From: Allohoeflea poritis | Lineage (GTDB): Bacteria; Pseudomonadota; Alphaproteobacteria; Rhizobiales; Rhizobiaceae | Length of the DNA stretch: 64,000 nucleotides | Assembly (NCBI RefSeq): GCF_027889715.1 | Contig: NZ_JAPJZH010000005.1 | Span: forward strand, 248,001-312,000 | Reading direction: 5' to 3' | In this document: positions 1 to 64,000 of the stretch, piece after piece | Position numbering within the stretch: position 1 is the stretch's first letter | How the letters are laid out: every line of letters begins with the position of its first letter | The notes under the pieces: generated by a model | What the model was told of the DNA's origin: nothing | Seen by the model: the letters and a program-made list of their open reading frames with translations, nothing else | The model's database searches: none | Translations under genes and position numbers: made by a program

Positions 1-552
1 ATGAAGGCGCGGCGGTTCTTCGAGAAACTGGAAGCGCTGTACGGCGATGAGCAGGCGCGCCTCAACGAGCTCGACGCGGCGATTGGCGACGGCGATCACG
101 GCAGCACCATGCTGCGCGGGCTGTCGGCTGCCGTGAAGGCCGGCGACGGGTCGCAGGCCAAGGCGTTCATGCGGGCATCCGGCGGCGCCTCGGGAACGCT
201 GTTCGGCCTGATCCTGCATGAGATCGAACTGCATCTTTCGGGCAGCGAGAGGTCCCTGGCCGCTCACCTCGGGCGCAGTCTGCAGCGCATCAAGGAACTG
301 GGCAAGGTTGCTGCCGGAGACAAGAGCATGGTTGACGCCCTGGAGCCGGCCGTGGCGGCGCTCGATGCCGGCGGGGGCACAAGCGACGCGGTTTCTGCCG
401 CTGAAGGCGGGCGCGATTCAACCCGCGACATGGCAGCGCGCCGGGGCCGCGCCCGCTATGTCGAGAATGCCGGCAAGGGACATGTGGATCCCGGCGCCGC
501 GTCGGTGTGCCTGATCCTCGGCGTGCTGGCCGGCGAGGAGGAGGCGCGGTGA
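1..552 (+). CDS. dhaL: Dihydroxyacetone kinase L-subunit (DhaL, nucleotide-binding phosphatase-fold domain)
   Basis: This is the nucleotide-binding subunit of a dihydroxyacetone-type kinase, which works with DhaK to phosphorylate a terminal hydroxyl next to a ketone. The family's Mg-ATP/ADP-binding motif DAAIGDGDHG lies at residues 25-34, with the conserved ASGGASGTLFG and GDKSMVDAL segments and a C-terminal GHVDPGA. At 183 residues it is a little shorter than E. coli DhaL (about 210). The window opens exactly on an ATG, so a few N-terminal codons may lie upstream. The stop overlaps the dhaK start (GTGA), which implies translational coupling. DhaM is not visible here, so whether the phosphate donor is ATP or PEP cannot be read from this window. 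Confidence 0.88.
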   Translation: MKARRFFEKLEALYGDEQARLNELDAAIGDGDHGSTMLRGLSAAVKAGDGSQAKAFMRASGGASGTLFGLILHEIELHLSGSERSLAAHLGRSLQRIKELGKVAAGDKSMVDALEPAVAALDAGGGTSDAVSAAEGGRDSTRDMAARRGRARYVENAGKGHVDPGAASVCLILGVLAGEEEAR

Positions 553-1559
553 AGAAACTCTTCAACAGCCAGGAAACCATGGTCGATGACATGATCGACG
601 GTTTTGTCGCCGCCCATCCGCAGGTTGCGCGCGGCAAGAACGACAAGCGCGTTGTCGTGCGCCGGAAACCGAAGAACAAGGACAGCAAGGTGACACTGCT
701 GATCGGCAACGGTTCCGGACACGAGCCGATCGCCATGGGCTTCGTCGGCGAGGGGCTGCTTGACGCCAATGTGGTCGGCGATGTCTTTGCGGCGCCCTCG
801 GCGGATCTGATCCTTGACGGAATAACGGAAGTCTGCGGAGCGGCCGGATCCATCCTGCTGATCTCCCAGCATTCCGGCGATGTGATCAATGGCGGCGCGG
901 CCGCAATGCTGGCCGAAGAGGCCGGCCACACGGTCAAGCCACTATTCATGTATGACGATATTTCCTCGGCCCCCAAGGGCGAGGAAGCGGAGCGGCGTGG
1001 CGCGCCCGGCACCATGTTCATCTACAAGATCCTCGGGGCGGCAGCGGAGGAGGGCATGGCGCTGGGGCCGCTCCTGGAACTGGGCGAGGCGGTGCGCGAC
1101 GGCACCCGGACGCTGGCGGCGGCGGTCAGCCCCGGGATTTCGCCGCTCACCGGACAGGCGATGTTCTCGCTGCCCGAAGACGAGATTTATCTGGGCATGG
1201 GCGTTCATGGAGAGCCGGGCATCGGCAAGGCCAAATACGGCCCGGTGTCGCGGCTGGTCGAAACCATGGTCGCCGCATTGCTGGAGGACAGACCCGTCCC
1301 GGAGGGCGAGCGGGTCGCCGTTATCGTCAACGGCATGGGCGGCACCACGCTGATGGAGCTGCTGACCGTCTATCGGGAAACCGGAAGGGCGCTTGCATCG
1401 CGCGGTATCTCGACGGTGGCGCCGATGGTCGGCACTTATGTGACGACGCAGGAAATGGGCGGTTTCTCGATCTCGCTGCTGACGCCGACCGACGAAATGT
1501 TGCGCTTGTGGTGCGCGCCGTCCGACACGCCGCATTTTCCGGCAATCAAACTGGACTGA
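549..1559 (+). CDS. dhaK: Dihydroxyacetone kinase K-subunit (DhaK-type ketose kinase)
   Basis: Substrate-binding subunit of a DHA-type kinase, 336 residues. The start chosen is GTG at 549: it overlaps the dhaL stop, is preceded by a purine-rich GAGGAGGAGG ribosome site, and gives the family N-terminus VKKLFNSQE. The motif GNGSGHEP and the GMGVHGEPG segment are present; His220 in the latter is the residue that forms the covalent hemiaminal with the substrate ketone in this family. Relatives phosphorylate dihydroxyacetone or four-carbon ketoses such as erythrulose. The neighbouring aldolase and isomerase suggest that the substrate here is a longer ketose phosphorylated at C1, which is an inference. 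It lies in an operon with dhaL, the aldolase and the aldehyde dehydrogenase. Confidence 0.9.
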   Translation: MKKLFNSQETMVDDMIDGFVAAHPQVARGKNDKRVVVRRKPKNKDSKVTLLIGNGSGHEPIAMGFVGEGLLDANVVGDVFAAPSADLILDGITEVCGAAGSILLISQHSGDVINGGAAAMLAEEAGHTVKPLFMYDDISSAPKGEEAERRGAPGTMFIYKILGAAAEEGMALGPLLELGEAVRDGTRTLAAAVSPGISPLTGQAMFSLPEDEIYLGMGVHGEPGIGKAKYGPVSRLVETMVAALLEDRPVPEGERVAVIVNGMGGTTLMELLTVYRETGRALASRGISTVAPMVGTYVTTQEMGGFSISLLTPTDEMLRLWCAPSDTPHFPAIKLD

Positions 1560-1572
1560 GCGGAGTCGCGAT

Positions 1573-2490
1573 ATGGGTCAGAAAAAACCAGAACCGCAAA
1601 TGCCCATGTACGGCGTTGCCGTCGATCAGGGCAGCGGTCTGGGCGCGGCGATTGCAGAGGCGCGCGGCTCCGAAGCGCGCGAAACCGACCTGTTCGACTT
1701 CAAGAAGGCCGTGGTGGAGTGCCTGAGCCGCGATGCCTCAGTTCTGCTGGTCGATGCCGAGTATGGCCGCGAGCTTCTGCCGCATTTCAATCCGGCCTGC
1801 GAAAAGCTGCTGGCCTACGAGGCCGATGTCTACCGTATCGCGACCAGCGAGCGCATCACCGTGCTTCCCGACAATCTGAGCGTTGCCGATTATGCGGGGC
1901 TGGGTGTGCGCCGGCTGAAATTCTTTCTCTATTACGCGCCGCGCGGCTCGGCGGAAACCAATGAAAAGAAGCACGGTCTTGTGCGCGATATCGGCCGGCA
2001 ATGCGCCGATCACGGTATCGAGTTCCTTTTCGAGCCGATCGTCTATGACGAGACGGTGACGGATTCCACATCGCTGGAATTTGCGCGGCTGAAGCCGGAT
2101 CTGGTGCGCGAAGCGACCGCGATCTACGCCGATCCAGACTTCGCGGTGGACGTTCTGAAAGTGGAAATCCCTGTCAATCTGGCCTTCGTGGAAGGCTTCG
2201 GCAGCGGCGAATTCGATCGCGGCTGGGCGCTCGATTGTTTCCGGCAAGCCGCGGCCGCGGCAGGTCCCATACCCCTCGTCTATCTGAGCGCAGGCGTTTC
2301 GTTCGACTGGTTCGAGCAATCCTTGAGACTGGCGCGCGAGGCCGGTGTCAACGCGGCCGGTTTCATGTGCGGGCGGGCGATCTGGTCGGATGCGGTGGCC
2401 GAGTTCGGCCATGGCGGCCATGCGCGGCTCACCGAATGGCTGACGGGTGAAGGCCGTCGGCGACTTGAACGGCTGAAGGCGGCGCTATGA
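1573..2490 (+). CDS. LacD/YihT-family class I aldolase (DUF2090-like, tagatose-bisphosphate aldolase family)
   Basis: A 305-residue beta/alpha-barrel aldolase of the LacD family (COG3684), whose known members cleave tagatose 1,6-bisphosphate or 6-deoxy-6-sulfofructose 1-phosphate to dihydroxyacetone phosphate plus an aldehyde. The segment VLKVEIPVN carries Lys196, the expected Schiff-base lysine, and FEPIVYDE and AGVNAAGFMCGRAIW match the phosphate-binding end of the barrel. It starts 13 bp after dhaK and its stop overlaps the next gene by ATGA. The context (ketose kinase before, aldehyde dehydrogenase after) supports cleavage of a ketose 1-phosphate to DHAP and an aldehyde. The exact sugar cannot be read from the sequence. 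Confidence 0.82.
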   Translation: MGQKKPEPQMPMYGVAVDQGSGLGAAIAEARGSEARETDLFDFKKAVVECLSRDASVLLVDAEYGRELLPHFNPACEKLLAYEADVYRIATSERITVLPDNLSVADYAGLGVRRLKFFLYYAPRGSAETNEKKHGLVRDIGRQCADHGIEFLFEPIVYDETVTDSTSLEFARLKPDLVREATAIYADPDFAVDVLKVEIPVNLAFVEGFGSGEFDRGWALDCFRQAAAAAGPIPLVYLSAGVSFDWFEQSLRLAREAGVNAAGFMCGRAIWSDAVAEFGHGGHARLTEWLTGEGRRRLERLKAAL

Positions 2491-3959
2491 CAGACCTGAT
2501 TCCCCTGTTGCCGGATGTCGAAGCCTTTCTGGAAGGCCCGCTGTCGCTGCGGATCGGCGGCGGGAAAATCGATACGGCGGGCAGTATCGAAGTCACAGAT
2601 CCGTCTTTCGGAACGCCCCTGTGTACGGTCGCGAAGGCTGGCGCGGCAGAAGTCGATCTTGCCGTGGCGGCTGCCGCCGAGGCCTATGAGGGGCCATGGT
2701 CGTCCATGACGCCGGATGAGCGCTCGCAGCGCATCTGGCGCCTTGCCGAACTGGTCGATCAACGGGCCGAAATCTTTGGCCAGCTCGACGCGCTGGACAA
2801 TGGCAAGCCCTTTGCCGTGGCACGCGACGTGGACGCCGCTTATTCGGCGCGGCATTTGCGGTACTTCGCCGGCTGGCCGAGCAAGATCGAGGGCGCGACA
2901 ATCCCGGTTTCGGTGCCGGACAGGTTCAACTATACGCGGATCGAGCCGGTCGGCGTGTGCGGCCTGATCGCGCCCTGGAATTATCCGTTGCTGATGGCGG
3001 TCTGGAAGATCGCCCCGGCGCTCGCCGCCGGCAATGCGATCGTCATGAAACCGGCGGAACAGACGCCGCTTAGTGCGCTTTACCTCGCCGACCTCGCGCT
3101 CGAGGCGGGGCTGCCAGAGGGGGTTCTCAACGTCATACCGGGGATCGGCACGGAAGCCGGCGCAGCCCTTGCCGGTCATCCCGGCGTCGGCAAGATCGGT
3201 TTTACCGGAAGCACGGCGACAGGCCGGCGCATCGTCGAAGCCTCGATGGGCAATCTGAAGAAGGTTTCGCTGGAACTCGGCGGCAAGGCGGCGAACATCG
3301 TCTTTGCTGATGCCGATCTCGAAAAGGCGGTTGCGGGTGCCTTCTGGGCGCTGTTCGGCAATAACGGGCAATCCTGCACGGCCGGGGCGCGGCTTTATGT
3401 GCAGCGGCCTGTCTACGACAAGGTGGTTGAAGGGCTGGCCGAACTGGCGGCCGGCGTATCGGTCGGACCGGGCATGGCCGAGGCGGCCCATGATCTCGGG
3501 CCGGTGATCAGCGAACGGCAGATGCAGACGGTCACGGGTTATATCGACAGCGGTCTCTCCGAGGGCGCGGAGTGCATTGCAGGCGGTGGCCGGGTGGGTG
3601 CGGCAGGCTATTTCGTCGCGCCGACGATCCTGATCGGCGTGACCGACACGATGCGCGCTGCCCGCGAGGAGATTTTCGGGCCGGTTCTGTGCGTCCTGCC
3701 CTTCGATGACGAAGCCGAAGTGATCGCCCGCGCCAACGATACGGATTATGGGCTGGCGGCAGGGCTTTGGACGCAGGATGTCACCCGCGCCCGTGTCTTG
3801 GCCGAACGGCTCAAGGCCGGGACGATCTGGATCAATTGCTGGGGCGAGACGGACGCCGCCTCGCCCTTCGGCGGAATGAAACAGAGCGGCTACGGCCGCG
3901 AAATGGGAGCCGACGCCATCGCCCTCTACTCGCAGACCAAAAGCGTTTGGGTGGTTTGA
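2487..3959 (+). CDS. NAD(P)-dependent aldehyde dehydrogenase
   Basis: A 490-residue aldehyde dehydrogenase with full-length family architecture. LELGGK carries the general base Glu263 and GQSCTAG carries the catalytic Cys297; PWNYPL, FTGSTATG and the C-terminal PFGGMKQSGYGRE are also present. It starts at the ATGA overlap with the aldolase stop, so it belongs to the same transcript and is probably coupled in translation. In this context it most likely oxidises the aldehyde released by the LacD-like aldolase (for example lactaldehyde, glycolaldehyde or acetaldehyde) to the acid. That substrate assignment is inference; the family itself is clear. Confidence 0.92.
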   Translation: MTDLIPLLPDVEAFLEGPLSLRIGGGKIDTAGSIEVTDPSFGTPLCTVAKAGAAEVDLAVAAAAEAYEGPWSSMTPDERSQRIWRLAELVDQRAEIFGQLDALDNGKPFAVARDVDAAYSARHLRYFAGWPSKIEGATIPVSVPDRFNYTRIEPVGVCGLIAPWNYPLLMAVWKIAPALAAGNAIVMKPAEQTPLSALYLADLALEAGLPEGVLNVIPGIGTEAGAALAGHPGVGKIGFTGSTATGRRIVEASMGNLKKVSLELGGKAANIVFADADLEKAVAGAFWALFGNNGQSCTAGARLYVQRPVYDKVVEGLAELAAGVSVGPGMAEAAHDLGPVISERQMQTVTGYIDSGLSEGAECIAGGGRVGAAGYFVAPTILIGVTDTMRAAREEIFGPVLCVLPFDDEAEVIARANDTDYGLAAGLWTQDVTRARVLAERLKAGTIWINCWGETDAASPFGGMKQSGYGREMGADAIALYSQTKSVWVV

Positions 3960-3990
3960 CATGCCGCATTCGGTCATACAAATTGGTATG
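3956..3990 (+). promoter_or_regulatory. Candidate promoter and operator before the GntR/UTRA regulator
   Basis: A TTGACA hexamer (3956-3961) overlaps the stop codon of the aldehyde dehydrogenase and is followed 15 bp later by TACAAA as a possible -10. Over the latter sits a perfect inverted repeat, CATAC-N6-GTATG (3975-3990). A 15-bp block inside it (3976-3990) matches 12 of 15 positions with a block upstream of the transporter operon at 6344-6358. This suggests an autoregulatory operator for the adjacent repressor. Confidence 0.5.
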
Positions 3991-4014
3991 CAACGAATGA
4001 GGGAGGCCTGATCC

Positions 4015-4752
4015 GTGGAAGCGCGTGCGGAACCGAAATACAAAGTCGCCTATGGCGCATTGCTCAGCCGCCTGGTGTCGGGGCGCTACCCGATCGGCGG
4101 GCGGCTGCCGACAGAGGACGAACTGGCCCGGACCTTCGACATCAGCCGGGTCACCATCCGCCGCTCGCTCGACATGCTGGTCAATGAGGGTTTCCTGGAG
4201 CGCAGGCAGGGCAGCGGCTACACGGTCATTTCCCTGTCGCCGCCCTCGTCCATGTGTCTTTCGTCCTTTACCGACGCCATGCTGCGCGCCGGGCGCGAGC
4301 CGTCTTCACGGCTCATCCGTATCTCGACGCTGGAAGCCGGTGCCCATGGCGAGGAACTGATCGACGAACTGCGGGATGAGCGGCTGACCTGCATCGAGCG
4401 CCTGCGCCTTGTCGATAACGAGCCGCAGATGCTGGTGCGGACCTGGGTGCCGGCACGGCTGCTGGCAAACGCGTCAGCCGATGATTTTCCCGGTACGGGT
4501 CATGAGCAGTCGATCCTGCGCATATTGCGGCAGCGCTTCGGCCTCGAATGGAACGCCGCCTGCGAAGATATCAGCCCGGCCGGCGCGCCGGCGGATGTGG
4601 CGCAATATCTGCAGATCGAACCGGGCCGCCCGCTGCTGGTGCAGGCCTGCACCGCCTTCGACGAGGACGGCAGCGTCGTGTTCTATGAACAGGTCTACCG
4701 GATCGGCAAGGTCAGTTTCAATCTCACGGGAGCCTCGCGAGAGGTGCGTTAG
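4015..4752 (+). CDS. GntR-family transcriptional regulator, HutC/UTRA type
   Basis: A 245-residue regulator with an N-terminal winged helix (residues about 8-75; KVAYGALLSRLVSGRYPIG, then the recognition region TFDISRVTIRRSLDML and the wing LERRQGSGYTV) and a C-terminal UTRA ligand-binding domain ending in VFYEQVYRIGKVSFNL. The start is GTG at 4015, placed 8 bp after GGGAGG. UTRA domains usually bind sugars, sugar phosphates or small acids and release DNA on binding, so it is the probable repressor of this cluster. The perfect inverted repeat just upstream and the related sequence before the ABC transporter are its likely operators. Confidence 0.9.
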   Translation: MEARAEPKYKVAYGALLSRLVSGRYPIGGRLPTEDELARTFDISRVTIRRSLDMLVNEGFLERRQGSGYTVISLSPPSSMCLSSFTDAMLRAGREPSSRLIRISTLEAGAHGEELIDELRDERLTCIERLRLVDNEPQMLVRTWVPARLLANASADDFPGTGHEQSILRILRQRFGLEWNAACEDISPAGAPADVAQYLQIEPGRPLLVQACTAFDEDGSVVFYEQVYRIGKVSFNLTGASREVR

Positions 4753-4765
4753 CAGGAGTGTGGCG

Positions 4766-6193
4766 ATGCAGGAAGCGGTAACGGTCGGCGTCATTCATGC
4801 TTCGCTGCCGAGCTATTTCCCGGACCGGCACCGTGTCTTCGAAGATTGCGGGCGGGTCCTCGAAGAGCTGTGCGCCGGCGAAGGCGCGCGCGTCGTGACG
4901 GCGCCGGAGCGGCCGATGAACGGATCGGAAGCACGCCGGGCCGCCGAATTCTGCCTGGCCGAGGGCGCCGATTTCCTACTGCTCATCCATGGCGGCTTTA
5001 CCATGGGCGATGTCGCGCACACGCTGGCCACCATTCCGGTGCCGATGGGCGCCTGGGCGACGCCGGAGCCGACCCTTGAGGGCGATATCCAGCTCAACAA
5101 TTTCGTCTCGCTCAATATGACGATGTCGATTGCCAAGGGCGTGCGCGATCTCAGGCAGAATCCCATTCAGTGGTATTTCGGCGCACCGGAAAGCGCCGAA
5201 TTGCAGCAACGTCTGCGAACCACGCTGCGGGCGCTTGCCATGCTCAAGGGCGTTACGCATACGCGGTTGGCGCTGATCGGCGGGCTGGCGCCGACCTTCT
5301 ACAATATGGAGGTCAGCGCGGGCACGCTCAAAAGGCGGTTCGGCATCGATGTCGACGCCCATGAGATTGCCGAGCTGACCGGGCGCATGGCGGCAATCGA
5401 TGCATCGCAGGCCGCGGCCGAAGTCGAGAAAATGGCGGCGGCGGCGACCGTCCGGGATGTCAGCGATGAGCAGCTGACGCTGAACGCAAAGGCGGCGCTT
5501 GCCCTGCGCGACATCTGCGACGATGGCGGTTATACGGCGCTTGCGGTCTCCGACTGGCCGGCGCTTCAGGTCGATCCGGGCATCCATCCGGGCGCTGCCT
5601 TTTCCTGGCTGGAGGAGATCGATGGCGTGCCGGTTGCCTCCGAAGGGGACCTCCTCGGCGCCGTCACGCAGCTTGCGGCGAAATCCATGACCGGGAAGGT
5701 GGGATATCTTCTCGACATGACCGAGCCGGATCTTGAAAAGGGCGATTTGCTGATGTGGCACGGCGGCGGCGGGCCGCTCTATCTGGCGGACGACAATGGC
5801 GCTGCCTGGATCAATCATCCGATGATCGGGCGCGGCACGGAAGCCGGGGCCTGCTACGGAACGATCAGCGACCTGGTTTTCCAGGACGGTCCGGTGACCG
5901 CCATGCGAGTGGCCGACGACGTGACGACGCTGTTCGAAATGGAAGCGCGCGTGGCCGGGCGTCAGCCGAGCGGCTTTACCGGCTGCCGGGGCTGGTTGCG
6001 GGACTTTTCGGTCGGCGGTCAGGCGGCGTCGCTCGAGGATGTGGTGACCACGGTGATGGGACACGGGATCGAACATCATTTTGTCCTCGTGCCCGGACAT
6101 CATCACGAAGTGCTGATGGAGTTCGCCGGCTGGGCAGGCCTGCGGCCGCTTGAGCGGATCGCGGCGCGGCGGCACTTGATTACGGGGTCCTGA
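4766..6193 (+). CDS. L-fucose/L-arabinose isomerase-like protein (COG2407 family)
   Basis: A 475-residue member of the fucose-isomerase superfamily. The start is ATG 4766 with AGGAG at 4754-4758. In the family, aldose-ketose isomerisation uses a metal held by Glu, Asp and His in the C-terminal half; candidates here are Glu293 in ASEGDLLGA, Asp295, His332 in MWHGGGGP and the His445-447 cluster in VPGHHHEV. The N-terminal half carries HGGFTMGD, typical of the family's open alpha/beta domain. It follows the regulator by 13 bp and precedes the transporter. The same family includes sulfoquinovose isomerases of the sulfo-transaldolase route, so the substrate could be a pentose, a 6-deoxy sugar or a modified hexose. 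I infer that it supplies the ketose for the DhaK/DhaL kinase. Confidence 0.8.
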   Translation: MQEAVTVGVIHASLPSYFPDRHRVFEDCGRVLEELCAGEGARVVTAPERPMNGSEARRAAEFCLAEGADFLLLIHGGFTMGDVAHTLATIPVPMGAWATPEPTLEGDIQLNNFVSLNMTMSIAKGVRDLRQNPIQWYFGAPESAELQQRLRTTLRALAMLKGVTHTRLALIGGLAPTFYNMEVSAGTLKRRFGIDVDAHEIAELTGRMAAIDASQAAAEVEKMAAAATVRDVSDEQLTLNAKAALALRDICDDGGYTALAVSDWPALQVDPGIHPGAAFSWLEEIDGVPVASEGDLLGAVTQLAAKSMTGKVGYLLDMTEPDLEKGDLLMWHGGGGPLYLADDNGAAWINHPMIGRGTEAGACYGTISDLVFQDGPVTAMRVADDVTTLFEMEARVAGRQPSGFTGCRGWLRDFSVGGQAASLEDVVTTVMGHGIEHHFVLVPGHHHEVLMEFAGWAGLRPLERIAARRHLITGS

Positions 6194-6334
6194 ACGGCCG
6201 ACGGAGCGGTCTTCGGGAGACGGATACTGAATGCGGCAAATGGTTGGATTCGCGGCGGAATTGGCATCGCCGCGATGATCGGGAGAATGGCTGTCCGGGG
6301 CGTCCCGGCAGCCGGTTTGGATGGAACGAATTTG

Positions 6335-6363
6335 TTGACATCAATGCAAATTGATATTACTCA
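6335..6363 (+). promoter_or_regulatory. Candidate promoter with overlapping operator for the ABC transporter operon
   Basis: TTGACA at 6335-6340 is followed after 17 bp by a weak -10 (TACTCA). A perfect inverted repeat ATCAAT-GCAA-ATTGAT occupies 6340-6355, so it overlaps the -35 and spacer. The block at 6344-6358 matches the operator before the GntR gene at 12 of 15 positions. A second spaced repeat, GATAT-N13-ATATC, follows. This region is locally AT-rich against GC-rich surroundings. Confidence 0.55.
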
Positions 6364-6461
6364 TTTTGTTATATCAAATTTTGGTTGGGAGGACCTGGTG
6401 CAGTCAGAGTTTGAGCCGAAACGGCGCATCGATCTTCGCCGCCAGAGACGGCGGTGAAGCG

Positions 6462-7517
6462 GTGACACAGGTTCAGCTTCGGGCCGTCAGGAAGGAGTTT
6501 GGTTCCTTCGTCGCGCTCGAACATATCGATCTGAATATCGCATCGGGCGAACTAGTTGCGCTGCTCGGCCCGTCGGGCTGCGGCAAGACGACGACCCTGC
6601 GCATGATTTCCGGCCTCGACAATCCGACCAATGGCGAGATCCTGTTCGACGGCAAGGACGTGTCGGAAGTGCCGGTGCGCGACCGCAATGTCGGCATGGT
6701 CTTCCAGCGTTACGCGCTTTTTCCGCATATGAATGTGGAAAAGAACATCACATTCGGCCTGCGCGTGCGCAACGTGTCCCCGGAAGAGGTCTCGGAACGT
6801 CTTGAAGAGATCCTCGACATCGTCCAGCTTACGCAATTCCGTCACCGGTTTCCGGCGCAGCTCTCCGGCGGGCAGATGCAGCGCGTCGCCATAGCCCGCA
6901 CGCTGATCACCAAGCCCTCTGTGCTGATGATGGATGAGCCGCTGGCCAATCTGGATACCAATCTGCGCGGCGAGATGCGGCGCTTTATTCGCGATCTGCA
7001 GCAGCGCTTCAATATAACGACCATTTTCGTCACCCACGATCAGGTGGAGGCGATGGAGCTGTCCGACCGGGTGGCCGTACTGTTCGACGGACGGCTGGAG
7101 CAGTTCGACACGCCCGATGCGATCTACCACCGGCCGGACAAGATCAGCGTCGCGAAATTCATGGGCGCGTCCAATATTTTCGAATGTACCGTCGCCGACG
7201 GGATGATCAAAGCCGGCTTCGCGGATCTCGCGGCGATAGGGACACAGGCTTTCGCCCAGGGCGAGCGAGCGGATGCCATGGTCCGCAGCGAGGCGATCCG
7301 GTTGCTCAAAGAGCCGCAGGATGGCGCGGCAAACCAGGTCGAAGGCGAAATCCGCACGGCAGATTTTTTTGGCGCCACTGTTTCCTACACGGTGCAGGTG
7401 GGCGAGCATGAATTGAATGTCGACGAGCATTCGACGGAAAAGCTGGAGACGGGCAGCAGGGTATTCCTGCAGCTTCCGGGCGACCGGATCTGGCTGTTTC
7501 CGAAACGGGCCAACTAA
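6462..7517 (+). CDS. ABC transporter ATP-binding protein (MalK/UgpC-like)
   Basis: A 351-residue ATPase that powers import by the adjacent permeases. Walker A is GPSGCGKTTT, the signature is LSGGQMQRVAIA, Walker B is VLMMDEPLANLD and the switch histidine is in FVTHDQVEAM. A C-terminal TOBE-like domain follows. The start is placed at GTG 6462 because VTQVQLRAVRKEFG matches family N-termini. There is no strong ribosome site directly before it; the strong GGGAGGA at 6387-6393 instead precedes a short reading frame (GTG 6398 to TGA 6457) that ends 4 bp upstream, so translation may be coupled to that leader. The operon continues with the binding protein and two permeases. Confidence 0.88.
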   Translation: MTQVQLRAVRKEFGSFVALEHIDLNIASGELVALLGPSGCGKTTTLRMISGLDNPTNGEILFDGKDVSEVPVRDRNVGMVFQRYALFPHMNVEKNITFGLRVRNVSPEEVSERLEEILDIVQLTQFRHRFPAQLSGGQMQRVAIARTLITKPSVLMMDEPLANLDTNLRGEMRRFIRDLQQRFNITTIFVTHDQVEAMELSDRVAVLFDGRLEQFDTPDAIYHRPDKISVAKFMGASNIFECTVADGMIKAGFADLAAIGTQAFAQGERADAMVRSEAIRLLKEPQDGAANQVEGEIRTADFFGATVSYTVQVGEHELNVDEHSTEKLETGSRVFLQLPGDRIWLFPKRAN

Positions 7518-7560
7518 GTGAACCGGTGGCGCGAACGCCGCCAAAACTGGGAGGAATGGC

Positions 7561-8928
7561 ATGACTGGATTAACGAAGGCCGCGTTGCGCAAGGGTCTCA
7601 TGACGGCAGGCGCGCTGGTGTTGACGACGGCGCTGGCGCATGGCGATGAGGCGGCGGAACAGTTCCGCGCCGATTTTCTCGACGGCAAGCTGAGCTGGGA
7701 AGACGTCTCCAAGCGGGCCGCCGATGAAGGCAAGGTCAATTTCTACTACTGGGGCGGCAGCGACACCATCAATGTGTGGATCGACAGCGTTGCGGCTCCG
7801 GCCATGAAGGAACTGGGCGTTACGCTCAACCCGGTCCGCATCACCAACACCAAGGACGCGATCGACCTGGTGCTGGCGGAGAAGAACGCCGGCAAGGGCG
7901 TCGGCGCGGGCAGTGTCGACGCCATCTGGGTCAATGGCGAGAACTTCTACACGATGAAGCAGCAGGACGCGCTGTTCGGCTCTTTCGCACAGAAGGTTCC
8001 GAATGCCGCCAATTTCGACTGGAATCCGGACGATCCGCGCTCGCTGCTTAACCTGCGCGATTTCGGCGTCGTCACCGACAGCAAGGAAATCCCGTGGTCC
8101 GGCCAGCAATATGTCTGCGCCGTCAACCGGCAATATGTCGACGCCGCCGACACACCCTCGACCTTCGAGGACATGAAGGCATATCTGGAAAAGAACCCCG
8201 GCAAGTTCACCTATGTGAAGCCGCCGCACTATATCGGCAACACATTCGTGCAGTCGGTCATGTATGCGTTCAACCCGGACGGCAATGGCGGCGTCCCGTT
8301 CCAGCAGTCGATTGACGATCTGGGCGCTGCCGAACTTGCCCGACTGATCAAGCCGGGCATGGAGTATCTGAAGTCCATCGAGCCGATGCTGCTCGGCGCC
8401 GATGGCGGCAAGGCGCGTTATCCGGAGGACATCGCGGCCCTTGACGGCCTGTTCCTCAATGGCGAGGTCTACTTCAACTGCAAGTTCGGCCTTTATGCGG
8501 TGCATACCGGTCTGCAGACCGGTGCCTATCCGGAAAAGGCGGAGGCCTTCATCTTCCCGAAGGGCCTGATGATCGCCAACAAGAACTATCTCGCCATTCC
8601 GGCCAACAGCCCCAATCCGGCAAGCGCGCTGCTTCTGGCGAACTACATGGCTTCCGTCGATTCGCAGGCCTCCAAGCTCGAAAATGCCGGCATGCCGGTC
8701 GGCATCGATGTCTGGAAACTGTCGGCGGACGATGCCTCCATGGTCCAGAAGGCCGCGCCGCCGCTCTATGGCGTGACCCAGGCCGATCTCGACGCCAATG
8801 TCGCGCCTGACACCAATGCCAGCCTCGTCGACGTGATCGAAGGCACATGGCTTGAATATATCGAGCGCGGATCGTCCTCGTCGATCGAAGAGATCGTCGA
8901 TACGATGGTCAAGCAGATGGCGCAGTAG
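7561..8928 (+). CDS. ABC transporter substrate-binding protein, YnjB family (COG4134)
   Basis: A 455-residue periplasmic solute-binding protein. An N-terminal signal peptide (KAALRKGLMTAGALVLTT, then ALAHG) directs export. The mature part carries YnjB-like segments: YYWGGSDTINVWID, GVTLNPVRITNTKDAI and VDAIWVNGENFYTMK. YnjB-type proteins are widespread, but their ligand is not established. The ATG follows GGGAGGAATGGC. The neighbouring isomerase, kinase and nucleoside-hydrolase genes suggest a sugar or nucleoside ligand, which is inference. Confidence 0.87.
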   Translation: MTGLTKAALRKGLMTAGALVLTTALAHGDEAAEQFRADFLDGKLSWEDVSKRAADEGKVNFYYWGGSDTINVWIDSVAAPAMKELGVTLNPVRITNTKDAIDLVLAEKNAGKGVGAGSVDAIWVNGENFYTMKQQDALFGSFAQKVPNAANFDWNPDDPRSLLNLRDFGVVTDSKEIPWSGQQYVCAVNRQYVDAADTPSTFEDMKAYLEKNPGKFTYVKPPHYIGNTFVQSVMYAFNPDGNGGVPFQQSIDDLGAAELARLIKPGMEYLKSIEPMLLGADGGKARYPEDIAALDGLFLNGEVYFNCKFGLYAVHTGLQTGAYPEKAEAFIFPKGLMIANKNYLAIPANSPNPASALLLANYMASVDSQASKLENAGMPVGIDVWKLSADDASMVQKAAPPLYGVTQADLDANVAPDTNASLVDVIEGTWLEYIERGSSSSIEEIVDTMVKQMAQ

Positions 8929-8937
8929 CAGCCAACA

Positions 8938-8961
8938 GCGCCGCCGGTTCGCCGGCGGCGC
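8938..8961 (+). promoter_or_regulatory. Strong intercistronic hairpin with UUCG loop
   Basis: A perfect 10-bp GC stem (GCGCCGCCGG / CCGGCGGCGC) closed by TTCG begins 9 bp after the binding-protein stop. No T-run follows directly, so it is more likely an mRNA-stabilising or processing hairpin, which would raise expression of the binding protein over the permeases, than a full terminator. Confidence 0.65.
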
Positions 8962-9020
8962 CCTGATTTCCGCGTCCGCCGGGATTGGCGGCCCGTTTTA
9001 CTCGTTTTTTGCACGGACCC

Positions 9021-9950
9021 ATGGCAACCCAGGACACAGCCCTCGATACCCGTTCGGGCCGGCGGTCGACCGCGCAGCGCAACGCCCTTTTTCTGCGTAT
9101 CGCTGAGCTCGCGCCGATCGTCATCGTGCTCTTCGTGCTGTTCGGCGGCGCGCTGGTCCTGGCGCTGCTGCAGAGCCTTGGCTTCGCGCCGTGGTTCGGC
9201 ATCAATACATTTCCCGACTTCTCCTATTTCGGGGCGCTGTGGGGATCGTCCGCCTTCTGGGTCTCGCTCGGCCTGACGCTCTATTACGGCCTGGTTTCGA
9301 CAATCATTGCGCTGATCATGGCGATCGTGCTCAGCCTCGCGCTGATCAAGCCGTTCCGCGGCAAGACGCTCTACAAATATCTCTACAAGCTGCCATTGAT
9401 GATTCCCTATACGGTCGGTATCGCGCTGGCCGTTCTGATGCTTGGCAATGGCGGCATCCTGTCGCGCCTGATGGCGCTGGTCGGCATGATCGACAACCCC
9501 GGCGATTTCCCGCAAATCCTCAAGACCCACTACGGCTGGGGTATCATTGCGGTCTATGTCTGGAAGCAGGTGCCGTTCATGACGCTGGCCATCTATGCGG
9601 TGCTGCTGGGCATCGGCCGCGAGACGGAAGAGGCGGCGGCGATCCTCGGCGCCACCCGTCGGCAGATCTTCTTCTCCGTCACGCTGCCGCAGATCCTGCC
9701 GGGTATCGTCTCATCAACCCTGATCTGTTTTGCCTTCAATGTCGGCGCATTCGAGGCGCCGTTCATTCTCGGCGGCGGTTATCCGGACACGCTTCCCGTG
9801 GTCGCCTGGCGCTATTTCAACGACGCCAACTACGCCTTCCAGCTCCAGGGCATGGCGACGGTGGTTTCCATCGGCATTGTCGCGGGCGTCATCCTGTTTG
9901 CGTATCTCGCCGTCTACCGGCGCTATGAGCGCATGCGCGGGAGGGCGTGA
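9021..9950 (+). CDS. ABC transporter permease, first subunit
   Basis: A 309-residue inner-membrane permease of the BPD (MetI-like) type with about six membrane segments, the first near residues 25-50 (APIVIVLFVLFGGALVLALL). The EAA loop that contacts the ATPase is present as EEAAAILGATRRQIFFSVTLPQ. The start at ATG 9021 is the first one compatible with a normal cytoplasmic N-terminus; a TTG at 8985 is an alternative. In E. coli YnjC the two permease halves are fused, whereas here they are separate genes. It couples the YnjB-like binding protein to the ATPase. Confidence 0.87.
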   Translation: MATQDTALDTRSGRRSTAQRNALFLRIAELAPIVIVLFVLFGGALVLALLQSLGFAPWFGINTFPDFSYFGALWGSSAFWVSLGLTLYYGLVSTIIALIMAIVLSLALIKPFRGKTLYKYLYKLPLMIPYTVGIALAVLMLGNGGILSRLMALVGMIDNPGDFPQILKTHYGWGIIAVYVWKQVPFMTLAIYAVLLGIGRETEEAAAILGATRRQIFFSVTLPQILPGIVSSTLICFAFNVGAFEAPFILGGGYPDTLPVVAWRYFNDANYAFQLQGMATVVSIGIVAGVILFAYLAVYRRYERMRGRA

Positions 9951-9951
9951 G

Positions 9952-10809
9952 ATGGCGCGCAAGGCAACAAACACCTTCACGCATCTGTCGCCCTTCCAGC
10001 GTTTTTATCTGGTCGCGGTCGCGGCGCTGATTGTCGGGCCGTTCCTGCCGCTGATTATCCAGAGTCTCGCTTTCCGCTGGGCCTGGCCCAATCTCCTGCC
10101 GACGGTCTGGTGGATGGAACAGCGCGAGCGTTCGCCCATACCACTTGCCTGGGACTATGTGCTTTCGCCGTATTCGCGGGTCTATGAGGCGACGTTCAAC
10201 ACGATGGTGATCGGCATCGCGGTGACGGTCATCTGCCTGGCGATTTGCCTGCCTGCGGCGCGGGTCCTGGCGCGCGAGAGTTTCAGGGGCAAGAACAGCT
10301 TCGAGTTCTTCCTGTCGCTGCCGCTGATCGTGCCGGAGGCGGCGATCGGTATCGCGCTGTTGATGATCTTCATCAATCTCGGCCTTGCCGGCAGCTATGT
10401 CGGTATCATCATCGCCCATTTGATCCCGACCATCCCCTACATGGTGCGCATGCTGACGGCGGTCTATCAGGGGCTGGGGCGCGAATTCGAGGAACAGGCG
10501 ATGATCCTCGGCGCCAGCCGATGGCAGATCCTGCGCATGGTGACGCTGCCCATGCTGATGCCCGGCGTGGTGGCCGGCGCGCTGTTCACCTTCCTGGTCT
10601 CGAGCAACATCTTCCTGCTCACCTTCTTTCTCGGCCAGGGCAAGATCATCACCTTGCCGACCTTGCTGTTCTCCAAGATTTCCGGCGGAACGCTGGACGC
10701 CTCTGCGGCCGGCATCACGCTGATCGTCTCGTTGCCGGGCATCATTCTGCTGATCATCTCGGAGCGGTTCATCAAGGAAGAGGCGTTCGGCAAGGGCTTC
10801 GGAAACTAA
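9952..10809 (+). CDS. ABC transporter permease, second subunit
   Basis: A 285-residue BPD-type permease with about six membrane segments and the EAA motif EEQAMILGASRWQILRMVTLPM. The start is ATG 9952, 1 bp after the previous stop and 6 bp after GGGAGGG. It forms the second half of the membrane channel with the preceding gene. The pair corresponds to the two halves of YnjC. Confidence 0.88.
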   Translation: MARKATNTFTHLSPFQRFYLVAVAALIVGPFLPLIIQSLAFRWAWPNLLPTVWWMEQRERSPIPLAWDYVLSPYSRVYEATFNTMVIGIAVTVICLAICLPAARVLARESFRGKNSFEFFLSLPLIVPEAAIGIALLMIFINLGLAGSYVGIIIAHLIPTIPYMVRMLTAVYQGLGREFEEQAMILGASRWQILRMVTLPMLMPGVVAGALFTFLVSSNIFLLTFFLGQGKIITLPTLLFSKISGGTLDASAAGITLIVSLPGIILLIISERFIKEEAFGKGFGN

Positions 10810-10855
10810 CACCATCCGCCATGCGGCGAACCAGACGGCAGAAAGGCCGGGACCC

Positions 10856-11959
10856 ATGAAAACACCCGATCATATTCTTGAGCGTTTTCCCAAGCTCAGC
10901 GATGCCGAAATGAAAGCGCGGCTGGAACACCCCGGCAAGCCGGCCCGTGTCATAATCGACACCGACGCCGCGAACGAAATCGACGATCAGTTCGCCATTG
11001 CCTGGGCGCTGCTGTCGCCCGAGCGGCTGCATCTGGAAGGCGTGACTGCGGTGCCGTTTTCATTCCAGCACCACCGCGATGCGATCATCGAGAGCGTGAA
11101 CCATTTGCGGGAAGGGCGCTCGGCAGACGACGACAAGGTCGGCAGCCTGCGCGGCTGGGCGGAACGGGTAATCGCCGCCGGCCGCAAGGCCGAAGACATC
11201 AAATTCGTCGCTCCCGACGAGGGCGCCGAGCTTTCCTACGAGGAAATCTTGCGGGTCTATGAAGAATGCCGGATCTCGCCGGACGGCAAGGTGTTTCGCG
11301 GATCGCCCGGTTACCTGACATCGCTGGAAGAGCCGATCGCTTCGCCGTCCGCGGATTTCATCATCGAACGGGCCCGGGCCAATCCGGGCGAGCTGCTCTA
11401 CATCTGCGCCATGGGCGCGGTGACGAATATTGCCTCGGCGTTCCTGATGGCGCCGGACATCATCCGCAATGTCGTGGTGATCTGGACATCGGCCTATCCA
11501 AGCCACTCGCCGCACTGCAACGCGCCATCGCTCAACCTGGTGCAGGACACGCTGGCCTCGAGCCTGATCTTCGATTGCGGCGTGCCGCATATCTACCTGC
11601 CCGGCTATTTCGTCGGGGCACAGCTCAAGATGTCGCTGCCTGAGATGGAGCGTTTCGTCCACGGCAAGAGTGCGATCGCCTCCTATCTGCACCATCTCTA
11701 CACACACAATCCGCTGCATGAGATGTTCGCGATCACCGATCCGGAAGAGCGCAGCTGGGTGTTGTGGGACCTGATCGACATCGCCTGGCTGTTCGATCCC
11801 GAATGGGTGCCGACCATGCTCGTGCGCTCGCCCGTGCTGGACGACGATCTCTACTGGCAGCATCCGGAGGGCCGCCACCTGATGCGGGAGGCTTATGACG
11901 TCAATCGCGATGCGATCATGATGGACCTTTACCGGAAACTTGAGGCGGCGCCGGACTGA
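10856..11959 (+). CDS. Nucleoside hydrolase-family protein (inosine/uridine-preferring type)
   Basis: A 367-residue protein of the nucleoside N-ribohydrolase fold, which binds Ca2+ through an aspartate cluster and cleaves the N-glycosidic bond of nucleosides. The metal motif is DTDAANEIDD at residues 35-44; it has two extra residues compared with the canonical DTDPGIDD, a variant that also occurs in bacterial members. MGAVTNIASAF and NAPSLNLVQD match family core segments, and WDLIDIA stands where the usual C-terminal HDP aspartate motif lies. It is the last gene of the transporter operon (46 bp after the permease), suggesting that the imported compound is a nucleoside or another N- or O-riboside. 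Confidence 0.78.
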   Translation: MKTPDHILERFPKLSDAEMKARLEHPGKPARVIIDTDAANEIDDQFAIAWALLSPERLHLEGVTAVPFSFQHHRDAIIESVNHLREGRSADDDKVGSLRGWAERVIAAGRKAEDIKFVAPDEGAELSYEEILRVYEECRISPDGKVFRGSPGYLTSLEEPIASPSADFIIERARANPGELLYICAMGAVTNIASAFLMAPDIIRNVVVIWTSAYPSHSPHCNAPSLNLVQDTLASSLIFDCGVPHIYLPGYFVGAQLKMSLPEMERFVHGKSAIASYLHHLYTHNPLHEMFAITDPEERSWVLWDLIDIAWLFDPEWVPTMLVRSPVLDDDLYWQHPEGRHLMREAYDVNRDAIMMDLYRKLEAAPD

Positions 11960-12016
11960 ACCGGCCGAACCAATCCGAACACGCGGCAAGACAATCTGTT
12001 GTCATCCCGCATCTGG

Positions 12017-12048
12017 ACTGTTGACAGTTATCAGACAGCGCATATTTT
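12017..12048 (+). promoter_or_regulatory. Promoter and operator of the FCD regulator gene (possibly leaderless)
   Basis: TTGACA (12021-12026), a 16-bp spacer and TATTTT (12043-12048) form a plausible promoter. A palindrome ACTGT-TG-ACAGT (12017-12028) covers the -35, and the same 12-mer CTGTTGACAGTT recurs before tctC. The predicted transcription start falls at about 12055, which is the A of the start codon, and no ribosome site is visible. Confidence 0.55.
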
Positions 12049-12054
12049 TAGGTC

Positions 12055-12738
12055 ATGCCCAAGGAAACACCATCAAATGCCGCGCTGGAGCAGATCAGCC
12101 AGCGCCGGTCGAAGACGCTGAGCACGATCGTTTGCGAGGCGATCGAGGCGATGATCATCTCTGGAGAGCTGGAGGCCGGCGATCGCATCAATGAAAGCTC
12201 GCTTGCCGGCCGCCTCGGCGTCAGTCGCGGGCCGATCCGGGAAGCCTGCCGAAGCCTCGAACAGGCGGGTCTGCTCGTCAGCGCCACCAATCACGGCATG
12301 TATGTGCGGGAAATGACGCTCGACGAGGCGCGCGACCTTTACGAAGTCCGTGGCGCCCTTGCCGGCCTCACCGGACGGCTCATTGTCGAGCGGGCCAGCG
12401 ATGCAGTACTGCAAAAGCTCCAGAAACTGGTAGATGACATGGATGTCGCGGCGCGTGAGGAGAACGTTTCGAGCTACTATTCGCTCAATCTTGAATTCCA
12501 TGATTCCCTTGTCGATGCGGCGCAGAACCCGGCCCTTGAACAGAGCTACCGACGGATCGTCAACCAGCTGCACCTGTTCCGCCGTCGCGGGCTTGTCCAG
12601 AAAGGCAATCTCGCCGTCTCCAACAAGGAGCACCGGGCAATTATCAAGGCGCTGCTCGCCCGCGACCTCGAAGCCGCCGAGACCGCCATGCGGGCGCATG
12701 TCGCCGGCGGCTGGGCGCGCATGTCCGCACCATCCTGA
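12055..12738 (+). CDS. GntR-family regulator with FCD domain
   Basis: A 227-residue regulator with a winged-helix domain (residues about 22-85; GELEAGDRINESSLAGRLG then VSRGPIREACRSLEQAG) and an all-helical FCD domain. FCD proteins bind a divalent metal and an organic acid through Asp/His ligands; LEFHDSLVDAA, NKEHRAIIKAL and MRAHVAGG supply the expected histidines. It sits just upstream of a tripartite tricarboxylate transporter, and the two promoters share a palindrome. It is therefore probably an acid-responsive repressor of the tct operon that also controls itself. Confidence 0.9.
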   Translation: MPKETPSNAALEQISQRRSKTLSTIVCEAIEAMIISGELEAGDRINESSLAGRLGVSRGPIREACRSLEQAGLLVSATNHGMYVREMTLDEARDLYEVRGALAGLTGRLIVERASDAVLQKLQKLVDDMDVAAREENVSSYYSLNLEFHDSLVDAAQNPALEQSYRRIVNQLHLFRRRGLVQKGNLAVSNKEHRAIIKALLARDLEAAETAMRAHVAGGWARMSAPS

Positions 12739-12798
12739 CCAACACCGACCGATGCGGATTCCGGTTGCCGGAATGCAGGCGCGATGATTGAAAACTAA

Positions 12799-12833
12799 AA
12801 ACTGTTGACAGTTTACAGTTTGTGAATTAACGT
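12799..12833 (+). promoter_or_regulatory. Promoter and operator of the tct operon
   Basis: A perfect 7-2-7 palindrome AAACTGT-TG-ACAGTTT lies at 12799-12814 and contains a TTGACA -35 (12805-12810); a weak -10 (TAACGT) lies 17 bp later. A third half site (ACAGTTT) follows immediately. The core matches the palindrome before the FCD regulator gene. Confidence 0.6.
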
Positions 12834-12891
12834 CTGATCCCATGGACGGTCTCGGCGCCCAGCGTCGGGCCGAGATTTCCGGGAGGATCGA

Positions 12892-13848
12892 ATGACTATC
12901 TTGCGCATGGCGGCGCTGGCCGCATCCACACTCGTATTGACGGCCGGCCTGGCTGTCGCCAATGACTACCCCTCGCAGCCGATCGAGGTTGTCACGCACG
13001 CATCGGCCGGTGGCGGCACGGACACGACGGCCCGCACCTTGTTGATCCGGGCACGCCGTGAATTGAAGGTCGATGCCTTCGTCCAGATCAAGAAGGGCGG
13101 CGGCGGAACCGTGGCGATGTCCTACGCAGCCGGTAAGCCCGCCGACGGGCATACGCTGATGGCGATCACGCCGACCCATCTGATCACCATGGCTCGCGGC
13201 CGTGCGCCGATCAGCATCGACGATATCAAGGGCGTGGTGCGTTCGACCGACGATCCCATCATTGTGGTGGTCAACAAGAAGTCGGGCATCGGTTCTCTCG
13301 ACGATCTGAAGTCGATAAGCGAGAAGGCTCCGATCAAATGGGGCGGCACGCAGGCCGGCGGCATCGATCATATCGCCGCGATCACCTTCTCCAAGAAGTC
13401 CGGCATCAAGCTTGCCTATGTGCCTTTCGACGGCGGTGGCGCGATGATCACCAACCTGATGGGTGGCAATATTCAGGCTGCTGGGCTGAATTACGGCGAG
13501 GCCGTCGACGGCATCGAATCTGGCGATTTCGTGCCGCTCGCGGTGATGGCCGACAAGCGTCTGGCTGCCCTTCCCGACACACCGACGCTCGCCGAGCTCG
13601 GTATCGACGGTGTCAATTTCTCCACCGTTCGCGGCATCATCGTAATGGCCGATACACCTGACGAAAGGGTTGCCGTGCTTGAGGAGAAACTGCTGAAGGC
13701 GATGAGCCACGGCACCTATCAGGCATATCTGTCCGGCATCGGCCTGGACGCTTCGTCGGTCGGCGATGCGCAGGAATGGGACGCCCAGATCCGTTCCATG
13801 TACGCCAATATCTACGACACGCTCGAAGAGCTGGGCCTGCGCAAATAG
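12892..13848 (+). CDS. tctC: Tripartite tricarboxylate transporter substrate-binding protein (TctC/Bug family)
   Basis: A 318-residue periplasmic binding protein. The signal peptide covers residues about 1-23 (LVLTAGLAVAND). Bug-family features are YPSQPIEVVTHASAGGGTD at the mature N-terminus and the IKWGGTQAGGIDH segment in the ligand cleft. TctC captures carboxylates such as citrate and delivers them to TctA/TctB. GGGAGGATCGA precedes the ATG. It is the first gene of tctCBA, under the palindrome-bearing promoter. Confidence 0.9.
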   Translation: MTILRMAALAASTLVLTAGLAVANDYPSQPIEVVTHASAGGGTDTTARTLLIRARRELKVDAFVQIKKGGGGTVAMSYAAGKPADGHTLMAITPTHLITMARGRAPISIDDIKGVVRSTDDPIIVVVNKKSGIGSLDDLKSISEKAPIKWGGTQAGGIDHIAAITFSKKSGIKLAYVPFDGGGAMITNLMGGNIQAAGLNYGEAVDGIESGDFVPLAVMADKRLAALPDTPTLAELGIDGVNFSTVRGIIVMADTPDERVAVLEEKLLKAMSHGTYQAYLSGIGLDASSVGDAQEWDAQIRSMYANIYDTLEELGLRK

Positions 13849-13908
13849 TCGAAAACAACTGACGGGATGCGCGTCCTGCGCGCGTCCCCGTGGCTGGGAG
13901 GTGACGTC

Positions 13909-14367
13909 ATGACATTGCCGAAGGACCTGCTGCCCGGGACAATAATCCTGGTTCTGTGCGCCGCGCTTTTCTATGTGACTACAACGTTCGACAGCGATCC
14001 TCTCGGGGCCGCCCAGGGAATGCCGGCAACCCATATGCCGCGCCTTGTACTCGGCGTGATTGCCTTTCTGACCCTCGTCATGATGGCGCAAGGTCTACGT
14101 TCCCGCAGAAGCGGGGAAGGCGATACGCCACCCTGGAAAATGTGGGCAACAGCCGCAATGCTCGCGCTTACGGCTGTTCTGTTCCCGGTCATCGGCGTGC
14201 CGCTTGCCATCTTCCTCGTCTGCATTGCGCTGCCCGTACTTTGGGGCGCGCGCGACTTGGGGCATGTCGCCGCCTTCGCCGTTGCGGTACCCGTCGCCAT
14301 TTATGTCGTGTTCCAGATACTGCTCGGTCTGCGCCTGCCGCTCGGACCGCTGGCATCGCTGTTCTAG
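13909..14367 (+). CDS. tctB: Tripartite tricarboxylate transporter small membrane subunit (TctB)
   Basis: A 152-residue protein with four hydrophobic segments, the expected size and topology of TctB. The start is ATG 13909, after GGGAGGTGACGTC; an upstream in-frame ATG at 13867 lacks a ribosome site. It lies between tctC and tctA (12 bp before the latter), which fixes its role as the small membrane partner. TctB is poorly conserved in sequence, so the call relies partly on position. Confidence 0.83.
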   Translation: MTLPKDLLPGTIILVLCAALFYVTTTFDSDPLGAAQGMPATHMPRLVLGVIAFLTLVMMAQGLRSRRSGEGDTPPWKMWATAAMLALTAVLFPVIGVPLAIFLVCIALPVLWGARDLGHVAAFAVAVPVAIYVVFQILLGLRLPLGPLASLF

Positions 14368-14379
14368 AGGGAGGCGACC

Positions 14380-15891
14380 ATGGAAATCGTCCTGGGCGGA
14401 CTGCTCGAAATCCTGCAACCGCAAACTTTGCTGTTGATCTGTGTCGGCACCGTTGTCGGCGTGCTGGTCGGCGCTTTGCCCGGCCTTTCGAGTTCGATGG
14501 CCGTGGCGCTTTTGCTTCCATTTACCATCTATCTTGAGCCGATCCCGGCCATTGCCATGCTGGCGGCGCTTTACTGCGCCGGTACGTTCGGCGGATCGAT
14601 TACGGCCATACTGATCAACGCGCCCGGCGCACCGCCGGCCGCGGCCACGGCTTTCGACGGCTATCCCCTGGCGAAAAACGGTCAGGCGGGGCGCGCGCTT
14701 GGCATGGCGGCGGCGGCCAGTGTCGTGGGCGGCATTTTCAGCCTTTTCGTGCTGATCCTGGCCGCGCCCTTCCTGGCCACCGTCGCCTACCGCTTCGGCC
14801 CGCCGGAATATTTCGCTTTGACCATTTTCGGCCTGTCCATGCTCGCATCGATCAGCGGCAAGTCGGCCGTCAAGAACCTGATCGGCGGGGCTTTCGGCGT
14901 GCTCCTGGCCACCGTCGGCGTCGACCTGACGACCGGCGTGGAACGCTTCACGTTCGGAGTGCCGGAACTCTATGAGGGCATCAGCTTCATTCCGGTGCTG
15001 ATCGGCCTGTTCGCCATGGCCGAGCTTCTCGATCAGGCCGGCCAGAAGGACCGTCCGCTGGAGCGTTTCTCCATGTCGGCCCTCAAACTGCCGACCCTTG
15101 ATGATTTTCGCCGAGTCTGGAAGACCATCCTGCGTTCGTCCGGCATCGGCACGTTTGTCGGCATCCTGCCCGCCGAGGGCAGCACCGTGGCCGCCATGAT
15201 CGGTTACAACGAGGCAAAGCGCTGGTCGAAGAACAAGGACAATTTCGGCAAGGGCGAAATCGAGGGCGTGGCCGGTCCCGAGGCGGCCAACAATGCCGCC
15301 ACAGGCGGTGCGATGGTTCCGACGCTGGCGCTGGGCATCCCGGGTTCGGCAACCGCCGCCGTTATTCTGGGCGGACTTCAGATCCACGGTCTGCGGCCCG
15401 GGCCTTATCTGTTCGAGAACCAGCCGAACCTGCTTTATGCGATCTTCTTCGCCATGCTGCTGGCCAATCTCGTATTCCTCGGTCTGGGTCTTGTCGGCGC
15501 GCGCTATTTCTCGCGCATCTCGCTGATCCCGCGCCAGTTCCTCTGGCCTGCCGTCTTCTGCCTTTGTGTTGTCGGCGCCTACGGTGTCGGACAATCGCTG
15601 AACGATGTCTACATCATGCTGATCGCCGGCTTTGTCGGCTACTTCCTGAACCGCGCCGGATTTTCGCCCGCACCGATCATCATGGGCCTGGTGCTTGGCC
15701 ACATGGTGGAAAACTCGCTCGCCCAGTCGATGATCCTGTTCGATCAGGATGCCTGGCGCTTCCTGACGCGGCCCATCGCGGTGTTCTTCTTTATCCTTGC
15801 TGCGCTGAGCATTGTTTCCACGCCGCTCGGCACGTTCATCAGGACGCGCCGCCGCGAGGAGGCGGACAGGCTGGCCCATGGCAATGAATGA
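14380..15891 (+). CDS. tctA: Tripartite tricarboxylate transporter large permease (TctA)
   Basis: A 503-residue membrane carrier with about twelve segments. Typical TctA signatures are [19 protein letters not shown] near the N-terminus, [44 protein letters not shown] and [18 protein letters not shown]. It moves the carboxylate delivered by TctC, driven by an ion gradient. GAGGGAGGCGACC precedes the start. The stop overlaps a possible upstream start of the PrpD-like gene (ATGA), so the acid-transforming enzyme is likely co-transcribed. Confidence 0.93.
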
Positions 15892-15950
15892 ATAACGATC
15901 ATCCACGAAACGAAACCTGCCCTGTGGGCTACCGAGAAGGATCACACCCG

Positions 15951-17399
15951 ATGTCCGTCGCCAGGAATATCTTTGCCGACATGCCCGAACAGACCGCCAT
16001 TACCGATGCCGCGGCCGACTTCATCGAACGCACCGGCTATGCCGATCTGCCGGAAGAGGCCACCCGGATCGCAAAGCGCTGTGTGCTCGATGGGCTGGGG
16101 CTCTATGTTGCCGGCTCTGATCACGAGATGGTCGAAATCCTCATCGAGGAAGCCCGTGAAACAGGCGGGCGCGAGGATGCGCTTCTGCCGGGACGGTCAG
16201 ACAGGGTTCCGGCGCCGATGGCGGCCCGCGTCCTCGGCACGTCCGGCCATGCGCATGACTGGGACGATACCCAGGTCAGCAGCGATCCGGACCACATCTA
16301 CGGCCTTTTGACCCATCCGACCATTCCGCCGCTGACGGCATCCATCGTCATGGCGCAGAAACTCGGCGGCGTCGACGGCAGTCGCTTCATGCTCGCCTTC
16401 CTCACCGGGTTCGAGGTGGAGTGCAAGATTTCGGAATGGATGCTGCCGCAGCATTATATGCGCGGCATGCATTCGAGCGGCACGGTCGGAACGTTCGGGG
16501 CCTATGTCGCGGCGGCCAAGCTGCTGGGTCTGAGCGGCGAAAAACTGCGTGCCGGCTTTGGCATCGCGGCAAGTCTTGCGGCGGGCATACGCTGCAATTT
16601 CGGGACCATGACAAAGCCGTTGCATGTGGGGCGGGCTTGCGAAAACGGGATCACGGCGGCATTGCTTGCCGCCCGCGGTTATGGCGCCGATCCTGCGGCG
16701 CTGGATGGCCCGTGGGGTTTTTTCGCCGTTCACGGCGGCGGCGTCAGTCATGAAAAGGTCAGCCAGCAGGGCTTCGGTTCGCCCTGGTCGATCCTGGAGC
16801 CGGGCGTCTCGATCAAACCCTATCCCTGCGGCGTGCTTACCCATCCGACCATCGACTTGATGCTGCGGCTGGTGAGTGATGCGGATATCGCGCCGCAGGC
16901 GATTGAAAGCGTTACCGTGCATGCCGGCACCAACATTCTGAAGCCCATCCGCTATCCCGTCGCTGCCAATCATCTGCAGGCCAAGTTCTCGCTGCCGGCC
17001 GCGCTGTCCATGATCGCCCTGGCGCGCAGCGCCGGGAAACGGGAATTCTCCGACGAATTCGTCCGCAGCGATGTTATGCAGACCATGCAGCGCCGCATCC
17101 GCACAGAGCTCGACCAGGAGATCGAGGCGCAGGGCTTCGACGTCATGCGTTCGCGCATCACCATCCGCCTGACGGATGGCAGCGAGGTTGCGGGCTGGGC
17201 GGACGAGCGCTATCGCGGCGGCCCGGACAATCCGTTGTCCGACGCCGATCTCGAGGCCAAGGTCCGCTCGTGCTGCGCGGGCGTGCTCGACCGCGCAGGT
17301 CAGGACCGCCTCATCGAAGCGGCCAGGGACGTTGAAGGCCTTGCCGATGCCGCTGTCCTGGCGACGCTTTTGCAGCAGCCTGCAATGGTGGCCGGGTAG
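15951..17399 (+). CDS. MmgE/PrpD-family protein
   Basis: A 482-residue member of the MmgE/PrpD family, which includes 2-methylcitrate dehydratase, cis-aconitate decarboxylase and iminodisuccinate epimerase. Family segments include ARVLGTSGHAHDWDDTQ, GTFGAYVAAAKLLGL, TKPLHVGRACENGI and KPYPCGVLTHPTIDLML. The start is ATG 15951, 9 bp after AAGGA; ATG 15888, overlapping the tctA stop, is an alternative giving 21 extra residues without homology. Its place after tctCBA suggests that it acts on the imported carboxylate. The exact reaction cannot be read from sequence. Confidence 0.85.
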   Translation: MSVARNIFADMPEQTAITDAAADFIERTGYADLPEEATRIAKRCVLDGLGLYVAGSDHEMVEILIEEARETGGREDALLPGRSDRVPAPMAARVLGTSGHAHDWDDTQVSSDPDHIYGLLTHPTIPPLTASIVMAQKLGGVDGSRFMLAFLTGFEVECKISEWMLPQHYMRGMHSSGTVGTFGAYVAAAKLLGLSGEKLRAGFGIAASLAAGIRCNFGTMTKPLHVGRACENGITAALLAARGYGADPAALDGPWGFFAVHGGGVSHEKVSQQGFGSPWSILEPGVSIKPYPCGVLTHPTIDLMLRLVSDADIAPQAIESVTVHAGTNILKPIRYPVAANHLQAKFSLPAALSMIALARSAGKREFSDEFVRSDVMQTMQRRIRTELDQEIEAQGFDVMRSRITIRLTDGSEVAGWADERYRGGPDNPLSDADLEAKVRSCCAGVLDRAGQDRLIEAARDVEGLADAAVLATLLQQPAMVAG

Positions 17400-17562
17400 C
17401 CCCCACCTTTAAGGGCGCAATCGATCACGGCTTTTTCACCGGATTATGTTTTGCCATTGATTGGCCCGCCGGCGCATTTAGATAGAATCTTGTGCCGGAG
17501 CGGGACACTGTGTCTTTCCGCTTCGGCGCATGTATTGATATCCGAGCCAGAGGGGCCGCGCC

Positions 17563-19113
17563 ATGGACAGCCTGTCGAGCCAGTTCGTCATGGGAACGCT
17601 CAGTTTCCTGTCGACCCTTTTTGTATTCGCGATTGGACTGGTCGTCCTTGTCGTTGCTGTCCTGTTCATTCTCGACGTCAGCCAGACGGGCGATGCGGTG
17701 CGCCGCAACTATCCGGTGCTTGGCCGCTTCCGATATCTGTTTTCCATGCTGGGCGAGTTCTTCCGCCAGTATTTCTTCGCCATGGACCGCGAGGAGATGC
17801 CTTTCAACCGCGCCGAGCGCGAATGGGTGGACCGGGCCGCCAAGAACAAGGACAACACGGTTGCCTTCGGCTCCAGCAAGAGCCTGACGCCGCCGGGCAC
17901 GGCGATTTTCGTCAATTGTCCGTTTCCGACGCTCTCGGAGGATGCCGCCGAATTGCAGCCGCTGGACATCGGCCCCTTTTGCCGCGAGCCTTTCCAGGCG
18001 CCGTCGCTGTTCAACATCTCGGGCATGAGCTACGGGGCCCTGTCGACACCGGCGGTGCGGGCCCTGTCGAACGGCGCGCGCATGGCCGGATGCTGGTTGA
18101 ACACCGGCGAGGGCGGTTTGTCGCCGCATCACCTTGAGGGCGGCTGCGATATCGTCTTCCAGATCGGCACAGCGAAATACGGCGTGCGCGATGAGAATGG
18201 CGAAATGAGCGACGAAAAACTGAAGGAGGTGGCGGCGCATCCGCAGGTCAGGATGTTCGAACTCAAGATGAGCCAGGGCGCCAAGCCGGGCAAGGGCGGC
18301 ATCCTGCCGGGGATCAAGGTGACCGAGGAGATCGCCGCGATCCGCGGCATTCCCGCGGGCAAGGATTCGATTTCGCCGAACCGCCATCCGGAAATCGACA
18401 ATGCCGCCGAGATGCTGGATGTGATCGGCCGCATCCGCGACGTCACCGGCAAGCCCGTTGGCTTCAAGGCGGTTGTCGGTGCTTTCGGCTGGCTGGAGAC
18501 CATGTGCAAGGAGATCCATGCGCGAGGCATCGAAAGCGCCCCGGATTTCATCACCATCGACAGCGGCGATGGCGGAACCGGCGCAGCGCCGATGCCGCTG
18601 ATGGACAATGTCGGCCTGCCGGTCAAGGAATCGCTGCCGCTCGTCGTCGACATCCTGCAGAAATATGGGCTGCGCGAGCGCATCCGCGTCATTGCCTCGG
18701 GCAAGCTGATCACGCCTTCGGAGGTCGCCTGGGCGCTTGCCGCCGGCGCGGATTTCGTGACCTCGGCGCGCGGCTTCATGTTCTCGCTCGGCTGCATACA
18801 GGCGCTCAAATGCAACCGGAACACCTGCCCGACGGGCATCACGACCCACAACAAGCGGCTGCAGCGTGGCCTCAATCCTGAGAGCAAGGCGGTGCGCGTC
18901 GCCGGCTACTGTACCAACATGATCCACGAGGTCGAGGTGATTGCTCATTCCTGCGGCGTGCGCCGGCCGCGCCACCTGCGCCGCATGCATGTGCGCATCG
19001 TTCAGGACAATGGCCGTTCCGTTTCAATGGATGAGCTTTACCCTTGCCCGGAGATTTTGGCCGAGTACCGCACGGCGTCCGAGGTGAAGGCGGCTGAAGT
19101 GGCTGATGCTTGA
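17563..19113 (+). CDS. Membrane-anchored FMN-binding glutamate synthase-like protein
   Basis: A 516-residue protein made of one N-terminal membrane helix (residues about 12-38) and a GltB-type FMN barrel. Barrel motifs include SPNRHPEIDN, ITIDSGDGGTGAAPMPLMD, IRVIASGKLITPSEVAWALAAGADF and a 3Fe-4S cluster motif C-x5-C-x4-C in GCIQALKCNRNTCPTG. It has neither the amidotransferase domain nor the C-terminal domain of true glutamate synthase, so it is an orphan synthase-domain flavoprotein with an unknown acceptor. It stands alone, 163 bp after the PrpD-like gene. Confidence 0.85.
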   Translation: MDSLSSQFVMGTLSFLSTLFVFAIGLVVLVVAVLFILDVSQTGDAVRRNYPVLGRFRYLFSMLGEFFRQYFFAMDREEMPFNRAEREWVDRAAKNKDNTVAFGSSKSLTPPGTAIFVNCPFPTLSEDAAELQPLDIGPFCREPFQAPSLFNISGMSYGALSTPAVRALSNGARMAGCWLNTGEGGLSPHHLEGGCDIVFQIGTAKYGVRDENGEMSDEKLKEVAAHPQVRMFELKMSQGAKPGKGGILPGIKVTEEIAAIRGIPAGKDSISPNRHPEIDNAAEMLDVIGRIRDVTGKPVGFKAVVGAFGWLETMCKEIHARGIESAPDFITIDSGDGGTGAAPMPLMDNVGLPVKESLPLVVDILQKYGLRERIRVIASGKLITPSEVAWALAAGADFVTSARGFMFSLGCIQALKCNRNTCPTGITTHNKRLQRGLNPESKAVRVAGYCTNMIHEVEVIAHSCGVRRPRHLRRMHVRIVQDNGRSVSMDELYPCPEILAEYRTASEVKAAEVADA

Positions 19114-19200
19114 AGCCAGCGATAAAAAACCGGCATGGCAGCGCTACAACAATTCTATTCCCATTATATCCCGCGTTAGGGTCCAATGGGGTCGGTAAAG

Positions 19201-19313
19201 ACCTCCTTGATGTACCTTTACTGCATTGACATGGTGGATTTTGGTTGTGCGCCTTACCCCTAACCTTTTACCAGGCGCGTTTTGATGGCCCCTCGCTGCA
19301 GGGGCCTTTTTTT
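19201..19313 (+). ncRNA. Possible small RNA with anti-Shine-Dalgarno sequence and intrinsic terminator
   Basis: This lies in a 236-bp gap between the glutamate-synthase-like gene and the converging MliC-like gene. It has an ACCTCCTT stretch (19201-19208) complementary to ribosome sites, then a C-rich single-stranded-looking segment (CCTTACCCCTAACC) and a textbook terminator. The terminator is about 175 bp beyond the preceding stop, far for simple termination of that gene. No strong promoter was found, so this may also be just the 3' UTR. Confidence 0.3.
19287..19313 (+). terminator. Intrinsic terminator, plus strand
   Basis: Perfect 7-bp stem GGCCCCT / AGGGGCC with a 6-nt loop, followed directly by seven T residues. 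Confidence 0.85.
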
Positions 19314-19349
19314 GGGTAAATGAATTCGGCGTCGCGGGGCGCGCCGCGA

Positions 19350-19751
19350 TCACTCGGATAATTCTTTCTCAACCATGCAATGATCATAGGTCGCGGTGCC
19401 CGATTCGACGAGCAGCGCGCCCTTGCCGACGCTCCAGAAGACGGTGGATTCGTCCCGGTTGGCATAGCGCACCCCGCTTCCCGACAGCGTCTGCGGCAAA
19501 TTCAGGGTACGCCCGTCGCCGAGCGTGAGTTCGACCGATCCGCCCGGCGTTGGTGGCATTCCCTGCCTGGCCGGCGGTTTCGACTCGCCGTCGAAAAAAG
19601 CCGCGGTGAGCGTCTTGCCGCCATCGCAGCGATAACTGTCTGTCGCCACCGGCATCTGGGGAACCGCACCGGCGCCGTAAGCCGACTGGCATACGGCAAT
19701 GCCCCCGAGAAGCGCGAGCGGGCGCAGGACATCCAATGCTACCGATTTCAT
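19350..19751 (-). CDS. MliC-family (C-type lysozyme inhibitor-like) exported protein
   Basis: A 133-residue exported protein with a signal peptide (LALLGGIAVCQSAYGAG). The C-terminal MliC-like domain has paired cysteines (SYRCDGGKTL and YDHC) and a VFWSVGKGALLVESG core, as in periplasmic inhibitors of C-type lysozyme. The cysteine in the leader is preceded by Ala-Val rather than a lipobox glycine, so it is probably soluble rather than a lipoprotein. The start is ATG 19751 after GGGGTGG. It converges with the glutamate-synthase-like gene and is monocistronic. Confidence 0.75.
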   Translation of the reverse strand: MKSVALDVLRPLALLGGIAVCQSAYGAGAVPQMPVATDSYRCDGGKTLTAAFFDGESKPPARQGMPPTPGGSVELTLGDGRTLNLPQTLSGSGVRYANRDESTVFWSVGKGALLVESGTATYDHCMVEKELSE

Positions 19752-19826
19752 GTTCCACCCCAAACGAATCGCTTTGACGAATCTATGTACGGAATTCGGC
19801 TGAAAGGTGGTGGGGCTCGAGGAAAC

Positions 19827-19903
19827 TGGCGATCCCGACAGGATTCGAACCTGTGACCCTCAGATTAGGAATCTGATGCTCTATCCTGCTGAGCTACGGG
19901 ACC
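19827..19903 (-). tRNA. tRNA-Arg (anticodon CCT)
   Basis: On the minus strand the sequence folds as a full cloverleaf: acceptor GGTCCCG / CGGGATC, D-arm TAGCTCAGC, anticodon arm CAGATTCCTAATCTG with anticodon CCT, T-arm CAGGTTCGAATCCTG, discriminator G and an encoded CCA. It is transcribed away from the DmdA-like gene. A weak promoter (TTGACC ... TAGTAT, 19-bp spacer) can be seen upstream at 19948-19978. Confidence 0.96.
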
Positions 19904-20039
19904 GCTTGATCCGGCCCGTCGGTGAAGCGGGCGGATCGCCGATATCCATACTACAAACAGACGGAACATCAAGGTCAATGGGGATCGCCGACAAAGGCCA
20001 AGGGTGACGTAATTTTGTCTTTGCCGGAAAATCGTTTGT

Positions 20040-20068
20040 TTGACCGACGGTGCAATGGCGCGTCTAAT
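20040..20068 (+). promoter_or_regulatory. Sigma70-type promoter of the DmdA-like gene
   Basis: TTGACC (20040-20045), a 17-bp spacer and TCTAAT (20063-20068); each hexamer matches the consensus at five of six positions. The predicted start of transcription is about 30 bp before the ATG at 20104. Confidence 0.65.
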
Positions 20069-20103
20069 CGCCTTTAAAGAAAACAACGAACTGGAAACGC
20101 CCG

Positions 20104-21207
20104 ATGTATGGAATAACGCCCTCGGCGCGGCTGCGCCCGTCGCCCTTTTTCGACGCAACCGTGGCCGAAGGGGTAACGAGCTTCACAACCTACAACAACA
20201 TGCTGATGCCGACCGGATATGGCGATCCGGAGGGCGAATACTGGCGGTTGATCAACGGCGTATCCATGTGGGATGTCGCCGTTGAACGGCAGATCGAGCT
20301 GCGCGGTCCCGATGCCGGCCGGCTTGCGCAGGTCCTGTCGCCGCGCGACCTGACGAAATGCGTCGAGGGCCAGGGCAAATATGTGGCCTTGTGCAATCAC
20401 GCTGGCACGCTGATCAACGATCCGATCCTGCTGAAGCTTGCGGAGGACCGCTACTGGCTATCCATCGCCGATTCCAACATCCTGTTCTGGGCCCGGGCGA
20501 TCGCCGCCGAGCGCGGGCTCGATGTCGCGGTTACCGAGGCCGATGTTTCGCCGCTCGCCGTGCAAGGGCCGAAGGCAGAGGACGTGGTCGCCTCGCTTTT
20601 CGGCGACTGGGTGCGGACACTCAAATATTTCTGGTTCGCCGAGACCGAGATCGACGGCATCCCGGTCGCCGTCGCCCGCTCGGGCTGGTCGAAACAGGGC
20701 GGCTTCGAGATCTACCTGATGGACGGAACGAAGGGCGCCGGTCTGTGGAACCGCGTCAAGGAGGCCGGTGCGCCATTCGATATCGGCCCCGGCAATCCCA
20801 ATGCCTGCGAGCGCATCGAAAGCGGGCTCTTGTCCTGGGGCGGCGATACGGACGATGCGACGAATCCCTACGAGGTGCGCCTCGGCGCGTTTGTGGACCT
20901 CGACGTTCCCGACGATGTCGTTGGAATCAAGGCGCTCAGGGCAATCAAGGCTGAGGGGCCGCGTCGGCACCAGCTCGGTGCCGTGCTTGACGATGAAAAA
21001 CCGACGGCCCTGCCTTTCCGCTGGTTCGATATTGCCGCGGATGGCGAAAAGATCGGCGATCTGACCAACTGCGTGTGGTCATACCGGCTGAAACAAAATA
21101 TCGGCTTCGCGCTCGTTTCGACGCAAATCAAACCCGGAACCGAGGTCACGATCCACAAGGAAGGGCGCGCGGTCCAGGCAATGCTCCGCGAATTGCCGTT
21201 TATCTGA
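20104..21207 (+). CDS. DmdA-like / GcvT-family folate-dependent methyltransferase
   Basis: A 367-residue protein of the aminomethyltransferase (GcvT) fold. Over its length it resembles dimethylsulfoniopropionate demethylase: LRPSPFFDATVAEGVTSFT and YNNMLMPT at the N-terminus, GVSMWDVAVERQIEL, VLSPRDLTKCVEGQGKYV, LAVQGPKAEDVV, RSGWSKQGGFEIYL and ERIESGLLSWG. Such enzymes move a one-carbon unit from a substrate to tetrahydrofolate. Many non-DMSP paralogues exist in alphaproteobacteria, so DmdA activity is possible but not shown. It is a single gene with its own promoter; its stop lies about 20 bp from the 3' end of a displaced gene fragment that marks the island border. Confidence 0.7.
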   Translation: MYGITPSARLRPSPFFDATVAEGVTSFTTYNNMLMPTGYGDPEGEYWRLINGVSMWDVAVERQIELRGPDAGRLAQVLSPRDLTKCVEGQGKYVALCNHAGTLINDPILLKLAEDRYWLSIADSNILFWARAIAAERGLDVAVTEADVSPLAVQGPKAEDVVASLFGDWVRTLKYFWFAETEIDGIPVAVARSGWSKQGGFEIYLMDGTKGAGLWNRVKEAGAPFDIGPGNPNACERIESGLLSWGGDTDDATNPYEVRLGAFVDLDVPDDVVGIKALRAIKAEGPRRHQLGAVLDDEKPTALPFRWFDIAADGEKIGDLTNCVWSYRLKQNIGFALVSTQIKPGTEVTIHKEGRAVQAMLRELPFI

Positions 21208-21225
21208 CGGCGATTTCCAGCGACC

Positions 21226-21270
21226 GCTCAAGCGGTGAACAGGCTTTCGGCCGTGCCGGTTGGCTGCTGC
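21226..21270 (+). repeat. 45-bp direct repeat, left copy (candidate attachment site)
   Basis: Identical over 45 bp to 25290-25334 and in the same orientation. It encodes, on the minus strand, the last codons and the stop of the ParA-like gene. It lies 18 bp after the DmdA-like stop and marks the left border of the AT-rich gtr cassette. Confidence 0.85.
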
Positions 21271-21360
21271 CTGGATTGTCTCTAGGAAGCGCCGCAGTTC
21301 ATCGCTCAGCAAGCCGGCCGGCCCTGGCGATGCCGCATGATGAAATCGATGCAGTTGAAG
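21228..21360 (-). pseudogene. 3' remnant of a ParA-like gene
   Basis: About 133 bp resembling the 3' end of the ParA-like gene at 25292. Identity is perfect for the first 45 bp and then diverges, with a 2-bp and a 1-bp length difference that break the frame. No upstream part of the gene is present. It reads as a leftover gene end, either displaced or carried in by the island. Confidence 0.75.
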
Positions 21361-21468
21361 CACTCCACTGCATGTGGTGGTTATTGAACGTGCGGCATGC
21401 AAACCAAACTTGACCAAGCCCTCCTCAAATGATTGAAAATTCAAATTTATTTCGGATCGCTGCATAAG

Positions 21469-21879
21469 CTATCTTTTGTTGAAGACCAGATAGCGATTGC
21501 CCAGATAACTGAGCAAAAACTGTATGGCGGAGGCGATCAGAAAACCGTGATGATAGCTGCGGTTGCCGAGATCCGTCCAAACGAACAGTACGGTCGCACT
21601 GACAACGGCAATAGCGAAATAGAGTGCCAAAAAGCGTCCCAATTCTTCAAGAAACGATTCCTTTTGCCGGTCCCGAAAGACCAGGTAGCGATTACCTGTG
21701 AATGAACAACCAATGCCAATGCATGCAGCGAAAAAGTTGGCAATGCCGACCGGACGCAGATCAGCGATTTCTACAAGAAATGATAGGGATGCAAAGTGGA
21801 CGCCAGTTGCAAATAGCCCGTTCAACACAAAGAGAGCGAATTCCACCCAAGGCAGCCTAGCTGGTGGAAATGACTTCAT
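21469..21879 (-). CDS. gtrA: GtrA-family membrane protein
   Basis: A 136-residue protein with four membrane segments and the GtrA features FVLNGLFATGVHF, SFTGNRYLVF and a C-terminal SYLGNRYLVF. GtrA proteins are thought to flip undecaprenyl- or dolichol-phosphate-linked sugars across the inner membrane for later transfer to O-antigen or other glycans. ATG 21879 is chosen, and the gene overlaps the end of the glycosyltransferase gene by about 23 bp. It is the last of three genes in a gtr-type cassette of visibly lower GC than the flanks. Confidence 0.88.
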   Translation of the reverse strand: MKSFPPARLPWVEFALFVLNGLFATGVHFASLSFLVEIADLRPVGIANFFAACIGIGCSFTGNRYLVFRDRQKESFLEELGRFLALYFAIAVVSATVLFVWTDLGNRSYHHGFLIASAIQFLLSYLGNRYLVFNKR

Positions 21880-22783
21880 CAATCAGAGCTTCGTATTGGA
21901 CAGGAACTGCCGGCCCACCGCGCGCGATGCCTGCGAGCATCAAAAAGGACAGTGTTAATGTGCCGGTCTGAATGAGAATGAGAATTAGGAGGCCAAGAAC
22001 GGTCGAGAACCAGCCTGGAGTTGCCAAGCCAAAGATCTTGAGTACCGCTGCAACGAGCATCGCGGCCACCGATACCATCATGACCAGGATGCAGATAAGG
22101 CCTACTCGAACCAATACATCTTCAGCAAAAACCATGAGTGCACGAAAACCATGGAGCACAAGAGATTGAAAATTCATCTTGCTTTGCCCTGAATAGCGTG
22201 GGCCGCGTGCAATCGGACATGGTTCAACCCTTAGCTTGGAGGCCAATACGCTGGCCGGTACGTGGATCCAGGTCTCGTGCATGGCCGCCAATCGCCGGAC
22301 CGCCGATGGGCGTAAGGCCATGAAATTTCCGAATCCGATCTCTCTGCCGGTCAGCAGGCGGAAGATTGCCCGGTAGACCTGATAAAACGCCTTGAACTTG
22401 AGTGTCTCAAAGCGGCTGGTGCGGCGAGCCACAGCGGCGTCAACGGTCGGCGACTCAAGCGCGGAAAGCAGCTTATGTACTGTATCTGGTGCATCCTCAC
22501 CGTCAGAATCCATCACGATGGTTGTGGCATCGGGATGTTTTTCAGCAATGTATGACAGGCCAGTCGCGATGGCACGTTGATGGCCAACATTCCGTTTGAG
22601 CCGCAGCACCACCCCTTCCAAACCCGCTTCAGCTATCAAATCAGGGTTGATCGGTTGCCGGACCGATCCATCGTCAACAGCAATGACGTATATGTCGCGG
22701 CCCATGAACGAGGCGAGTTCACGGAATAGCCGAGCGCAAGCATTTTTATCTTCATAAATGGGTGTCAGAACCACATAGCTCAT
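21857..22783 (-). CDS. gtrB: Family 2 glycosyltransferase, GtrB/dolichol-phosphate sugar synthase type
   Basis: A 308-residue enzyme with a GT-A catalytic domain and two C-terminal membrane helices (residues about 228-255 and 265-295), as in bactoprenol glucosyltransferase GtrB. Motifs are VVLTPIYEDKNACARLF, AVDDGS, the acceptor-side VMDSDGEDAPD and LTGREIGFGNFMALRP. It loads a sugar from a nucleotide donor onto undecaprenyl phosphate. It is the middle gene of the cassette, 279 bp after the large membrane protein and overlapping gtrA. Confidence 0.9.
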   Translation of the reverse strand: MSYVVLTPIYEDKNACARLFRELASFMGRDIYVIAVDDGSVRQPINPDLIAEAGLEGVVLRLKRNVGHQRAIATGLSYIAEKHPDATTIVMDSDGEDAPDTVHKLLSALESPTVDAAVARRTSRFETLKFKAFYQVYRAIFRLLTGREIGFGNFMALRPSAVRRLAAMHETWIHVPASVLASKLRVEPCPIARGPRYSGQSKMNFQSLVLHGFRALMVFAEDVLVRVGLICILVMMVSVAAMLVAAVLKIFGLATPGWFSTVLGLLILILIQTGTLTLSFLMLAGIARGGPAVPVQYEALIDEVISTS

Positions 22784-23062
22784 ATTAACGGCGCCTTTTG
22801 AGTCAGTGATGACCAGATTCGAACAGCTGCTTCATCAGGTCCTGCAACAAATACAGCCATGGATTTTGGGTTGAGCAACCGCTGAGGTTGTTTTCGTATT
22901 ATGCGGTTCTGCCCCGATGGGGAGCGTTTGATGGGAACGGATATGGCTTCCTTGTGCATCCTTATTGATTTGCTCCAACTTTGCGGCCCTGCAGATTTGC
23001 CGCAACCAGCCCACACGCCAGCCTGCATCTTCGCGCTCAAGGGCGAAGTCACGAGACACGCC

Positions 23063-24817
23063 CTAGTCAACTGTTATGATTTCCGGCGAACGCGCTGTCG
23101 CAAACTGACAGAGCGATCCATCGCTTCCAACCGCAAACAGTCGGATCCGACCATCCTCTGCCATTCTTACAATTCCCGAGAACCCGGAGTGTAGCGCGTC
23201 AGAATTGCCAGTCATGTAACCTTCTTTTTCTAGATGGTCGAAAACGTCTTGTCGGCGAAAACCTCCGCCGGCAAGACCGACAATCTGATCGGCATCATTG
23301 ACAGCCACGACCCAGTCTATGGGCGTTTCCAGATTTTCCCCGCCACGTACCCAGCCGAAGATCAGTGCAGCACCCTCAGATGACGGCACTCTTTTTGTGT
23401 GGTCCAGAAAACCAATGCAGGCGAAATTATCAGCGTTCGAAAATGCTTCATCCAGGAGCTGTCCGCGCCAGCGAAACGGCGTCCAGTCCACAATATTGGA
23501 GTTAGCCTCTCTTTGGAATGTCCAAACTCGCCGCAAGGCATCTTGAGTTGGGTAGAGCTGCTGATGACCGACTTCCGCGATGGGCACATCGAAATCAGCG
23601 GCTATCGCGGCAAGCTTTATCTCATGATGGCGATGCCGAATGATATCGGAGTTAAAATAGTTGCTAACAAGCGTTAGCGTCAGGAATGACGCTGCAATCA
23701 GACCAGATGCGTTGTTGTGTGGCCAGATTTTTTCTGACATCGGGTCTGCGTTACGAAACAGGCCTCCTGCGCAAATCAGAAAAATTATGGAAATGACCGC
23801 ATATCTTGAATCCTGCCCGTCATTGACATCAAGCCTGACGAGCGCCGTAAGATAGGCTGCTCCAAATGAAAATGCATAGATCATCAAGCTGGTGGCGATA
23901 CGCGGATCGCCGGTTAGCCGATTCCGGCCATTTGGTGTGAACAACAACCAAAGGGACCGCAAAGTACAAGCAATAATCAAAGCCGCTGAAATAATAAATG
24001 CAGCGGGGCCAAAATGCGCCGAACTCATTGGCATCGCAAAGAAACTGACGAGATAACGCAACTGCCCAGCAATATTCACCAGAGATTGTTCAGGATCCGT
24101 ATGGTGTTTCTCGAAAGTGAATCCCGAAATATAAATTAAAAAAGTAAATACAAAAAAGCCGAGTACGATGAAAAATGGCGTAAAAGATGATGTTTTACTT
24201 CGAGAGAGCATCGAAAACAATAAGATAGGCGGCCAACATGCAAGCCCGTATCCAAAGCTGAAAGACGCTGCCAATGCGAACAATCCAGAGGCTATAGCGT
24301 AAAAATTGTGATTTGCCCGGCTCTCCAGGCATTTGGATATGCTCAAAAATGCCAGCAATGAAAAGAGAATGGAAAAATATACATGGACTTGTTTTTCCCA
24401 AACCAGATTTTCATAGTTCTGAAACGACAGAAGCAGCGCCAAGCCGGACGCAGTCACTCCATACGAATACAGAATTTGCGTGTTTTTTCCGTATGCCCAT
24501 CCGCTTGCAATATAAGCGATAAATGGAATGGTAGCGTATAGTAAAAGGAGCGGGAACAAGCCCGACGATCCAAATGCCACAAGATCAAAATACCATACAA
24601 GCAGCGGAATAGCCGGCCTGTGCTCATTGTCCAGGAAGTATATCGGATTGAAGTCTACAAAAGGTACATTATTTTGAATAACATCCAGAACTTTCACCAT
24701 ATCCCAATACGGCGCGAAATTTCTATATGTTATCATGTTAAAAGATGAATGTGCCAGTATAAATACAGATACCGCGATAATGAAAACGGGGACGTATTTG
24801 TTCGATATTTCTCTCAA
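23063..24817 (-). CDS. Large polytopic membrane protein, probable GT-C-type glycosyltransferase (gtr type-specific subunit)
   Basis: A 584-residue protein with about ten to twelve membrane segments over residues 8-400 and a soluble C-terminal part of about 170 residues. Early after the first helix comes APYWDMVKVLDV and then FLDNEHRPAIPLL, the acidic/EHR loop seen in GT-C glycosyltransferases that use lipid-linked sugars. With gtrA and gtrB alongside, it is best read as the variable third member that transfers the flipped sugar to a surface polysaccharide. Codon use is much more AT-rich than in neighbours, a sign of transfer. The start is uncertain: TTG 24817 opens the frame but lacks a clear ribosome site. 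Confidence 0.72.
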   Translation of the reverse strand: MREISNKYVPVFIIAVSVFILAHSSFNMITYRNFAPYWDMVKVLDVIQNNVPFVDFNPIYFLDNEHRPAIPLLVWYFDLVAFGSSGLFPLLLLYATIPFIAYIASGWAYGKNTQILYSYGVTASGLALLLSFQNYENLVWEKQVHVYFSILFSLLAFLSISKCLESRANHNFYAIASGLFALAASFSFGYGLACWPPILLFSMLSRSKTSSFTPFFIVLGFFVFTFLIYISGFTFEKHHTDPEQSLVNIAGQLRYLVSFFAMPMSSAHFGPAAFIISAALIIACTLRSLWLLFTPNGRNRLTGDPRIATSLMIYAFSFGAAYLTALVRLDVNDGQDSRYAVISIIFLICAGGLFRNADPMSEKIWPHNNASGLIAASFLTLTLVSNYFNSDIIRHRHHEIKLAAIAADFDVPIAEVGHQQLYPTQDALRRVWTFQREANSNIVDWTPFRWRGQLLDEAFSNADNFACIGFLDHTKRVPSSEGAALIFGWVRGGENLETPIDWVVAVNDADQIVGLAGGGFRRQDVFDHLEKEGYMTGNSDALHSGFSGIVRMAEDGRIRLFAVGSDGSLCQFATARSPEIITVD

Positions 24818-25291
24818 TTTCGATATACTTTATTTCTGATATTTCTGGAATTACAGACGCGGGGACTTTTATCTTTCCACCTGCTTCAGTCGCGCGGAAG
24901 ATTTAAACGCTTATGAACGTTCCTGGTGTGTTGTGTGTAGAATTTGCGGCATTCCGCTGTTGGTGGTGAATGCTTATCTGGTAACAATTTTTTTTGTGCA
25001 CGTCGACCGTATTGCGAACCGTTTTCAAGAGCTTTGTCGCCGAGCGCATTGTTCGGTTGTGGTGCGTTTTGCCGTCTGCCATTGGATCACGGAACTTTTG
25101 CTTGTCGATCGCCTGCCTAGCCAAAAACAGGCAATACATATGTAAAAATACGTATTGGACTCTTTCTTTTAATTATTTATCCGAAAACAGAGTGCTTTGT
25201 TCGGTGTATTTTCTCTAATATATTGAAATATACGATTTCTTTATTGCGCATTGATATTTGTTTATGAATGCTGTTTTCAGCACATGCTTGC
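24818..25291. other. AT-rich intergenic stretch at the right end of the gtr cassette
   Basis: No convincing gene in 474 bp. Base composition is much more AT-rich than in the chromosome on either side. It should contain the promoter of the gtr cassette, which reads leftward, but no single clear promoter stood out. It ends at the 45-bp repeat. Confidence 0.6.
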
Positions 25292-25334
25292 TCAAGCGGT
25301 GAACAGGCTTTCGGCCGTGCCGGTTGGCTGCTGC
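25290..25334 (+). repeat. 45-bp direct repeat, right copy (candidate attachment site)
   Basis: Identical to 21226-21270. It forms the 3' end, including the stop codon, of the intact ParA-like gene. Composition and gene content change sharply at its left edge. Confidence 0.85.
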
Positions 25335-25993
25335 TGGTAGATCGTCTCCAGAAAGCGCCACAATTCATCGCTCAGCCAGTCGGGCAGGCCCTGGCGCCGC
25401 TGCATGATGAAATCGGTGAAATTGAAGGACGGATCCTCGACGAAGTCGAGCGCGTCGGCGGAGAGGGCGGGAAGGCGGATCTGCCGGTCCATGCCGATCT
25501 TCATCAGATCGTGTTCGCCATAGACCGGGGCGCGAAAGGCGCCGATCGCGTCGTTCCGGACCAGAACGAACTGGCTTGAACCGAGCTGCCGGCGCAGGGC
25601 AACGGCCGCCTGGATCGAGGCCAGCGTGCGGTCGAGAAAAAAGAACACTGCCACGCCCATACCCGCTGCCGCAGCAGCCTTCTCATAGCCGATATCGTCA
25701 AAAATCGAAAAGAAGCGTTCGAGGTGGTGGGCTTCCAGGTCGATCACGTAATCGAATTGCGGGTTTTCCAGAATGCTGTCGAACAGCCGCACCTGGCCGT
25801 CCGTACGGGACAGATCGATGGTGGTGCATTCGTGGCCGAAATAGCGCTTGATCGTGCCGTGGGGATAATCGGTGTCGACGATGCGCGGCAGGTCGTCGGT
25901 CCCGAGGCGCAAAAGCTCGGCATAGAGCCGCGCGAAAATGGTCTTTCCGTTGCGGGCCTCGTCGGAACAGATGATGTGAATATTGGCGCCGAT
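25292..25993 (-). CDS. ParA/MinD-like P-loop ATPase paralogue with no canonical start codon
   Basis: A 233-residue P-loop protein if read from ATC at 25993. The Walker A-type sequence SDEARNGKT (residues 10-18) lies upstream of the only canonical start in the frame (TTG 25912). A stop at 26045-26047 closes the frame above, and no ATG, GTG, TTG or CTG occurs between. AGGAG stands 7 bp before the ATC, which suggests a rare ATC start or an ATG start lost by one base. The rest is intact: VDTDYPHGTIKRYF, YVIDLEAHHLERFF, then a C-terminal PDWLSDELWRFLET. It is clearly paralogous to the ParA-like protein encoded just upstream. Function unknown; no ParB-type partner or centromere site was seen. Confidence 0.65.
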   Translation of the reverse strand: MGANIHIICSDEARNGKTIFARLYAELLRLGTDDLPRIVDTDYPHGTIKRYFGHECTTIDLSRTDGQVRLFDSILENPQFDYVIDLEAHHLERFFSIFDDIGYEKAAAAAGMGVAVFFFLDRTLASIQAAVALRRQLGSSQFVLVRNDAIGAFRAPVYGEHDLMKIGMDRQIRLPALSADALDFVEDPSFNFTDFIMQRRQGLPDWLSDELWRFLETIYQQQPTGTAESLFTA

Positions 25994-26069
25994 GGCAGGA
26001 CTCCTGCTCGCCCCGGTCCCTCGCGTCCGGGATACGAGGTCACTCTAACCCCGTATCCTAACAGCTTGT

Positions 26070-26849
26070 CTACTTCTTTGCCGCCCGCTGTGGCTCGGCC
26101 TTGGGCTTGGCCGCCGTCTCGCTGCCGGCGCGGCCGAGATTCTGCAGCAGGCTGAGATGGTTGAACTCGGCATCGAGGTCCGAAACCCATTTGCGGACAT
26201 AGCCGCGCAGAACGAAGGAGAAAGTGGCGTCGGCGCCGCGTGCGTCCTTGTTGTCGACAAAATCGGAGAATGTCACGCCGGCGAGGTCGACCTGCTCATA
26301 GGCCATTTCATTGAGCTTCGGAATATCGATTTCCTGTGCGTCGGGCAGATCGGCGAAATACTTCTTGAAGGTCTTCTCGTCCCATTCAAAGAAGTTCGTT
26401 TCGTTGATGAAATTGCGGGCAATGACGTAGTTGATGCCTTTGATGTATTCGGAGATCTCGTTGATCTCGTCGAGCGATGCCACGGACGGACCCACCACGT
26501 GGATCAGGCCGAGGTCGAACTGGCCGTGACGGGCGGCTTCCAGAACGCCGATCCGGTCGAACGTGTCCAACGAGGATGACAGGTTTCCGGCCTTCAGATC
26601 GACAATGGTGACCTTGACCGCCGCCGAATCCAGCGTATCGAGTATCTTCATCTGGTCGGCGACCGAGTTCAGGTCGATGATCTCGGTGATGTCGGGATAG
26701 AACCGCTTGAGCGTGCCGCGCGGGTTCTCGGTATCGAAGGCGCGGGCCGGCATGTTCTTTCGGGCCAGATGGTCCAGCAATGCGCGAGAGGTCGTGGTTT
26801 TTCCGACGCCGCCCTTGTCCGCGCCGACCATGATTACGGTTGGTTTCAT
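26070..26849 (-). CDS. ParA/MinD-like ATPase
   Basis: A 259-residue ATPase with a deviant Walker A (GADKGGVGKTTTSRAL, residues about 8-23), as in ParA/MinD/Soj proteins that dimerise with ATP on DNA or membrane. Further landmarks are FDTENPRGTLKRFYPD, VTIVDLKAGN and VIARNFINETNFFEW; the C-terminus is Ala/Lys-rich. ATG 26849 is chosen because GGGAAG precedes it and it opens directly on the Walker strand. It shares the DTxxPxGTxKR segment and general layout with the next gene, so the two arose by duplication. No parB gene is adjacent, so plasmid-type partitioning is unlikely; a role in positioning an envelope or polysaccharide machine is a guess. Confidence 0.83.
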   Translation of the reverse strand: MKPTVIMVGADKGGVGKTTTSRALLDHLARKNMPARAFDTENPRGTLKRFYPDITEIIDLNSVADQMKILDTLDSAAVKVTIVDLKAGNLSSSLDTFDRIGVLEAARHGQFDLGLIHVVGPSVASLDEINEISEYIKGINYVIARNFINETNFFEWDEKTFKKYFADLPDAQEIDIPKLNEMAYEQVDLAGVTFSDFVDNKDARGADATFSFVLRGYVRKWVSDLDAEFNHLSLLQNLGRAGSETAAKPKAEPQRAAKK

Positions 26850-27141
26850 AAGATTCTTCCCTGATTTTGCGAGGCTCAACTTTTGTTCCCGCACTCAATG
26901 ACTTTTTGAACTCAACAATTATTTCGAACGCTACGCTGAAGCCGCCGCACGTCCGATGTCGACAAACTTTCCGGCGAAAACGTGGCGGTTCGGCGATCCG
27001 GTCAAATCTCTTTCCGCCTCGGCCCGAGGGGCGCAACCGGTTGCCGAATTGCCCGTGTCGGGCGCCACGGTCCCAAACCATTCAAAGGTCTATTCAAACG
27101 CCGATGCCGGTCTATAATCCGGCAAAAACCGGAGGGGTATC

Positions 27142-28002
27142 TTGGGCATTTTATTGAGCGTCTTCCTGCCGCTGTCGCTGGCCTTCATCATGTTCTCGCT
27201 GGGCCTTGGCCTGACCGTCGCGGATTTTGCCCGGGTGGTGGCGCGGCCGAAGGCGTTTTTCGCCGGCGCCGCTTCGCAGATCGTGGTCCTGCCGGTCGTG
27301 GCGTTCCTGCTTTTGCAATTGTTCCGCCTGCCGCCCGAACTGGCGGTCGGCGTGATGATCCTGTCATTCTGTCCGGGCGGTGTGACCTCCAACATTATCA
27401 CCAAGCTCGCGGGCGGGGCCGTGGCGCTTTCGGTGACCCTGACCGGTGTCGTCAGCCTCGTATCGGTGATCACCGTTCCGTTGCTCGTTGCCTGGGCGGC
27501 CGATCATTTCATGGGCCAGGCCGCGCCCGATATCAATGTGACGGCGCTGGCGCTCGCCATGTTCGCGATCACCGCCGTACCGGTGGCGATCGGGGTCGCG
27601 CTGCGCCATTTCGCGGCATCGCTCGCCGACCGGATCGAGATGCCGGTGTCGCGCATCGCGCTGGTCCTGTTCGTCGTGATCGTGATCGGCGCGCTTGCCG
27701 CCAATTGGAGCCTGTTCGTCGCCAATCTCGTGCTGCTCGGGCCGCTGCTTGTCGTGCTCAATATCGTGTTGCTGATGCTGGGGCTTGGCATCGCCCGGGT
27801 CATGGGTCTCGACCATGCGGACGGTGTTGCGATCGCCATCGAGACCGGCGTCCAGAACAGCACGCTGGGGATCACGGTGGGCAGCCTGATCGTCGAGGCC
27901 GCCAGCGGCCTGCCGCCCTTCAGCCTGCCTTCGGGCGTCTACGGCATCACCATGTATTTCGTCGCCGTGCCGTTTATCTATCTGATGCGGCGGCGCGCCT
28001 GA
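27142..28002 (+). CDS. Bile acid:sodium symporter (BASS) family transporter
   Basis: A 286-residue carrier with about nine membrane segments, of the size and pattern of BASS/ASBT proteins. Recognisable parts are FIMFSLGLGLTVADF, FCPGGVTSNIITKLAGG with the family's sodium-site residues, and IAIETGVQNSTLGITVG. BASS proteins import organic anions (pantoate, pyruvate, bile acids) with sodium; the substrate here is unknown. The start is TTG 27142, 6 bp after GGAGG. It is divergent from the ParA-like gene across 292 bp. Confidence 0.9.
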   Translation: MGILLSVFLPLSLAFIMFSLGLGLTVADFARVVARPKAFFAGAASQIVVLPVVAFLLLQLFRLPPELAVGVMILSFCPGGVTSNIITKLAGGAVALSVTLTGVVSLVSVITVPLLVAWAADHFMGQAAPDINVTALALAMFAITAVPVAIGVALRHFAASLADRIEMPVSRIALVLFVVIVIGALAANWSLFVANLVLLGPLLVVLNIVLLMLGLGIARVMGLDHADGVAIAIETGVQNSTLGITVGSLIVEAASGLPPFSLPSGVYGITMYFVAVPFIYLMRRRA

Positions 28003-28015
28003 TCGAGTTCCCGTA

Positions 28016-29311
28016 TCAGCCTGAGGCCTCAACGGGCGCATAATCCGCCGGGTTGAGCGTACTAGGCCGTCCGTCCAGGTTAATACGGGTCGCGCATGGC
28101 TCCGTCTGCGCCAGAATTTCGCCGTTTCGCATCACGGCAAGGCGCGTCGCCCTCAGACGGATGGCTTCAACGGGATCGCGCGCATCGAGAAGGACACAGT
28201 TCGCCGGCCGGCCTTTTTCGATTCCGTAATCGTCGAGCCCCATCGCAAGCGCCGAGTTCACCGTGACGGCATCGAAAGCCTGTTTCATGGCGTCGATCGA
28301 GGTCATCTGCGCGACATGGACCGCCATATGGGCGACGTCCAGCATGTCGGCGCTGCCGAGCGAATACCAGGGGTCCATGCAGCAGTCCTGGCCGAGCGCC
28401 ACGTTGATTCCGGCCGACAGAAGTTCGGGCACACGCGTCATGCCGCGCCGCTTCGGGTAGGTGTCGTGGCGGCCCTGCAGGGTAATGTTGATCAGCGGGT
28501 TGGGGATCGCATGGATCCGCGCCTCTGCTATCAGCGGGATCAGTTTTGAGACGTAATAATTGTCCATGGAGTGCATCGAGGTCAGGTGCGAGCCGGCGAC
28601 CCGTCCCTCAAGACCCAGCCGAACCGTCTCCGCCGCGAGCGTCTCGACATGGCGCGAGGCCGGATCGTCGGTCTCGTCGCAATGCATGTCCACCCGAAGA
28701 CCGCGCTCCGCAGCGATCTCGCAGAGCCTTTGAACGGATGCCGCGCCGTCCTGCATGGTGCGCTCGAAATGCGGAATGCCGCCGACGATATCGACACCCT
28801 TGTCGAGCGCCCGCAGCAGGTTGCGCTCCGCGCCCGGCGAGCGGAACAGGCCGTCCTGGGGGAAAGCCACAAGCTGCAGGTCGATATAAGGTTTGACCTT
28901 TTCACGGACCTCCAGCAGGGCATCAACGGCCAACAGGCGGTCGTCGCAGACATCGACATGGCTGCGGATGGACAAAAGGCCGCGTGCGACGGCGAGGTCG
29001 CAATAGCGCAGCGCCCGTTCCACGACGGCCTCATGGGTCAAAAGCGGCTTCAATTCGCCCCACAGCGCAATGCCCTCGAGCAGCGTGCCGGAGCGGTTGA
29101 GCCGTGGCTGGCCGAGCGACAAAGTGGCGTCCATGTGGAAATGCGGGTCGATGAAGGGCGGCGTCACCAGGCGTCCGTCCGCATCGATCGTCTTTCTCGC
29201 CTGTGCGTCCAGACCCGGTTCAATGGCGTCGAACCGGCCATCGGAAACGGCGATATCGACGCCGCTGCGGCCATCGGGAAGATTGGCGTTGCGGATCAGT
29301 AGGTCGAGCAT
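28016..29311 (-). CDS. Amidohydrolase-family deaminase (cytosine deaminase/CodA-like)
   Basis: A 431-residue metal-dependent hydrolase. Metal and catalytic motifs in order: [30 protein letters not shown] and [13 protein letters not shown], the last being the CodA-type Asp motif with Gln in place of the usual His before Asp. Related enzymes deaminate cytosine, isocytosine or similar ring amines. Regulator and transporter genes are absent, and the adjacent BASS gene converges with it, so the substrate stays open. Confidence 0.82.
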
Positions 29312-29535
29312 GGATCACTCCAGATTATTTTGCTTGTGGTCGCCTTTTGGTGCTGGCGATGTATAGCAGCACGACGCCGGTGGGTCGGGCAAGAGGTCGT
29401 ATACCGATGAGACGATCCGGCCGGACCCATCATCGCCTAAACACTCGACATTCGCGCTCCGGACCGCTATGCCCCGCAGGTCATGACCTGCCGCCGGTCG
29501 CCATGCGCCGACGGCATGAGCAGGAAAACGGACCG

Positions 29536-30639
29536 ATGAGCAGTGCCAGAGTGAAACCGTCGCCGAAAGCCGGCGTCATGGATATCGCCGCCTATGTGCC
29601 GGGACGGGAAACCGCGCCCGGCGTCGAGCGGGTCTACAAGCTGTCCGCGAACGAGTCTCCGCTGGGGCCGAGCCCGAAGGCTGTCGAGGCACTCGCAGGC
29701 ATCACCGATCATCTCGAGATCTACCCGGACGGCGCGGCGCATGTGCTCAGGGACGCCGTCGCCGAGGTGCACGGGCTCAATCCCGCCAATATCCTGGGCG
29801 GCAACGGGTCCGACGACCTGCTCGCGCTGCTTTGCCAGGCCTATCTGTCGCCCGGCGACGAAGGCATTGTCTCGGAACACGGTTTCCTGGTCTACAAGAT
29901 CCAGATTACCGGCGCCGGCGCGACACCGGTCACCGTGCCGGAGGCCGATTGCACCGTCGACGTGGACGCGATGCTTGCCGCCGTCACGGAGCGCACGAAG
30001 ATCGTGTTCATCGCCAATCCCAACAATCCGACCGGAACATATCTTCCCGTCGAGGAGGTGCGCCGCCTGCATGCCGGCCTTCCCGGTAATGTGCTTTTGG
30101 TGCTCGATGCGGCCTATGCCGAGTATGTCCGGCGCAACGATTATGAATCGGGCATCGAATTGGTCTCGGCAAACGAGAATGTCGTCATGACGCGCACGTT
30201 CTCGAAAATATACGGGCTTGCCGCGTTGCGCATCGGATGGCTTTACGGTCCAGCGGCGGTCGTCGATGCGCTCAATCGCATCCGCGGTCCGTTCAACGTC
30301 AATGCGGCCGCCATCATTGCCGGCGCCGCAGCGATACGCGACCGGGACCATGTGGAACGGGCCATCGCCCATAACCAGCTATGGCTTTCGCGCCTCGTCG
30401 AAGGTTTTGAGGCGCTCGGCCTGAGGGTGACGCCGCCGGTGGGCAATTTCCTGCTGATCCACTTCGACGGCGCCGCGAAAACGGCGGCGGAAGCCGACGA
30501 TTTCCTGACAGGCCGTGGCTTTGTGCTGCGCCGGGTCAAGGCCTATGGCTTCGACAATGCGCTGCGCATGTCGGTGGGAACCGAGGAAGCCAATGAGGGC
30601 GTGCTCGCCGCGCTGAAGGAGTTTTTGGGTCAAGCATGA
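29536..30639 (+). CDS. hisC: Histidinol-phosphate/aromatic aminotransferase
   Basis: A 367-residue PLP-dependent class I/II aminotransferase. [15 protein letters not shown] near the N-terminus, [15 protein letters not shown]-like central motif and the PLP-lysine segment [15 protein letters not shown] are all present. The start is ATG 29536, giving the usual HisC length. It overlaps tyrC by ATGA, an arrangement common in rhizobia. It probably serves tyrosine and phenylalanine synthesis as well as, or instead of, histidine synthesis (a HisC2-type paralogue), by transaminating 4-hydroxyphenylpyruvate. Confidence 0.9.
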
Positions 30640-31577
30640 GCAACGTTCAATTCAAGAAGATCGCCCTCATAGGTATCGGCCTCATCGGTTCCTCGCTGGC
30701 GCGGGTCATCCGCGAAAGGCAGTTGGCCGAGACCATTTCGGTGTCTACCCGAACGTCCGAGACGCTGGAGCGCGCGCATGCGCTGGAGCTTGGCGACAGC
30801 TACACGACGTCGCCGGCCGAGGCGGTGCGCGACGCCGATCTCGTGATTGTCTGCGTTCCGGTCGGCGCGTCGGGAAGGGTGGCGCGCGATATGGCGGCCG
30901 AACTGAAACCGGGCGTCATCGTCACCGATGTCGGATCGACCAAGAAATCGGTCATCGAACAGATGGCGCCGGCCCTGCCGGACAATGTCCATTTCATCCC
31001 CGGGCACCCGATTGCCGGCACCGAGCATTCCGGACCTGACGCGGGTTTCGCGCAATTGTTCCAGGGCCGATGGTGCATTCTGACACCGCCGCCCGGCACG
31101 GACGAAGCGGCCATAGAAGCGTTGTCTGATTTCTGGCAGGCCTGCGGATCGATGGTCGACCGGATGGATCCGGATCATCACGATCTGGTGCTGGCGATCG
31201 TTTCGCACCTGCCGCAGCTCATCGCCTACAATATTGTCGGAACCGCCGACGATCTCGAGACGGTGACGAAATCCCAGGTCATCAAATATTCGGCATCGGG
31301 TTTCCGCGATTTCACGCGCCTGGCGGCATCCGATCCGACCATGTGGCGCGACGTGTGCCTGAACAACCGCGATGCCATTCTCGAAATGCTGGCGCGGTTC
31401 TCCGAGGATCTCGCGTCGCTGCAGCGCGCCATCCGCTGGGGCGACGGCGACAAGCTCTTCGACCTTTTCAGCCGGACGCGGCATATCCGCAAATCGATCA
31501 TCGAGGCCGGCCAGGATGTGGATGTCCCGGACTTCGGCCGCCATGTCGCGGTGACGGAGAACCAGCCGGAAAACTGA
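30636..31577 (+). CDS. tyrC: Prephenate/cyclohexadienyl dehydrogenase
   Basis: A 313-residue NAD(P)-dependent dehydrogenase that oxidatively decarboxylates prephenate or arogenate in tyrosine synthesis. The Rossmann motif is [15 protein letters not shown] at residues 9-23; [27 protein letters not shown] and [15 protein letters not shown] are family landmarks, with the substrate-binding histidine in [11 protein letters not shown]. The start overlaps the hisC stop. No ACT domain is attached. Confidence 0.94.
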
Positions 31578-31593
31578 TTCCGGCGGGCCACGG

Positions 31594-32610
31594 TTAAAGT
31601 GGCGGTATCTTGCCGAGCTGAATGAAGCCGATGCGAACGGTTCCTTTGTCGACATTGATCGGCAGTGACAGGTTGGACCCGCCGCCATTGATGCTGACTG
31701 CGATGCCGGCGGCGTTGGCGATATCGTCGGACATGTCCGGAAATACCGTGCCGATGAACTCCTGCCAGGCTTTCATGTCGCGGATCTCCAGGTTGAACTT
31801 GCCGGTGAGGTAACCCTCAGCGTCGATCGAAAACGGGCCTTCAATACTGAGCCCGGCGCCATTGTTCAGGTCGGCATTGAGGCTGTTGAGGGACGCGCTG
31901 AGATTGCGCCAGGGCTGCTGTTCCGTTCGGCCACCACCCGACAAAAGCCAGGCACGGTCGCCGAGCGTCAAATCGGCCTGCATGTCGAAGGTCGTCGATG
32001 TATCCAGCACGCCACCGAAAACGAGGCTTGCCGTGTTCAGTCGAAGCACCGCGTCGAGATCGGCGCTGTTCTGGCGCGCATGCAGCTCGGAGGACGCCGC
32101 GGCGACCTCGACCGGATCCGTTTCGCCGGGCAGCGTGATCGCCGCCTGCAGGTTGCGTGTTTCCAGCGATGCGCGATCGAGGCCGCTCAGATTGAACACC
32201 GTGCTTGAACGCAGGACCTCCCAGTCGAGATCGGCGAGAAGCCCGATAGCGGCCTCGACGGATACCGGGCCGTCCAGTTCAGAGACGATGTGGTTGGGCT
32301 TGTAGACCTGCGCCGCCGATCGGAAGCTTCCGGCCGTCACGGTGGTATCGGCAACATTGTCCTTGGCGAGCACGGATGTGCAGTACAGGCCGAGGCGGAA
32401 CGGATAGCCGCGCACATCCATATCGCGGCAATCGGCGGTAACGTTCTGATCGCGCAGGTCGCTGAGAAGGAACTGGCTGCGGCTTTCCAACTGGTCGGCA
32501 AGGTAAAACCACACGCCCGTATAGGCGCCGATCGCCACGACGATGCCGATCGCCAGCCACAGGAACCTGCGGGACGATTTTGCCGGCTTCTTGCCACTTG
32601 ACCTGGCCAT
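31594..32610 (-). CDS. DUF2125 domain-containing membrane-anchored protein
   Basis: A 338-residue protein with an N-terminal membrane helix (residues about 18-38, FLWLAIGIVVAIGAYTGVW) and a long periplasmic beta-rich DUF2125 region. Typical features are RDMDVRGYPFRLGLYC just after the helix, and a C-terminal repeat of strands ending in GTVRIGFIQLGKIPPL. The family is confined largely to alphaproteobacteria and has no established function; its AsmA-like look suggests an envelope role. The start is ATG 32610 after GGAGAA. It converges with tyrC across 16 bp. Confidence 0.87.
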   Translation of the reverse strand: MARSSGKKPAKSSRRFLWLAIGIVVAIGAYTGVWFYLADQLESRSQFLLSDLRDQNVTADCRDMDVRGYPFRLGLYCTSVLAKDNVADTTVTAGSFRSAAQVYKPNHIVSELDGPVSVEAAIGLLADLDWEVLRSSTVFNLSGLDRASLETRNLQAAITLPGETDPVEVAAASSELHARQNSADLDAVLRLNTASLVFGGVLDTSTTFDMQADLTLGDRAWLLSGGGRTEQQPWRNLSASLNSLNADLNNGAGLSIEGPFSIDAEGYLTGKFNLEIRDMKAWQEFIGTVFPDMSDDIANAAGIAVSINGGGSNLSLPINVDKGTVRIGFIQLGKIPPL

Positions 32611-32685
32611 TCGGTTCTCCAATTGTGCAGCTTGCCGGCGGCGCCCGGGCCGCCACGCTTCGAATTCGGGATACTGATCAACGAT

Positions 32686-33213
32686 ATGGATGATTTTTGG
32701 GTGTTTGGCTATGGGTCGCTGATGTGGCGTCCGGGATTCGACTTCGTTGAAGCGACGAAAGGCCGCCTTTTCGGCTATCGCAGGGCGCTGTGCATCTATT
32801 CATGGGTGCATCGCGGAACACAGGACAAGCCGGGTCTCGTGCTCGGTCTCGACCGTGGCGGCTCCTGCACGGGCATGGTGTTCCGGGTCGACGGGGCGAA
32901 TCGCGATGTGGTTCTGGCCTATCTGCGCGAGCGTGAGCTTGTCACCAATGTCTATCTCGAACGCACCGCGCCCGTGCACCTGCCCGACGGGCGGCGCATC
33001 ACCGCCGTCTGCTATGTTGCCGATCAGTATCATGAACAGTTCGCCGGCCATCTGAGCGCCGATGACGCGGCGAGACGCGTATCGGTCTCCGAAGGCCGCT
33101 CGGGGCACAATGCCGATTATGTGGCGAGCACCGTCGAGCATCTGAAAGAGATGAAGATCCGCGATCACTGGCTGGAGGATGTCGCCCGGCTCATGGACCG
33201 GCCTCGGCGGTGA
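32686..33213 (+). CDS. Gamma-glutamylcyclotransferase, ChaC family
   Basis: A 175-residue enzyme with the ChaC fold. VFGYGSLMWRPGFDF at the N-terminus is the glutamyl-binding loop and the catalytic glutamate lies in VYLERTAPV. ChaC enzymes release 5-oxoproline from glutathione, giving Cys-Gly. The start is ATG 32686. It is divergent from the DUF2125 gene and its 3' end overlaps the converging plsC-like gene by 23 bp. Confidence 0.9.
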   Translation: MDDFWVFGYGSLMWRPGFDFVEATKGRLFGYRRALCIYSWVHRGTQDKPGLVLGLDRGGSCTGMVFRVDGANRDVVLAYLRERELVTNVYLERTAPVHLPDGRRITAVCYVADQYHEQFAGHLSADDAARRVSVSEGRSGHNADYVASTVEHLKEMKIRDHWLEDVARLMDRPRR

Positions 33214-34000
33214 CGGCTTTCTTCGCAGTCAGACCCTCGTAGCGCCTGCGTGCCTGCTCCGGCAGTGGCAGGCCGGGATTTTGCCGCACCGCGTCGATAA
33301 GCAGTTCGTCCACGGCTGTCTCGGTGGCGGAAATCAGTCGTTCCATGAATTCCTCCGGCGGCAGCCCGGGCTCGATGGGCTCAAGGAACCGGACCCTGAT
33401 GTTGCCGGGATAGCGCAGGAACTTGCGGCGCGGCCAGAACAGGCCGGCAATGACCGCGACAGGCATGACCGGAACATTGAGATCCGCATAGAGGCGCGCG
33501 ATACCGTATCGATAGGCAGGCTCGGCACCCACGGGGCGGCGTGTGCCCTCGGGATAGATGATGAGCTGGCGGCCGTCGTCCATCTGCCGCTTGGTCTGCT
33601 CAAGCACAGCCGGCATCACCTTTTCCCGGCTGCCACGGTTGATCGGCACCATGCGCATCTTGCTGACATACCAGCCGAAGAGCGGGATCCAGGTGAGCTC
33701 GCGCTTGAGGATATAGAACGGATCGTCCAGATAGGGCAGAAGACCGTAGGCATCCCAGAAGGACTGATGCTTCGGTGCGATGATATAGCCGCCCTCGGGG
33801 ATGTTCTCCAGGCCTTCCACCGTGTGCGTGGTTCCGACGATCGCGGCGAGCAGCCAGTGATTGGTACGCACCCAGAATTTCGGGATGATCCAGGCCGCTT
33901 TCCGCGGCATGAGGAAATAGGGGATCGAGAAGATGATCATCTGAATGATCAGGCTGAGATAGAAAGCAAGGTTGAAGAGGGCGGAACGCAGGTAGATCAT
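33191..34000 (-). CDS. plsC: 1-acyl-sn-glycerol-3-phosphate acyltransferase (PlsC-like)
   Basis: A 269-residue membrane-bound acyltransferase making phosphatidic acid from lysophosphatidic acid. The catalytic HX4D box is in PKHQSFWDAYG and the substrate motif is IYPEGTRRPVG; WIPLFGWYVSKM and PINRGSR are further family blocks. An N-terminal hydrophobic hairpin anchors it. ATG 34000 is preferred over the in-frame TTG one codon earlier. It follows the ydcF-like gene by about 60 bp. Confidence 0.92.
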   Translation of the reverse strand: MIYLRSALFNLAFYLSLIIQMIIFSIPYFLMPRKAAWIIPKFWVRTNHWLLAAIVGTTHTVEGLENIPEGGYIIAPKHQSFWDAYGLLPYLDDPFYILKRELTWIPLFGWYVSKMRMVPINRGSREKVMPAVLEQTKRQMDDGRQLIIYPEGTRRPVGAEPAYRYGIARLYADLNVPVMPVAVIAGLFWPRRKFLRYPGNIRVRFLEPIEPGLPPEEFMERLISATETAVDELLIDAVRQNPGLPLPEQARRRYEGLTAKKAVTAEAGP

Positions 34001-34059
34001 CAAATGAACCGGGCCGGGTTTGCAGGTCGGGACCTAGTCTGAGCATCCCCGGCCCGCTG

Positions 34060-34800
34060 TCAATTGCTGCGACCGGCTTCCGCGGCAACCGGGTTGTCCG
34101 CCATCTGCTTTGTCTCACTTGAGCGCAGACCGTTGCGGGCGCTGGAGCCGGGAGCCAACCGGTAGCGGGCCGCGAGATATTTGAGATATTCGGCAGCGAC
34201 CATGCGCAGCGCCGCCGGGTGTTGCAGCCATTGCAGGTTGCGCAGATCCGTGGCGACGACGGGATAGGGAATGAAATTCGTTTCCGCATCGACGCGCCGC
34301 AGTTCCAGAAGGCTGCGCGGCATGTGGTAGTTGCTGGTCACGACAATGACGTCGCGATAGCCGTGTTCTTTCACCCAAAGCGCTGCTTCGTTGGCATTTC
34401 CGATTGTATCGATCGCGTCGTGGCCGATGTCGACGCAGCATTCGAACAGTGCCGGCTCGGAGTGCGTCAGCGTCTGTATCTGCCGGCTGGTGGTTGCCGG
34501 ATTCACACCGGAAATCAGCAGCCGCCCTGCGGTGCCCTCGTCGAGCAGATCCAATGCGCGTTCGATGCGCTGTCGGCCGCCGGTCAAGACGACGATGCCA
34601 TCGGCCTCCGCGATCTTTCGTGGCGGCTCAAGTGCCATGATGTTGCGCGTGAAGCGCAGGAAACTTCCAGCAAACAGTCCCACCGCCAATGCAAGGACGA
34701 GCAGGAACAGCCCTGCCAGCCGCCCAAGCCAGCGCGCGCCCCCGCTGTGCTTTTTCGGCGTTTCGGTGGTGTCCGAATCGCCGGTCGGATCGGTGTTCAT
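34060..34800 (-). CDS. YdcF-family (DUF218) protein
   Basis: A 246-residue protein with a membrane helix at residues about 25-50 and a DUF218 domain: DGIVVLTGGRQRIERAL, GRLLISGVNP, ALWVKEHGYRDVIVVTSNYHMPRS. Relatives include SanA and ElyC, which affect cell-envelope integrity and lipid-carrier use. The activity is not known. It lies in a leftward envelope block with plsC, ftsX and ftsE. Confidence 0.9.
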   Translation of the reverse strand: MNTDPTGDSDTTETPKKHSGGARWLGRLAGLFLLVLALAVGLFAGSFLRFTRNIMALEPPRKIAEADGIVVLTGGRQRIERALDLLDEGTAGRLLISGVNPATTSRQIQTLTHSEPALFECCVDIGHDAIDTIGNANEAALWVKEHGYRDVIVVTSNYHMPRSLLELRRVDAETNFIPYPVVATDLRNLQWLQHPAALRMVAAEYLKYLAARYRLAPGSSARNGLRSSETKQMADNPVAAEAGRSN

Positions 34801-34876
34801 ACCCCTCCATACAGCGCCTTTGTGGCAAGCGCCAGAGCAGGTGGGATTTAGGCTGTGGGGTTCGCAATGCCGGGTT

Positions 34877-35863
34877 TCATATCGAGCGCGTCGGATCGGA
34901 ACGGATCAGATCGATCTCCATGATTGTGCGGATAACGGTTATGCGCGTCGTCAGCGCCGTCAGCACGGCCGTGATGACGACGATCGACAATGCTCCGATA
35001 TAACCGCCCGCGCTCATGGAGAATCCGCCAAACAGAGCCATGGCCTGATCACTCTCCGGCGTTGCGATGCGCGCATTGGCCCAAAGGCCGGCGACGGCGA
35101 AGGCGATCGTTGCGCCCAGGCCGCCGGCAAGGGCGCCCTTCAGCGCGATCATGAAAAAGTGCTTCTGGAATTTGGATGCGACGAAACTTGCCTCCGCGCC
35201 CACGAAATGCAGCACCTCGACAATGTGATGATTGCCGGAAAGCGCACCGCGGGTTGCGAATATGACGGTCAGGACGGTGGCGATGAACACCAGCGCCAGA
35301 ACGCACAGGCCGATGATGACCGTCGTGTTGGCCATGGCCACCAGCCGGTCGACCCAGGTGCGGTGATCGTCGAGAAACGCGTTCTTGACGGAATCGTCGA
35401 GCGCGGCGCGCATGCCGGCAAAATCGGGCGGGGATGTCTCGTCGATGGTAATGATGACCAGCCGTGGAACCGGCAGTTCCTCCATGTCGAGACCCTCGCC
35501 GAGCCAGGGCTCGAGAAGACGTGCCGTGGCCGCCGTGTCGACTATGGTCGCGCCGGTCGTTCCGGAAAAGGACAGAGCGATATCGCGCGCCTTGGCGAGC
35601 TCGGCGTCAACATCCATGCCGGATTCGGGTTTGATCTGTATGGTTATTTCCCGCGAGATCTGGCTCTGCCAGCTATTGGCCGTGTCCTGGACCATGATCA
35701 CGGCGCCGAGCGTCAGGCACGCCAGAAACGACATGATGGAGATAACGAACATGAGGGAATTGCCGGCAATGTTGGTGGCCGGCACGATCGGCGCCATCGG
35801 CCGCAGAACGATCTCGCGCGGATTTTCCCCCAAGCCTTTTTCGCCGTCGGTCATGTCATTCAT
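34877..35863 (-). CDS. ftsX: Cell-division ABC transporter permease FtsX
   Basis: A 328-residue membrane protein with four helices, the first at about residues 35-60, then a periplasmic loop, and three toward the C-terminus, the standard FtsX topology. FtsEX regulates peptidoglycan hydrolases at the septum. ATG 35863 lies 8 bp inside the end of ftsE; an ATG three codons later is possible. The last helices (GGYIGALSIVVITAVLTAL) are well conserved. Confidence 0.92.
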   Translation of the reverse strand: MNDMTDGEKGLGENPREIVLRPMAPIVPATNIAGNSLMFVISIMSFLACLTLGAVIMVQDTANSWQSQISREITIQIKPESGMDVDAELAKARDIALSFSGTTGATIVDTAATARLLEPWLGEGLDMEELPVPRLVIITIDETSPPDFAGMRAALDDSVKNAFLDDHRTWVDRLVAMANTTVIIGLCVLALVFIATVLTVIFATRGALSGNHHIVEVLHFVGAEASFVASKFQKHFFMIALKGALAGGLGATIAFAVAGLWANARIATPESDQAMALFGGFSMSAGGYIGALSIVVITAVLTALTTRITVIRTIMEIDLIRSDPTRSI

Positions 35864-36515
35864 AAATTTCAAGCCGCCCGCCCGATAATATCATGCGCCG
35901 TGCATCGATCTGATCCATCAGCGACAGATCATGAGTTGCGATGATGACGGCCGTTCCGAGCTTGTTCAATTCGAGAAAAAGCCGCAGCAGACGCCGCGCC
36001 AGCGGCGCATCGACATTACCCGTCGGCTCGTCCGCCAGCAATATCTCCGGCTGGTCGATCAGGGCCCGGGCAATGGCCGCGCGCTGCTTTTCACCGCCGG
36101 AAAGGATCGGCGGCAATACATTCATGCGATCTCCTAGGCCGACCCATTTGAGAAGCTCCATCACGTCCGTGCGGTAGCTCGTCTCTTCCTTGCCGCGCAC
36201 CCGCAAGGGCAAGGCGACGTTCTCGTAGGTCGTCAGGTGATCGAGCAGCCGGAAATCCTGGAAGACGATGCCGATGCGGCGGCGCAGCTTGGGCAGTTCC
36301 TGCTGCGGGATCGTGGTGATGTCCTGGCCGAAAACGCGCACGAAGCCGCGGGTCGGCTGCAGCGACATGAACATCAGGCGCAGCAGGGTGGTCTTGCCGG
36401 CCCCGGATGGACCGGTGAGGAACTGGAAGGAACGCCTGGGAACCTCGAACGTCAAATCGCGCAGCACTTCCGGCCCCATGCCGTAACGCAGTCCAACGTT
36501 GTCAAAGTCGATCAC
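35856..36515 (-). CDS. ftsE: Cell-division ATP-binding protein FtsE
   Basis: A 219-residue ATPase. Walker A GPSGAGKTTLLRL, signature LSGGEKQRAAIARAL, Walker B ILLADEPTGNVD and the switch histidine in IATHDLSL. It works with FtsX to control septal wall hydrolysis. The start is GTG 36515. The gene overlaps ftsX, so they are co-translated. Confidence 0.95.
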   Translation of the reverse strand: MIDFDNVGLRYGMGPEVLRDLTFEVPRRSFQFLTGPSGAGKTTLLRLMFMSLQPTRGFVRVFGQDITTIPQQELPKLRRRIGIVFQDFRLLDHLTTYENVALPLRVRGKEETSYRTDVMELLKWVGLGDRMNVLPPILSGGEKQRAAIARALIDQPEILLADEPTGNVDAPLARRLLRLFLELNKLGTAVIIATHDLSLMDQIDARRMILSGGRLEIYE

Positions 36516-36814
36516 GCGCGCCTCGTTCGTGCATATCGAAAACCGGAGCCGGCCGCCGACACGGTTAACGAGTTGATAATTTCGCCCCTGTGCAGCACGC
36601 CCGACCGACCCGGTTTCCTGTTTGTTAACCCAATGCGTTTACGTCTGTTAAAGAATTCCCGCAATGGCCGGACCAGGGGCACCTTCGACAGCTTATGCAA
36701 AGTGGCAGCGGCAAGCACAGATTCGGCTATAGTACGCGAAATCAATTTTCGAAACAGTCTTCGCATAGCCGAACCGAAAAAACATTTCAAAGTCGTGCGC
36801 CCGTGCGCGGCCGA

Positions 36815-37396
36815 ATGGCCGATGCCGATATCATCGATGCCGAATTCGAGCATGTAGACGGTCCGGCCCTGCGGACAAGGCCGCAACAACGGCCAGCGCC
36901 GAAAAAGAACATTCCCGCTGAAGATTTCGGCCGTCCGTCGCCCGGCGCATCTCCACACATGAATCTCTTCTCCAATGCCAAGACGCGCAGGAAACCGGTG
37001 CGGCAGCGGTCTGCCCCCGCCTTCGCGGCCGTTGTGATCGTAGCGAGCGCTATCGGCTTCTGGCTGTCAGGCGGCCATGCGCTTTTCACCGGCTCCGCCG
37101 GCAAAGGCGGGCTGACACTGTCGGCAATCTCGGTCGATCCGCTTCGCGTTCAGGATGAATCCTATTTCGTTCTGCACGGGGTGATCAGCAACGAATCTGC
37201 GGATGCGCGGGCGGTTCCCCTGCTTGCGATCGAATCGGGTGAGGGACAGGAAGGCCAGATGCCGCTTTATGCCCGCACGGGCAAGGAAAAGCTGGCGGCG
37301 GGCGAAAGCACGCGCTTCAGGGTGCGCGTGCCGTCAACGGTTCGCGATTACGATCAGTTAACCATCTCGCTGGCCGGCGCCGGAACCGCCCGTTGA
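36815..37396 (+). CDS. Conserved hypothetical membrane-anchored protein (DUF3426-like C-terminal part)
   Basis: A 193-residue protein with an acidic and proline-rich N-terminus (ADADIIDAEFEHVDG), a single membrane helix near residues 70-88 (AFAAVVIVASAIGFWLSGG) and a C-terminal beta domain with VLHGVISNESADARAVPLL. In related genomes this position, between ftsE and hpt, often holds an MJ0042-type zinc-ribbon protein with this kind of C-terminus; here no CxxC pair is present up- or downstream. The start is uncertain (ATG 36815, no clear ribosome site; an in-frame ATG at 36695 would add 40 residues). Function unknown. Confidence 0.65.
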   Translation: MADADIIDAEFEHVDGPALRTRPQQRPAPKKNIPAEDFGRPSPGASPHMNLFSNAKTRRKPVRQRSAPAFAAVVIVASAIGFWLSGGHALFTGSAGKGGLTLSAISVDPLRVQDESYFVLHGVISNESADARAVPLLAIESGEGQEGQMPLYARTGKEKLAAGESTRFRVRVPSTVRDYDQLTISLAGAGTAR

Positions 37397-37525
37397 CCTG
37401 AATCCGGCGCCAGGCCGGCAGAATCCGTGAATACATGACGGTTGTTCTTTTCCTTTGCGCGCCCATGGACTACACCGGCGCATAAGTTAAATGGTCACCA
37501 AAGCCCAGAACCTGAAAGAACCGCC

Positions 37526-38071
37526 ATGCCCGTAGTCCGCGGAAAAAACATCGACATCCTGTTTTCGCCGGAACAGATTGCCGAGCGCAACCTCGATCTT
37601 GCCGCCAAGATTGCGGAGAAGCCCAAGAACGATCTGCTGGTCATTTCGATCCTGAAGGGATCCTTCATCTTCGCCGCCGACCTGTTGCGCGCGCTGCACG
37701 CGGTGGGTCTTGCCCCGGAGGTCGAGTTCATCACGCTGTCGAGCTATGGCAAGGGTACCAAGAGCCAGGGCGTCAAGATCATCAAGGACATCGACAGCGA
37801 CGTCACCGGGCGCGATATCCTGCTGATCGACGACATCCTCGAATCGGGAAATACGCTGCGTTTTGCGCGAGACCTCATGTTCGAGCGCGGCGCCAATGAT
37901 GTGTCGATCGCTGTTCTGCTCGACAAACGCAGCCGTCGTGAAGGAACGCTCAACGCCGATTTCGTCGGCTTCGAATGTCCCGACTATTTCGTTGTCGGCT
38001 ACGGCATGGATGTGGCCTATGCGTTCCGGGAGCTGCCCTTTGTCGGCGTCGTCACGGGAGATGCCGAGTAG
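37526..38071 (+). CDS. hpt: Hypoxanthine phosphoribosyltransferase
   Basis: A 181-residue purine-salvage enzyme converting hypoxanthine or guanine plus PRPP into IMP or GMP. The PRPP-binding motif is DILLIDDILESGNTL, with ISILKGSFIFAADLLRAL at the N-terminus and FVVGYGMDV at the base-binding end. The start is ATG 37526, giving the usual length. Confidence 0.94.
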   Translation: MPVVRGKNIDILFSPEQIAERNLDLAAKIAEKPKNDLLVISILKGSFIFAADLLRALHAVGLAPEVEFITLSSYGKGTKSQGVKIIKDIDSDVTGRDILLIDDILESGNTLRFARDLMFERGANDVSIAVLLDKRSRREGTLNADFVGFECPDYFVVGYGMDVAYAFRELPFVGVVTGDAE

Positions 38072-38294
38072 TCCCGCGTTTGCGCGCGCCAGGCCAACAC
38101 TCTGTTAAGCATGATTTGCCGAAAGGCGGGCCGGCGGCCCGATTTGTCGCGCGGAGACATGGCCGTTTACCCGCCGAAAAGGATTGCGTGTTTTGCTGTC
38201 AAAGGGGCGCGGAATCCGTTCCGCGCAGAAGTACAGGGAGAGCTTCGGACGGCCTGCATGCCATCCGGGTTCAGACAATTTCGGACGGGAATAG
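38072..38294. promoter_or_regulatory. Intergenic region before cpdR
   Basis: 223 bp without a gene. It should hold the cpdR promoter. A single CtrA-like half site (TTAAGCAT) is seen but no paired site, so cell-cycle control cannot be claimed from sequence. Confidence 0.35.
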
Positions 38295-38657
38295 ATGGCA
38301 AAAATACTGATTGCCGAGGACGAGGATTCGCTTCGTCGTTTTGTCAGCCGCGCGCTTCAGATGGATGGGCACGATGTAGACGAGGCTCCTGACGGCGCCG
38401 CCGGACTGGACCAGCTTCGCCAGGACATGTCGTACGACCTTCTGTTGTCCGATATCCGCATGCCGGTGATGGATGGCATTGAACTGGCGCATACGGCGGC
38501 AGCCGAGTTTCCCGAGCTGAAGATCCTGTTAATGACGGGCTACGCCGAACAGCGCGAGCGCGCTGAATCATTGTCGAGCGTGATCGTCGACGTTGTCGCC
38601 AAACCATTTACGCTGCCTGATATTCGCGGCGCCGTTGCCGAGGCGCTGACGATCTAG
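38295..38657 (+). CDS. cpdR: Single-domain response regulator CpdR
   Basis: A 120-residue receiver domain with no output domain. The acidic pocket is in IAEDED, the phosphoacceptor is Asp53 in LLLSDIRMPVMDG, Thr in LLMTGYAE and Lys in VAKPFTLPDI complete the active site. In its unphosphorylated form CpdR acts as an adaptor that primes ClpXP for cell-cycle proteolysis (CtrA pathway) in alphaproteobacteria. Position after hpt and before the TIGR02302 gene is typical for rhizobia. Confidence 0.93.
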   Translation: MAKILIAEDEDSLRRFVSRALQMDGHDVDEAPDGAAGLDQLRQDMSYDLLLSDIRMPVMDGIELAHTAAAEFPELKILLMTGYAEQRERAESLSSVIVDVVAKPFTLPDIRGAVAEALTI

Positions 38658-38678
38658 AACGCTCCGCTTTCGGATTTT

Positions 38679-41252
38679 CTAACGGCTGTCCAGCAGCCGT
38701 TCGAGATAAAAGCGCTCCATCTCCGGGCGGAATGCGTCGCCAAGCCTTTCCCTGATGGCTTCGAGAATACGGCGCGCACGCTGAATGTCGGCTTCTTCAG
38801 GCACTTTGACATCTTCGCCGAAATCCGGGCCGCTATTGGCGCGCGGCCTGCCGAGCGGATCGGTTCCGAGCGGATCGCGCTGGGCCGTTCCGGGCTGGTT
38901 GCCGGGGTTCTGTCCCATCGACTGACGCATCTGGTTCATCATCTGCTGGGCGCCCTGCCGCAGGGCCTGAAGGGCACGCCCCTGTTCGTCCACGGCCGTT
39001 CCGCCCTCGGCCTCGCCGAGCGCTTCGCCGGCTTCGCCCATGGCCTCGCCGGCCTCGTCGAAACCTTCATTCTCGCCAAGGCCGAACTGTTCGAGCTTCT
39101 CCTGCAATTCGCCGAGCTGCTGCTGAAGCTGCTCCTGCATTTCCTGCAGGTCACGCAGCGCCTGCTGCAATTCTTCTTCGGTCATCTCCTGCATGCCGTT
39201 CTGCGGGCTCTGCTGGCCGTCCTGCTGCTGGCGCTGATTGTCCTGGAAGAACTCCCGCTGCTGGCGGTCCCTGAGCGCCTGTTCCAGGTCGAAGGTCTGT
39301 TCCATCAGCTGTTGCTGGCGCTGCATGAGTTCGCCGAGCTGGTCCATCTGCTGGCGCATCGGGTTGTCGCCCTGAACCTGCTGGTGCTGGCCCATCTGGA
39401 GATTGTTCATCATCCGCTGCAATTCGGACAACAATTGCTGTGCCTGGTCCCTGGCGCCCGACTGGGCCAGATTCTCGATCTGGTCCAGCATGCGATCGAG
39501 GTCCTGCTGGCGCAACATGTTCTGCAACGCCTCGGGCGGAATCTGCTGCATGGCGCTCTGGTTCTGCTGCATCTGCTGCGCCAGAGCCTGCAGGAACTCC
39601 TGCATGGCCTCGCGCAACTCATCCATCAAAGCCTGGATCTCCTCGTCGGACGCGCCGTTCTCAAGCGCTTCTGAAAGCGCTCTTTGAGCATCGCGCAACC
39701 GGCGCTCGGCAAAAGAGAGGTTGCCGTCCTCGATGCCGAGGGCGATGTCCCACATATAGTCGGCGGTATCGCGCAGCATGTCGTCGTCCCAGGCCTGCTT
39801 GAGGCGGGCGCGCGCCGACTTGATCAGCAGATAATGGGTGGTGTTGTCGATGGTCTCTTCCGGCGCCATGGTAATGGCGTCGTTGAGGTCGAAGACGCGG
39901 TCCACCTTGTTGGTGTCGAGCGCAAGCACCTGGCGTTGCTCGGCGACCGAACCGGCGAGCAGGTTGTGAAAGAACCGCCCCGGCAGGATCATTTCATGCG
40001 CCTCGCTGCGTCCCGTCTGACCGATGAAGTCCTCGGCGACGAGCGTGATCCTTACCGGCGTGCCGGCCATGGGATGTTCGGTCAGGTTGCGGCTCTCGCG
40101 ACCCTTGCGTTCGCGCGCCGTCTTGCGCGGCAGGGTCAGGGGGTATTCCGGCGGATCATAAAGGGGCCGCGCGTCCGCCGCCTGCGGTTCGGCCGGTACG
40201 ATCTCGGCATAGGCGCGCTGAACGCCGTAATCGTCATTGAGCGTAAAGCCGATTTCAAGCGCCCCGTTCGTGGCGCGGCCGGGATTACCGTCGAAGGCTA
40301 TGACGGGCGGCGTGTCGGCGATGAGCTCGAAACGCCAGCTTTCCGCGAGCTGCGTCCCGCGCCGGATCAGGAGCGTGCCGTCGCCCGGTGCTTCGAACCT
40401 GTAGTTGCGGGCGGTTGTCGCGTTGCCCGTAAGGCTGCTTGCCTCGGATGCCGCATCTTCTTCAACAGGAACGCTCGCCGTCTGCCCGCCGCTTTCGTAG
40501 ACGACTTCCTCGGAGCCGTTGCCGCCGACGATGCGGACCAGCATCTCGCTGCCCTGCGGCACCGCGATGGTTTCGGGCAGTCCCTTTGTATTGCCGGTCA
40601 GGAAGATCGGCGCCTTGCCGGTGTAATCCGGCGGCGTGACCCAGGCATCGACCCTGATGCCGGCAACGGCCTGGGCCTGTTTGTGGCTGTGGAACACGTC
40701 GCTGAGCAGGCCCGACTGACTGGAGTAGGAATAGGCGAACCCGACAACGAAGAGCAGCGCGACGACGGCGCGCAGCCCGTACGGGTCGACCTTCGGCGTA
40801 TCGGGCCGGGGCGCCGCCAGGTGGACCGCATCGATCTGCTCGGCCATGCGCTTTTTGTGCGCCTGCCAGAGCGAATGCGCAAAGACGTCGTCTTCCGATA
40901 CAAGCCGGTCCGACTGCACCGCGATCGCCTGGTGGACGATGCGGTTGTCTCTTTCAAGACGGTCAAGAGCCGATTGGCGGCTTGGCCAGCGCGGGCGCGT
41001 AAGCGGGAACAGGGCGGCAAGTGCGCCCAGGCCGAAAAGCCCGCCCGTTGCGAGGCGCAGCCATTCGGGTACGAGGCGGAAATAGCCGAACCAGGAAAAC
41101 GCGGCAAACAGGGCGGCGACGCAGAACAGCGGCAGCAGCCGCGGCCACAGGCGCTCTGCAAATAAGATGAGCTGCGTTGCCCTTATGCGGATATTGATCC
41201 GACGAAGGAGCGTGTTCAGGCCGGGTCCGGTCCGCTGCCTCGCATTCGCCAT
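38679..41252 (-). CDS. TIGR02302/DUF4175 family large membrane protein
   Basis: An 857-residue protein with two membrane helices near the N-terminus (about residues 35-75), a third near residue 165, a beta-rich periplasmic part and a long glutamine- and methionine-rich coiled-coil stretch (about residues 540-740). The C-terminus ends in a conserved RRILEAIRERLGDAFRP block. The family is restricted to alphaproteobacteria and has no proven function; synteny with cpdR, lysA and argH is conserved. The repeated Gln-rich codons make the opposite strand look open in several frames, which is an artefact. Confidence 0.9.
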   Translation of the reverse strand: MANARQRTGPGLNTLLRRINIRIRATQLILFAERLWPRLLPLFCVAALFAAFSWFGYFRLVPEWLRLATGGLFGLGALAALFPLTRPRWPSRQSALDRLERDNRIVHQAIAVQSDRLVSEDDVFAHSLWQAHKKRMAEQIDAVHLAAPRPDTPKVDPYGLRAVVALLFVVGFAYSYSSQSGLLSDVFHSHKQAQAVAGIRVDAWVTPPDYTGKAPIFLTGNTKGLPETIAVPQGSEMLVRIVGGNGSEEVVYESGGQTASVPVEEDAASEASSLTGNATTARNYRFEAPGDGTLLIRRGTQLAESWRFELIADTPPVIAFDGNPGRATNGALEIGFTLNDDYGVQRAYAEIVPAEPQAADARPLYDPPEYPLTLPRKTARERKGRESRNLTEHPMAGTPVRITLVAEDFIGQTGRSEAHEMILPGRFFHNLLAGSVAEQRQVLALDTNKVDRVFDLNDAITMAPEETIDNTTHYLLIKSARARLKQAWDDDMLRDTADYMWDIALGIEDGNLSFAERRLRDAQRALSEALENGASDEEIQALMDELREAMQEFLQALAQQMQQNQSAMQQIPPEALQNMLRQQDLDRMLDQIENLAQSGARDQAQQLLSELQRMMNNLQMGQHQQVQGDNPMRQQMDQLGELMQRQQQLMEQTFDLEQALRDRQQREFFQDNQRQQQDGQQSPQNGMQEMTEEELQQALRDLQEMQEQLQQQLGELQEKLEQFGLGENEGFDEAGEAMGEAGEALGEAEGGTAVDEQGRALQALRQGAQQMMNQMRQSMGQNPGNQPGTAQRDPLGTDPLGRPRANSGPDFGEDVKVPEEADIQRARRILEAIRERLGDAFRPEMERFYLERLLDSR

Positions 41253-41373
41253 GGACGACGATTCCCTCTGTTTCCATCAGAAGGATAGCATTCTTTGCGG
41301 CAAAGGCGAGACGTTGCACCAAAAAGTGAGCGGGCGATATGCCCTCGAGAACCCGGTTTTGGCGGCCTTTCGC

Positions 41374-42642
41374 TTATTCGAGCCAGTCAGGCACCGAATC
41401 GAGCGCGATCAATTCCTCATAGGTGCCCCTGGGCCGCACGACGTGGAAACGGTCGTCATGCACCATGACCTCGGGCACCAGAAGCCGCGAATTATAGGTG
41501 GAGGACTGGACGGCGCCATAGGCCCCGGCCGTGCTGACGGCAAGCAGATCGCCCGCCCGCAACGCCGGCATGTCCCGGTCCTGTGCAAGGAAATCGCCGC
41601 TTTCGCAGACCGGCCCGACCACGTCCGCCCGGATACGCGGCGCATCGGCATCCGGTGCCACGACAGGCCTGATATCATGCCAGGCCTCGTAGAGTGTCGG
41701 ACGGATCAGGTCGTTCATGGCGGCATCGACGATGACGAAGGATTTCGACCCGGTGTCCTTCACATGGATGACTTCGGTGACGAGGATACCGGCATTGCCC
41801 GCGATCATCCGGCCGGGTTCGAAAATCACCTTGCAGTTCAGTGATTTGACATGCTCCAGCACGACATCCGCATAGGCTTCGGGGTCCGGCGGCGGATCGT
41901 TGTCGTCCCGATAGGGGATCCCGAGGCCGCCGCCGACATCGACATGGTCGATATTGTGTCCGGCATCGCGCAGCCGGGCAACGAGCGTGTGCAGCAGCTT
42001 GAAGGCATCGTCATAGGGCTGCAAATCGGTGATCTGGCTGCCGATATGCATATCGATACCGGTGACCTCTATACCGCTTAGTTCGGCGGCCCGTGCGTAC
42101 ACGTCTTCCGCGCGGCGCCAGCTTATGCCGAACTTGTCTTCCTTCTTGCCGGTCGAAATCTTCGCGTGGGTCCTGGCATCGACATCCGGATTGATGCGGA
42201 ATGAGACCGGCGCCTTCTTGCCCTTGTGTTCGGCCCGCGCGTTGACACGTTCAAGCTCCGGCTCCGATTCGATGTTGAAGCACAAAATCCCTGCGTCGAG
42301 CGCGAAGTCGATTTCGCGCACTGTTTTTCCGACGCCGGAAAATACGATCTTCCGGGGTGGAATGCCGGCAGCGAGCGCGCGTCTCAACTCGCCCTCGGAC
42401 ACCACATCGGCGCCAGCCCCCAGCCGCGCCAGTGTCGCCAGCACGGCCTGGTTCGAATTTGCCTTCATGGCGTAGCAGACCAGCGAATCGACACTGGAAA
42501 AAGCGTCGGCAAAAACCTTGTAGTGGCGCGTCAGCGTGGCGGTCGAATAGCAATAGAAGGGCGTGCCGACCGATTGCGCGATATCGGCAATGCTGACGTC
42601 CTCGGCGAAGAGGACGCCGTCCCTGTATTCGAAATGATTCAC
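41374..42642 (-). CDS. lysA: Diaminopimelate decarboxylase
   Basis: A 422-residue PLP enzyme catalysing the last step of lysine synthesis. The PLP lysine is in YAMKANSNQAVL; HIGSQITDL, VDVGGGLGIPY, EPGRMIAGNAG and the active-site cysteine in PVCESGDFLAQDR are all present, with GAYGAVQSSTYNSR near the end. The start is GTG 42642. The stop of the LptM-like lipoprotein gene lies 10 bp upstream. Confidence 0.96.
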   Translation of the reverse strand: MNHFEYRDGVLFAEDVSIADIAQSVGTPFYCYSTATLTRHYKVFADAFSSVDSLVCYAMKANSNQAVLATLARLGAGADVVSEGELRRALAAGIPPRKIVFSGVGKTVREIDFALDAGILCFNIESEPELERVNARAEHKGKKAPVSFRINPDVDARTHAKISTGKKEDKFGISWRRAEDVYARAAELSGIEVTGIDMHIGSQITDLQPYDDAFKLLHTLVARLRDAGHNIDHVDVGGGLGIPYRDDNDPPPDPEAYADVVLEHVKSLNCKVIFEPGRMIAGNAGILVTEVIHVKDTGSKSFVIVDAAMNDLIRPTLYEAWHDIRPVVAPDADAPRIRADVVGPVCESGDFLAQDRDMPALRAGDLLAVSTAGAYGAVQSSTYNSRLLVPEVMVHDDRFHVVRPRGTYEELIALDSVPDWLE

Positions 42643-42652
42643 GGCAGCGCCT

Positions 42653-42838
42653 CTACTGGATCAGCGGATCGAGAATGAAGCGCCGGTCCTTGCGCTCCGG
42701 CTCCTCATTGCCATCCGTATTCTCGATGACGGGCTCGGAGCGCGGAATGTCCAGATCGCTCTTCTTGCCGCAGCCGGCGGCAACCAGCGCGGTCAGGCTC
42801 AAGAGGGCAGCGAGTTTTGCGGCATTCGAAACAGTCAT
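42653..42838 (-). CDS. Small LptM-like lipoprotein
   Basis: A 61-residue predicted lipoprotein. The signal peptide ends in TALVAAGC, a clear lipobox, followed by the GKKSDL segment typical of small YifL/LptM-type lipoproteins and an acidic tail. The start is ATG 42838. LptM helps assemble the LptD outer-membrane complex in E. coli; whether this homologue does so is unproven. It sits between argH and lysA, as in other rhizobia. Confidence 0.82.
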   Translation of the reverse strand: MTVSNAAKLAALLSLTALVAAGCGKKSDLDIPRSEPVIENTDGNEEPERKDRRFILDPLIQ

Positions 42839-42933
42839 GGCTGGCTCGCATTCATCCGGAATTGCAGGTGCAGACCTTTTAACGGACTTCCGATGAAATG
42901 TGCACCCTGTTTGTCTGTTTATCGCCTCACAAA

Positions 42934-44322
42934 TCAAAGCCGACCGCGCCACCAGTTGATCTGTTCGCGGACATTGGCGGGCGCGGTGCCGCCGAAGCTT
43001 GTGCGGCTGGCGACCGACGCGTCGACGCTCAGGACGTCAAAGACGCTCTCGGTAATGGCGCCGTTGATCTTCTGAATATCCTCAAGCGGCAGGTCGGCAA
43101 GCCCGCAGCCTTTTTCCTCGGCCAGGGCCACCGCCTTTCCCGTCACATGATGGGCGTCCCGGAAGGGCAGTCCGGCCTCTCGCACCAGCCAGTCGGCCAG
43201 ATCCGTGGCGGTCGAATAGCCGGCGCCGGCGGCCGCTTTCATGGCCTGTGCCGATATCTGCATGTCTCCGACCATGCCGGTCATCGCGGCGAGCGCCAGT
43301 TCGAGCGTTTCGGCGGCATCGAAGACTTGCTCCTTGTCTTCCTGCATGTCCTTGGAATAGGCGAGCGGCAGGCCCTTCATGACCGTCAGCAAGGCGATCA
43401 GCGCGCCGTTGATGCGCCCGGTCTTGGCCCGGACGAGCTCGGCGGCGTCCGGATTCTTCTTTTGCGGCATGATGGAAGAGCCGGTCGAAAAGGCATCCGA
43501 CAGGCGCACAAAGCCGAATTGCGGCGTCGACCAGATGACGATTTCCTCGGCGAGGCGCGACAGATGGGTTCCGCAGATGGCTGCGAGACCGAGGAACTCC
43601 AGCGCGAAATCGCGGTCGGAAACCGTGTCGATGGAGTTGCGCGTGGGTGCCGAGAAGCCCAGCGCTTCCGCCGTCTGCTGGCGGTTGATCGCAAAGCCGG
43701 TCCCTGCAAGGGCTGCGGCGCCCAGCGGGCATTCGTCGAGGCGGGTCAAGGCATCGCGCACCCGCGAGCGGTCACGGCCGAACATTTCCACATAGGCCAT
43801 GCAGTGGTGTCCGAAGGTGACCGGCTGGGCGGTCTGCAGGTGGGTGAAACCCGGCATGACCGTGTCGGCGTGTTCCTCGGCGCGTTCGAGCAGGACGCCG
43901 ATCAGCCTGGTCAGCGCCGTCTCGGTGTTTTCCAACTGGGCCGACACCCACAGGCGGAAGTCGAGCGCCACCTGGTCGTTGCGCGAGCGCGCGGTGTGGA
44001 GCCGGCCGGCGGCCGCGCCGATCAGCTCGGCGAGCCGCGCCTCGATATTCATGTGTATGTCTTCAAGGCGCCGCGAGAATTCGAAGGTGCCGGCTTCGAT
44101 TTCTGACAAAATCGTGTTCAGCCCGTCCACTATCTTGTCACGGTCGTCCGCGCTAATTATGCCGGTATCGGCGAGCATGTCGGCATGGGCAAGCGAACCG
44201 GCGATGTCCTGGGCATAGAGTTTGCGGTCGAAATCGATCGAGGCGTTGATTTCTTCCATGATCGCATCGGGGCCGGAGGCGAAGCGTCCGCCCCACATCT
44301 TGTTGGAGGATTTGCCGGTCAT
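42934..44322 (-). CDS. argH: Argininosuccinate lyase
   Basis: A 462-residue enzyme of the fumarase/aspartase superfamily releasing arginine and fumarate from argininosuccinate. The signature [12 protein letters not shown] with the catalytic serine, the [13 protein letters not shown] block and [13 protein letters not shown] are present. The start is ATG 44322. It is divergent from tlpA, with only 28 bp between the two start codons. Confidence 0.96.
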
Positions 44323-44350
44323 GTCTCAGTCAACTCCGGAGATGACGTGA

Positions 44351-45046
44351 ATGTCAGAACAAAATAAATCGAACCGCGGAACGGTCAAAATTGCGGGCGC
44401 CGCAATCGTGCTGGTCGTGGTTGGCGTCGTTGCTGCGGTATACGTGAACGGGGCGGGTTCTGGCAACACGTCCGATGCCGTGGCAGGTGCCGATTCCGGT
44501 CCGGCCTGCTCGGCGACCGTCGCGCTTGCCGAGGCGATCCAGCCCTTTGCGAGCGGACAGGTCGCGGCAATGGCCTCGGCAAGCGAGCCGAAGGCCCTGA
44601 CATCGCTGGCCTTCAACAATCCGGACGGCGAGAAAATGTCACTCGCCGCTCTTTCCGGAAAGACCGTGCTGATCAATCTGTGGGCCACCTGGTGTGCGCC
44701 CTGCCGCGAGGAAATGCCGGCGCTCGACGAATTGCAGGCGGCGATGGGCAGTGAGGATTTCGAGGTCGTCGCGATCAATATCGACACCGGCGACGATACG
44801 AAACCGAAGAATTTCCTGAACGAGATCGGCGTGGAGCATCTCGGCTTCTACCGCGACAATACGATGGGCGTGTTCAACGATCTGAAGAAGCAGGGCCTTG
44901 CCTTCGGCCTGCCCGTGACGCTGCTTGTCGATGAGGAAGGGTGTCTTCTCGCCAATATGAACGGGCCGGCTCACTGGTCGAGCGACGATGCGAAGACCTA
45001 TATCGGCAAGGCGTTGGAGGGTGTTTCGGAGACACCAAGCGGCTGA
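44351..45046 (+). CDS. tlpA: TlpA-family thiol:disulfide oxidoreductase
   Basis: A 231-residue membrane-anchored periplasmic thioredoxin. One N-terminal helix (residues about 13-32) is followed by a thioredoxin-like domain with the redox site WCAPC (Cys115 and Cys118) and the cis-proline segment LPVTLLVD. TlpA keeps cytochrome c and oxidase assembly partners reduced. GGAG lies 9 bp before the ATG. Confidence 0.92.
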   Translation: MSEQNKSNRGTVKIAGAAIVLVVVGVVAAVYVNGAGSGNTSDAVAGADSGPACSATVALAEAIQPFASGQVAAMASASEPKALTSLAFNNPDGEKMSLAALSGKTVLINLWATWCAPCREEMPALDELQAAMGSEDFEVVAINIDTGDDTKPKNFLNEIGVEHLGFYRDNTMGVFNDLKKQGLAFGLPVTLLVDEEGCLLANMNGPAHWSSDDAKTYIGKALEGVSETPSG

Positions 45047-45093
45047 TTTGCCAATGCCCCGATAGCTTCAGACAACGACCGGGAAACGTCACG

Positions 45094-45447
45094 ATGCATG
45101 ACTCCGTTAACCTTGCCGAGAAACTTGCCCTATTCGATGAGCACTGGTCGCCGCGAACCGTGGCCGAGTTCAACGGTCACGACGTTATGGTGGTCAAGGT
45201 GAAAGGCGAATTCAACTGGCACTCCCATGCCGATACCGACGATTTCTTCCTCGTTCTGGAAGGTCAGATCGATATCGAGCTTCGCGACCGAACCGTCACC
45301 CTGAATCCCGGCGAAATGTTCATCGTGCCAAAGGGCGCAGAGCACAGGCCCGTCGCAAGGCAGGAAGCGCATTTACTTCTGATCGAGCCAACGGGCACGC
45401 CCAATACCGGCGACCCCGAAACCGCGGCCAAGCGTCAGTGCGTTTGA
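45094..45447 (+). CDS. Cupin-domain protein
   Basis: A 117-residue single-domain cupin. Metal-binding motifs are FNWHSHADTDDFFLVLEG and NPGEMFIVPKGAEHRP, giving the usual three His and one Glu. It resembles small sugar-isomerase-like cupins. It follows tlpA by 47 bp in the same direction. Activity unknown. Confidence 0.85.
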   Translation: MHDSVNLAEKLALFDEHWSPRTVAEFNGHDVMVVKVKGEFNWHSHADTDDFFLVLEGQIDIELRDRTVTLNPGEMFIVPKGAEHRPVARQEAHLLLIEPTGTPNTGDPETAAKRQCV

Positions 45448-45466
45448 TCTTGACCCCGCGGCCTGC

Positions 45467-46171
45467 TCACACCGATCGCGTGATGCCGCCGTCGATGCGG
45501 ATGTTCTGGCCGGTTATGTAGCTGGATTTCGGTGAAGCCAGGAAGGCAATCAGTTCGGATACTTCCTCCACCGTTCCGTAACGGCCCATGGGAATGCGGG
45601 TCCGGCGGTCTTCCTTCTCGGGCAGGCTGTCGATGAAGCCGGGCAGCACGTTGTTCATGCGCACATTGTCGGCGGCGTATTTGTCGGTGAACAGCTTGGT
45701 GAAGGCGGCAAGACCGGAGCGGAAGACACCGGATGTCGGAAACAGCTCCTCCGGCTCGAAGGCCGCATAGGTGGAGATGTTGACGATCGATCCGGATTTC
45801 TGCGCCTGCATGATCGGCGTGACGATACGGGCCATGCGCACGGCATTGAGCAGGTAGAACTCCATGCCGTCCTGCCAGTCCTCGTCGGTCAGTTCCAGGA
45901 TCGGACCCTTCGGACCATGACCGGCGCTGTTGACGACCGCGTCGATCCTTCCCCAGCGCTCCATCGCCGCATCGACGATGGCCTGAAGGTCGTCGCTGTT
46001 GCGGTTGGAGCCGGAACGGCCGAGGCCGCCGAGTTCCTCAGCGAGTTCGACGCCCTTTCCGGACGAGGACAGGATGGCGACGTCAAATCCCTCCGCGCTC
46101 AGCTTGCGCGCGGCGCCGGCGCCCATGCCGCTACCGCCGCCGACAATGATCGCAACAGGCTGATCAGACAT
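45467..46171 (-). CDS. Atypical short-chain dehydrogenase/reductase without catalytic Tyr-Lys
   Basis: A 234-residue Rossmann-fold protein. The nucleotide loop is GGGSGMGAGAA, NSAGHGPKG is present and IVNIST holds the usual serine. In place of YxxxK it has TSGVFRSGLAAF, so both the catalytic tyrosine and lysine are missing. This matches the BKR-like atypical SDR subgroup (S-N-x-x-R-x-G-L type). It may act with different chemistry or as a non-catalytic protein. It is transcribed toward cupin, just downstream of hbd. Confidence 0.85.
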   Translation of the reverse strand: MSDQPVAIIVGGGSGMGAGAARKLSAEGFDVAILSSSGKGVELAEELGGLGRSGSNRNSDDLQAIVDAAMERWGRIDAVVNSAGHGPKGPILELTDEDWQDGMEFYLLNAVRMARIVTPIMQAQKSGSIVNISTYAAFEPEELFPTSGVFRSGLAAFTKLFTDKYAADNVRMNNVLPGFIDSLPEKEDRRTRIPMGRYGTVEEVSELIAFLASPKSSYITGQNIRIDGGITRSV

Positions 46172-46182
46172 TGACGTCCTCC

Positions 46183-47064
46183 CTATCGCGTCGGAACGGG
46201 CTCGTCGCCGCGATAATCATAAAAACCGCGCCCCGTCTTCTGGCCCAGCCAGCCGGCCTCGACATATTTCACCAGCAGCGGGCAGGGGCGGTATTTCGAA
46301 TCGGCGAGGCCGTCATAGAGCACCTGCATGATCGCCAGACAGGTGTCGAGGCCGATGAAGTCGGCGAGCTGCAGCGGGCCGATCGGATGGTTGGCGCCGA
46401 GCCGCATGGAGGTGTCGATTGCCTCGACGGTGCCGACGCCTTCGTAAAGCGTGTAGATCGCCTCATTGATCATCGGCAGGAGGATGCGGTTGACGATGAA
46501 AGCGGGGAAGTCTTCCGCGACGGTTACCGTTTTGTCCAGCGAGGCGACGAAAGCTTTTGAAGCCTCGAAGGTCAGGTCCTCGGTGGCGATGCCGCGCACC
46601 AGTTCAACAAGGCCCATGACCGGCACCGGGTTCATGAAATGGATGCCGATGAAGCGCTCCGGCCGGTCTGTGGCCGAAGCCAGGCGCGTGATCGACAGCG
46701 ACGAGGTGTTGGTGGCGAGGATCGCCTCGGGATTCAGGACCGGGCACAGATTTGCGTAGATCTTGCGCTTGACGGTCTCGTCCTCCGTCGCCGCCTCGAT
46801 CACCAGGTCCAGCGAGGCCAGGTCCTCGATCTTCGGGGCTGCCGAAATGCGCGATATGGCGTTGTTCTTGTCGTCGTCACCGAGCGATCCGGCGGAAACC
46901 TGCCTTGCCATGTTTCCGTTGATGGTCGCCAGGGCTTCCTTGATGCGCTCCTCGGAAACGTCGTGCAGGCGTACATCATAGCCGGCGACGGCGCATACAT
47001 GCGCAATGCCGTTTCCCATCTGTCCTGCTCCGATGATCCCAACTGACTTGATCGCGCTGGCCAT
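46183..47064 (-). CDS. hbd: 3-hydroxybutyryl-CoA dehydrogenase
   Basis: A 293-residue NAD-dependent dehydrogenase acting on short-chain 3-hydroxyacyl-CoA (butyrate and polyhydroxybutyrate metabolism). The Rossmann motif is VGIIGAGQMGNGIAHV, the catalytic His is in FIGIHFMNPVPVMGLVE and the ADFIGLDTCLAIM block is typical. The start is ATG 47064. It lies downstream of etfBA but is separated from it by a strong terminator. Confidence 0.94.
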   Translation of the reverse strand: MASAIKSVGIIGAGQMGNGIAHVCAVAGYDVRLHDVSEERIKEALATINGNMARQVSAGSLGDDDKNNAISRISAAPKIEDLASLDLVIEAATEDETVKRKIYANLCPVLNPEAILATNTSSLSITRLASATDRPERFIGIHFMNPVPVMGLVELVRGIATEDLTFEASKAFVASLDKTVTVAEDFPAFIVNRILLPMINEAIYTLYEGVGTVEAIDTSMRLGANHPIGPLQLADFIGLDTCLAIMQVLYDGLADSKYRPCPLLVKYVEAGWLGQKTGRGFYDYRGDEPVPTR

Positions 47065-47125
47065 GATTATTCCGTTCTTTTCGGGGTAGAGCCACGCTTT
47101 AGCGGGCGTTTCGCGCACAAACTAA

Positions 47126-47157
47126 ATGGCCGGGCTGACAACGTCCAGCCCGGCCAT
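47126..47157 (-). terminator. Terminator after etfBA
   Basis: Perfect 12-bp inverted repeat ATGGCCGGGCTG / CAGCCCGGCCAT with an 8-nt loop, about 78 bp beyond the etfA stop on the minus strand. The following T-run is interrupted (TTAGTTTG). Confidence 0.75.
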
Positions 47158-47234
47158 AAAATTAGCGCCACGAATTTTCCGGCGATGAGACATCGCGCCG
47201 CAGGGGCGCTATGCCGTATCGGTCGATTGACCGC

Positions 47235-48164
47235 CTAAAGCGCCTTTTCCAGTTCCGGAAGAACGTCGAAAAGGTCTGCGACGAGGCCGTAATCGGCAAC
47301 CTGGAAGATCGGCGCTTCGTCGTCCTTGTTGATGGCGACGATAACCTTGGAGTCCTTCATGCCGGCGAGGTGCTGGATGGCACCGGAAATGCCGCAGGCG
47401 ATGTAGAGTTCCGGGGCGACGACCTTGCCGGTCTGGCCGACCTGCCAGTCATTCGGTGCGTAGCCGGCATCGACGGCCGCGCGCGACGCGCCGACGGCAG
47501 CGCCGAGCTTGTCGGCGACCGGAAGGATGACCTCGTTGAACTTTTCCTCCGAGCCGAGCGCGCGGCCGCCCGAGATGATGATCTTGGCGGAGGTGAGTTC
47601 GGGACGGTCGCTTTCCGAAAGCTTGTTTTCGACGAAGCTGGAAAGGCCGGGATCACCGGCGGCCGAGACCGTCTCGACGGATGCAGAGCCGCCTTCGCCG
47701 GCAGCGCCGAAGCCCGCGGTACGCACGGTGATGACCTTCTTGGCGTCGGTTGCCTGCACCGTCTGGATGGCGTTGCCGGCATAGATCGGGCGCTTGAAGG
47801 TATCGGCGCTGACGACGTCGGTGATGTCGGAAACCTGCATGACATCGAGCAGTGCGGCAACGCGCGGCATGATGTTCTTGCCGTTGGTTGTCGCCGCTGC
47901 GATGATCGTGTCATAGCCTTCGGCCAGCGAAACGATCAGCGCGGCGGTCGGCTCGGCGAGGTTTTCGGCCAGCTCGTCGGATTCGGCCAGCAGCACCTTG
48001 GAGACGCCGTCGAGCCCGGATGCCGCATCGGCAGCGGCCTGGGCGTCTTTGCCTGCGACAAGCACATGCACGTCGCCGCCGATCTGCGAAGCGGCTGAAA
48101 GCGCCTTGGCTGTCTGGTCCGAAAGGGACGCGTTGTCATGTTCAGCGAGAAGAAGAATGCTCAT
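47235..48164 (-). CDS. etfA: Electron transfer flavoprotein alpha subunit
   Basis: A 309-residue FAD-binding subunit that takes electrons from acyl-CoA and other dehydrogenases. The C-terminal FAD domain shows [32 protein letters not shown] and [16 protein letters not shown], the family signature. It follows etfB by 17 bp. With hbd nearby it serves fatty-acid oxidation. Confidence 0.96.
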
Positions 48165-48181
48165 GATCGTGTCTCCTTTCC

Positions 48182-48931
48182 TTAAAGCACGCCGGCTTCG
48201 TTCTTGAGCTTGTCGACAAGCTCCGCGACGCTTTCGACCTTGACGCCCGCCTTGCGGCCTTCCGGCTCCTCGGTCGTCAGGACCTTGAGACGCGGGCTGG
48301 TGTCGACGCCGTAATCGGCGGTGGTTTTCTTGTCGAGCGGCTTCTTCTTGGCCTTCATGATGTTGGGCAGTGAAGCGTAGCGCGGCTCGTTGAGGCGCAG
48401 GTCCGTGGTCACGACAGCCGGCAGCTTGATCTCGATCGTCTGCAGGCCGCCATCGACCTCGCGGGTCACGGTGGCGGCGCCATCGCCGATCTCGACGTCG
48501 GAAGCGAAGGTGCCCTGCGACCAGCCGAGCAGCGCCGAGAGCATCTGGCCGGTCTGGTTGGCGTCGTCGTCGATCGCCTGCTTTCCGACGATAACGAGGC
48601 CGGGGTTTTCTTCCTCGACGATCGCTTTCAGGATCTTGGCGACGGCGAGCGGCTCGACCAGGTCGTCCGTCTGTACCAGGATGCCGCGGTCGGCGCCCAT
48701 GGCAAGAGCCGTGCGGATGGTTTCCTCGGCCTTTGCCGGTCCGATGGACACGGCGACGATTTCCTCGGCCTTGCCGGCTTCTTTCAGGCGGATGGCCTCT
48801 TCCACCGAGATCTCGTCAAACGGATTCATGGACATCTTGACATTCGCCAGTTCGACACCCGAACCGTCCGGCCGGACGCGTATCTTGACGTTGTAATCGA
48901 CGACCCTTTTTACGGGGACCAGGATTTTCAT
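48182..48931 (-). CDS. etfB: Electron transfer flavoprotein beta subunit
   Basis: A 249-residue AMP-binding partner of Etf[31 protein letters not shown] and the PVDDDxNQTGQ-like block [14 protein letters not shown] are present. The start is ATG 48931. First gene of etfBA. Confidence 0.96.
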
Positions 48932-49155
48932 TCGCTTACCTTTCTCAAATCGTGCGCACGAATGTGCATATCCGGAATGCTGAATGATAGCTGGAAGGCG
49001 ACATCTGCATGTTCAATTCTGGCCAACAGTCGTCCGGACCATTTGATATTTCGAGCCTCGGGGCAGTCACATATCTGCAAGGCACTGCCTACGTCAATCG
49101 CGTATGTGATCGCATTGCGCCGATTCGACGCACCGGTGTCCGTGGCGCGCGGCGC

Positions 49156-49914
49156 TTAGCGCCCCCAGCGGCGCGGTACGTTTGGAACGGAGGCTCCCTT
49201 GCGCGCGACCGCGCGCGGCGAGACGATGCGCCGATCAAAGAGCGGGACCTCGCGCCGTTTCATCAGCACAACGAGGATCGCGCCGGCGATGATGCCGCCG
49301 ACATGGGCGGCCCAGGAAATGCCGCCGCCGCGGTCGATGACGATCATGACAAACTGATAGATCACCCAGAGCGCCAGCGGAATCCAGGCCGGCAGCGGCA
49401 GCGGTATACGGCCAAGCGCCAGCACCCAGACCCGAACGCGCGGATGCAGGACAAGATAGGCGGCCACCACGCCGGCCACCGCGCCGGATGCGCCGATGAG
49501 CGGAGCCTGGGAGCCCGGATCGAGCAGGCCATGGAGCAGGGCGCCGGCCGCCGCGCAGACAAGATAAAACACCAGAAACCGCAGATGGCCGAGCGCATCC
49601 TCGACATTGTCGCCGAAAACCCAGAGGAAAAGCATATTGGTGGCCAGGTGCATGAAATTGGCGTGCAAAAAAGCGTAGGTGACATAGGTCAGCGGCTCGG
49701 GCACGAGCGCAAGGTCCGGAGCCAGCTCGGCGCCGCCATAGGCGACGGCGGGAATGAAGCCGAGGCCCAACACCGCTGCTTCCGTCAAGGCGCCGCTCGC
49801 GCCGCTCAGCGCCGTAGCCAGCCAGACAAGGACATTGATGGCGATCAGGGCGAGCGTGACATATTGGCGGTCAATATGATCGAGATCGTTGCGGTCGTGC
49901 AGCGGAATGAACAT
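49156..49914 (-). CDS. Rhomboid-family intramembrane serine protease
   Basis: A 252-residue protein with about six membrane helices. The catalytic serine is Ser143 in LIGASGAVAG and the histidine is His204 in SWAAHVGG; the HxNxxHLxxN block reads HANFMHLATN. Rhomboids cleave membrane proteins within the bilayer; the targets here are unknown. It follows the adenosyltransferase gene by 39 bp. Confidence 0.93.
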   Translation of the reverse strand: MFIPLHDRNDLDHIDRQYVTLALIAINVLVWLATALSGASGALTEAAVLGLGFIPAVAYGGAELAPDLALVPEPLTYVTYAFLHANFMHLATNMLFLWVFGDNVEDALGHLRFLVFYLVCAAAGALLHGLLDPGSQAPLIGASGAVAGVVAAYLVLHPRVRVWVLALGRIPLPLPAWIPLALWVIYQFVMIVIDRGGGISWAAHVGGIIAGAILVVLMKRREVPLFDRRIVSPRAVARKGASVPNVPRRWGR

Positions 49915-49953
49915 GGTTTGGCCTCCGCCGTCCCAATCTGATCCGGACGCACT

Positions 49954-50529
49954 CTAACGGTGTTCGCCGGGCTTCCAGAGAATGTCCTTGCGGCCGTTTT
50001 CGTTGGCGCAGCGGGCGGCCACGAACAGCAAATCGGACACACGGTTGATATAATGCAGGGCCGTCGGGTTGACCTTTTCACCGGTATCGGCGAGCGCAAC
50101 CATGTATCGTTCGGCCCGCCTGGCGATGGTCCGCGCCAGATGCAGGTTCGCCGCAGCAGCCGAACCACCCGGCAACACAAAGGAACGCAGCGGCTCAAGA
50201 CCGGAATTCAGGCCGTCGATCTCGCCTTCGATCCGCTGAACCTGGCTTTCCGTCACGCGCAGTGGCGTATATTCCGGTGGTTCGTCGGTCTCCGGCGTTG
50301 CGAGATCGGCGCCAAGATCGAAGAAGTCGTTCTGGATGCGGGCAAGGATCGAATCGAGAGCACCGAGTTCGGCTGTATGCAGCCGGGCCATGCCGATCGC
50401 CGCATTGGCCTCGTCAACGGTGCCGTAAGCCTCGATCCGCAGGTCGTGCTTGGCGCGGCGCTCGCCGCTGCCCAGTGCCGTTGTCCCGTCGTCACCCGTT
50501 CGTGTGTAGATTTTGTTCAGTCTGACCAA
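49954..50529 (-). CDS. Cob(I)alamin adenosyltransferase, PduO type
   Basis: A 191-residue enzyme that transfers adenosyl from ATP to cobalamin. The N-terminal RLNKIYTRTGDDGTTAL is the ATP loop; YGTVDEANAAIG, FVLPGGS and RRAERYMV complete the pattern. The start is TTG 50529, which gives the usual MVRLNKIYTRTGD opening and lies after GAGG; an ATG 17 codons upstream gives non-homologous residues. It supplies coenzyme B12, often for methylmalonyl-CoA mutase. Confidence 0.94.
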   Translation of the reverse strand: MVRLNKIYTRTGDDGTTALGSGERRAKHDLRIEAYGTVDEANAAIGMARLHTAELGALDSILARIQNDFFDLGADLATPETDEPPEYTPLRVTESQVQRIEGEIDGLNSGLEPLRSFVLPGGSAAAANLHLARTIARRAERYMVALADTGEKVNPTALHYINRVSDLLFVAARCANENGRKDILWKPGEHR

Positions 50530-50542
50530 AGCCTGCCTCGCA

Positions 50543-50740
50543 TCAGCGTCCGCCACCGGTGATCCACAATACAACCACAATCAGCACGACCGCAATGAAC
50601 TGCAGGGCGACGCGCAATTGCATGAGCTTGTTGGACAGATTGCCCGAGCCGCCGCGCATCATGTTGAACAGGCCGCGTATCAGGACAAAGACGACGGCCG
50701 CCATGACCACCAGGATCAGATAGTAGAGGAATGTGGCCAT
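50543..50740 (-). CDS. Twin-transmembrane HIG1-like small protein
   Basis: A 65-residue protein with two membrane helices (residues about 3-22 and 43-60) joined by the loop NMMRGGSGNLSNKLMQLRVALQ, which resembles the HIG1 motif of cytochrome oxidase-associated proteins. The start is ATG 50740. It is 13 bp upstream of the adenosyltransferase, a pairing common in rhizobia. Confidence 0.83.
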   Translation of the reverse strand: MATFLYYLILVVMAAVVFVLIRGLFNMMRGGSGNLSNKLMQLRVALQFIAVVLIVVVLWITGGGR

Positions 50741-50822
50741 GAGGGTTCCCTGCCGATTGACATGTGTGGCGCATAGATCGATTTCGCCGTCGCTGCCAGC
50801 GTCCGGCCCGTGACATAGTGGC

Positions 50823-51653
50823 CTATCGTTTTTCCAGTATCCGGTAAAGAAGGCCGGCCGGAAGCAGCCGCTTGAGCGTCGTGCCGATCTTTGCAGGACG
50901 CGTGAGAACGTAGTGCGGCCTGGGCTTCGGATTTTCCAGCGCATGCGTCAGCGCCTCATAAACCGCTTCAGGGCCGAGCTTGTGCTTCGACTTCACGCCG
51001 CCCTGGCGCATGCGCTGCAATTCCCGTTCGTAATCACGGCGATGCACCGAGCCTTCGATATCGACGTTCTTTTCAATGTAATGCAGCGCGTTGACGGCGA
51101 TTTTCGATTCGATCGGGCCTGGCTCGATCAGGCTGACATGAATGCCGCTGCCGGCCAGCTCCATCCGCATGGTGACGGACAATCCCTCAAGCGCGAATTT
51201 CGAGGCGTTGTAGGCGCCGCGCCAGCGCATCGGGACTAGGCCGAGGATCGAGGAACACTGGACGATGCGCCCCCGGCCCTTCGCGCGCATGACCGGAATG
51301 ATGCTTCGCGTCAGTTCGTGCCAGCCGAAAAAATTGGCTTCGAACTGGGCGCGAAGTGCCTCGGTCGACAAGTCCTCAACGGCTCCGGCCTGACTGTAGG
51401 CGCCATTGTTGAACAGCGCATCGAGCGTCCCGCCGGTCCGCTCCAGGACCGCGGCGGTAAGAGCCGCGATGCTCTGCGGTTCCTGGTAGTCCAGATAAAA
51501 GGCTTCCAGACCATCTTTTTCGAGCGCTTCAAGGTCGGCGGGCCGGCGCGCGGTGGCGAAGACGCGCCATCCGTCTTTCCGGAGTGCGCGTGCGCAATGG
51601 GCGCCGATGCCCGAGGAACAACCGGTTACGATGATCGTCTTTTGCTGGTTCAT
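50823..51653 (-). CDS. Classical short-chain dehydrogenase/reductase
   Basis: A 276-residue NAD(P)-dependent SDR. The dinucleotide motif is VTGCSSGIGAH, NNGAYSQAG is present and the active site is CSSILGL with YNASKFALEG (Tyr and Lys intact). The start is ATG 51653 after GGAG. Substrate unknown. Confidence 0.9.
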   Translation of the reverse strand: MNQQKTIIVTGCSSGIGAHCARALRKDGWRVFATARRPADLEALEKDGLEAFYLDYQEPQSIAALTAAVLERTGGTLDALFNNGAYSQAGAVEDLSTEALRAQFEANFFGWHELTRSIIPVMRAKGRGRIVQCSSILGLVPMRWRGAYNASKFALEGLSVTMRMELAGSGIHVSLIEPGPIESKIAVNALHYIEKNVDIEGSVHRRDYERELQRMRQGGVKSKHKLGPEAVYEALTHALENPKPRPHYVLTRPAKIGTTLKRLLPAGLLYRILEKR

Positions 51654-51856
51654 GAACGACTCCGGCACCGGTCGCCCTTTCCGGGACCGGAAGGCTGCTG
51701 TTGCGCGGTAACGCTCTATCGTCATCCGGACAGGTTTGACAAGCATGGATAAGGTCATGGCGCCGAAAACCGGTTCTTAATGGCGATGGCGTTTGATATT
51801 GGTGCGGAGTGTGCGGATCACCAGCGATGAGCGGTGGTCATGAGCGGAGGCAGATG

Positions 51857-52684
51857 ATGACGGGACGGCAGCTTTGGAAAGTGATCTGGGGCGCCATCGT
51901 TCACTTCAACGATGATGATGGCTGGGCGATGGCGAGCCATGTCGCGCTGTCGACGCTGCTTGCCGTGTTTCCGTTCCTGATCTTCGCCACGGCGCTGGCA
52001 AGTTATGTTGGCGCCGATGCCTTTGCCGATACCGCCGTCCACATCATATTCGACACCTGGCCCAAACCCATCGCGGAGCCGATCTCGCAACAGGTTCTGG
52101 AAGTGCTGACGGTCAATCGGGGCGGGGTGCTCACGGTTTCGGTTATCGCCGCGGCATTCTTTGCTTCGAATGGCGTGGAGGCGTTGCGGGTTTCGCTGAA
52201 CCGCGCCTATCGTGTCAGCGAAAGGCGATCGATCCTGTACAACCGGGCGCAGAGCCTGGGTTTCGTGATCATCGCGGCCCTTATCCTGCTGGCGATCAGC
52301 TTTCTTCTGGTGCTTGCGCCCCTGCTGACCGACTTCACGAGAAAGTGGCTTCCCTGGTCGGACGAGCTGATCGCGCATCTCGACAACTGGCGCGTGATCG
52401 TGGCGGTTATCGTGCTGTTTGTCGGGCTGATTGTCTGCCATCGGTGGCTGCCGGCCGGTTACCGCACGTTCCGTTCCATCGTACCTGGCGTTATGGTTAC
52501 CATGATATTCTGGATGGCCGGGGCGCTGTTGTTTTCCGCCTATCTGCAGAGATTTTCCACCTATGTGGCGACCTATGCGGGGCTCGCCTCGATCATGATC
52601 GCATTGATTTTCCTGTATATTGTCGCAGCGATCTTCATCCTGGGGGCCGAGCTGAACGCGTCCATCCTTGCCGAGCGCGAATGA
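51857..52684 (+). CDS. YihY/virulence-factor-BrkB-family membrane protein
   Basis: A 275-residue membrane protein with about six helices. FNDDDGWAMASHVALSTLLAVFPF near the N-terminus, a central NRAYRVSERRS segment and AAIFILGAELNA at the end are typical. The family was once called ribonuclease BN in error and has no firm function. The start is ATG 51857, 6 bp after GGAGG; the ATG one codon earlier is the alternative. Confidence 0.9.
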   Translation: MTGRQLWKVIWGAIVHFNDDDGWAMASHVALSTLLAVFPFLIFATALASYVGADAFADTAVHIIFDTWPKPIAEPISQQVLEVLTVNRGGVLTVSVIAAAFFASNGVEALRVSLNRAYRVSERRSILYNRAQSLGFVIIAALILLAISFLLVLAPLLTDFTRKWLPWSDELIAHLDNWRVIVAVIVLFVGLIVCHRWLPAGYRTFRSIVPGVMVTMIFWMAGALLFSAYLQRFSTYVATYAGLASIMIALIFLYIVAAIFILGAELNASILAERE

Positions 52685-52708
52685 CCGGTTTCTGCAGCAA
52701 CGGGCGCG

Positions 52709-52728
52709 TTAACCAGAAATTTGGTTAA
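52709..52728. promoter_or_regulatory. Inverted repeat downstream of the YihY-family gene
   Basis: TTAACCA-GAAATT-TGGTTAA, a perfect 7-6-7 repeat. Each arm resembles a CtrA half site (TTAACCAT) in opposite orientation. It lies about 170 bp before the small membrane protein gene. Confidence 0.4.
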
Positions 52729-52896
52729 AATGCACTATAGATGTTCCATCGGGCATTAACTGCAATTGTCGGATTCGGCCAAAACCAATGGATTTTGGGG
52801 TACCATCTGAGCCGACAAATGAGTTGTCACGCGGAGCATAACCTTCAGAGAAGGGCGGCTCGGGGACTCTGCGTCTGCAAATGACGGAGCAAGGAC

Positions 52897-53184
52897 ATGT
52901 TTGTATACCTGTCGCCGGAAATGACATACGGCCTGCTGATCACCTGCCTGGTGATCTGTTTCTTCGTCGGCCATGCCATGGACGGCGTTATGGGTCCTGT
53001 CGGATTCGGCGTGTTTGGAAACATGATCATTCTGGGAACCGGCATGGCTCTCGGATTGTTCACTGCCGAACTGGTTGGCATGCCGCTGAACCGGATGGAA
53101 ATCATCGTCGGTTCTACAATGGTCGGGGCGTTCGGGTCATTGTTGGTCCTCGCATTGCTCAAGCACCTGTTCTTGAGAACCTGA
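52897..53184 (+). CDS. Small conserved membrane protein, unknown function
   Basis: A 95-residue protein with three hydrophobic segments (residues about 10-28, 33-58 and 70-92). I do not recognise a family with confidence; the Gly-rich middle resembles small inner-membrane proteins of the GlsB type but is not a clear match. It has a long upstream region (212 bp). Its 3' end is 36 bp from the converging gluQ. Confidence 0.65.
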   Translation: MFVYLSPEMTYGLLITCLVICFFVGHAMDGVMGPVGFGVFGNMIILGTGMALGLFTAELVGMPLNRMEIIVGSTMVGAFGSLLVLALLKHLFLRT

Positions 53185-53220
53185 AGCGGGCCACTTACGT
53201 GAATGCAGGTGAAACCGGCG

Positions 53221-54114
53221 TCAGATCCTGGCGCCGGTTTCGCATATCCGGATGACTTCATCGGCCGAAAGGCCGTTGCGCCGCAGGGCGGAAACTGCGG
53301 TATCGCCATCGCTTTTGGAGAGTTTGCGCCCGCTTCCATCCACCAGCAGGGCATGGTGGCGGTAGCGGGGTTCCGGCAATTCAAGGAGCACCTGCAGCAG
53401 CCGGTGAACTGATGTTGCGTGAAACAGGTCATGGCCGCGGACGATGTCGGTTATGTCCTGTAGGGCGTCATCGACAACCACGGACAGATGATAGCTGGTC
53501 GGCGTGTCCTTGCGCGCCAGGATCACGTCACCCCAGGCGCGCGGATTGGCGGTGATTGCGCCGGTCTCGCCGGACGGTCCGCGACCCTCCTCGCTCCAGG
53601 TGATGTCCTGCGCGGCCAGCGAGCAGGCCTTTTCCATGTCGAGACGCCAGGCAAAAGGCTGGCCTGCTTCAAGCGACGCCGCAAGGTCCCCATCGGGCAA
53701 TGATCGCTCGTTGCCCGGATAGAGTGGGCTGCCATCGGGATCACGCGGCCAGCTTGTGCCCTGGCGCTCATATTCGGCGACATGGCTGCGGATCTGCGCG
53801 CGGGTCACGAACGCCGGATAGACGAGCCCCATGTCCCGCAGCCGGTCAAGCGCCTTTCGATATCCGGAAAAATGCGCGCTCTGGCGCCGGACGGCGCCCT
53901 GCCAGGATATGCCCAGCCAGTTCAGATCCTTCAGGATCTGCTCTTCGAATCGCGGGGTGCAGCGCGCGGTGTCGATGTCTTCCATGCGCAGCAAAAGCCT
54001 GCCGCCGAGCCTTTCCGCCAGTTCCCTGTTGCGCAGCGCGGAATAAACATGGCCAAGGTGCAAATATCCGTTCGGGCTTGGAGCAAAGCGCAAGGTCCTC
54101 TGTTTTTCTGTCAT
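53221..54114 (-). CDS. gluQ: Glutamyl-Q tRNA(Asp) synthetase
   Basis: A 297-residue paralogue of the glutamyl-tRNA synthetase catalytic domain that attaches Glu to queuosine in tRNA(Asp). The signature RFAPSPNGYLHLGHVYSAL (HLGH at residues 19-22) and GRKLSKSDGDTAV are present and the anticodon-binding domain is absent, as in the family. The zinc-binding CxC of E. coli GluQ is replaced by AFV in VYPAFVTRAQ, so it lacks that zinc site. The start is ATG 54114. The next gene is divergent, 136 bp away. Confidence 0.9.
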   Translation of the reverse strand: MTEKQRTLRFAPSPNGYLHLGHVYSALRNRELAERLGGRLLLRMEDIDTARCTPRFEEQILKDLNWLGISWQGAVRRQSAHFSGYRKALDRLRDMGLVYPAFVTRAQIRSHVAEYERQGTSWPRDPDGSPLYPGNERSLPDGDLAASLEAGQPFAWRLDMEKACSLAAQDITWSEEGRGPSGETGAITANPRAWGDVILARKDTPTSYHLSVVVDDALQDITDIVRGHDLFHATSVHRLLQVLLELPEPRYRHHALLVDGSGRKLSKSDGDTAVSALRRNGLSADEVIRICETGARI

Positions 54115-54250
54115 GATCCGCGCCCGGCCCTGTTCCGGAAAATTCCGGCTTCGTGCCTCCCGAAACCGCACACAGGGTGGTAATAGATCGATCCGGGTGC
54201 GAATAAAAGTAGCCCGCAGCGTCAATTGGGTCAGGCCCTGGAAACGAACG

Positions 54251-54907
54251 ATGATGCACGTCAGGACGATCGATACGCTGGACGATATTGCCGAGGGCCT
54301 CGAGGCCCTGGTCCGGCTTGACGGGCGGCTCGGGCCGGTCGTGCAAAAGGCCGGCGCTGTGCCACTGCGCCGCCAGGCGCCGGGTTTCCAGGGGCTCGCT
54401 CAGATCATTGTCGGGCAGATGGTTTCCAAAGCTTCCGCCGAGGCCATCTGGCGCCGCCTGCTTGAAGAGGCCGGCGAATGCACACCCCGTGCGGTTGCCG
54501 CGCTCAGCGATGCACAGTGCCGCGGTATCGGTCTGTCTCGGGCAAAGGAACAGACGCTGAAGGGGGCTGCTGATGCGGTTTCCGGCGGACGGCTCGACCC
54601 GAAGGCCCTTTGCGTCATGCCAGCGGACGAATCGATCGCCGCCATGACGGCACTGAAGGGTATCGGCCCGTGGACGGCGGAGGTCTATCTCCTGTTTTGC
54701 GCGGGACACGGCGATATCTTTCCCGTCGGCGATGTGGCGTTGCAGGCCGCGGCCGGTCACGCGCTTGGTTTCGAGGTGCGGCCGGACCCGAAAACGTTGC
54801 GGCAAATCGCCCTTCAATGGCAGCCGTGGCGCGGTGTGGCGGCGCGCCTTCTTTGGGCTTACTACGCAACGGAGATGCGGCGCGGGGACGCCGTGCCGAC
54901 CGGCTGA
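54251..54907 (+). CDS. DNA-3-methyladenine glycosylase II (AlkA-like, HhH-GPD)
   Basis: A 218-residue base-excision repair glycosylase. The helix-hairpin-helix is LKGIGPWTAEVYLL and the catalytic aspartate lies in IFPVGDVALQ; IVGQMVSKASAEAIW is the family N-terminal block. The start at ATG 54251 (or 54254) fits family length. Confidence 0.88.
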   Translation: MMHVRTIDTLDDIAEGLEALVRLDGRLGPVVQKAGAVPLRRQAPGFQGLAQIIVGQMVSKASAEAIWRRLLEEAGECTPRAVAALSDAQCRGIGLSRAKEQTLKGAADAVSGGRLDPKALCVMPADESIAAMTALKGIGPWTAEVYLLFCAGHGDIFPVGDVALQAAAGHALGFEVRPDPKTLRQIALQWQPWRGVAARLLWAYYATEMRRGDAVPTG

Positions 54908-55033
54908 CCGGGTGTTGCGCATCGGCCACCGGCCTGATCCGGGATCCTGTCAATTTCCTGAGATTACTTCACAATCCTGTAACAACCGGCCTAATATATC
55001 GATTGTATCTGGCGAATCACTCAGGAGAGTGAG

Positions 55034-55591
55034 TTGACGATAGCTGTTTCACCCGACGCGCTTCCGGCGCTGGTGCTGAATGCCGATTACCGGCCGCTGA
55101 GCTACTATCCTTTGTCGCTCTGGTCCTGGCAGGATGCGATAAAGGCGGTCTTCCTCGACCGTGTGAACATCCTGGCGGAATATGAACACCGGGTATCGTC
55201 ACCCAGCATGTCCATGGCGCTGCCGAGCGTCGTGTGCCTCAAGAGCTACGTCAAGCCAAGCCGGTATCCGGCCTTCACGCGGTTCAACGTGTTCCTGCGT
55301 GACCGGTTCAAGTGCCAGTATTGCGGAACCGACAGGGATCTGACGTTCGATCATGTCATTCCGCGCCGCTATGGCGGAGAGACAACCTGGGAAAACATCG
55401 TCGCGGCCTGCTCGTCATGCAACCTGAAAAAGGGCGGCAAGATGCCGAAGGAAGCGCGCATGTACCCGGCCCAGAAGCCCTATCATCCGACGGTGCACGA
55501 TCTGCACAATAATGGCCGCATGTTTCCGCCCAACTATCTGCACGAAAGCTGGATGGACTATCTTTACTGGGATGTCGAACTGGAGCCGTAA
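55034..55591 (+). CDS. HNH endonuclease family protein
   Basis: A 185-residue protein of the rhizobial/alphaproteobacterial HNH type. The zinc and catalytic motif runs from CQYC (Cys94, Cys97) through LTFDHVIPRRYGG (Asp106-His107) to Asn121 and CSSCN (Cys126, Cys129). The start is TTG 55034, 6 bp after AGGAG. A free-standing gene, common in chromosomes, with no known partner; it is probably housekeeping rather than mobile. Confidence 0.88.
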   Translation: MTIAVSPDALPALVLNADYRPLSYYPLSLWSWQDAIKAVFLDRVNILAEYEHRVSSPSMSMALPSVVCLKSYVKPSRYPAFTRFNVFLRDRFKCQYCGTDRDLTFDHVIPRRYGGETTWENIVAACSSCNLKKGGKMPKEARMYPAQKPYHPTVHDLHNNGRMFPPNYLHESWMDYLYWDVELEP

Positions 55592-55601
55592 GGCCGTTTG
55601 A

Positions 55602-56120
55602 TTACCGTGCCCGGCCGGCAAACGCGACGCGCAGGCAGCCGGCGGCCAGGGTCACGCTGGCAATCACGTTCCAGCCGGCGAAGGACAGGCCGAGCACGCG
55701 AAGCGCGGCCTCGTTGCAGGCCGGCGGTTTGATGGCGTTGAGATCGGCCAGCAGATTGCCGGCGTCCGTCGTCAGGCCGGCGGCGCCGGCGCAGTCGGCG
55801 GGACCCTCCCACCAGCTCCATTCGACGCCGGCGTGGTAGACGCCAAGCCCTGCGCCATAGAGCATCAGGCCGCCGCCGGCGACCAGCAGCGTGCGGGTGA
55901 TCAAGGGCGGTGCCTTCAACATTGCCGAGATGGCGGCGGCCAACATCACCGGAATGCCGACATAGTAAGGCGTGCGCTGCTCCAGGCACAGGGCGCAGGG
56001 GATATAGCCGCCGATGTGCTCGAAGCCCAATGCTGTGCCGACGACGGCGGCCATCGCCAATGCCAGGACAAATGCCTGCAGCGCCATGCCGGCACCCTGG
56101 TGTGCTGTCTGTTCCGTCAT
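55602..56120 (-). CDS. dsbB: Disulfide bond formation protein B
   Basis: A 172-residue membrane protein with four helices, which reoxidises DsbA using quinone. The first redox pair is Cys42/Cys45 in YIPCALCLEQR; the second pair is supplied by GPADCAG and PPACNEAA in the second periplasmic loop. The start is ATG 56120. It follows the DedA-like gene by 10 bp. Confidence 0.92.
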   Translation of the reverse strand: MTEQTAHQGAGMALQAFVLALAMAAVVGTALGFEHIGGYIPCALCLEQRTPYYVGIPVMLAAAISAMLKAPPLITRTLLVAGGGLMLYGAGLGVYHAGVEWSWWEGPADCAGAAGLTTDAGNLLADLNAIKPPACNEAALRVLGLSFAGWNVIASVTLAAGCLRVAFAGRAR

Positions 56121-56130
56121 CGCGATCCCA

Positions 56131-56712
56131 TCAGAAAACAAATCTCAGCGCATAAAATCCGCCGATCAGTAGCACCATGAATATGGCGAAAAGTATGCCG
56201 AGATATTTTTCGATGAAGACCCGGATCGGCTCGCCGAAGAGATAGAGCAGGTAGGCGACGAGGAAGAACCGGAAGCTTCTGCCGATTATGCTGACAACGA
56301 TGAAGGTGACCAGGTTGAGGCCGGTGGCGCCGGAGAAGATCGTCAGCACCTTGTAGGGAAACGGCGTGATCGCGGCGAAGAGAACGCCCCAGCCGCCATA
56401 GGTGTTGTACCATTCACTGATGCGCTCGAACGAGTCCTCCTTGCCGTAGAAGGCGAGAATCGGCTGGCCCACGGCCTCGAACAGGAAGGCGCCGATCGCA
56501 TATCCGAGCAGGGCGCCGGCGACGGAAGCGACGGTGCAGATCAGGGCGGTCATCCACCAGTTCCGCCGGTCCGCAATGACCATCGGAATCAGCAGCACAT
56601 CGGGCGGTATCGGAAAGAAGGAACTCTCGACGAAGGAGACACCGGCGAGACCAGCCCTGGCGTGGCGCGTCGCGGCAAGCGACATGGTCCAGTCGTAAAG
56701 GCGTCTGAGCAT
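56131..56712 (-). CDS. DedA/VTT-family membrane protein (YqaA-like)
   Basis: A 193-residue membrane protein. FVESSFFPIPPDVLLIPMV and FGPVITPFPYKVLTIFSGATGL-like core (AAITPFPYKVLTIFSG) are typical of the YqaA/DedA group, which is linked to lipid scrambling and envelope homeostasis. The start is ATG 56712. It is encoded with dsbB. Confidence 0.9.
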   Translation of the reverse strand: MLRRLYDWTMSLAATRHARAGLAGVSFVESSFFPIPPDVLLIPMVIADRRNWWMTALICTVASVAGALLGYAIGAFLFEAVGQPILAFYGKEDSFERISEWYNTYGGWGVLFAAITPFPYKVLTIFSGATGLNLVTFIVVSIIGRSFRFFLVAYLLYLFGEPIRVFIEKYLGILFAIFMVLLIGGFYALRFVF

Positions 56713-56869
56713 GGAATGGTCCCCGTTGGCGCGGTCGCTTTTAGGAAGAATCGGAAACGGCGTAAACCGGAATTCCGACAATTGCGCGTGAAAGCTAGCA
56801 AAAGCGGGTTGATCATGGGTTACCGGCGCGTCTTGGGCGCCGCTGGCAAGAAAGGTTGGAAAATCCCGG

Positions 56870-56897
56870 TTGACCCGGTGCCGTCGCACCGTATATT
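56870..56897 (+). promoter_or_regulatory. Promoter of tRNA-Leu
   Basis: TTGACC (56870-56875), 16-bp spacer, TATATT (56892-56897), followed by a 7-bp hairpin CTTGCGC-TAGG-GCGCAAG (56909-56926) directly before the tRNA. Confidence 0.7.
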
Positions 56898-56933
56898 CCG
56901 GCTGCGATCTTGCGCTAGGGCGCAAGGCTTCGT

Positions 56934-57020
56934 GCGGGTGTGGCGGAATTGGTAGACGCGCGGGATTCAAAATCCCGTATCTTAATCGATGTGTCGGTTC
57001 GAGCCCGACCACCCGTACCA
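56934..57020 (+). tRNA. tRNA-Leu (anticodon CAA)
   Basis: A cloverleaf with the long variable arm of class II tRNAs: acceptor GCGGGTG / CACCCGT, D-arm GGCGGAATTGGTAGACGC, anticodon arm CGGGATTCAAAATCCCG with anticodon CAA, T-arm CGGTTCGAGCCCG, discriminator A and an encoded CCA. Confidence 0.97.
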
Positions 57021-57038
57021 AAGAATTTTTCCTTTTGG

Positions 57039-57596
57039 CTACGGCTCTCCGTCGATGACCAGCCAGGCATCCTTGATCCGCTCGCCCGGACCACCGGGAA
57101 AATCTTTCAGCGACCCTTCCATAAAATCGATAAATGCGCGCATGCGCTGATGGCTGGTGTTCGGCCCGATATTATCGTGTGGCCCAACAATAGAACCGGT
57201 CAGGTTTATACAGCCGACGCTTGCCTTGAACCCGGATCCTTGGTGGATCAGGATTGCCGTACGCTTGTTGGTCTCGTGGACGTAAACACCTGGTCGAGGC
57301 CTCTTGTTCTTGAAGTAATTGAAGGTGTGGTACTTCGAACCGGGGAAGCCGTGCGTTCCGAGCGGGTACATACCTTCCTCAATGCGCAGGCCGCGATTCA
57401 CACCCGTCTTTCCGTTGTTTCCGGGCCCCCTCGGCTCGACGGTCGCACCGCGCATGTCGGGCGCATTGACCAGTGTGCCATCCAAATAGCATTCGTATCT
57501 GCCAACCGTGCGGTAACGAAAGCCGCTGTTGTTAGCCCGCCGTTCATTTCGCTCTCGAATTATATGAATTACAAATCCAGTTGTTGGAATAACCAT
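57039..57596 (-). CDS. DUF5675-like protein (possible peptidoglycan-active enzyme)
   Basis: A 185-residue protein. The core has RGLRIEEGMYPLGTHG, then GVYVHE and ILIHQGSGFKASVGCINLTG, the His...Ser-x-Gly-Cys arrangement seen in DUF5675 proteins and reminiscent of L,D-transpeptidase active sites (His followed by Ser-x-Gly-Cys). No signal peptide is visible. A strong ribosome site (GGGGGAG) precedes ATG 57596. It ends 19 bp from the tRNA-Leu 3' end. DUF5675 is common in phage and secretion-linked gene sets. Confidence 0.68.
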   Translation of the reverse strand: MVIPTTGFVIHIIRERNERRANNSGFRYRTVGRYECYLDGTLVNAPDMRGATVEPRGPGNNGKTGVNRGLRIEEGMYPLGTHGFPGSKYHTFNYFKNKRPRPGVYVHETNKRTAILIHQGSGFKASVGCINLTGSIVGPHDNIGPNTSHQRMRAFIDFMEGSLKDFPGGPGERIKDAWLVIDGEP

Positions 57597-57832
57597 TGGA
57601 CTCCCCCTAGCATTGGTAGAGAGCCTTATAGGAAACGCTTAATATAATTTCGGTGGCTTTTGCCACATACATTACTATTTTTGCTAGAAATAATAAATAT
57701 TATTATATTTATGTTTAATTATTTTTTATTACGGATTATTTATATCATAACTTATTTATAAGAACTGTTTTTCGCGTTTAAAGTGTAAATTGCTAGCGAG
57801 ATTCAAATTTGCAGTAAACAGGGAGGGGAGAC
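57597..57832. promoter_or_regulatory. Very AT-rich divergent intergenic region
   Basis: 236 bp between the DUF5675-like gene and the lipoprotein gene. It is by far the most AT-rich stretch of this side of the window (long runs such as AATAATAAATATTATTATA). It must hold both divergent promoters and looks like a target for xenogeneic silencing proteins. No gene. Confidence 0.6.
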
Positions 57833-58390
57833 ATGCTGCGCAGTTTGACCGTTTTTCTGGTCGTCGCGACATTGTCCGGTTGTCTGACCGTTCAATTCGG
57901 AGAGCCATATGACAAGGTCATCGACGACGAATTAAATTCCTTCCAGAAAAGTACTGCGGAATTTCTCAAGTCGATGCAGCAGAATTCCGGCAATGCTAAG
58001 TCCAGCTACGGATCCGACGAGTCGAAGAAATACTACGCGTCATCGTCGGCTTCTCTCTCCAACATGATGTTGAGGGCCAGCCTGCTGTCGGACAGGGAAT
58101 GCCCTTCGCAGAGGGTGGCAAAAATCGCGACGCCCGCTCTCACACCATCCGTCGAACGGCTGGACAGGGCGGAAGCGGGTTTGGGGATCAGTTCCTCCAA
58201 CAATGAAGGTACTTTTGCGGGAATGAACTGCTCCACCGTCGCGATCTGGTCTCTTCAGGAAACACACAAGAATCTCGAGGCAGATCATCGAGAATACGGT
58301 CGATTGAGTGCGGGCGTGGCTCAACTGAACGGATTAAGCATCGATCAGTCGGTGAGAGTCGCGCTTACAACGGTGCGCGCAAACAAATAG
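57833..58390 (+). CDS. Hypothetical lipoprotein
   Basis: A 185-residue predicted lipoprotein. The lipobox is LSGC with Cys17. The mature part is mostly helical (residues about 28-55 and 95-180), with SVERLDRAEAGLG and ETHKNLEADHREYGRL. A strong GGGAGGGGAG precedes the ATG. I do not recognise the family. It is followed 14 bp later by a small hydrophobic protein gene. Confidence 0.72.
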   Translation: MLRSLTVFLVVATLSGCLTVQFGEPYDKVIDDELNSFQKSTAEFLKSMQQNSGNAKSSYGSDESKKYYASSSASLSNMMLRASLLSDRECPSQRVAKIATPALTPSVERLDRAEAGLGISSSNNEGTFAGMNCSTVAIWSLQETHKNLEADHREYGRLSAGVAQLNGLSIDQSVRVALTTVRANK

Positions 58391-58404
58391 CGGGAGTGTG
58401 CAAA

Positions 58405-58728
58405 ATGAATCCCAACCAACTTGCCAGCCAAATGATTTCTGAAGCATCGCAGGTTGCGATCAACAGTTGGAACGCGATTAAAAGTACGGCGGTAACCGAA
58501 TTTCGTGGTTTGTCCCAAAGAATCGTGATGATCGCTCGGCTCTACGCGCAGGGTGAGATTTCCAAGGCGGGTGCCAGGCGTCATTTCAAGGCGGCCCGAT
58601 ATCATGTCATTGCTATTTTAGCCATGCTGACCGCTCTCGTTGAAGCGGCGGCGGCCAAGATCGTCAACGCTGCATTGAAGGTGATCGCGGATGCGGTAAA
58701 TGCCGCGATTGGCTTCAAATTGGTTTGA
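58405..58728 (+). CDS. Small helical hydrophobic protein, unknown
   Basis: A 107-residue protein. The first half is amphipathic (SQMISEASQVAINSWNAIK); the second half (residues about 65-100) is an alanine/valine/isoleucine-rich hydrophobic helix region. GGGAG lies 8 bp before ATG 58405. Co-transcribed with the lipoprotein. No family recognised. Confidence 0.65.
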   Translation: MNPNQLASQMISEASQVAINSWNAIKSTAVTEFRGLSQRIVMIARLYAQGEISKAGARRHFKAARYHVIAILAMLTALVEAAAAKIVNAALKVIADAVNAAIGFKLV

Positions 58729-58811
58729 AGCGGCTTCTCGCGATTCATGACGATTGATTGAAATGGGTCCAAGCGTCGGCTGTCGCACGCCATTCGAAAC
58801 CAAATGCAAAA

Positions 58812-58839
58812 CGCCCCGGACACCGAAGCGCCCGGGGCG
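58812..58839. terminator. GC-rich hairpin, possible terminator
   Basis: CGCCCCGG / CCGGGGCG stem with a 12-nt loop, 84 bp after the small hydrophobic protein gene. A run of four A precedes it, so a short T-run follows only on the minus strand; as a plus-strand terminator it would be imperfect. Confidence 0.5.
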
Positions 58840-59246
58840 GATCAGGACGCGGAGATTGGCCCGTGTCCCGGGGAGGACCTCCTCGTGGTCTCTAAATCGG
58901 TGACCGGCTCCGGAGCGCAGTCACATGCGGGCAAGTGGCTATATGAAAAATACTCATGTTCTGACGATTATCCGCATATGATTTATTTGCGTTTATTATA
59001 CATCCGACGCGGGGGATGGCTGTCAACTCACAAATTGCCCGTATGTTCCGGGGCTTTGCGGCGGCTGTTTTCTCTACTTTGAGAATCGGAGATTTCACCA
59101 AGTTGTGCCGAAGTGTTGCGACAAGTGAAACTGAAAAATCGGTCCGTTCATCTTCAAGGCGCGAGAACAGTCTCAGCATCGATGCCGGAATTGCGAAACC
59201 GTTTATATCGATCGGAATGAGGGCTTCTGTGGCACAATTGCAACGA

Positions 59247-59275
59247 TTGATTCGCGGCCGCATGCGGCCTATAAT
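59247..59275 (+). promoter_or_regulatory. Promoter with a palindromic operator in its spacer
   Basis: TTGATT (59247-59252), a 17-bp spacer, and a perfect TATAAT (59270-59275). The spacer holds the 14-bp perfect palindrome GGCCGCATGCGGCC (59256-59269), directly against the -10. The likely target is the acyl-CoA synthetase gene, with a 5' leader of about 260 nt. Confidence 0.55.
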
Positions 59276-59545
59276 TTCATCGTTGCTCCGCCACTCGGCA
59301 GGTTAGAGGACCGGCTTTTCGGCCATGAGCATCTTCGGATGAATTGACGTATCCTGCCCGGAACATCAAAGCACCGCGTATCGGATGACTTTCGGGCGGA
59401 GCAACCAAAATCAAGCGCCCGCCCTCGTCCCGACCTCAGCGCCACCCGGTCTTTTCATCGATTCCGCGAACGCCTATAACCCACGGCGAACACGATCCGG
59501 TTCACAAGGCGCCAGGCGCATGCGGGCCGCTTTGAGGAGACGGGC

Positions 59546-61183
59546 ATGCTTCCCTTGCGTGACACCTACGAGGAACTGGTCAGGGATTTCGCCTGGGAGA
59601 TTCCGGATCGCTTCAATATCGCGAAGGCGGTCTGCGACGATTGGGCGGAGCGCGAACCGGGCCGTGTCTGCCTGTTGCACTATCAACCCGATCGCGATCC
59701 CGATGAACTGACCTATGGCGCCCTGCGCGAGAAGGCGGATGCGCTTGCCAACGGTCTGCGATCGCTCGGTGTCGCCCGCGGTGACCGGGTCGCGCTCTTG
59801 CTGCCGCAGGGTTTCGAGGCGGCGATCGCCCATGTCGCCATCTACAAGCTCGGCGCCATCGCCGTGCCGCAGGCGTTGCTCTTCGGTGTCGATGCGCTTG
59901 CTTACCGCCTGAGCGCTTCGGGCGCGAAATGTGTCATCAGTAATGCCTCCGGCGTCGCCAAGATCGCGCAGATCGCGGGAGAGCTTGAGCAATTGTCCCA
60001 TGTGATCAGTGTGGACGAGGTGCCGGGAAGCATCGCTTTCAACCAGCTTGTCGACGATCATGCCGGCCGGTTCGAAACCGTCGATACCGGCGCTGACGAT
60101 CCGGCGCTGATGATCTTCACCTCGGGTACGACCGGCCCGCCCAAGGGCGCGTTGCATGCGCACCGGGTCTTGCTCGGACACCTGCCGGGCATCCAGTTTC
60201 CGCATGAGTTCCTGCCGCAGCAGGGCGACCTGTTCTGGACGCCGGCGGACTGGGCCTGGGCCGGCGGCTTGCTCAACGTCCTGCTGCCGGCCCTTTATTT
60301 CGGCGTGCCCGTGGTGTCTTCGGCGGCGCAGAAGTTCGATCCGGACACCGCCTTCCGCATCATGGAAAAGACCGGGGTGCGCAATGCCTTCATCCCGCCG
60401 ACGGCGTTGAAGATGCTGCGCACGGTCGATCGGCCGTCGGAACGCTATTCGCTCAAGCTGCGCACCATCGGCTCCGGCGGCGAGTCGCTCGGCAAGGAGA
60501 CCTATGCGTGGGCGAAGCGGGAGCTGGGGATCACCATCAACGAGTTTTACGGGCAGACGGAATGCAATCTGGTGCTCTCATCGTGCGGTCAAATCGGTGT
60601 CACAAGGGCGGGTGCCATCGGACTTGCCGTGCCCGGCCACACGGTGGCCGTCATCGATGCCGAAGGCCGGGAAGTCGCGCCCGGCACGCCGGGGCAGATC
60701 GCGGTGCGCAGTCCCGATCCCGTGATGTTCCTGCGGTACTGGAACAACGATGCCGCGACGCGGGCGAAATTCATCGGCGAGTGGATGGTGACCGGCGATC
60801 AGGGCATCCGCCATCCGGACGGCTATATCGAGTTTTTTGGGCGCGATGACGACGTCATCACCTCGGCCGGCTACCGCATCGGGCCGGGTGAAATCGAGGA
60901 CTGCCTGACCGCCCATCCGGCTGTCGCGCTGGCCGCGGCCGTCGGCAAGCCCGACCCTTTGCGGACGGAGATCGTCAAGGCCTACATCGTCCTGAAGAAG
61001 CACTACCGGTCAAGCCACGCCCTGGCCGGTGAAATACAGGACTGGGTCAAGGTGCGGCTGTCGGCGCATGAATATCCGCGGGAAGTCGAATTCGTCGATA
61101 CCATGCCGTTGACGACGACAGGCAAGGTTATCCGCCGGGAGTTGCGCGATCGGGCGGTGCGCGAAGCGCGCGGCTACGGCTGA
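59546..61183 (+). CDS. Acyl-CoA synthetase (AMP-binding, medium-chain type)
   Basis: A 545-residue adenylate-forming enzyme that activates a carboxylic acid to its CoA ester via an acyl-AMP. The P-loop motif FTSGTTGPPKGALHAH lies at about residues 191-206, the A5 motif is NEFYGQTE, A7 is WMVTGDQGIRHPDGYIEFFGRDDDVITSAGYRIGP and the C-terminal lysine is in TTTGKVIRREL. It resembles medium-chain ACSM-type synthetases. Single gene with a long leader. Confidence 0.92.
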   Translation: MLPLRDTYEELVRDFAWEIPDRFNIAKAVCDDWAEREPGRVCLLHYQPDRDPDELTYGALREKADALANGLRSLGVARGDRVALLLPQGFEAAIAHVAIYKLGAIAVPQALLFGVDALAYRLSASGAKCVISNASGVAKIAQIAGELEQLSHVISVDEVPGSIAFNQLVDDHAGRFETVDTGADDPALMIFTSGTTGPPKGALHAHRVLLGHLPGIQFPHEFLPQQGDLFWTPADWAWAGGLLNVLLPALYFGVPVVSSAAQKFDPDTAFRIMEKTGVRNAFIPPTALKMLRTVDRPSERYSLKLRTIGSGGESLGKETYAWAKRELGITINEFYGQTECNLVLSSCGQIGVTRAGAIGLAVPGHTVAVIDAEGREVAPGTPGQIAVRSPDPVMFLRYWNNDAATRAKFIGEWMVTGDQGIRHPDGYIEFFGRDDDVITSAGYRIGPGEIEDCLTAHPAVALAAAVGKPDPLRTEIVKAYIVLKKHYRSSHALAGEIQDWVKVRLSAHEYPREVEFVDTMPLTTTGKVIRRELRDRAVREARGYG

Positions 61184-61186
61184 TTG

Positions 61187-62464
61187 CTATCGCCCCCTGG
61201 TCAGACCGCGCAGGCGGTTACGGACCTTGCGGGCCATGTTCCTGGTCTCATTGTAGAGATGCAACTGCGTCTCCACCTGGCGCACGTCCCGGTCGCGCGT
61301 CGGATCGGTGCCGACAATGAGGGTGCCCATCCTGCAGCGTTCGCGCCACAACCGGCTCATAACCGGATGGTCCGGTGCTGCGCAGGAGTCGGTGATCGCA
61401 ATATTGGGATCTTCCAGGTGAATCGCCGTCAGATTGTCCATCAGCAACTGACCGGGCGAAAAGGCGCTGAATCCCTCATTATAGGCGGTCTTCCACGTAT
61501 AGGCGGTACCGCTCATCACGAAGACGACCATTGAGGCGATCGCCTCTCCGTCGAGATTGAGCGTGTGGATGCGCACATTGTCCGTTTCGGCAAGATCGGT
61601 GATGGCTTCGCGCGCAAAGGCGGCCCGGTAGCGGTCGACCACCATCGCCGTCTTGCGGCGTCCCTTCCATCCGTCGGCCTCGAGCGCGAGGAACTCCTCC
61701 ATTCTTTCGCGTACGTCGCGCGGCTGGCGCGCGACATCGTAAGCGAGCGCACCGCGTTCGCTCAGTAGCCGCCGCTGGCGGCGCCGTTCGCGCAGATGCT
61801 TGGCCGAGAGCGACCGGTTGAGATAGGCGGGGCCGTCAAGATCGCTGTGCAGCATGGGCCGCTCGGAAACATCCGTTTCGGCGATCGGCAGGCCTCGGCT
61901 GACGGCGACGGCCCTCAGCAACTGAACGAAGGGGCCGTCCAGCCGCGCGCTGGGGATCACCAGAACCGAGGGCAGGCCAAGTGCGCCACCGGCCAGGGTC
62001 TCAAGCAGGTCGTCGAGCGTTTCCGCTGCGCCCTCCTGATCCAGCAGGGGCGTTCCCAGCGGGCCGTAGTCATTGGCCCAGGACCGGATGATCGGGGCGC
62101 CGATGGAAAAACCGGGCCGTTCAACGGAAAACGGCATGAGGAAACGCAGGCGGCTGCGGCGCTCGTCCTCGTCGCGCATGATCATCAGCCGGATCTGCCG
62201 GTCCTCCAGCCGCGGCATGGCGGGCGCCATGAAGCGCGCCGAAAAGAAGACGTTCGGTTCGATGGCACGGTGGGTCAGATAATCCAGCTCGCGGCGAAGA
62301 TCATAGCCGGCGCGCGCGGGATAGACGCACAGGTGCCGCGATGGGCGGCCGGTTTCCACCGCGGTTTCGGCAGCCGGGCGCTCGATGTCGATGCCGGCGA
62401 TCCTGGTGACTGCCGTCCCGCCCGCGCCGCCGGGTTCGTCCTGCAAGAACGGATTAGAGGACAT
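61187..62464 (-). CDS. GNAT-fold acyltransferase (CelD/BcsL or FemAB-like)
   Basis: A 425-residue protein of the COG5653 type. The double-GNAT fold shows RRQRRLLSERGALAYDV, FLALEADGWKGRRKTAM and VFVMSGTAYTWKTAYNEGFSAFSPGQLLM, typical of the BioF2-like/CelD acetyltransferase domain used in exopolysaccharide or cellulose modification. It overlaps the flippase gene by 11 bp, so it probably modifies the glycan exported there. Acyl donor and target are not known. Confidence 0.82.
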   Translation of the reverse strand: MSSNPFLQDEPGGAGGTAVTRIAGIDIERPAAETAVETGRPSRHLCVYPARAGYDLRRELDYLTHRAIEPNVFFSARFMAPAMPRLEDRQIRLMIMRDEDERRSRLRFLMPFSVERPGFSIGAPIIRSWANDYGPLGTPLLDQEGAAETLDDLLETLAGGALGLPSVLVIPSARLDGPFVQLLRAVAVSRGLPIAETDVSERPMLHSDLDGPAYLNRSLSAKHLRERRRQRRLLSERGALAYDVARQPRDVRERMEEFLALEADGWKGRRKTAMVVDRYRAAFAREAITDLAETDNVRIHTLNLDGEAIASMVVFVMSGTAYTWKTAYNEGFSAFSPGQLLMDNLTAIHLEDPNIAITDSCAAPDHPVMSRLWRERCRMGTLIVGTDPTRDRDVRQVETQLHLYNETRNMARKVRNRLRGLTRGR

Positions 62465-63902
62465 TCGGGCCCGCCTTCCTGCCGGTCGCGGCGCCGGGCC
62501 TGCTCAACACGGACATATTGATGTCGAGGCGTGTGCGTATGATGGCGTATAAAAGCGCCGCCTCGGCGAACATGGCCATCATCGTCGCGGTTGCCGCGCC
62601 GTTAATGCCGAAAATCGGGATCAACAGGATATTGCCGGCAAGGTTGACGACGAGAACCGCGAGATAGATGAGCGCGCAAACCTTCTGCTGCCCCGCCATC
62701 GTCAACAGCGTCTCGCCGGGGCCGATCAGCGCCTTGGCCGCAACACCCGCGAACAGGATGAACATGACAGGATATCCGGCCTGGAAGTCCGGTCCGAACA
62801 GGGAAAGCAGGAACGGTCCAAGCACCAGGACGATGCCGCCGATAGCGATTGTCGGCCAGAATGTCCAGTAGGCCGCGGTTGCTGCAATCCGTGCCAGCTC
62901 GCCGGTGTTGTCGTCGGCAACCAGTGCTGAAAAGCGCGGGGCCATACCTGCCTTCACCGCGAAGAAGACGAAGTGGACCAGGGCCATTATCTTCGCGGCC
63001 GCGTAGTAGGTTGCGACCTGATCGGGCGGCAGGAACATCCCCACCATCACCACATCGGCGTTGGTAAGGAGATAGTAGAAACCTTCGATCAGGAATATCG
63101 GCAGGGCAATGCGGATCCAGTAACCGAGTTCGATTTCCTTCGGCCCGGCCTCGAAACGCCTGCGCAGGCGCCATCCAAGAATGGTCAACTGGGTAAGGGT
63201 CGTGAGGTAGGTGGCGATGAGCGCGGCAATCAGTGCCGTACGGGCGTCGGCCGCGTAGCCGAGATAAACCGCGACGAACATAACGACCGGTATCAGAAAC
63301 GGGCGGGCGAGGTAGGTCGGTGTGAGCGCTTGGACGATCCAGCTGTTGGCGCGGGCGGTGCCATCCATGATGTCGCCCAACGCGATCATCGGAAGGATGA
63401 ACGCGCCGATCACCAGCGGGACGAGATAGTAGGACGGCATCGCATCGGCAAAACCGTAGACAAAGGCCACTCCGAGCGCTGCCACGATGGTGGCGCTTGC
63501 GAGGGAGAACAGCCGTGCCGTCACGGTAATCCCGCGGATCTTGGCAATTTCGCCTTGTGCACGGTATTGCGGCACGAACCGTATGAGTGCCGTGTGGAAC
63601 CCGAAACAGGCAAGGTTGCCGACGATGATCGCCATTACCCAGACGAACACGAAGATTCCGTATTCGAACTGACCCATCAGGCGCGCAAGAAAAATCTGCG
63701 CCAGAAAGGCTATTCCGGCACTGACAATGCGGATGAAGAAGGCGATCAGCGACATACGGCGGGTTTCACCGTGTTCGTCCTGCCCTTTCATCAGACCGAA
63801 AAACCGGTCCAGAAATCCTGTGGCCTTGTGGGGCACACCCGATTCCGGCGCAAGCGGCTTTTCAGCCGCATTTTCAACCGTAATACGCACGGTATTGACC
63901 AT
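62454..63902 (-). CDS. Polysaccharide/oligosaccharide flippase (Wzx/MOP family)
   Basis: A 482-residue membrane protein with about twelve to fourteen helices of the MOP superfamily. The first helices (ISVSAGIAFLAQIFLARLMG-like: SLIAFFIRIVSAGIAFLAQ) and PLVIGAFILPMIALGDIMDG are typical. It is predicted to flip lipid-linked glycans across the inner membrane. ATG 63902 is chosen; GTG 63935 is an in-frame alternative adding 11 residues. Gene follows no visible upstream partner before the window ends. Confidence 0.85.
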   Translation of the reverse strand: MVNTVRITVENAAEKPLAPESGVPHKATGFLDRFFGLMKGQDEHGETRRMSLIAFFIRIVSAGIAFLAQIFLARLMGQFEYGIFVFVWVMAIIVGNLACFGFHTALIRFVPQYRAQGEIAKIRGITVTARLFSLASATIVAALGVAFVYGFADAMPSYYLVPLVIGAFILPMIALGDIMDGTARANSWIVQALTPTYLARPFLIPVVMFVAVYLGYAADARTALIAALIATYLTTLTQLTILGWRLRRRFEAGPKEIELGYWIRIALPIFLIEGFYYLLTNADVVMVGMFLPPDQVATYYAAAKIMALVHFVFFAVKAGMAPRFSALVADDNTGELARIAATAAYWTFWPTIAIGGIVLVLGPFLLSLFGPDFQAGYPVMFILFAGVAAKALIGPGETLLTMAGQQKVCALIYLAVLVVNLAGNILLIPIFGINGAATATMMAMFAEAALLYAIIRTRLDINMSVLSRPGAATGRKAGPNVL

Positions 63903-64000
63903 TTCAAACCCAAAACTCGTTCCCACTATGCCCACGGGCCGTTAAGAAACGGTTGGAATCGGCGAAAAAGTCAGATTTTTACCTGTGCAGCACTTATAGC

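Follow-up and report, generated by a model that had tools for sequence, protein, structure and literature searches.

A conserved and apparently co-regulated operon, present mostly in marine bacteria, with a possible role in pentofuranoside use

The window analysed here comprises 64,000 nucleotides of the Allohoeflea poritis genome (contig NZ_JAPJZH010000005.1, positions 248,001 to 312,000). In a preliminary description, an isomerase, a DhaK/DhaL kinase, a LacD-family aldolase, an aldehyde dehydrogenase, a UTRA regulator, a YnjB-type ABC importer and a nucleoside-hydrolase-like protein had been named at its beginning, all in one direction. All of these families were recovered on the + strand, mostly overlapping or close together, as follows.

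1 to 552, +, DhaL, ATP-binding subunit of a DHA-kinase-type kinase (PF02734, 107 bits)
549 to 1559, +, DhaK, ketose-binding subunit (PF02733, 323 bits)
1600 to 2490, +, class I (LacD/DeoC-type) aldolase (NF009498, 247.5 bits, cut-off 184)
2487 to 3959, +, aldehyde dehydrogenase (PF00171, 570 bits)
4015 to 4752, +, GntR-UTRA regulator (PF07702 and PF00392)
4760 to 6193, +, aldose-ketose isomerase-like protein, SftI relative (NF048012, 99.9 bits, far under the cut-off of 700)
6363 to 6380, no strand, third operator-like site, ATTTTGTTATATCAAATT, 5' of the ABC genes
6462 to 7517, +, ABC importer ATPase (PF00005 and TOBE_2)
7561 to 8928, +, YnjB-type solute-binding protein (NF008633, 276 bits, cut-off 203)
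9021 to 9950, +, ABC permease 1 (open reading frame and kept gene order)
9952 to 10809, +, ABC permease 2 (open reading frame and kept gene order)
10856 to 11959, +, nucleoside-hydrolase-like protein with a DTDAANEIDD motif (PF01156, 62.9 bits, cut-off 34.2)

Both permease assignments come from reading frames and the conserved gene order. The intergenic gaps ranged from -4 to 92 bases, with the exception of 268 bases ahead of the ABC ATPase gene. The route had been called complete, which proved wrong because the operon continues upstream, beginning roughly 4 kb ahead of the window. Upstream of DhaL lie a CoA module, made up of the genes of a thiolase-like protein, a DUF35 protein and an AMP-forming CoA ligase, and the gene of a ketose 3-epimerase, which overlaps the DhaL gene by 4 bases; both lie outside the window and had not been seen. 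The regulon is about 15 genes long. A palindromic operator stands ahead of the CoA module, the same kind of operator ahead of the sugar module, and a looser form ahead of the importer/hydrolase module. The sites ahead of the thiolase-like gene, AATTTGTATTGACAAATT, and the epimerase gene, AATCTGTATTTACAAATT, were the only matches to the operator pattern with 0-1 mismatch in the 5.58 Mb genome. The site upstream of the ABC genes has more than 3 mismatches to the genome-search pattern and is absent from the matches of that search; among the other loci compared, operator-like sites ahead of the ATPase gene were found in 21 of 30 (23 sites). The GntR-UTRA protein is the presumed reader of the shared operator.

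The linkage of the isomerase, the DHA-kinase-type kinase and the class I aldolase was searched for in other genomes and was confirmed, so that the earlier proposal withstood this half of the refutation named for it. The same gene order was found in 21 of the 30 named loci, most of them in Alphaproteobacteria whose names point to the sea, and this recurrence indicates that the linkage exceeds chance. Thirteen of the 30 loci showed the complete gene order, aldehyde dehydrogenase included, and 8 the same order without it, 3 carried the CoA module on the opposite strand, and the remaining 6 held partial clusters. The aldehyde dehydrogenase, previously counted as a member of the route, is thus present at this locus but is an optional member of the operon. 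The LacD-type aldolase was absent from 5 of the 30 loci, which kept varied subsets of the genes: hydrolase, isomerase, regulator and CoA module without kinase, aldolase and importer (L049), isomerase and CoA module only (L050), DhaK followed directly by the isomerase, with the aldolase skipped (L055), essentially the isomerase alone (L064), and a cluster without importer, aldolase and hydrolase (L074). These loci indicate that the modules are separable. In the sister loci L041 and L102, the same importer and isomerase families were accompanied by an arabinofuranosidase-type gene in place of the hydrolase. The gene set first noticed is thus contained in a larger operon of mostly marine bacteria, which is well conserved and apparently co-regulated.

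The predicted model of the binding protein (pLDDT 69) matched many sugar, polyamine and other binding proteins, and since the matches span so many types, the ligand cannot be read from the model. The assignment of the hydrolase was confirmed by its PF01156 score, its nucleoside hydrolase fold and its Asp cluster. In the single alignment reaching that region, the His-Asp pair of nucleoside hydrolases, in which we assume a role for the His, aligned with Trp304-Asp305. According to PMC2898832, RihA contacts the ribose O5' via Asn158 and Glu164. These ligands aligned with Pro219 and Ser225, and Pro and Ser were found at these positions in 29/29 aligned sequences, none of which had the O5'-binding Asn and Glu. 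PMC12648331 gives the sugar side chain as hydrogen-bonded in 19/19 nucleoside hydrolase complexes, in 4 of 45 MTAN and in 1 of 21 MTAP complexes. Since the RihA O5'-binding residues are missing, the substrate may be a riboside that is 5-deoxy or 5-substituted. The Pro219/Ser225 loop had a block-mean pLDDT of 59-68 in the predicted model, and Ser225 may nevertheless contact an O5'.

A plain ribonucleoside or ribose route would run from ribose through ribulose, xylulose and xylulose 1-phosphate to DHAP and glycolaldehyde, then to glycolate and glycolyl-CoA, which the thiolase-fold aldolase would join to an aldehyde. The nucleoside-hydrolase-like fold, the 3-epimerase and a nucleoside-phosphorylase-like gene near the cluster in L036, L053 and L077 are in its favor. 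We consider this route unlikely, as the O5'-binding residues are gone throughout, the His-Asp pair aligns with Trp304-Asp305, and the CoA-dependent aldolase would have no clear use. The loss of O5' ligands fits the disposal of 5'-deoxynucleosides (5'-deoxyadenosine or methylthioadenosine) by an alternative DHAP shunt, in which acetaldehyde or methylthioacetaldehyde would become acetyl-CoA or methylthioacetyl-CoA. The known shunt also yields DHAP and an aldehyde (PMC10986504, PMC6079011), and the best curated match of the CoA ligase was an acetate-CoA ligase (346 bits, below the cut-off of 729). We regard such disposal as quite unlikely, because these CoA esters offer a retro-aldolase nothing to cleave, the kinase and aldolase differ from those of the known shunt, and the same genome has a separate mtnA above cut-off. 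This is the only mtnA match of the genome and lies on contig C33, outside the operon; the cluster itself has no MtnA-type isomerase. Plain disposal of 5-deoxyribose, as suggested earlier, or of methylthioribose accounts for neither the separate mtnA nor the CoA module.

The isomerase had been labelled COG2407. The family scan gave no PF02952 match, and the best models, NF048012 (sulfoquinovose isomerase SftI) and PF24856 (20.2 bits), were both below cut-off, so that the label holds as a resemblance only. Its residues E294, D318 and H438 were invariant in 8 sequences, the window's own counted. The epimerase scored 203 bits with NF051856, where the equivalog cut-off of 300 was not reached; it resembles psicose/tagatose 3-epimerases, and four putative metal-ligand residues, which we take to be the metal ligands, were present in 31/31 sequences. 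Relatives of the isomerase (27%) and the aldolase (33%) lie about 70 kb away in the same genome, where a paralogous cluster combines them with a PfkB-type kinase and with genes of sulfolactate type, which brings in a sulfosugar route as a sulfo-EMP relative with a swapped kinase. This reading is the least probable of those considered and scarcely to be expected: the paralogous cluster may already fill that role, its own assignment comes mostly from scores below curated cut-offs, the stretch of it that was read has no epimerase or hydrolase of the operon's type, and no sulfonate-handling gene was recognised within the operon.

Both the Dak1 and Dak2 domains of the kinase were over the family cut-offs, while the DHA-specific equivalogs were not reached by DhaL (TIGR02365, 120 bits, cut-off 138) or DhaK (TIGR02363, 298 bits, cut-off 406). 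In the alignment of DhaK to 4lrx, His219, presumably the covalent His, was kept in 31/31 sequences, and the Asp of the aligned GD pair, which we take to be the catalytic Asp of DHA kinase, was invariant in the consensus. All 31 aligned DhaK sequences have FAAP and S105 compared with FTSP and Lys in E. coli DhaK, and the altered positions are presumably those facing DHA in the E. coli enzyme. The aldolase reached the score of the PRK12858 subfamily (NF009498). Lys196, Glu154, Ser239 and Arg268 (numbered from base 1573) were kept in 27/27 sequences by PDB alignments and the family alignment; we assume that Lys196 is the Schiff-base residue and Arg268 the DHAP-phosphate residue of LacD. The presumed residues of the DHAP end are retained, in agreement with the class I aldolase giving DHAP that had been proposed. 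The arginine of the LacD DQR motif is replaced by Gly20 (Gly in 27/27), and the lacD equivalog of the tagatose-bisphosphate aldolases was not reached (TIGR01232, 190 bits, cut-off 432).

An ordinary DHA kinase could instead receive its DHA from an aldolase that uses an unphosphorylated ketose, or from the CoA-dependent aldolase with a branched acid as substrate, e.g., apionyl-CoA. The presumed catalytic residues are conserved, the genome has no other Dak1 match than this DhaK, and the known chemistry of Ltp2 is the retro-aldol cleavage of a beta-hydroxyacyl-CoA with a ring C17-OH. The presumed phosphate Arg of the aldolase is however kept, the pocket residues assumed to face DHA are changed in every sequence, and the isomerase and epimerase would be left without a clear task, which makes an ordinary DHA kinase very unlikely.

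The best NCBIfam models of the aldehyde dehydrogenase, those of phenylacetaldehyde and betaine-aldehyde dehydrogenases, were both below cut-off. In the thiolase-like protein, the catalytic Cys and His residues of thiolases were lost in 30/30 rows (29 distinct), with Gly at the Cys position, Tyr replacing the His of EVHD and Ala the His of GHP. Tyr285 within a YDxY motif was present in all of these rows. Comparable motifs occur in the thiolase-fold aldolases Sal (YDCY) and Ltp2 (YDHF); the third position was Ser in 23, Ala in 6 and Pro in 1 of the 30 rows, hence neither the Cys of Sal nor the His of Ltp2. The DUF35 gene adjoins the thiolase-like gene (PF12172, 21.9 bits, just under the cut-off of 23.2). 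A CoA-activated acid is probably cleaved by this thiolase-fold protein, judging from its residues, and the chemistry stays a proposal because the Cys of the Sal motif is essential, even against Ser, and is Ser, Ala or Pro in the operon family.

Arsenosugar catabolism would give such an aldolase a use: 5-deoxy-5-dimethylarsinoyl-ribofuranosides would yield DHAP and dimethylarsinoylacetaldehyde, then dimethylarsinoylacetate and its CoA ester, in which an As-OH beta to the thioester would permit a C-As split to acetyl-CoA and dimethylarsinate. The names of the hosts are marine and algal. In 15 of 30 loci, an MFS gene precedes the CoA module, and the ArsK model was matched by 15/15 of these proteins (a second model by 6/15). 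Next to the L036 isomerase are a MIP channel gene, a gene of the LMWP/ArsC type and, as read by eye, an ORF resembling ArsR. However, the proteins match ArsK only weakly (89 and 73 bits in two of them, cut-off 400), the window's cluster has no such MFS gene, and a stronger match (150 bits, below cut-off) lies on another contig of its genome. Three clusters (L051, L053, L078) have a lactate-type MFS gene instead, arsenic-type genes were recognised beside only one of the loci read, and arsenosugars are probably trace compounds. We hold this catabolism to be very improbable. In PMC6656958, the arsenosugar studied is a 5-deoxy-5-dimethylarsinoyl ribofuranoside, the degradation steps are called unclear, and humans are said to excrete arsenosugars as dimethylarsinate together with dimethylarsinoyl-ethanol and -acetate in their thio forms. 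That the operon supplies the missing bacterial route, with a hydrolase-derived furanosidase, a DhaK-type ketopentose kinase, a LacD-type aldolase and a thiolase-fold, retro-aldol-like C-As cleavage of the CoA ester, seems highly improbable.

From the observed gene content, conserved synteny, shared operator and residue losses, we infer the reactions, order, stereochemistry and substrate of a regulon of mostly marine Alphaproteobacteria for pentofuranoside use, a reading to which we give an even chance. The cluster probably serves to import a conjugate of a sugar and to break it down to central metabolites, with a set of enzymes not described in this combination. The YnjB-type importer would take up the furanoside, and the nucleoside-hydrolase-like enzyme would cut its glycosidic bond to release a ribo-configured pentose, probably without an ordinary 5-OH. 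The SftI-like isomerase would convert the pentose into the ketose, and the TIM-barrel 3-epimerase would turn the ribulo into the xylulo form, whose fructose-like geometry would be usable by LacD/YihT-type aldolases. After phosphorylation at C1 by DhaK/DhaL, the LacD-type aldolase would give DHAP and an unphosphorylated two-carbon (substituted) aldehyde. An aldehyde dehydrogenase, from the operon or elsewhere, may oxidize the latter to the acid, the CoA ligase would form the CoA ester, and the thiolase-fold/DUF35 pair may carry out a retro-aldol-type cleavage, not a thiolysis. The logic and linkage of the ketose 1-phosphate route outlined previously are thus retained, with the epimerase and CoA module added and the aldehyde dehydrogenase made optional.

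If true, this would be a new route for carbon in marine bacteria that are often associated with algae, namely a ketose 1-phosphate pathway that runs on a DHA-kinase-type enzyme and draws its sugar from a former nucleoside hydrolase now acting as a furanosidase. It would join a sugar route to a CoA-dependent thiolase-fold aldolase, a type familiar mainly from steroid breakdown, and would assign a substrate to the YnjB-type importer, which is unnamed in the models used here. The identity of the riboside would tell which compound sustains the operon-bearing bacteria. As the gene set is compact and conserved, each claim is testable with purified enzymes.

The ketose 1-phosphate pathways of L-fucose, L-rhamnose and D-arabinose likewise use an isomerase, a C1 kinase, an aldolase giving DHAP and an aldehyde, and an aldehyde dehydrogenase. 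The operon differs in its DhaK/DhaL kinase and class I LacD aldolase (Dak and DeoC/LacD families in place of the FGGY kinase and class II aldolase of the L-fucose type) and adds the 3-epimerase, the hydrolase and the CoA module. The DHAP shunt similarly converts a 5-substituted ribose into DHAP and a substituted acetaldehyde, if the O5' reading is right. In the operon, isomerization would precede phosphorylation, the kinase, isomerase and aldolase families are unrelated (the operon scan placed neither kinase nor aldolase with the MtnK-type kinases or class II aldolases), and the importer and the operator are the operon's own. Sulfo-EMP (isomerase, PfkB kinase, LacD/YihT aldolase), to which the paralogous cluster on the same contig (L042) is similar, shares the isomerase and aldolase families, while in the operon DhaK/DhaL replaces PfkB and the 3-epimerase, furanoside hydrolase and CoA module are added. 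RihA-like nucleoside hydrolases have the fold, the Asp cluster and Asn227 (RihA Asn166) in common with the operon hydrolase, which differs from RihA in a DTDxANEIDD motif with two extra residues, the lost O5' ligands and Trp304 before Asp305. LerK and DerK, ketotetrose kinases of the DhaK type, are likewise DhaK-type enzymes acting on a ketose larger than DHA; the substrate of the operon kinase would be a pentulose. The thiolase-like protein shares with the steroid aldolases Sal and Ltp2 the thiolase fold, the Gly for the nucleophilic Cys, the Tyr of YDxY/F, a (predicted) DUF35 partner and an adjoining CoA ligase, and IpfF/IpfD/IpfE of ibuprofen breakdown are a similar aldolase/DUF35 case; it differs from Sal and Ltp2 in the third motif residue, mostly Ser or Ala, and in its setting of sugar breakdown.

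The gene families named in the preliminary description (DhaL, DhaK, a LacD-type aldolase, an aldehyde dehydrogenase, a UTRA regulator, a COG2407 isomerase, a YnjB-type ABC importer and a nucleoside-hydrolase-like protein, hereafter the hydrolase) were all found in place on a single strand. The core logic of the ketose-1-phosphate style route proposed there was seen correctly, but its full content was beyond reach, since the operon extends outside the window, which starts at C50:248001 (contig NZ_JAPJZH010000005.1) of the 5.58-Mb genome. The upstream genes were located in L002, a stretch of the same genome that spans the operon start (window position = L002 position - 14000).

Genes of the operon upstream of the window
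L002 9909-11078, thiolase-like gene
L002 11072-11473, DUF35 gene
L002 11460-13118, AMP-forming CoA ligase gene
L002 about 13168-14004, TIM-barrel epimerase gene, whose 3' end overlaps the DhaL gene by 4 bases

The thiolase-like, DUF35 and CoA ligase genes are called the CoA module here. The epimerase was nearest to the ketose 3-epimerases (NF051856, 203 bits against a cut-off of 300), and its PDB matches were D-psicose, L-ribulose and D-tagatose 3-epimerases. The isomerase gene was present as described, although PF02952 did not match its product; of the curated models, that of the sulfoquinovose isomerase SftI scored best, with 99.9 bits where the cut-off is 700. E294, D318 and H438 of the isomerase, which we take to be the metal-ligand positions of the superfamily, were invariant in all eight aligned sequences, that of the window included. 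The genes downstream, at 12055-17399 of the window (GntR-FCD, TctCBA-type and MmgE/PrpD-type, the last two assigned by eye), were rejected as part of the operon because they were not conserved with it: by tblastn, a match to FCD (28%) occurred in a single one of the 30 loci, and none of the 30 matched TctC or MmgE.

These 30 loci came from an isomerase scan with one genome per species. The host genera and species included Nitratireductor, Ruegeria, Marinovum algicola, Alexandriicola marinus, Hoeflea halophila, Silicimonas and Halovulum marinum, and one carrier was a gammaproteobacterium, Granulosicoccus. Many of the 30 hosts are presumably marine, a habitat read from the genus or from a marine name and not from metadata. 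Gene presence was determined by tblastn and a codon-usage gene caller. By tblastn, the CoA ligase was present in 29 loci, the thiolase-like gene in 28, the DUF35, UTRA, DhaK, DhaL, epimerase and ATPase genes in 27 each, the hydrolase and the binding protein in 26 each, the aldolase and each permease in 25, and the aldehyde dehydrogenase in 14, one of them unrelated (locus L062); these counts take in a few weak paralogues (in loci L064 and L074, and the aldehyde dehydrogenase of L062) as well as loci truncated at the end of a contig. With a stricter filter (E-value 1e-30 and >38% identity), which loses most DUF35 hits, 13 of the 30 loci had the full gene order with the aldehyde dehydrogenase and 8 had the same order without it, so the gene set does recur, order kept, in other species. 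The CoA module was on the opposite strand in 3 loci, and 6 were partial.

In the search within the family, the isomerase was matched in 46 of 297 genomes at an E-value of 1e-10, and in 8 of 297, our genome included, at an identity of at least 57%. Among 385 genomes sampled evenly across the class, 3 had a match to the hydrolase and 2 a match to the aldolase, both counts including our own. The system is therefore patchy and not common. Three hosts, with matches at 53-59%, came from searches of plasmids: Marinovum algicola, Paracoccus seriniphilus and Parasedimentitalea marina, the first already represented in the locus set by another strain; the aldolase search of plasmids otherwise returned mostly enterococcal and lactococcal LacD.

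Several loci had further neighbors. A MIP channel (PF00230), a low-molecular-weight phosphatase/ArsC-like protein (PF01451) and an ArsR-like protein (by eye) adjoin the isomerase gene in locus L036 (7425-8900), and a nucleoside-phosphorylase-like protein with weak DeoD/HpnG matches lies near the cluster in L036 (14529-15290), L053 (710-1471) and L077 (19640-20407). A glycine-betaine-type ABC transporter (PF04069 binding protein, the other two subunits by eye) adjoins the hydrolase gene in L039 (12474-16670). In L074 (7217-9209), both E1 subunits (alpha and beta) of a 2-oxoacid dehydrogenase lie directly 5' of a reduced cluster of UTRA, isomerase, epimerase, DhaL and DhaK genes with no adjoining aldolase.

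A palindrome of the form AATTTGTATNNACAAATT precedes both the thiolase-like gene and the epimerase gene, and a looser form precedes the ABC genes at 6363-6380 of the window. When no more than one arm mismatch was accepted, the 30 loci contained 75 sites against 18 expected from mononucleotide shuffles, which take no account of AT-rich intergenic gaps. The sites fell before the ATPase gene (23, in 21 loci), before the epimerase gene (21, in 18 loci), before the thiolase-like gene (5, in 5 loci, counted in visible DNA, as the region 5' of the CoA module or its MFS gene is at or beyond the fetched edge in most loci) and elsewhere (26). In our genome, the sites before the thiolase-like and epimerase genes were the only matches with 0-1 mismatch. 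With up to three mismatches, the pattern was matched 6 times in the forward and 5 times in the reverse direction, and the reversed pattern once in each; the site at 6363-6380 had more than three mismatches to the pattern searched. Since the palindrome is common to the regions upstream of the CoA module, the epimerase and the ABC genes, the operon looks like one regulon, and the UTRA protein would be the natural reader of this operator. The operon is a real, conserved catabolic unit that is apparently co-regulated. As judged by titles and the starts of abstracts, none of the papers listed by searches of an open-access full-text library describes this combination of genes; a query combining the terms brought up one unrelated paper.

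Key residues of the enzymes were compared in alignments that excluded fragments shorter than 85% of the query and the stretches L034, L035, L037, L038 and L040, which are other fetches of the genomes kept as L048, L049, L058, L052 and L068. The aldolase kept Lys196, Glu154, Ser239 and Arg268, while the Arg of the LacD DQR motif was replaced by Gly in 27 of 27 sequences. We take this Arg to hold the second phosphate of tagatose bisphosphate, and the roles of the kept residues are assumed in the same way; its replacement suggests that the products would be DHAP and an aldehyde without a phosphate. The catalytic residues of DhaK were kept, and FAAP and Ser stood in place of the FTSP and Lys of E. 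coli DhaK in 31 of 31 sequences. The latter presumably hold DHA, although a literature search gave no paper on them, and their change points to a ketose larger than DHA as the likely substrate. A ribo-configured aldose yields a 3R ketose, whereas the relatives of the operon aldolase use the fructose-like 3S,4R form. A 3-epimerase therefore makes sense, by textbook stereochemistry, for ribose-type sugars and less so for glucose-type ones.

The predicted model of the hydrolase (pLDDT 89) has the nucleoside hydrolase fold: all 50 PDB matches listed were nucleoside hydrolases, and the TM-scores of these 50 were 0.53-0.63 when scaled to the query and 0.60-0.77 when scaled to the target. In RihA, the sugar O5' is bound by Asn158 and Glu164 (PMC2898832, accessible portion). 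The aligned positions were Pro219 and Ser225 in 29 of 29 hydrolases, and the counterpart of RihA Asn166 was retained as Asn227. Sugar side-chain hydrogen bonds were reported for 19 of 19 nucleoside hydrolase complexes, 4 of 45 of MTAN and 1 of 21 of MTAP (PMC12648331, accessible portion). Together with this survey, the loss of the O5' ligands suggests that the imported sugar may be without an ordinary 5-OH. On the other hand, the loop with Pro219 and Ser225 has a block-mean pLDDT of 59-68, and Ser225 could replace the O5' contact. The residue preceding the last catalytic Asp was Trp, not His, in the sole printed hydrolase alignment covering that position. Given the presumed role of the His that nucleoside hydrolases have there, this suggests a leaving group other than a classical base. 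Two more proteins of the NEIDD-type hydrolase family were seen, one in L090 (6742-7671), behind an apparent sugar-type ABC importer, and one in L091 (7672-8604), in a small genome (1.6 Mb) and not near such a cluster.

Five kinds of substrate were considered: a plain nucleoside, a 5'-deoxynucleoside, an arsenosugar, a branched sugar acid and a sulfosugar. The structure predicted for the binding protein (pLDDT 69) was too uncertain for reading a ligand. The boldest of these readings, that the operon degrades an arsenosugar, fits the marine hosts, the O5'-ligand losses of the hydrolase and the requirement that a CoA ester be cleaved in an unusual way, but we consider it improbable. The ArsK model matched 15 of 15 upstream MFS proteins and was not among the models listed for 7 other MFS-type proteins (the best 25 models for 2 of the 7), yet 3 of these 7 (in L051, L053 and L078) are lactate-type MFS proteins of the same clusters. 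Moreover, the ArsK scores of the upstream proteins fell far short of the cut-off, and our genome has a stronger match elsewhere, which weakens the hint from this transporter. Among the flanking genes annotated, arsenic-type genes were recognized at the L036 cluster only.

A modular furanoside-to-DHAP route is supported by the sister clusters L041 (4050-10646) and L102 (8959-18433), which combine an importer of the YnjB-type family, an isomerase 30-32% related to ours and a LacD-type aldolase, and in which the hydrolase is replaced by a gene whose product has the C-terminal domain of alpha-L-arabinofuranosidases (PF06964; 55 bits for the L041 gene, to which the L102 gene is 69% identical). The epimerase and DhaL/DhaK genes are within the same gene run in L041, and at a separate locus (L101) in the genome of L102.

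A sulfo-EMP-like paralogous cluster, L042 (G000:C50:170700-190600), lies outside the window on the same contig, about 70 kb from the operon.

Genes of the paralogous cluster L042
Kinase, PfkB-type, best model ribokinase
Aldolase, LacD-type, over the subfamily cut-off
Isomerase, SftI-type, 290 of 700 bits
Dehydrogenase, L-sulfolactate-dehydrogenase-like, 186 of 500 bits
SAF and UxaA-like pair, SuyA/SuyB-like by eye, the larger member's best model being galactarate dehydratase (133 of 731 bits)
Further genes, MocA-type dehydrogenase and GntR-type regulator

No operon-type epimerase was found in the stretch of L042 examined. The stretch L092 resembles L042, and an isomerase-aldolase pair also occurs in L044, L045, L046 and L047.

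The CoA module was not found in searches of L041 and L102, which suggests that in the main system it acts on the special aldehyde or aglycone. The catalytic Cys of thiolases was replaced by Gly, the first His by Tyr and the second His by Ala in 30 of 30 rows of the thiolase-like alignment (29 distinct, as one genome was counted twice, as L036 and L078), and thiolase identity was therefore rejected. In the accessible portion of a study on the aldolases Sal and Ltp2, the Tyr of a YDxY/F motif acts as the base, both enzymes have a DUF35 partner, and Sal carries Cys at the next key position, where Ltp2 carries His; the Cys-to-Ser variant of Sal showed no detectable activity (PMC12329534). Of the 30 rows of the thiolase-like protein, 23 had Ser, 6 had Ala and 1 had Pro at this position. 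Because the YDxY/F Tyr is present, the protein probably works like an aldolase, and because the next key residue is Ser, Ala or Pro, it was classed as neither Sal nor Ltp2.
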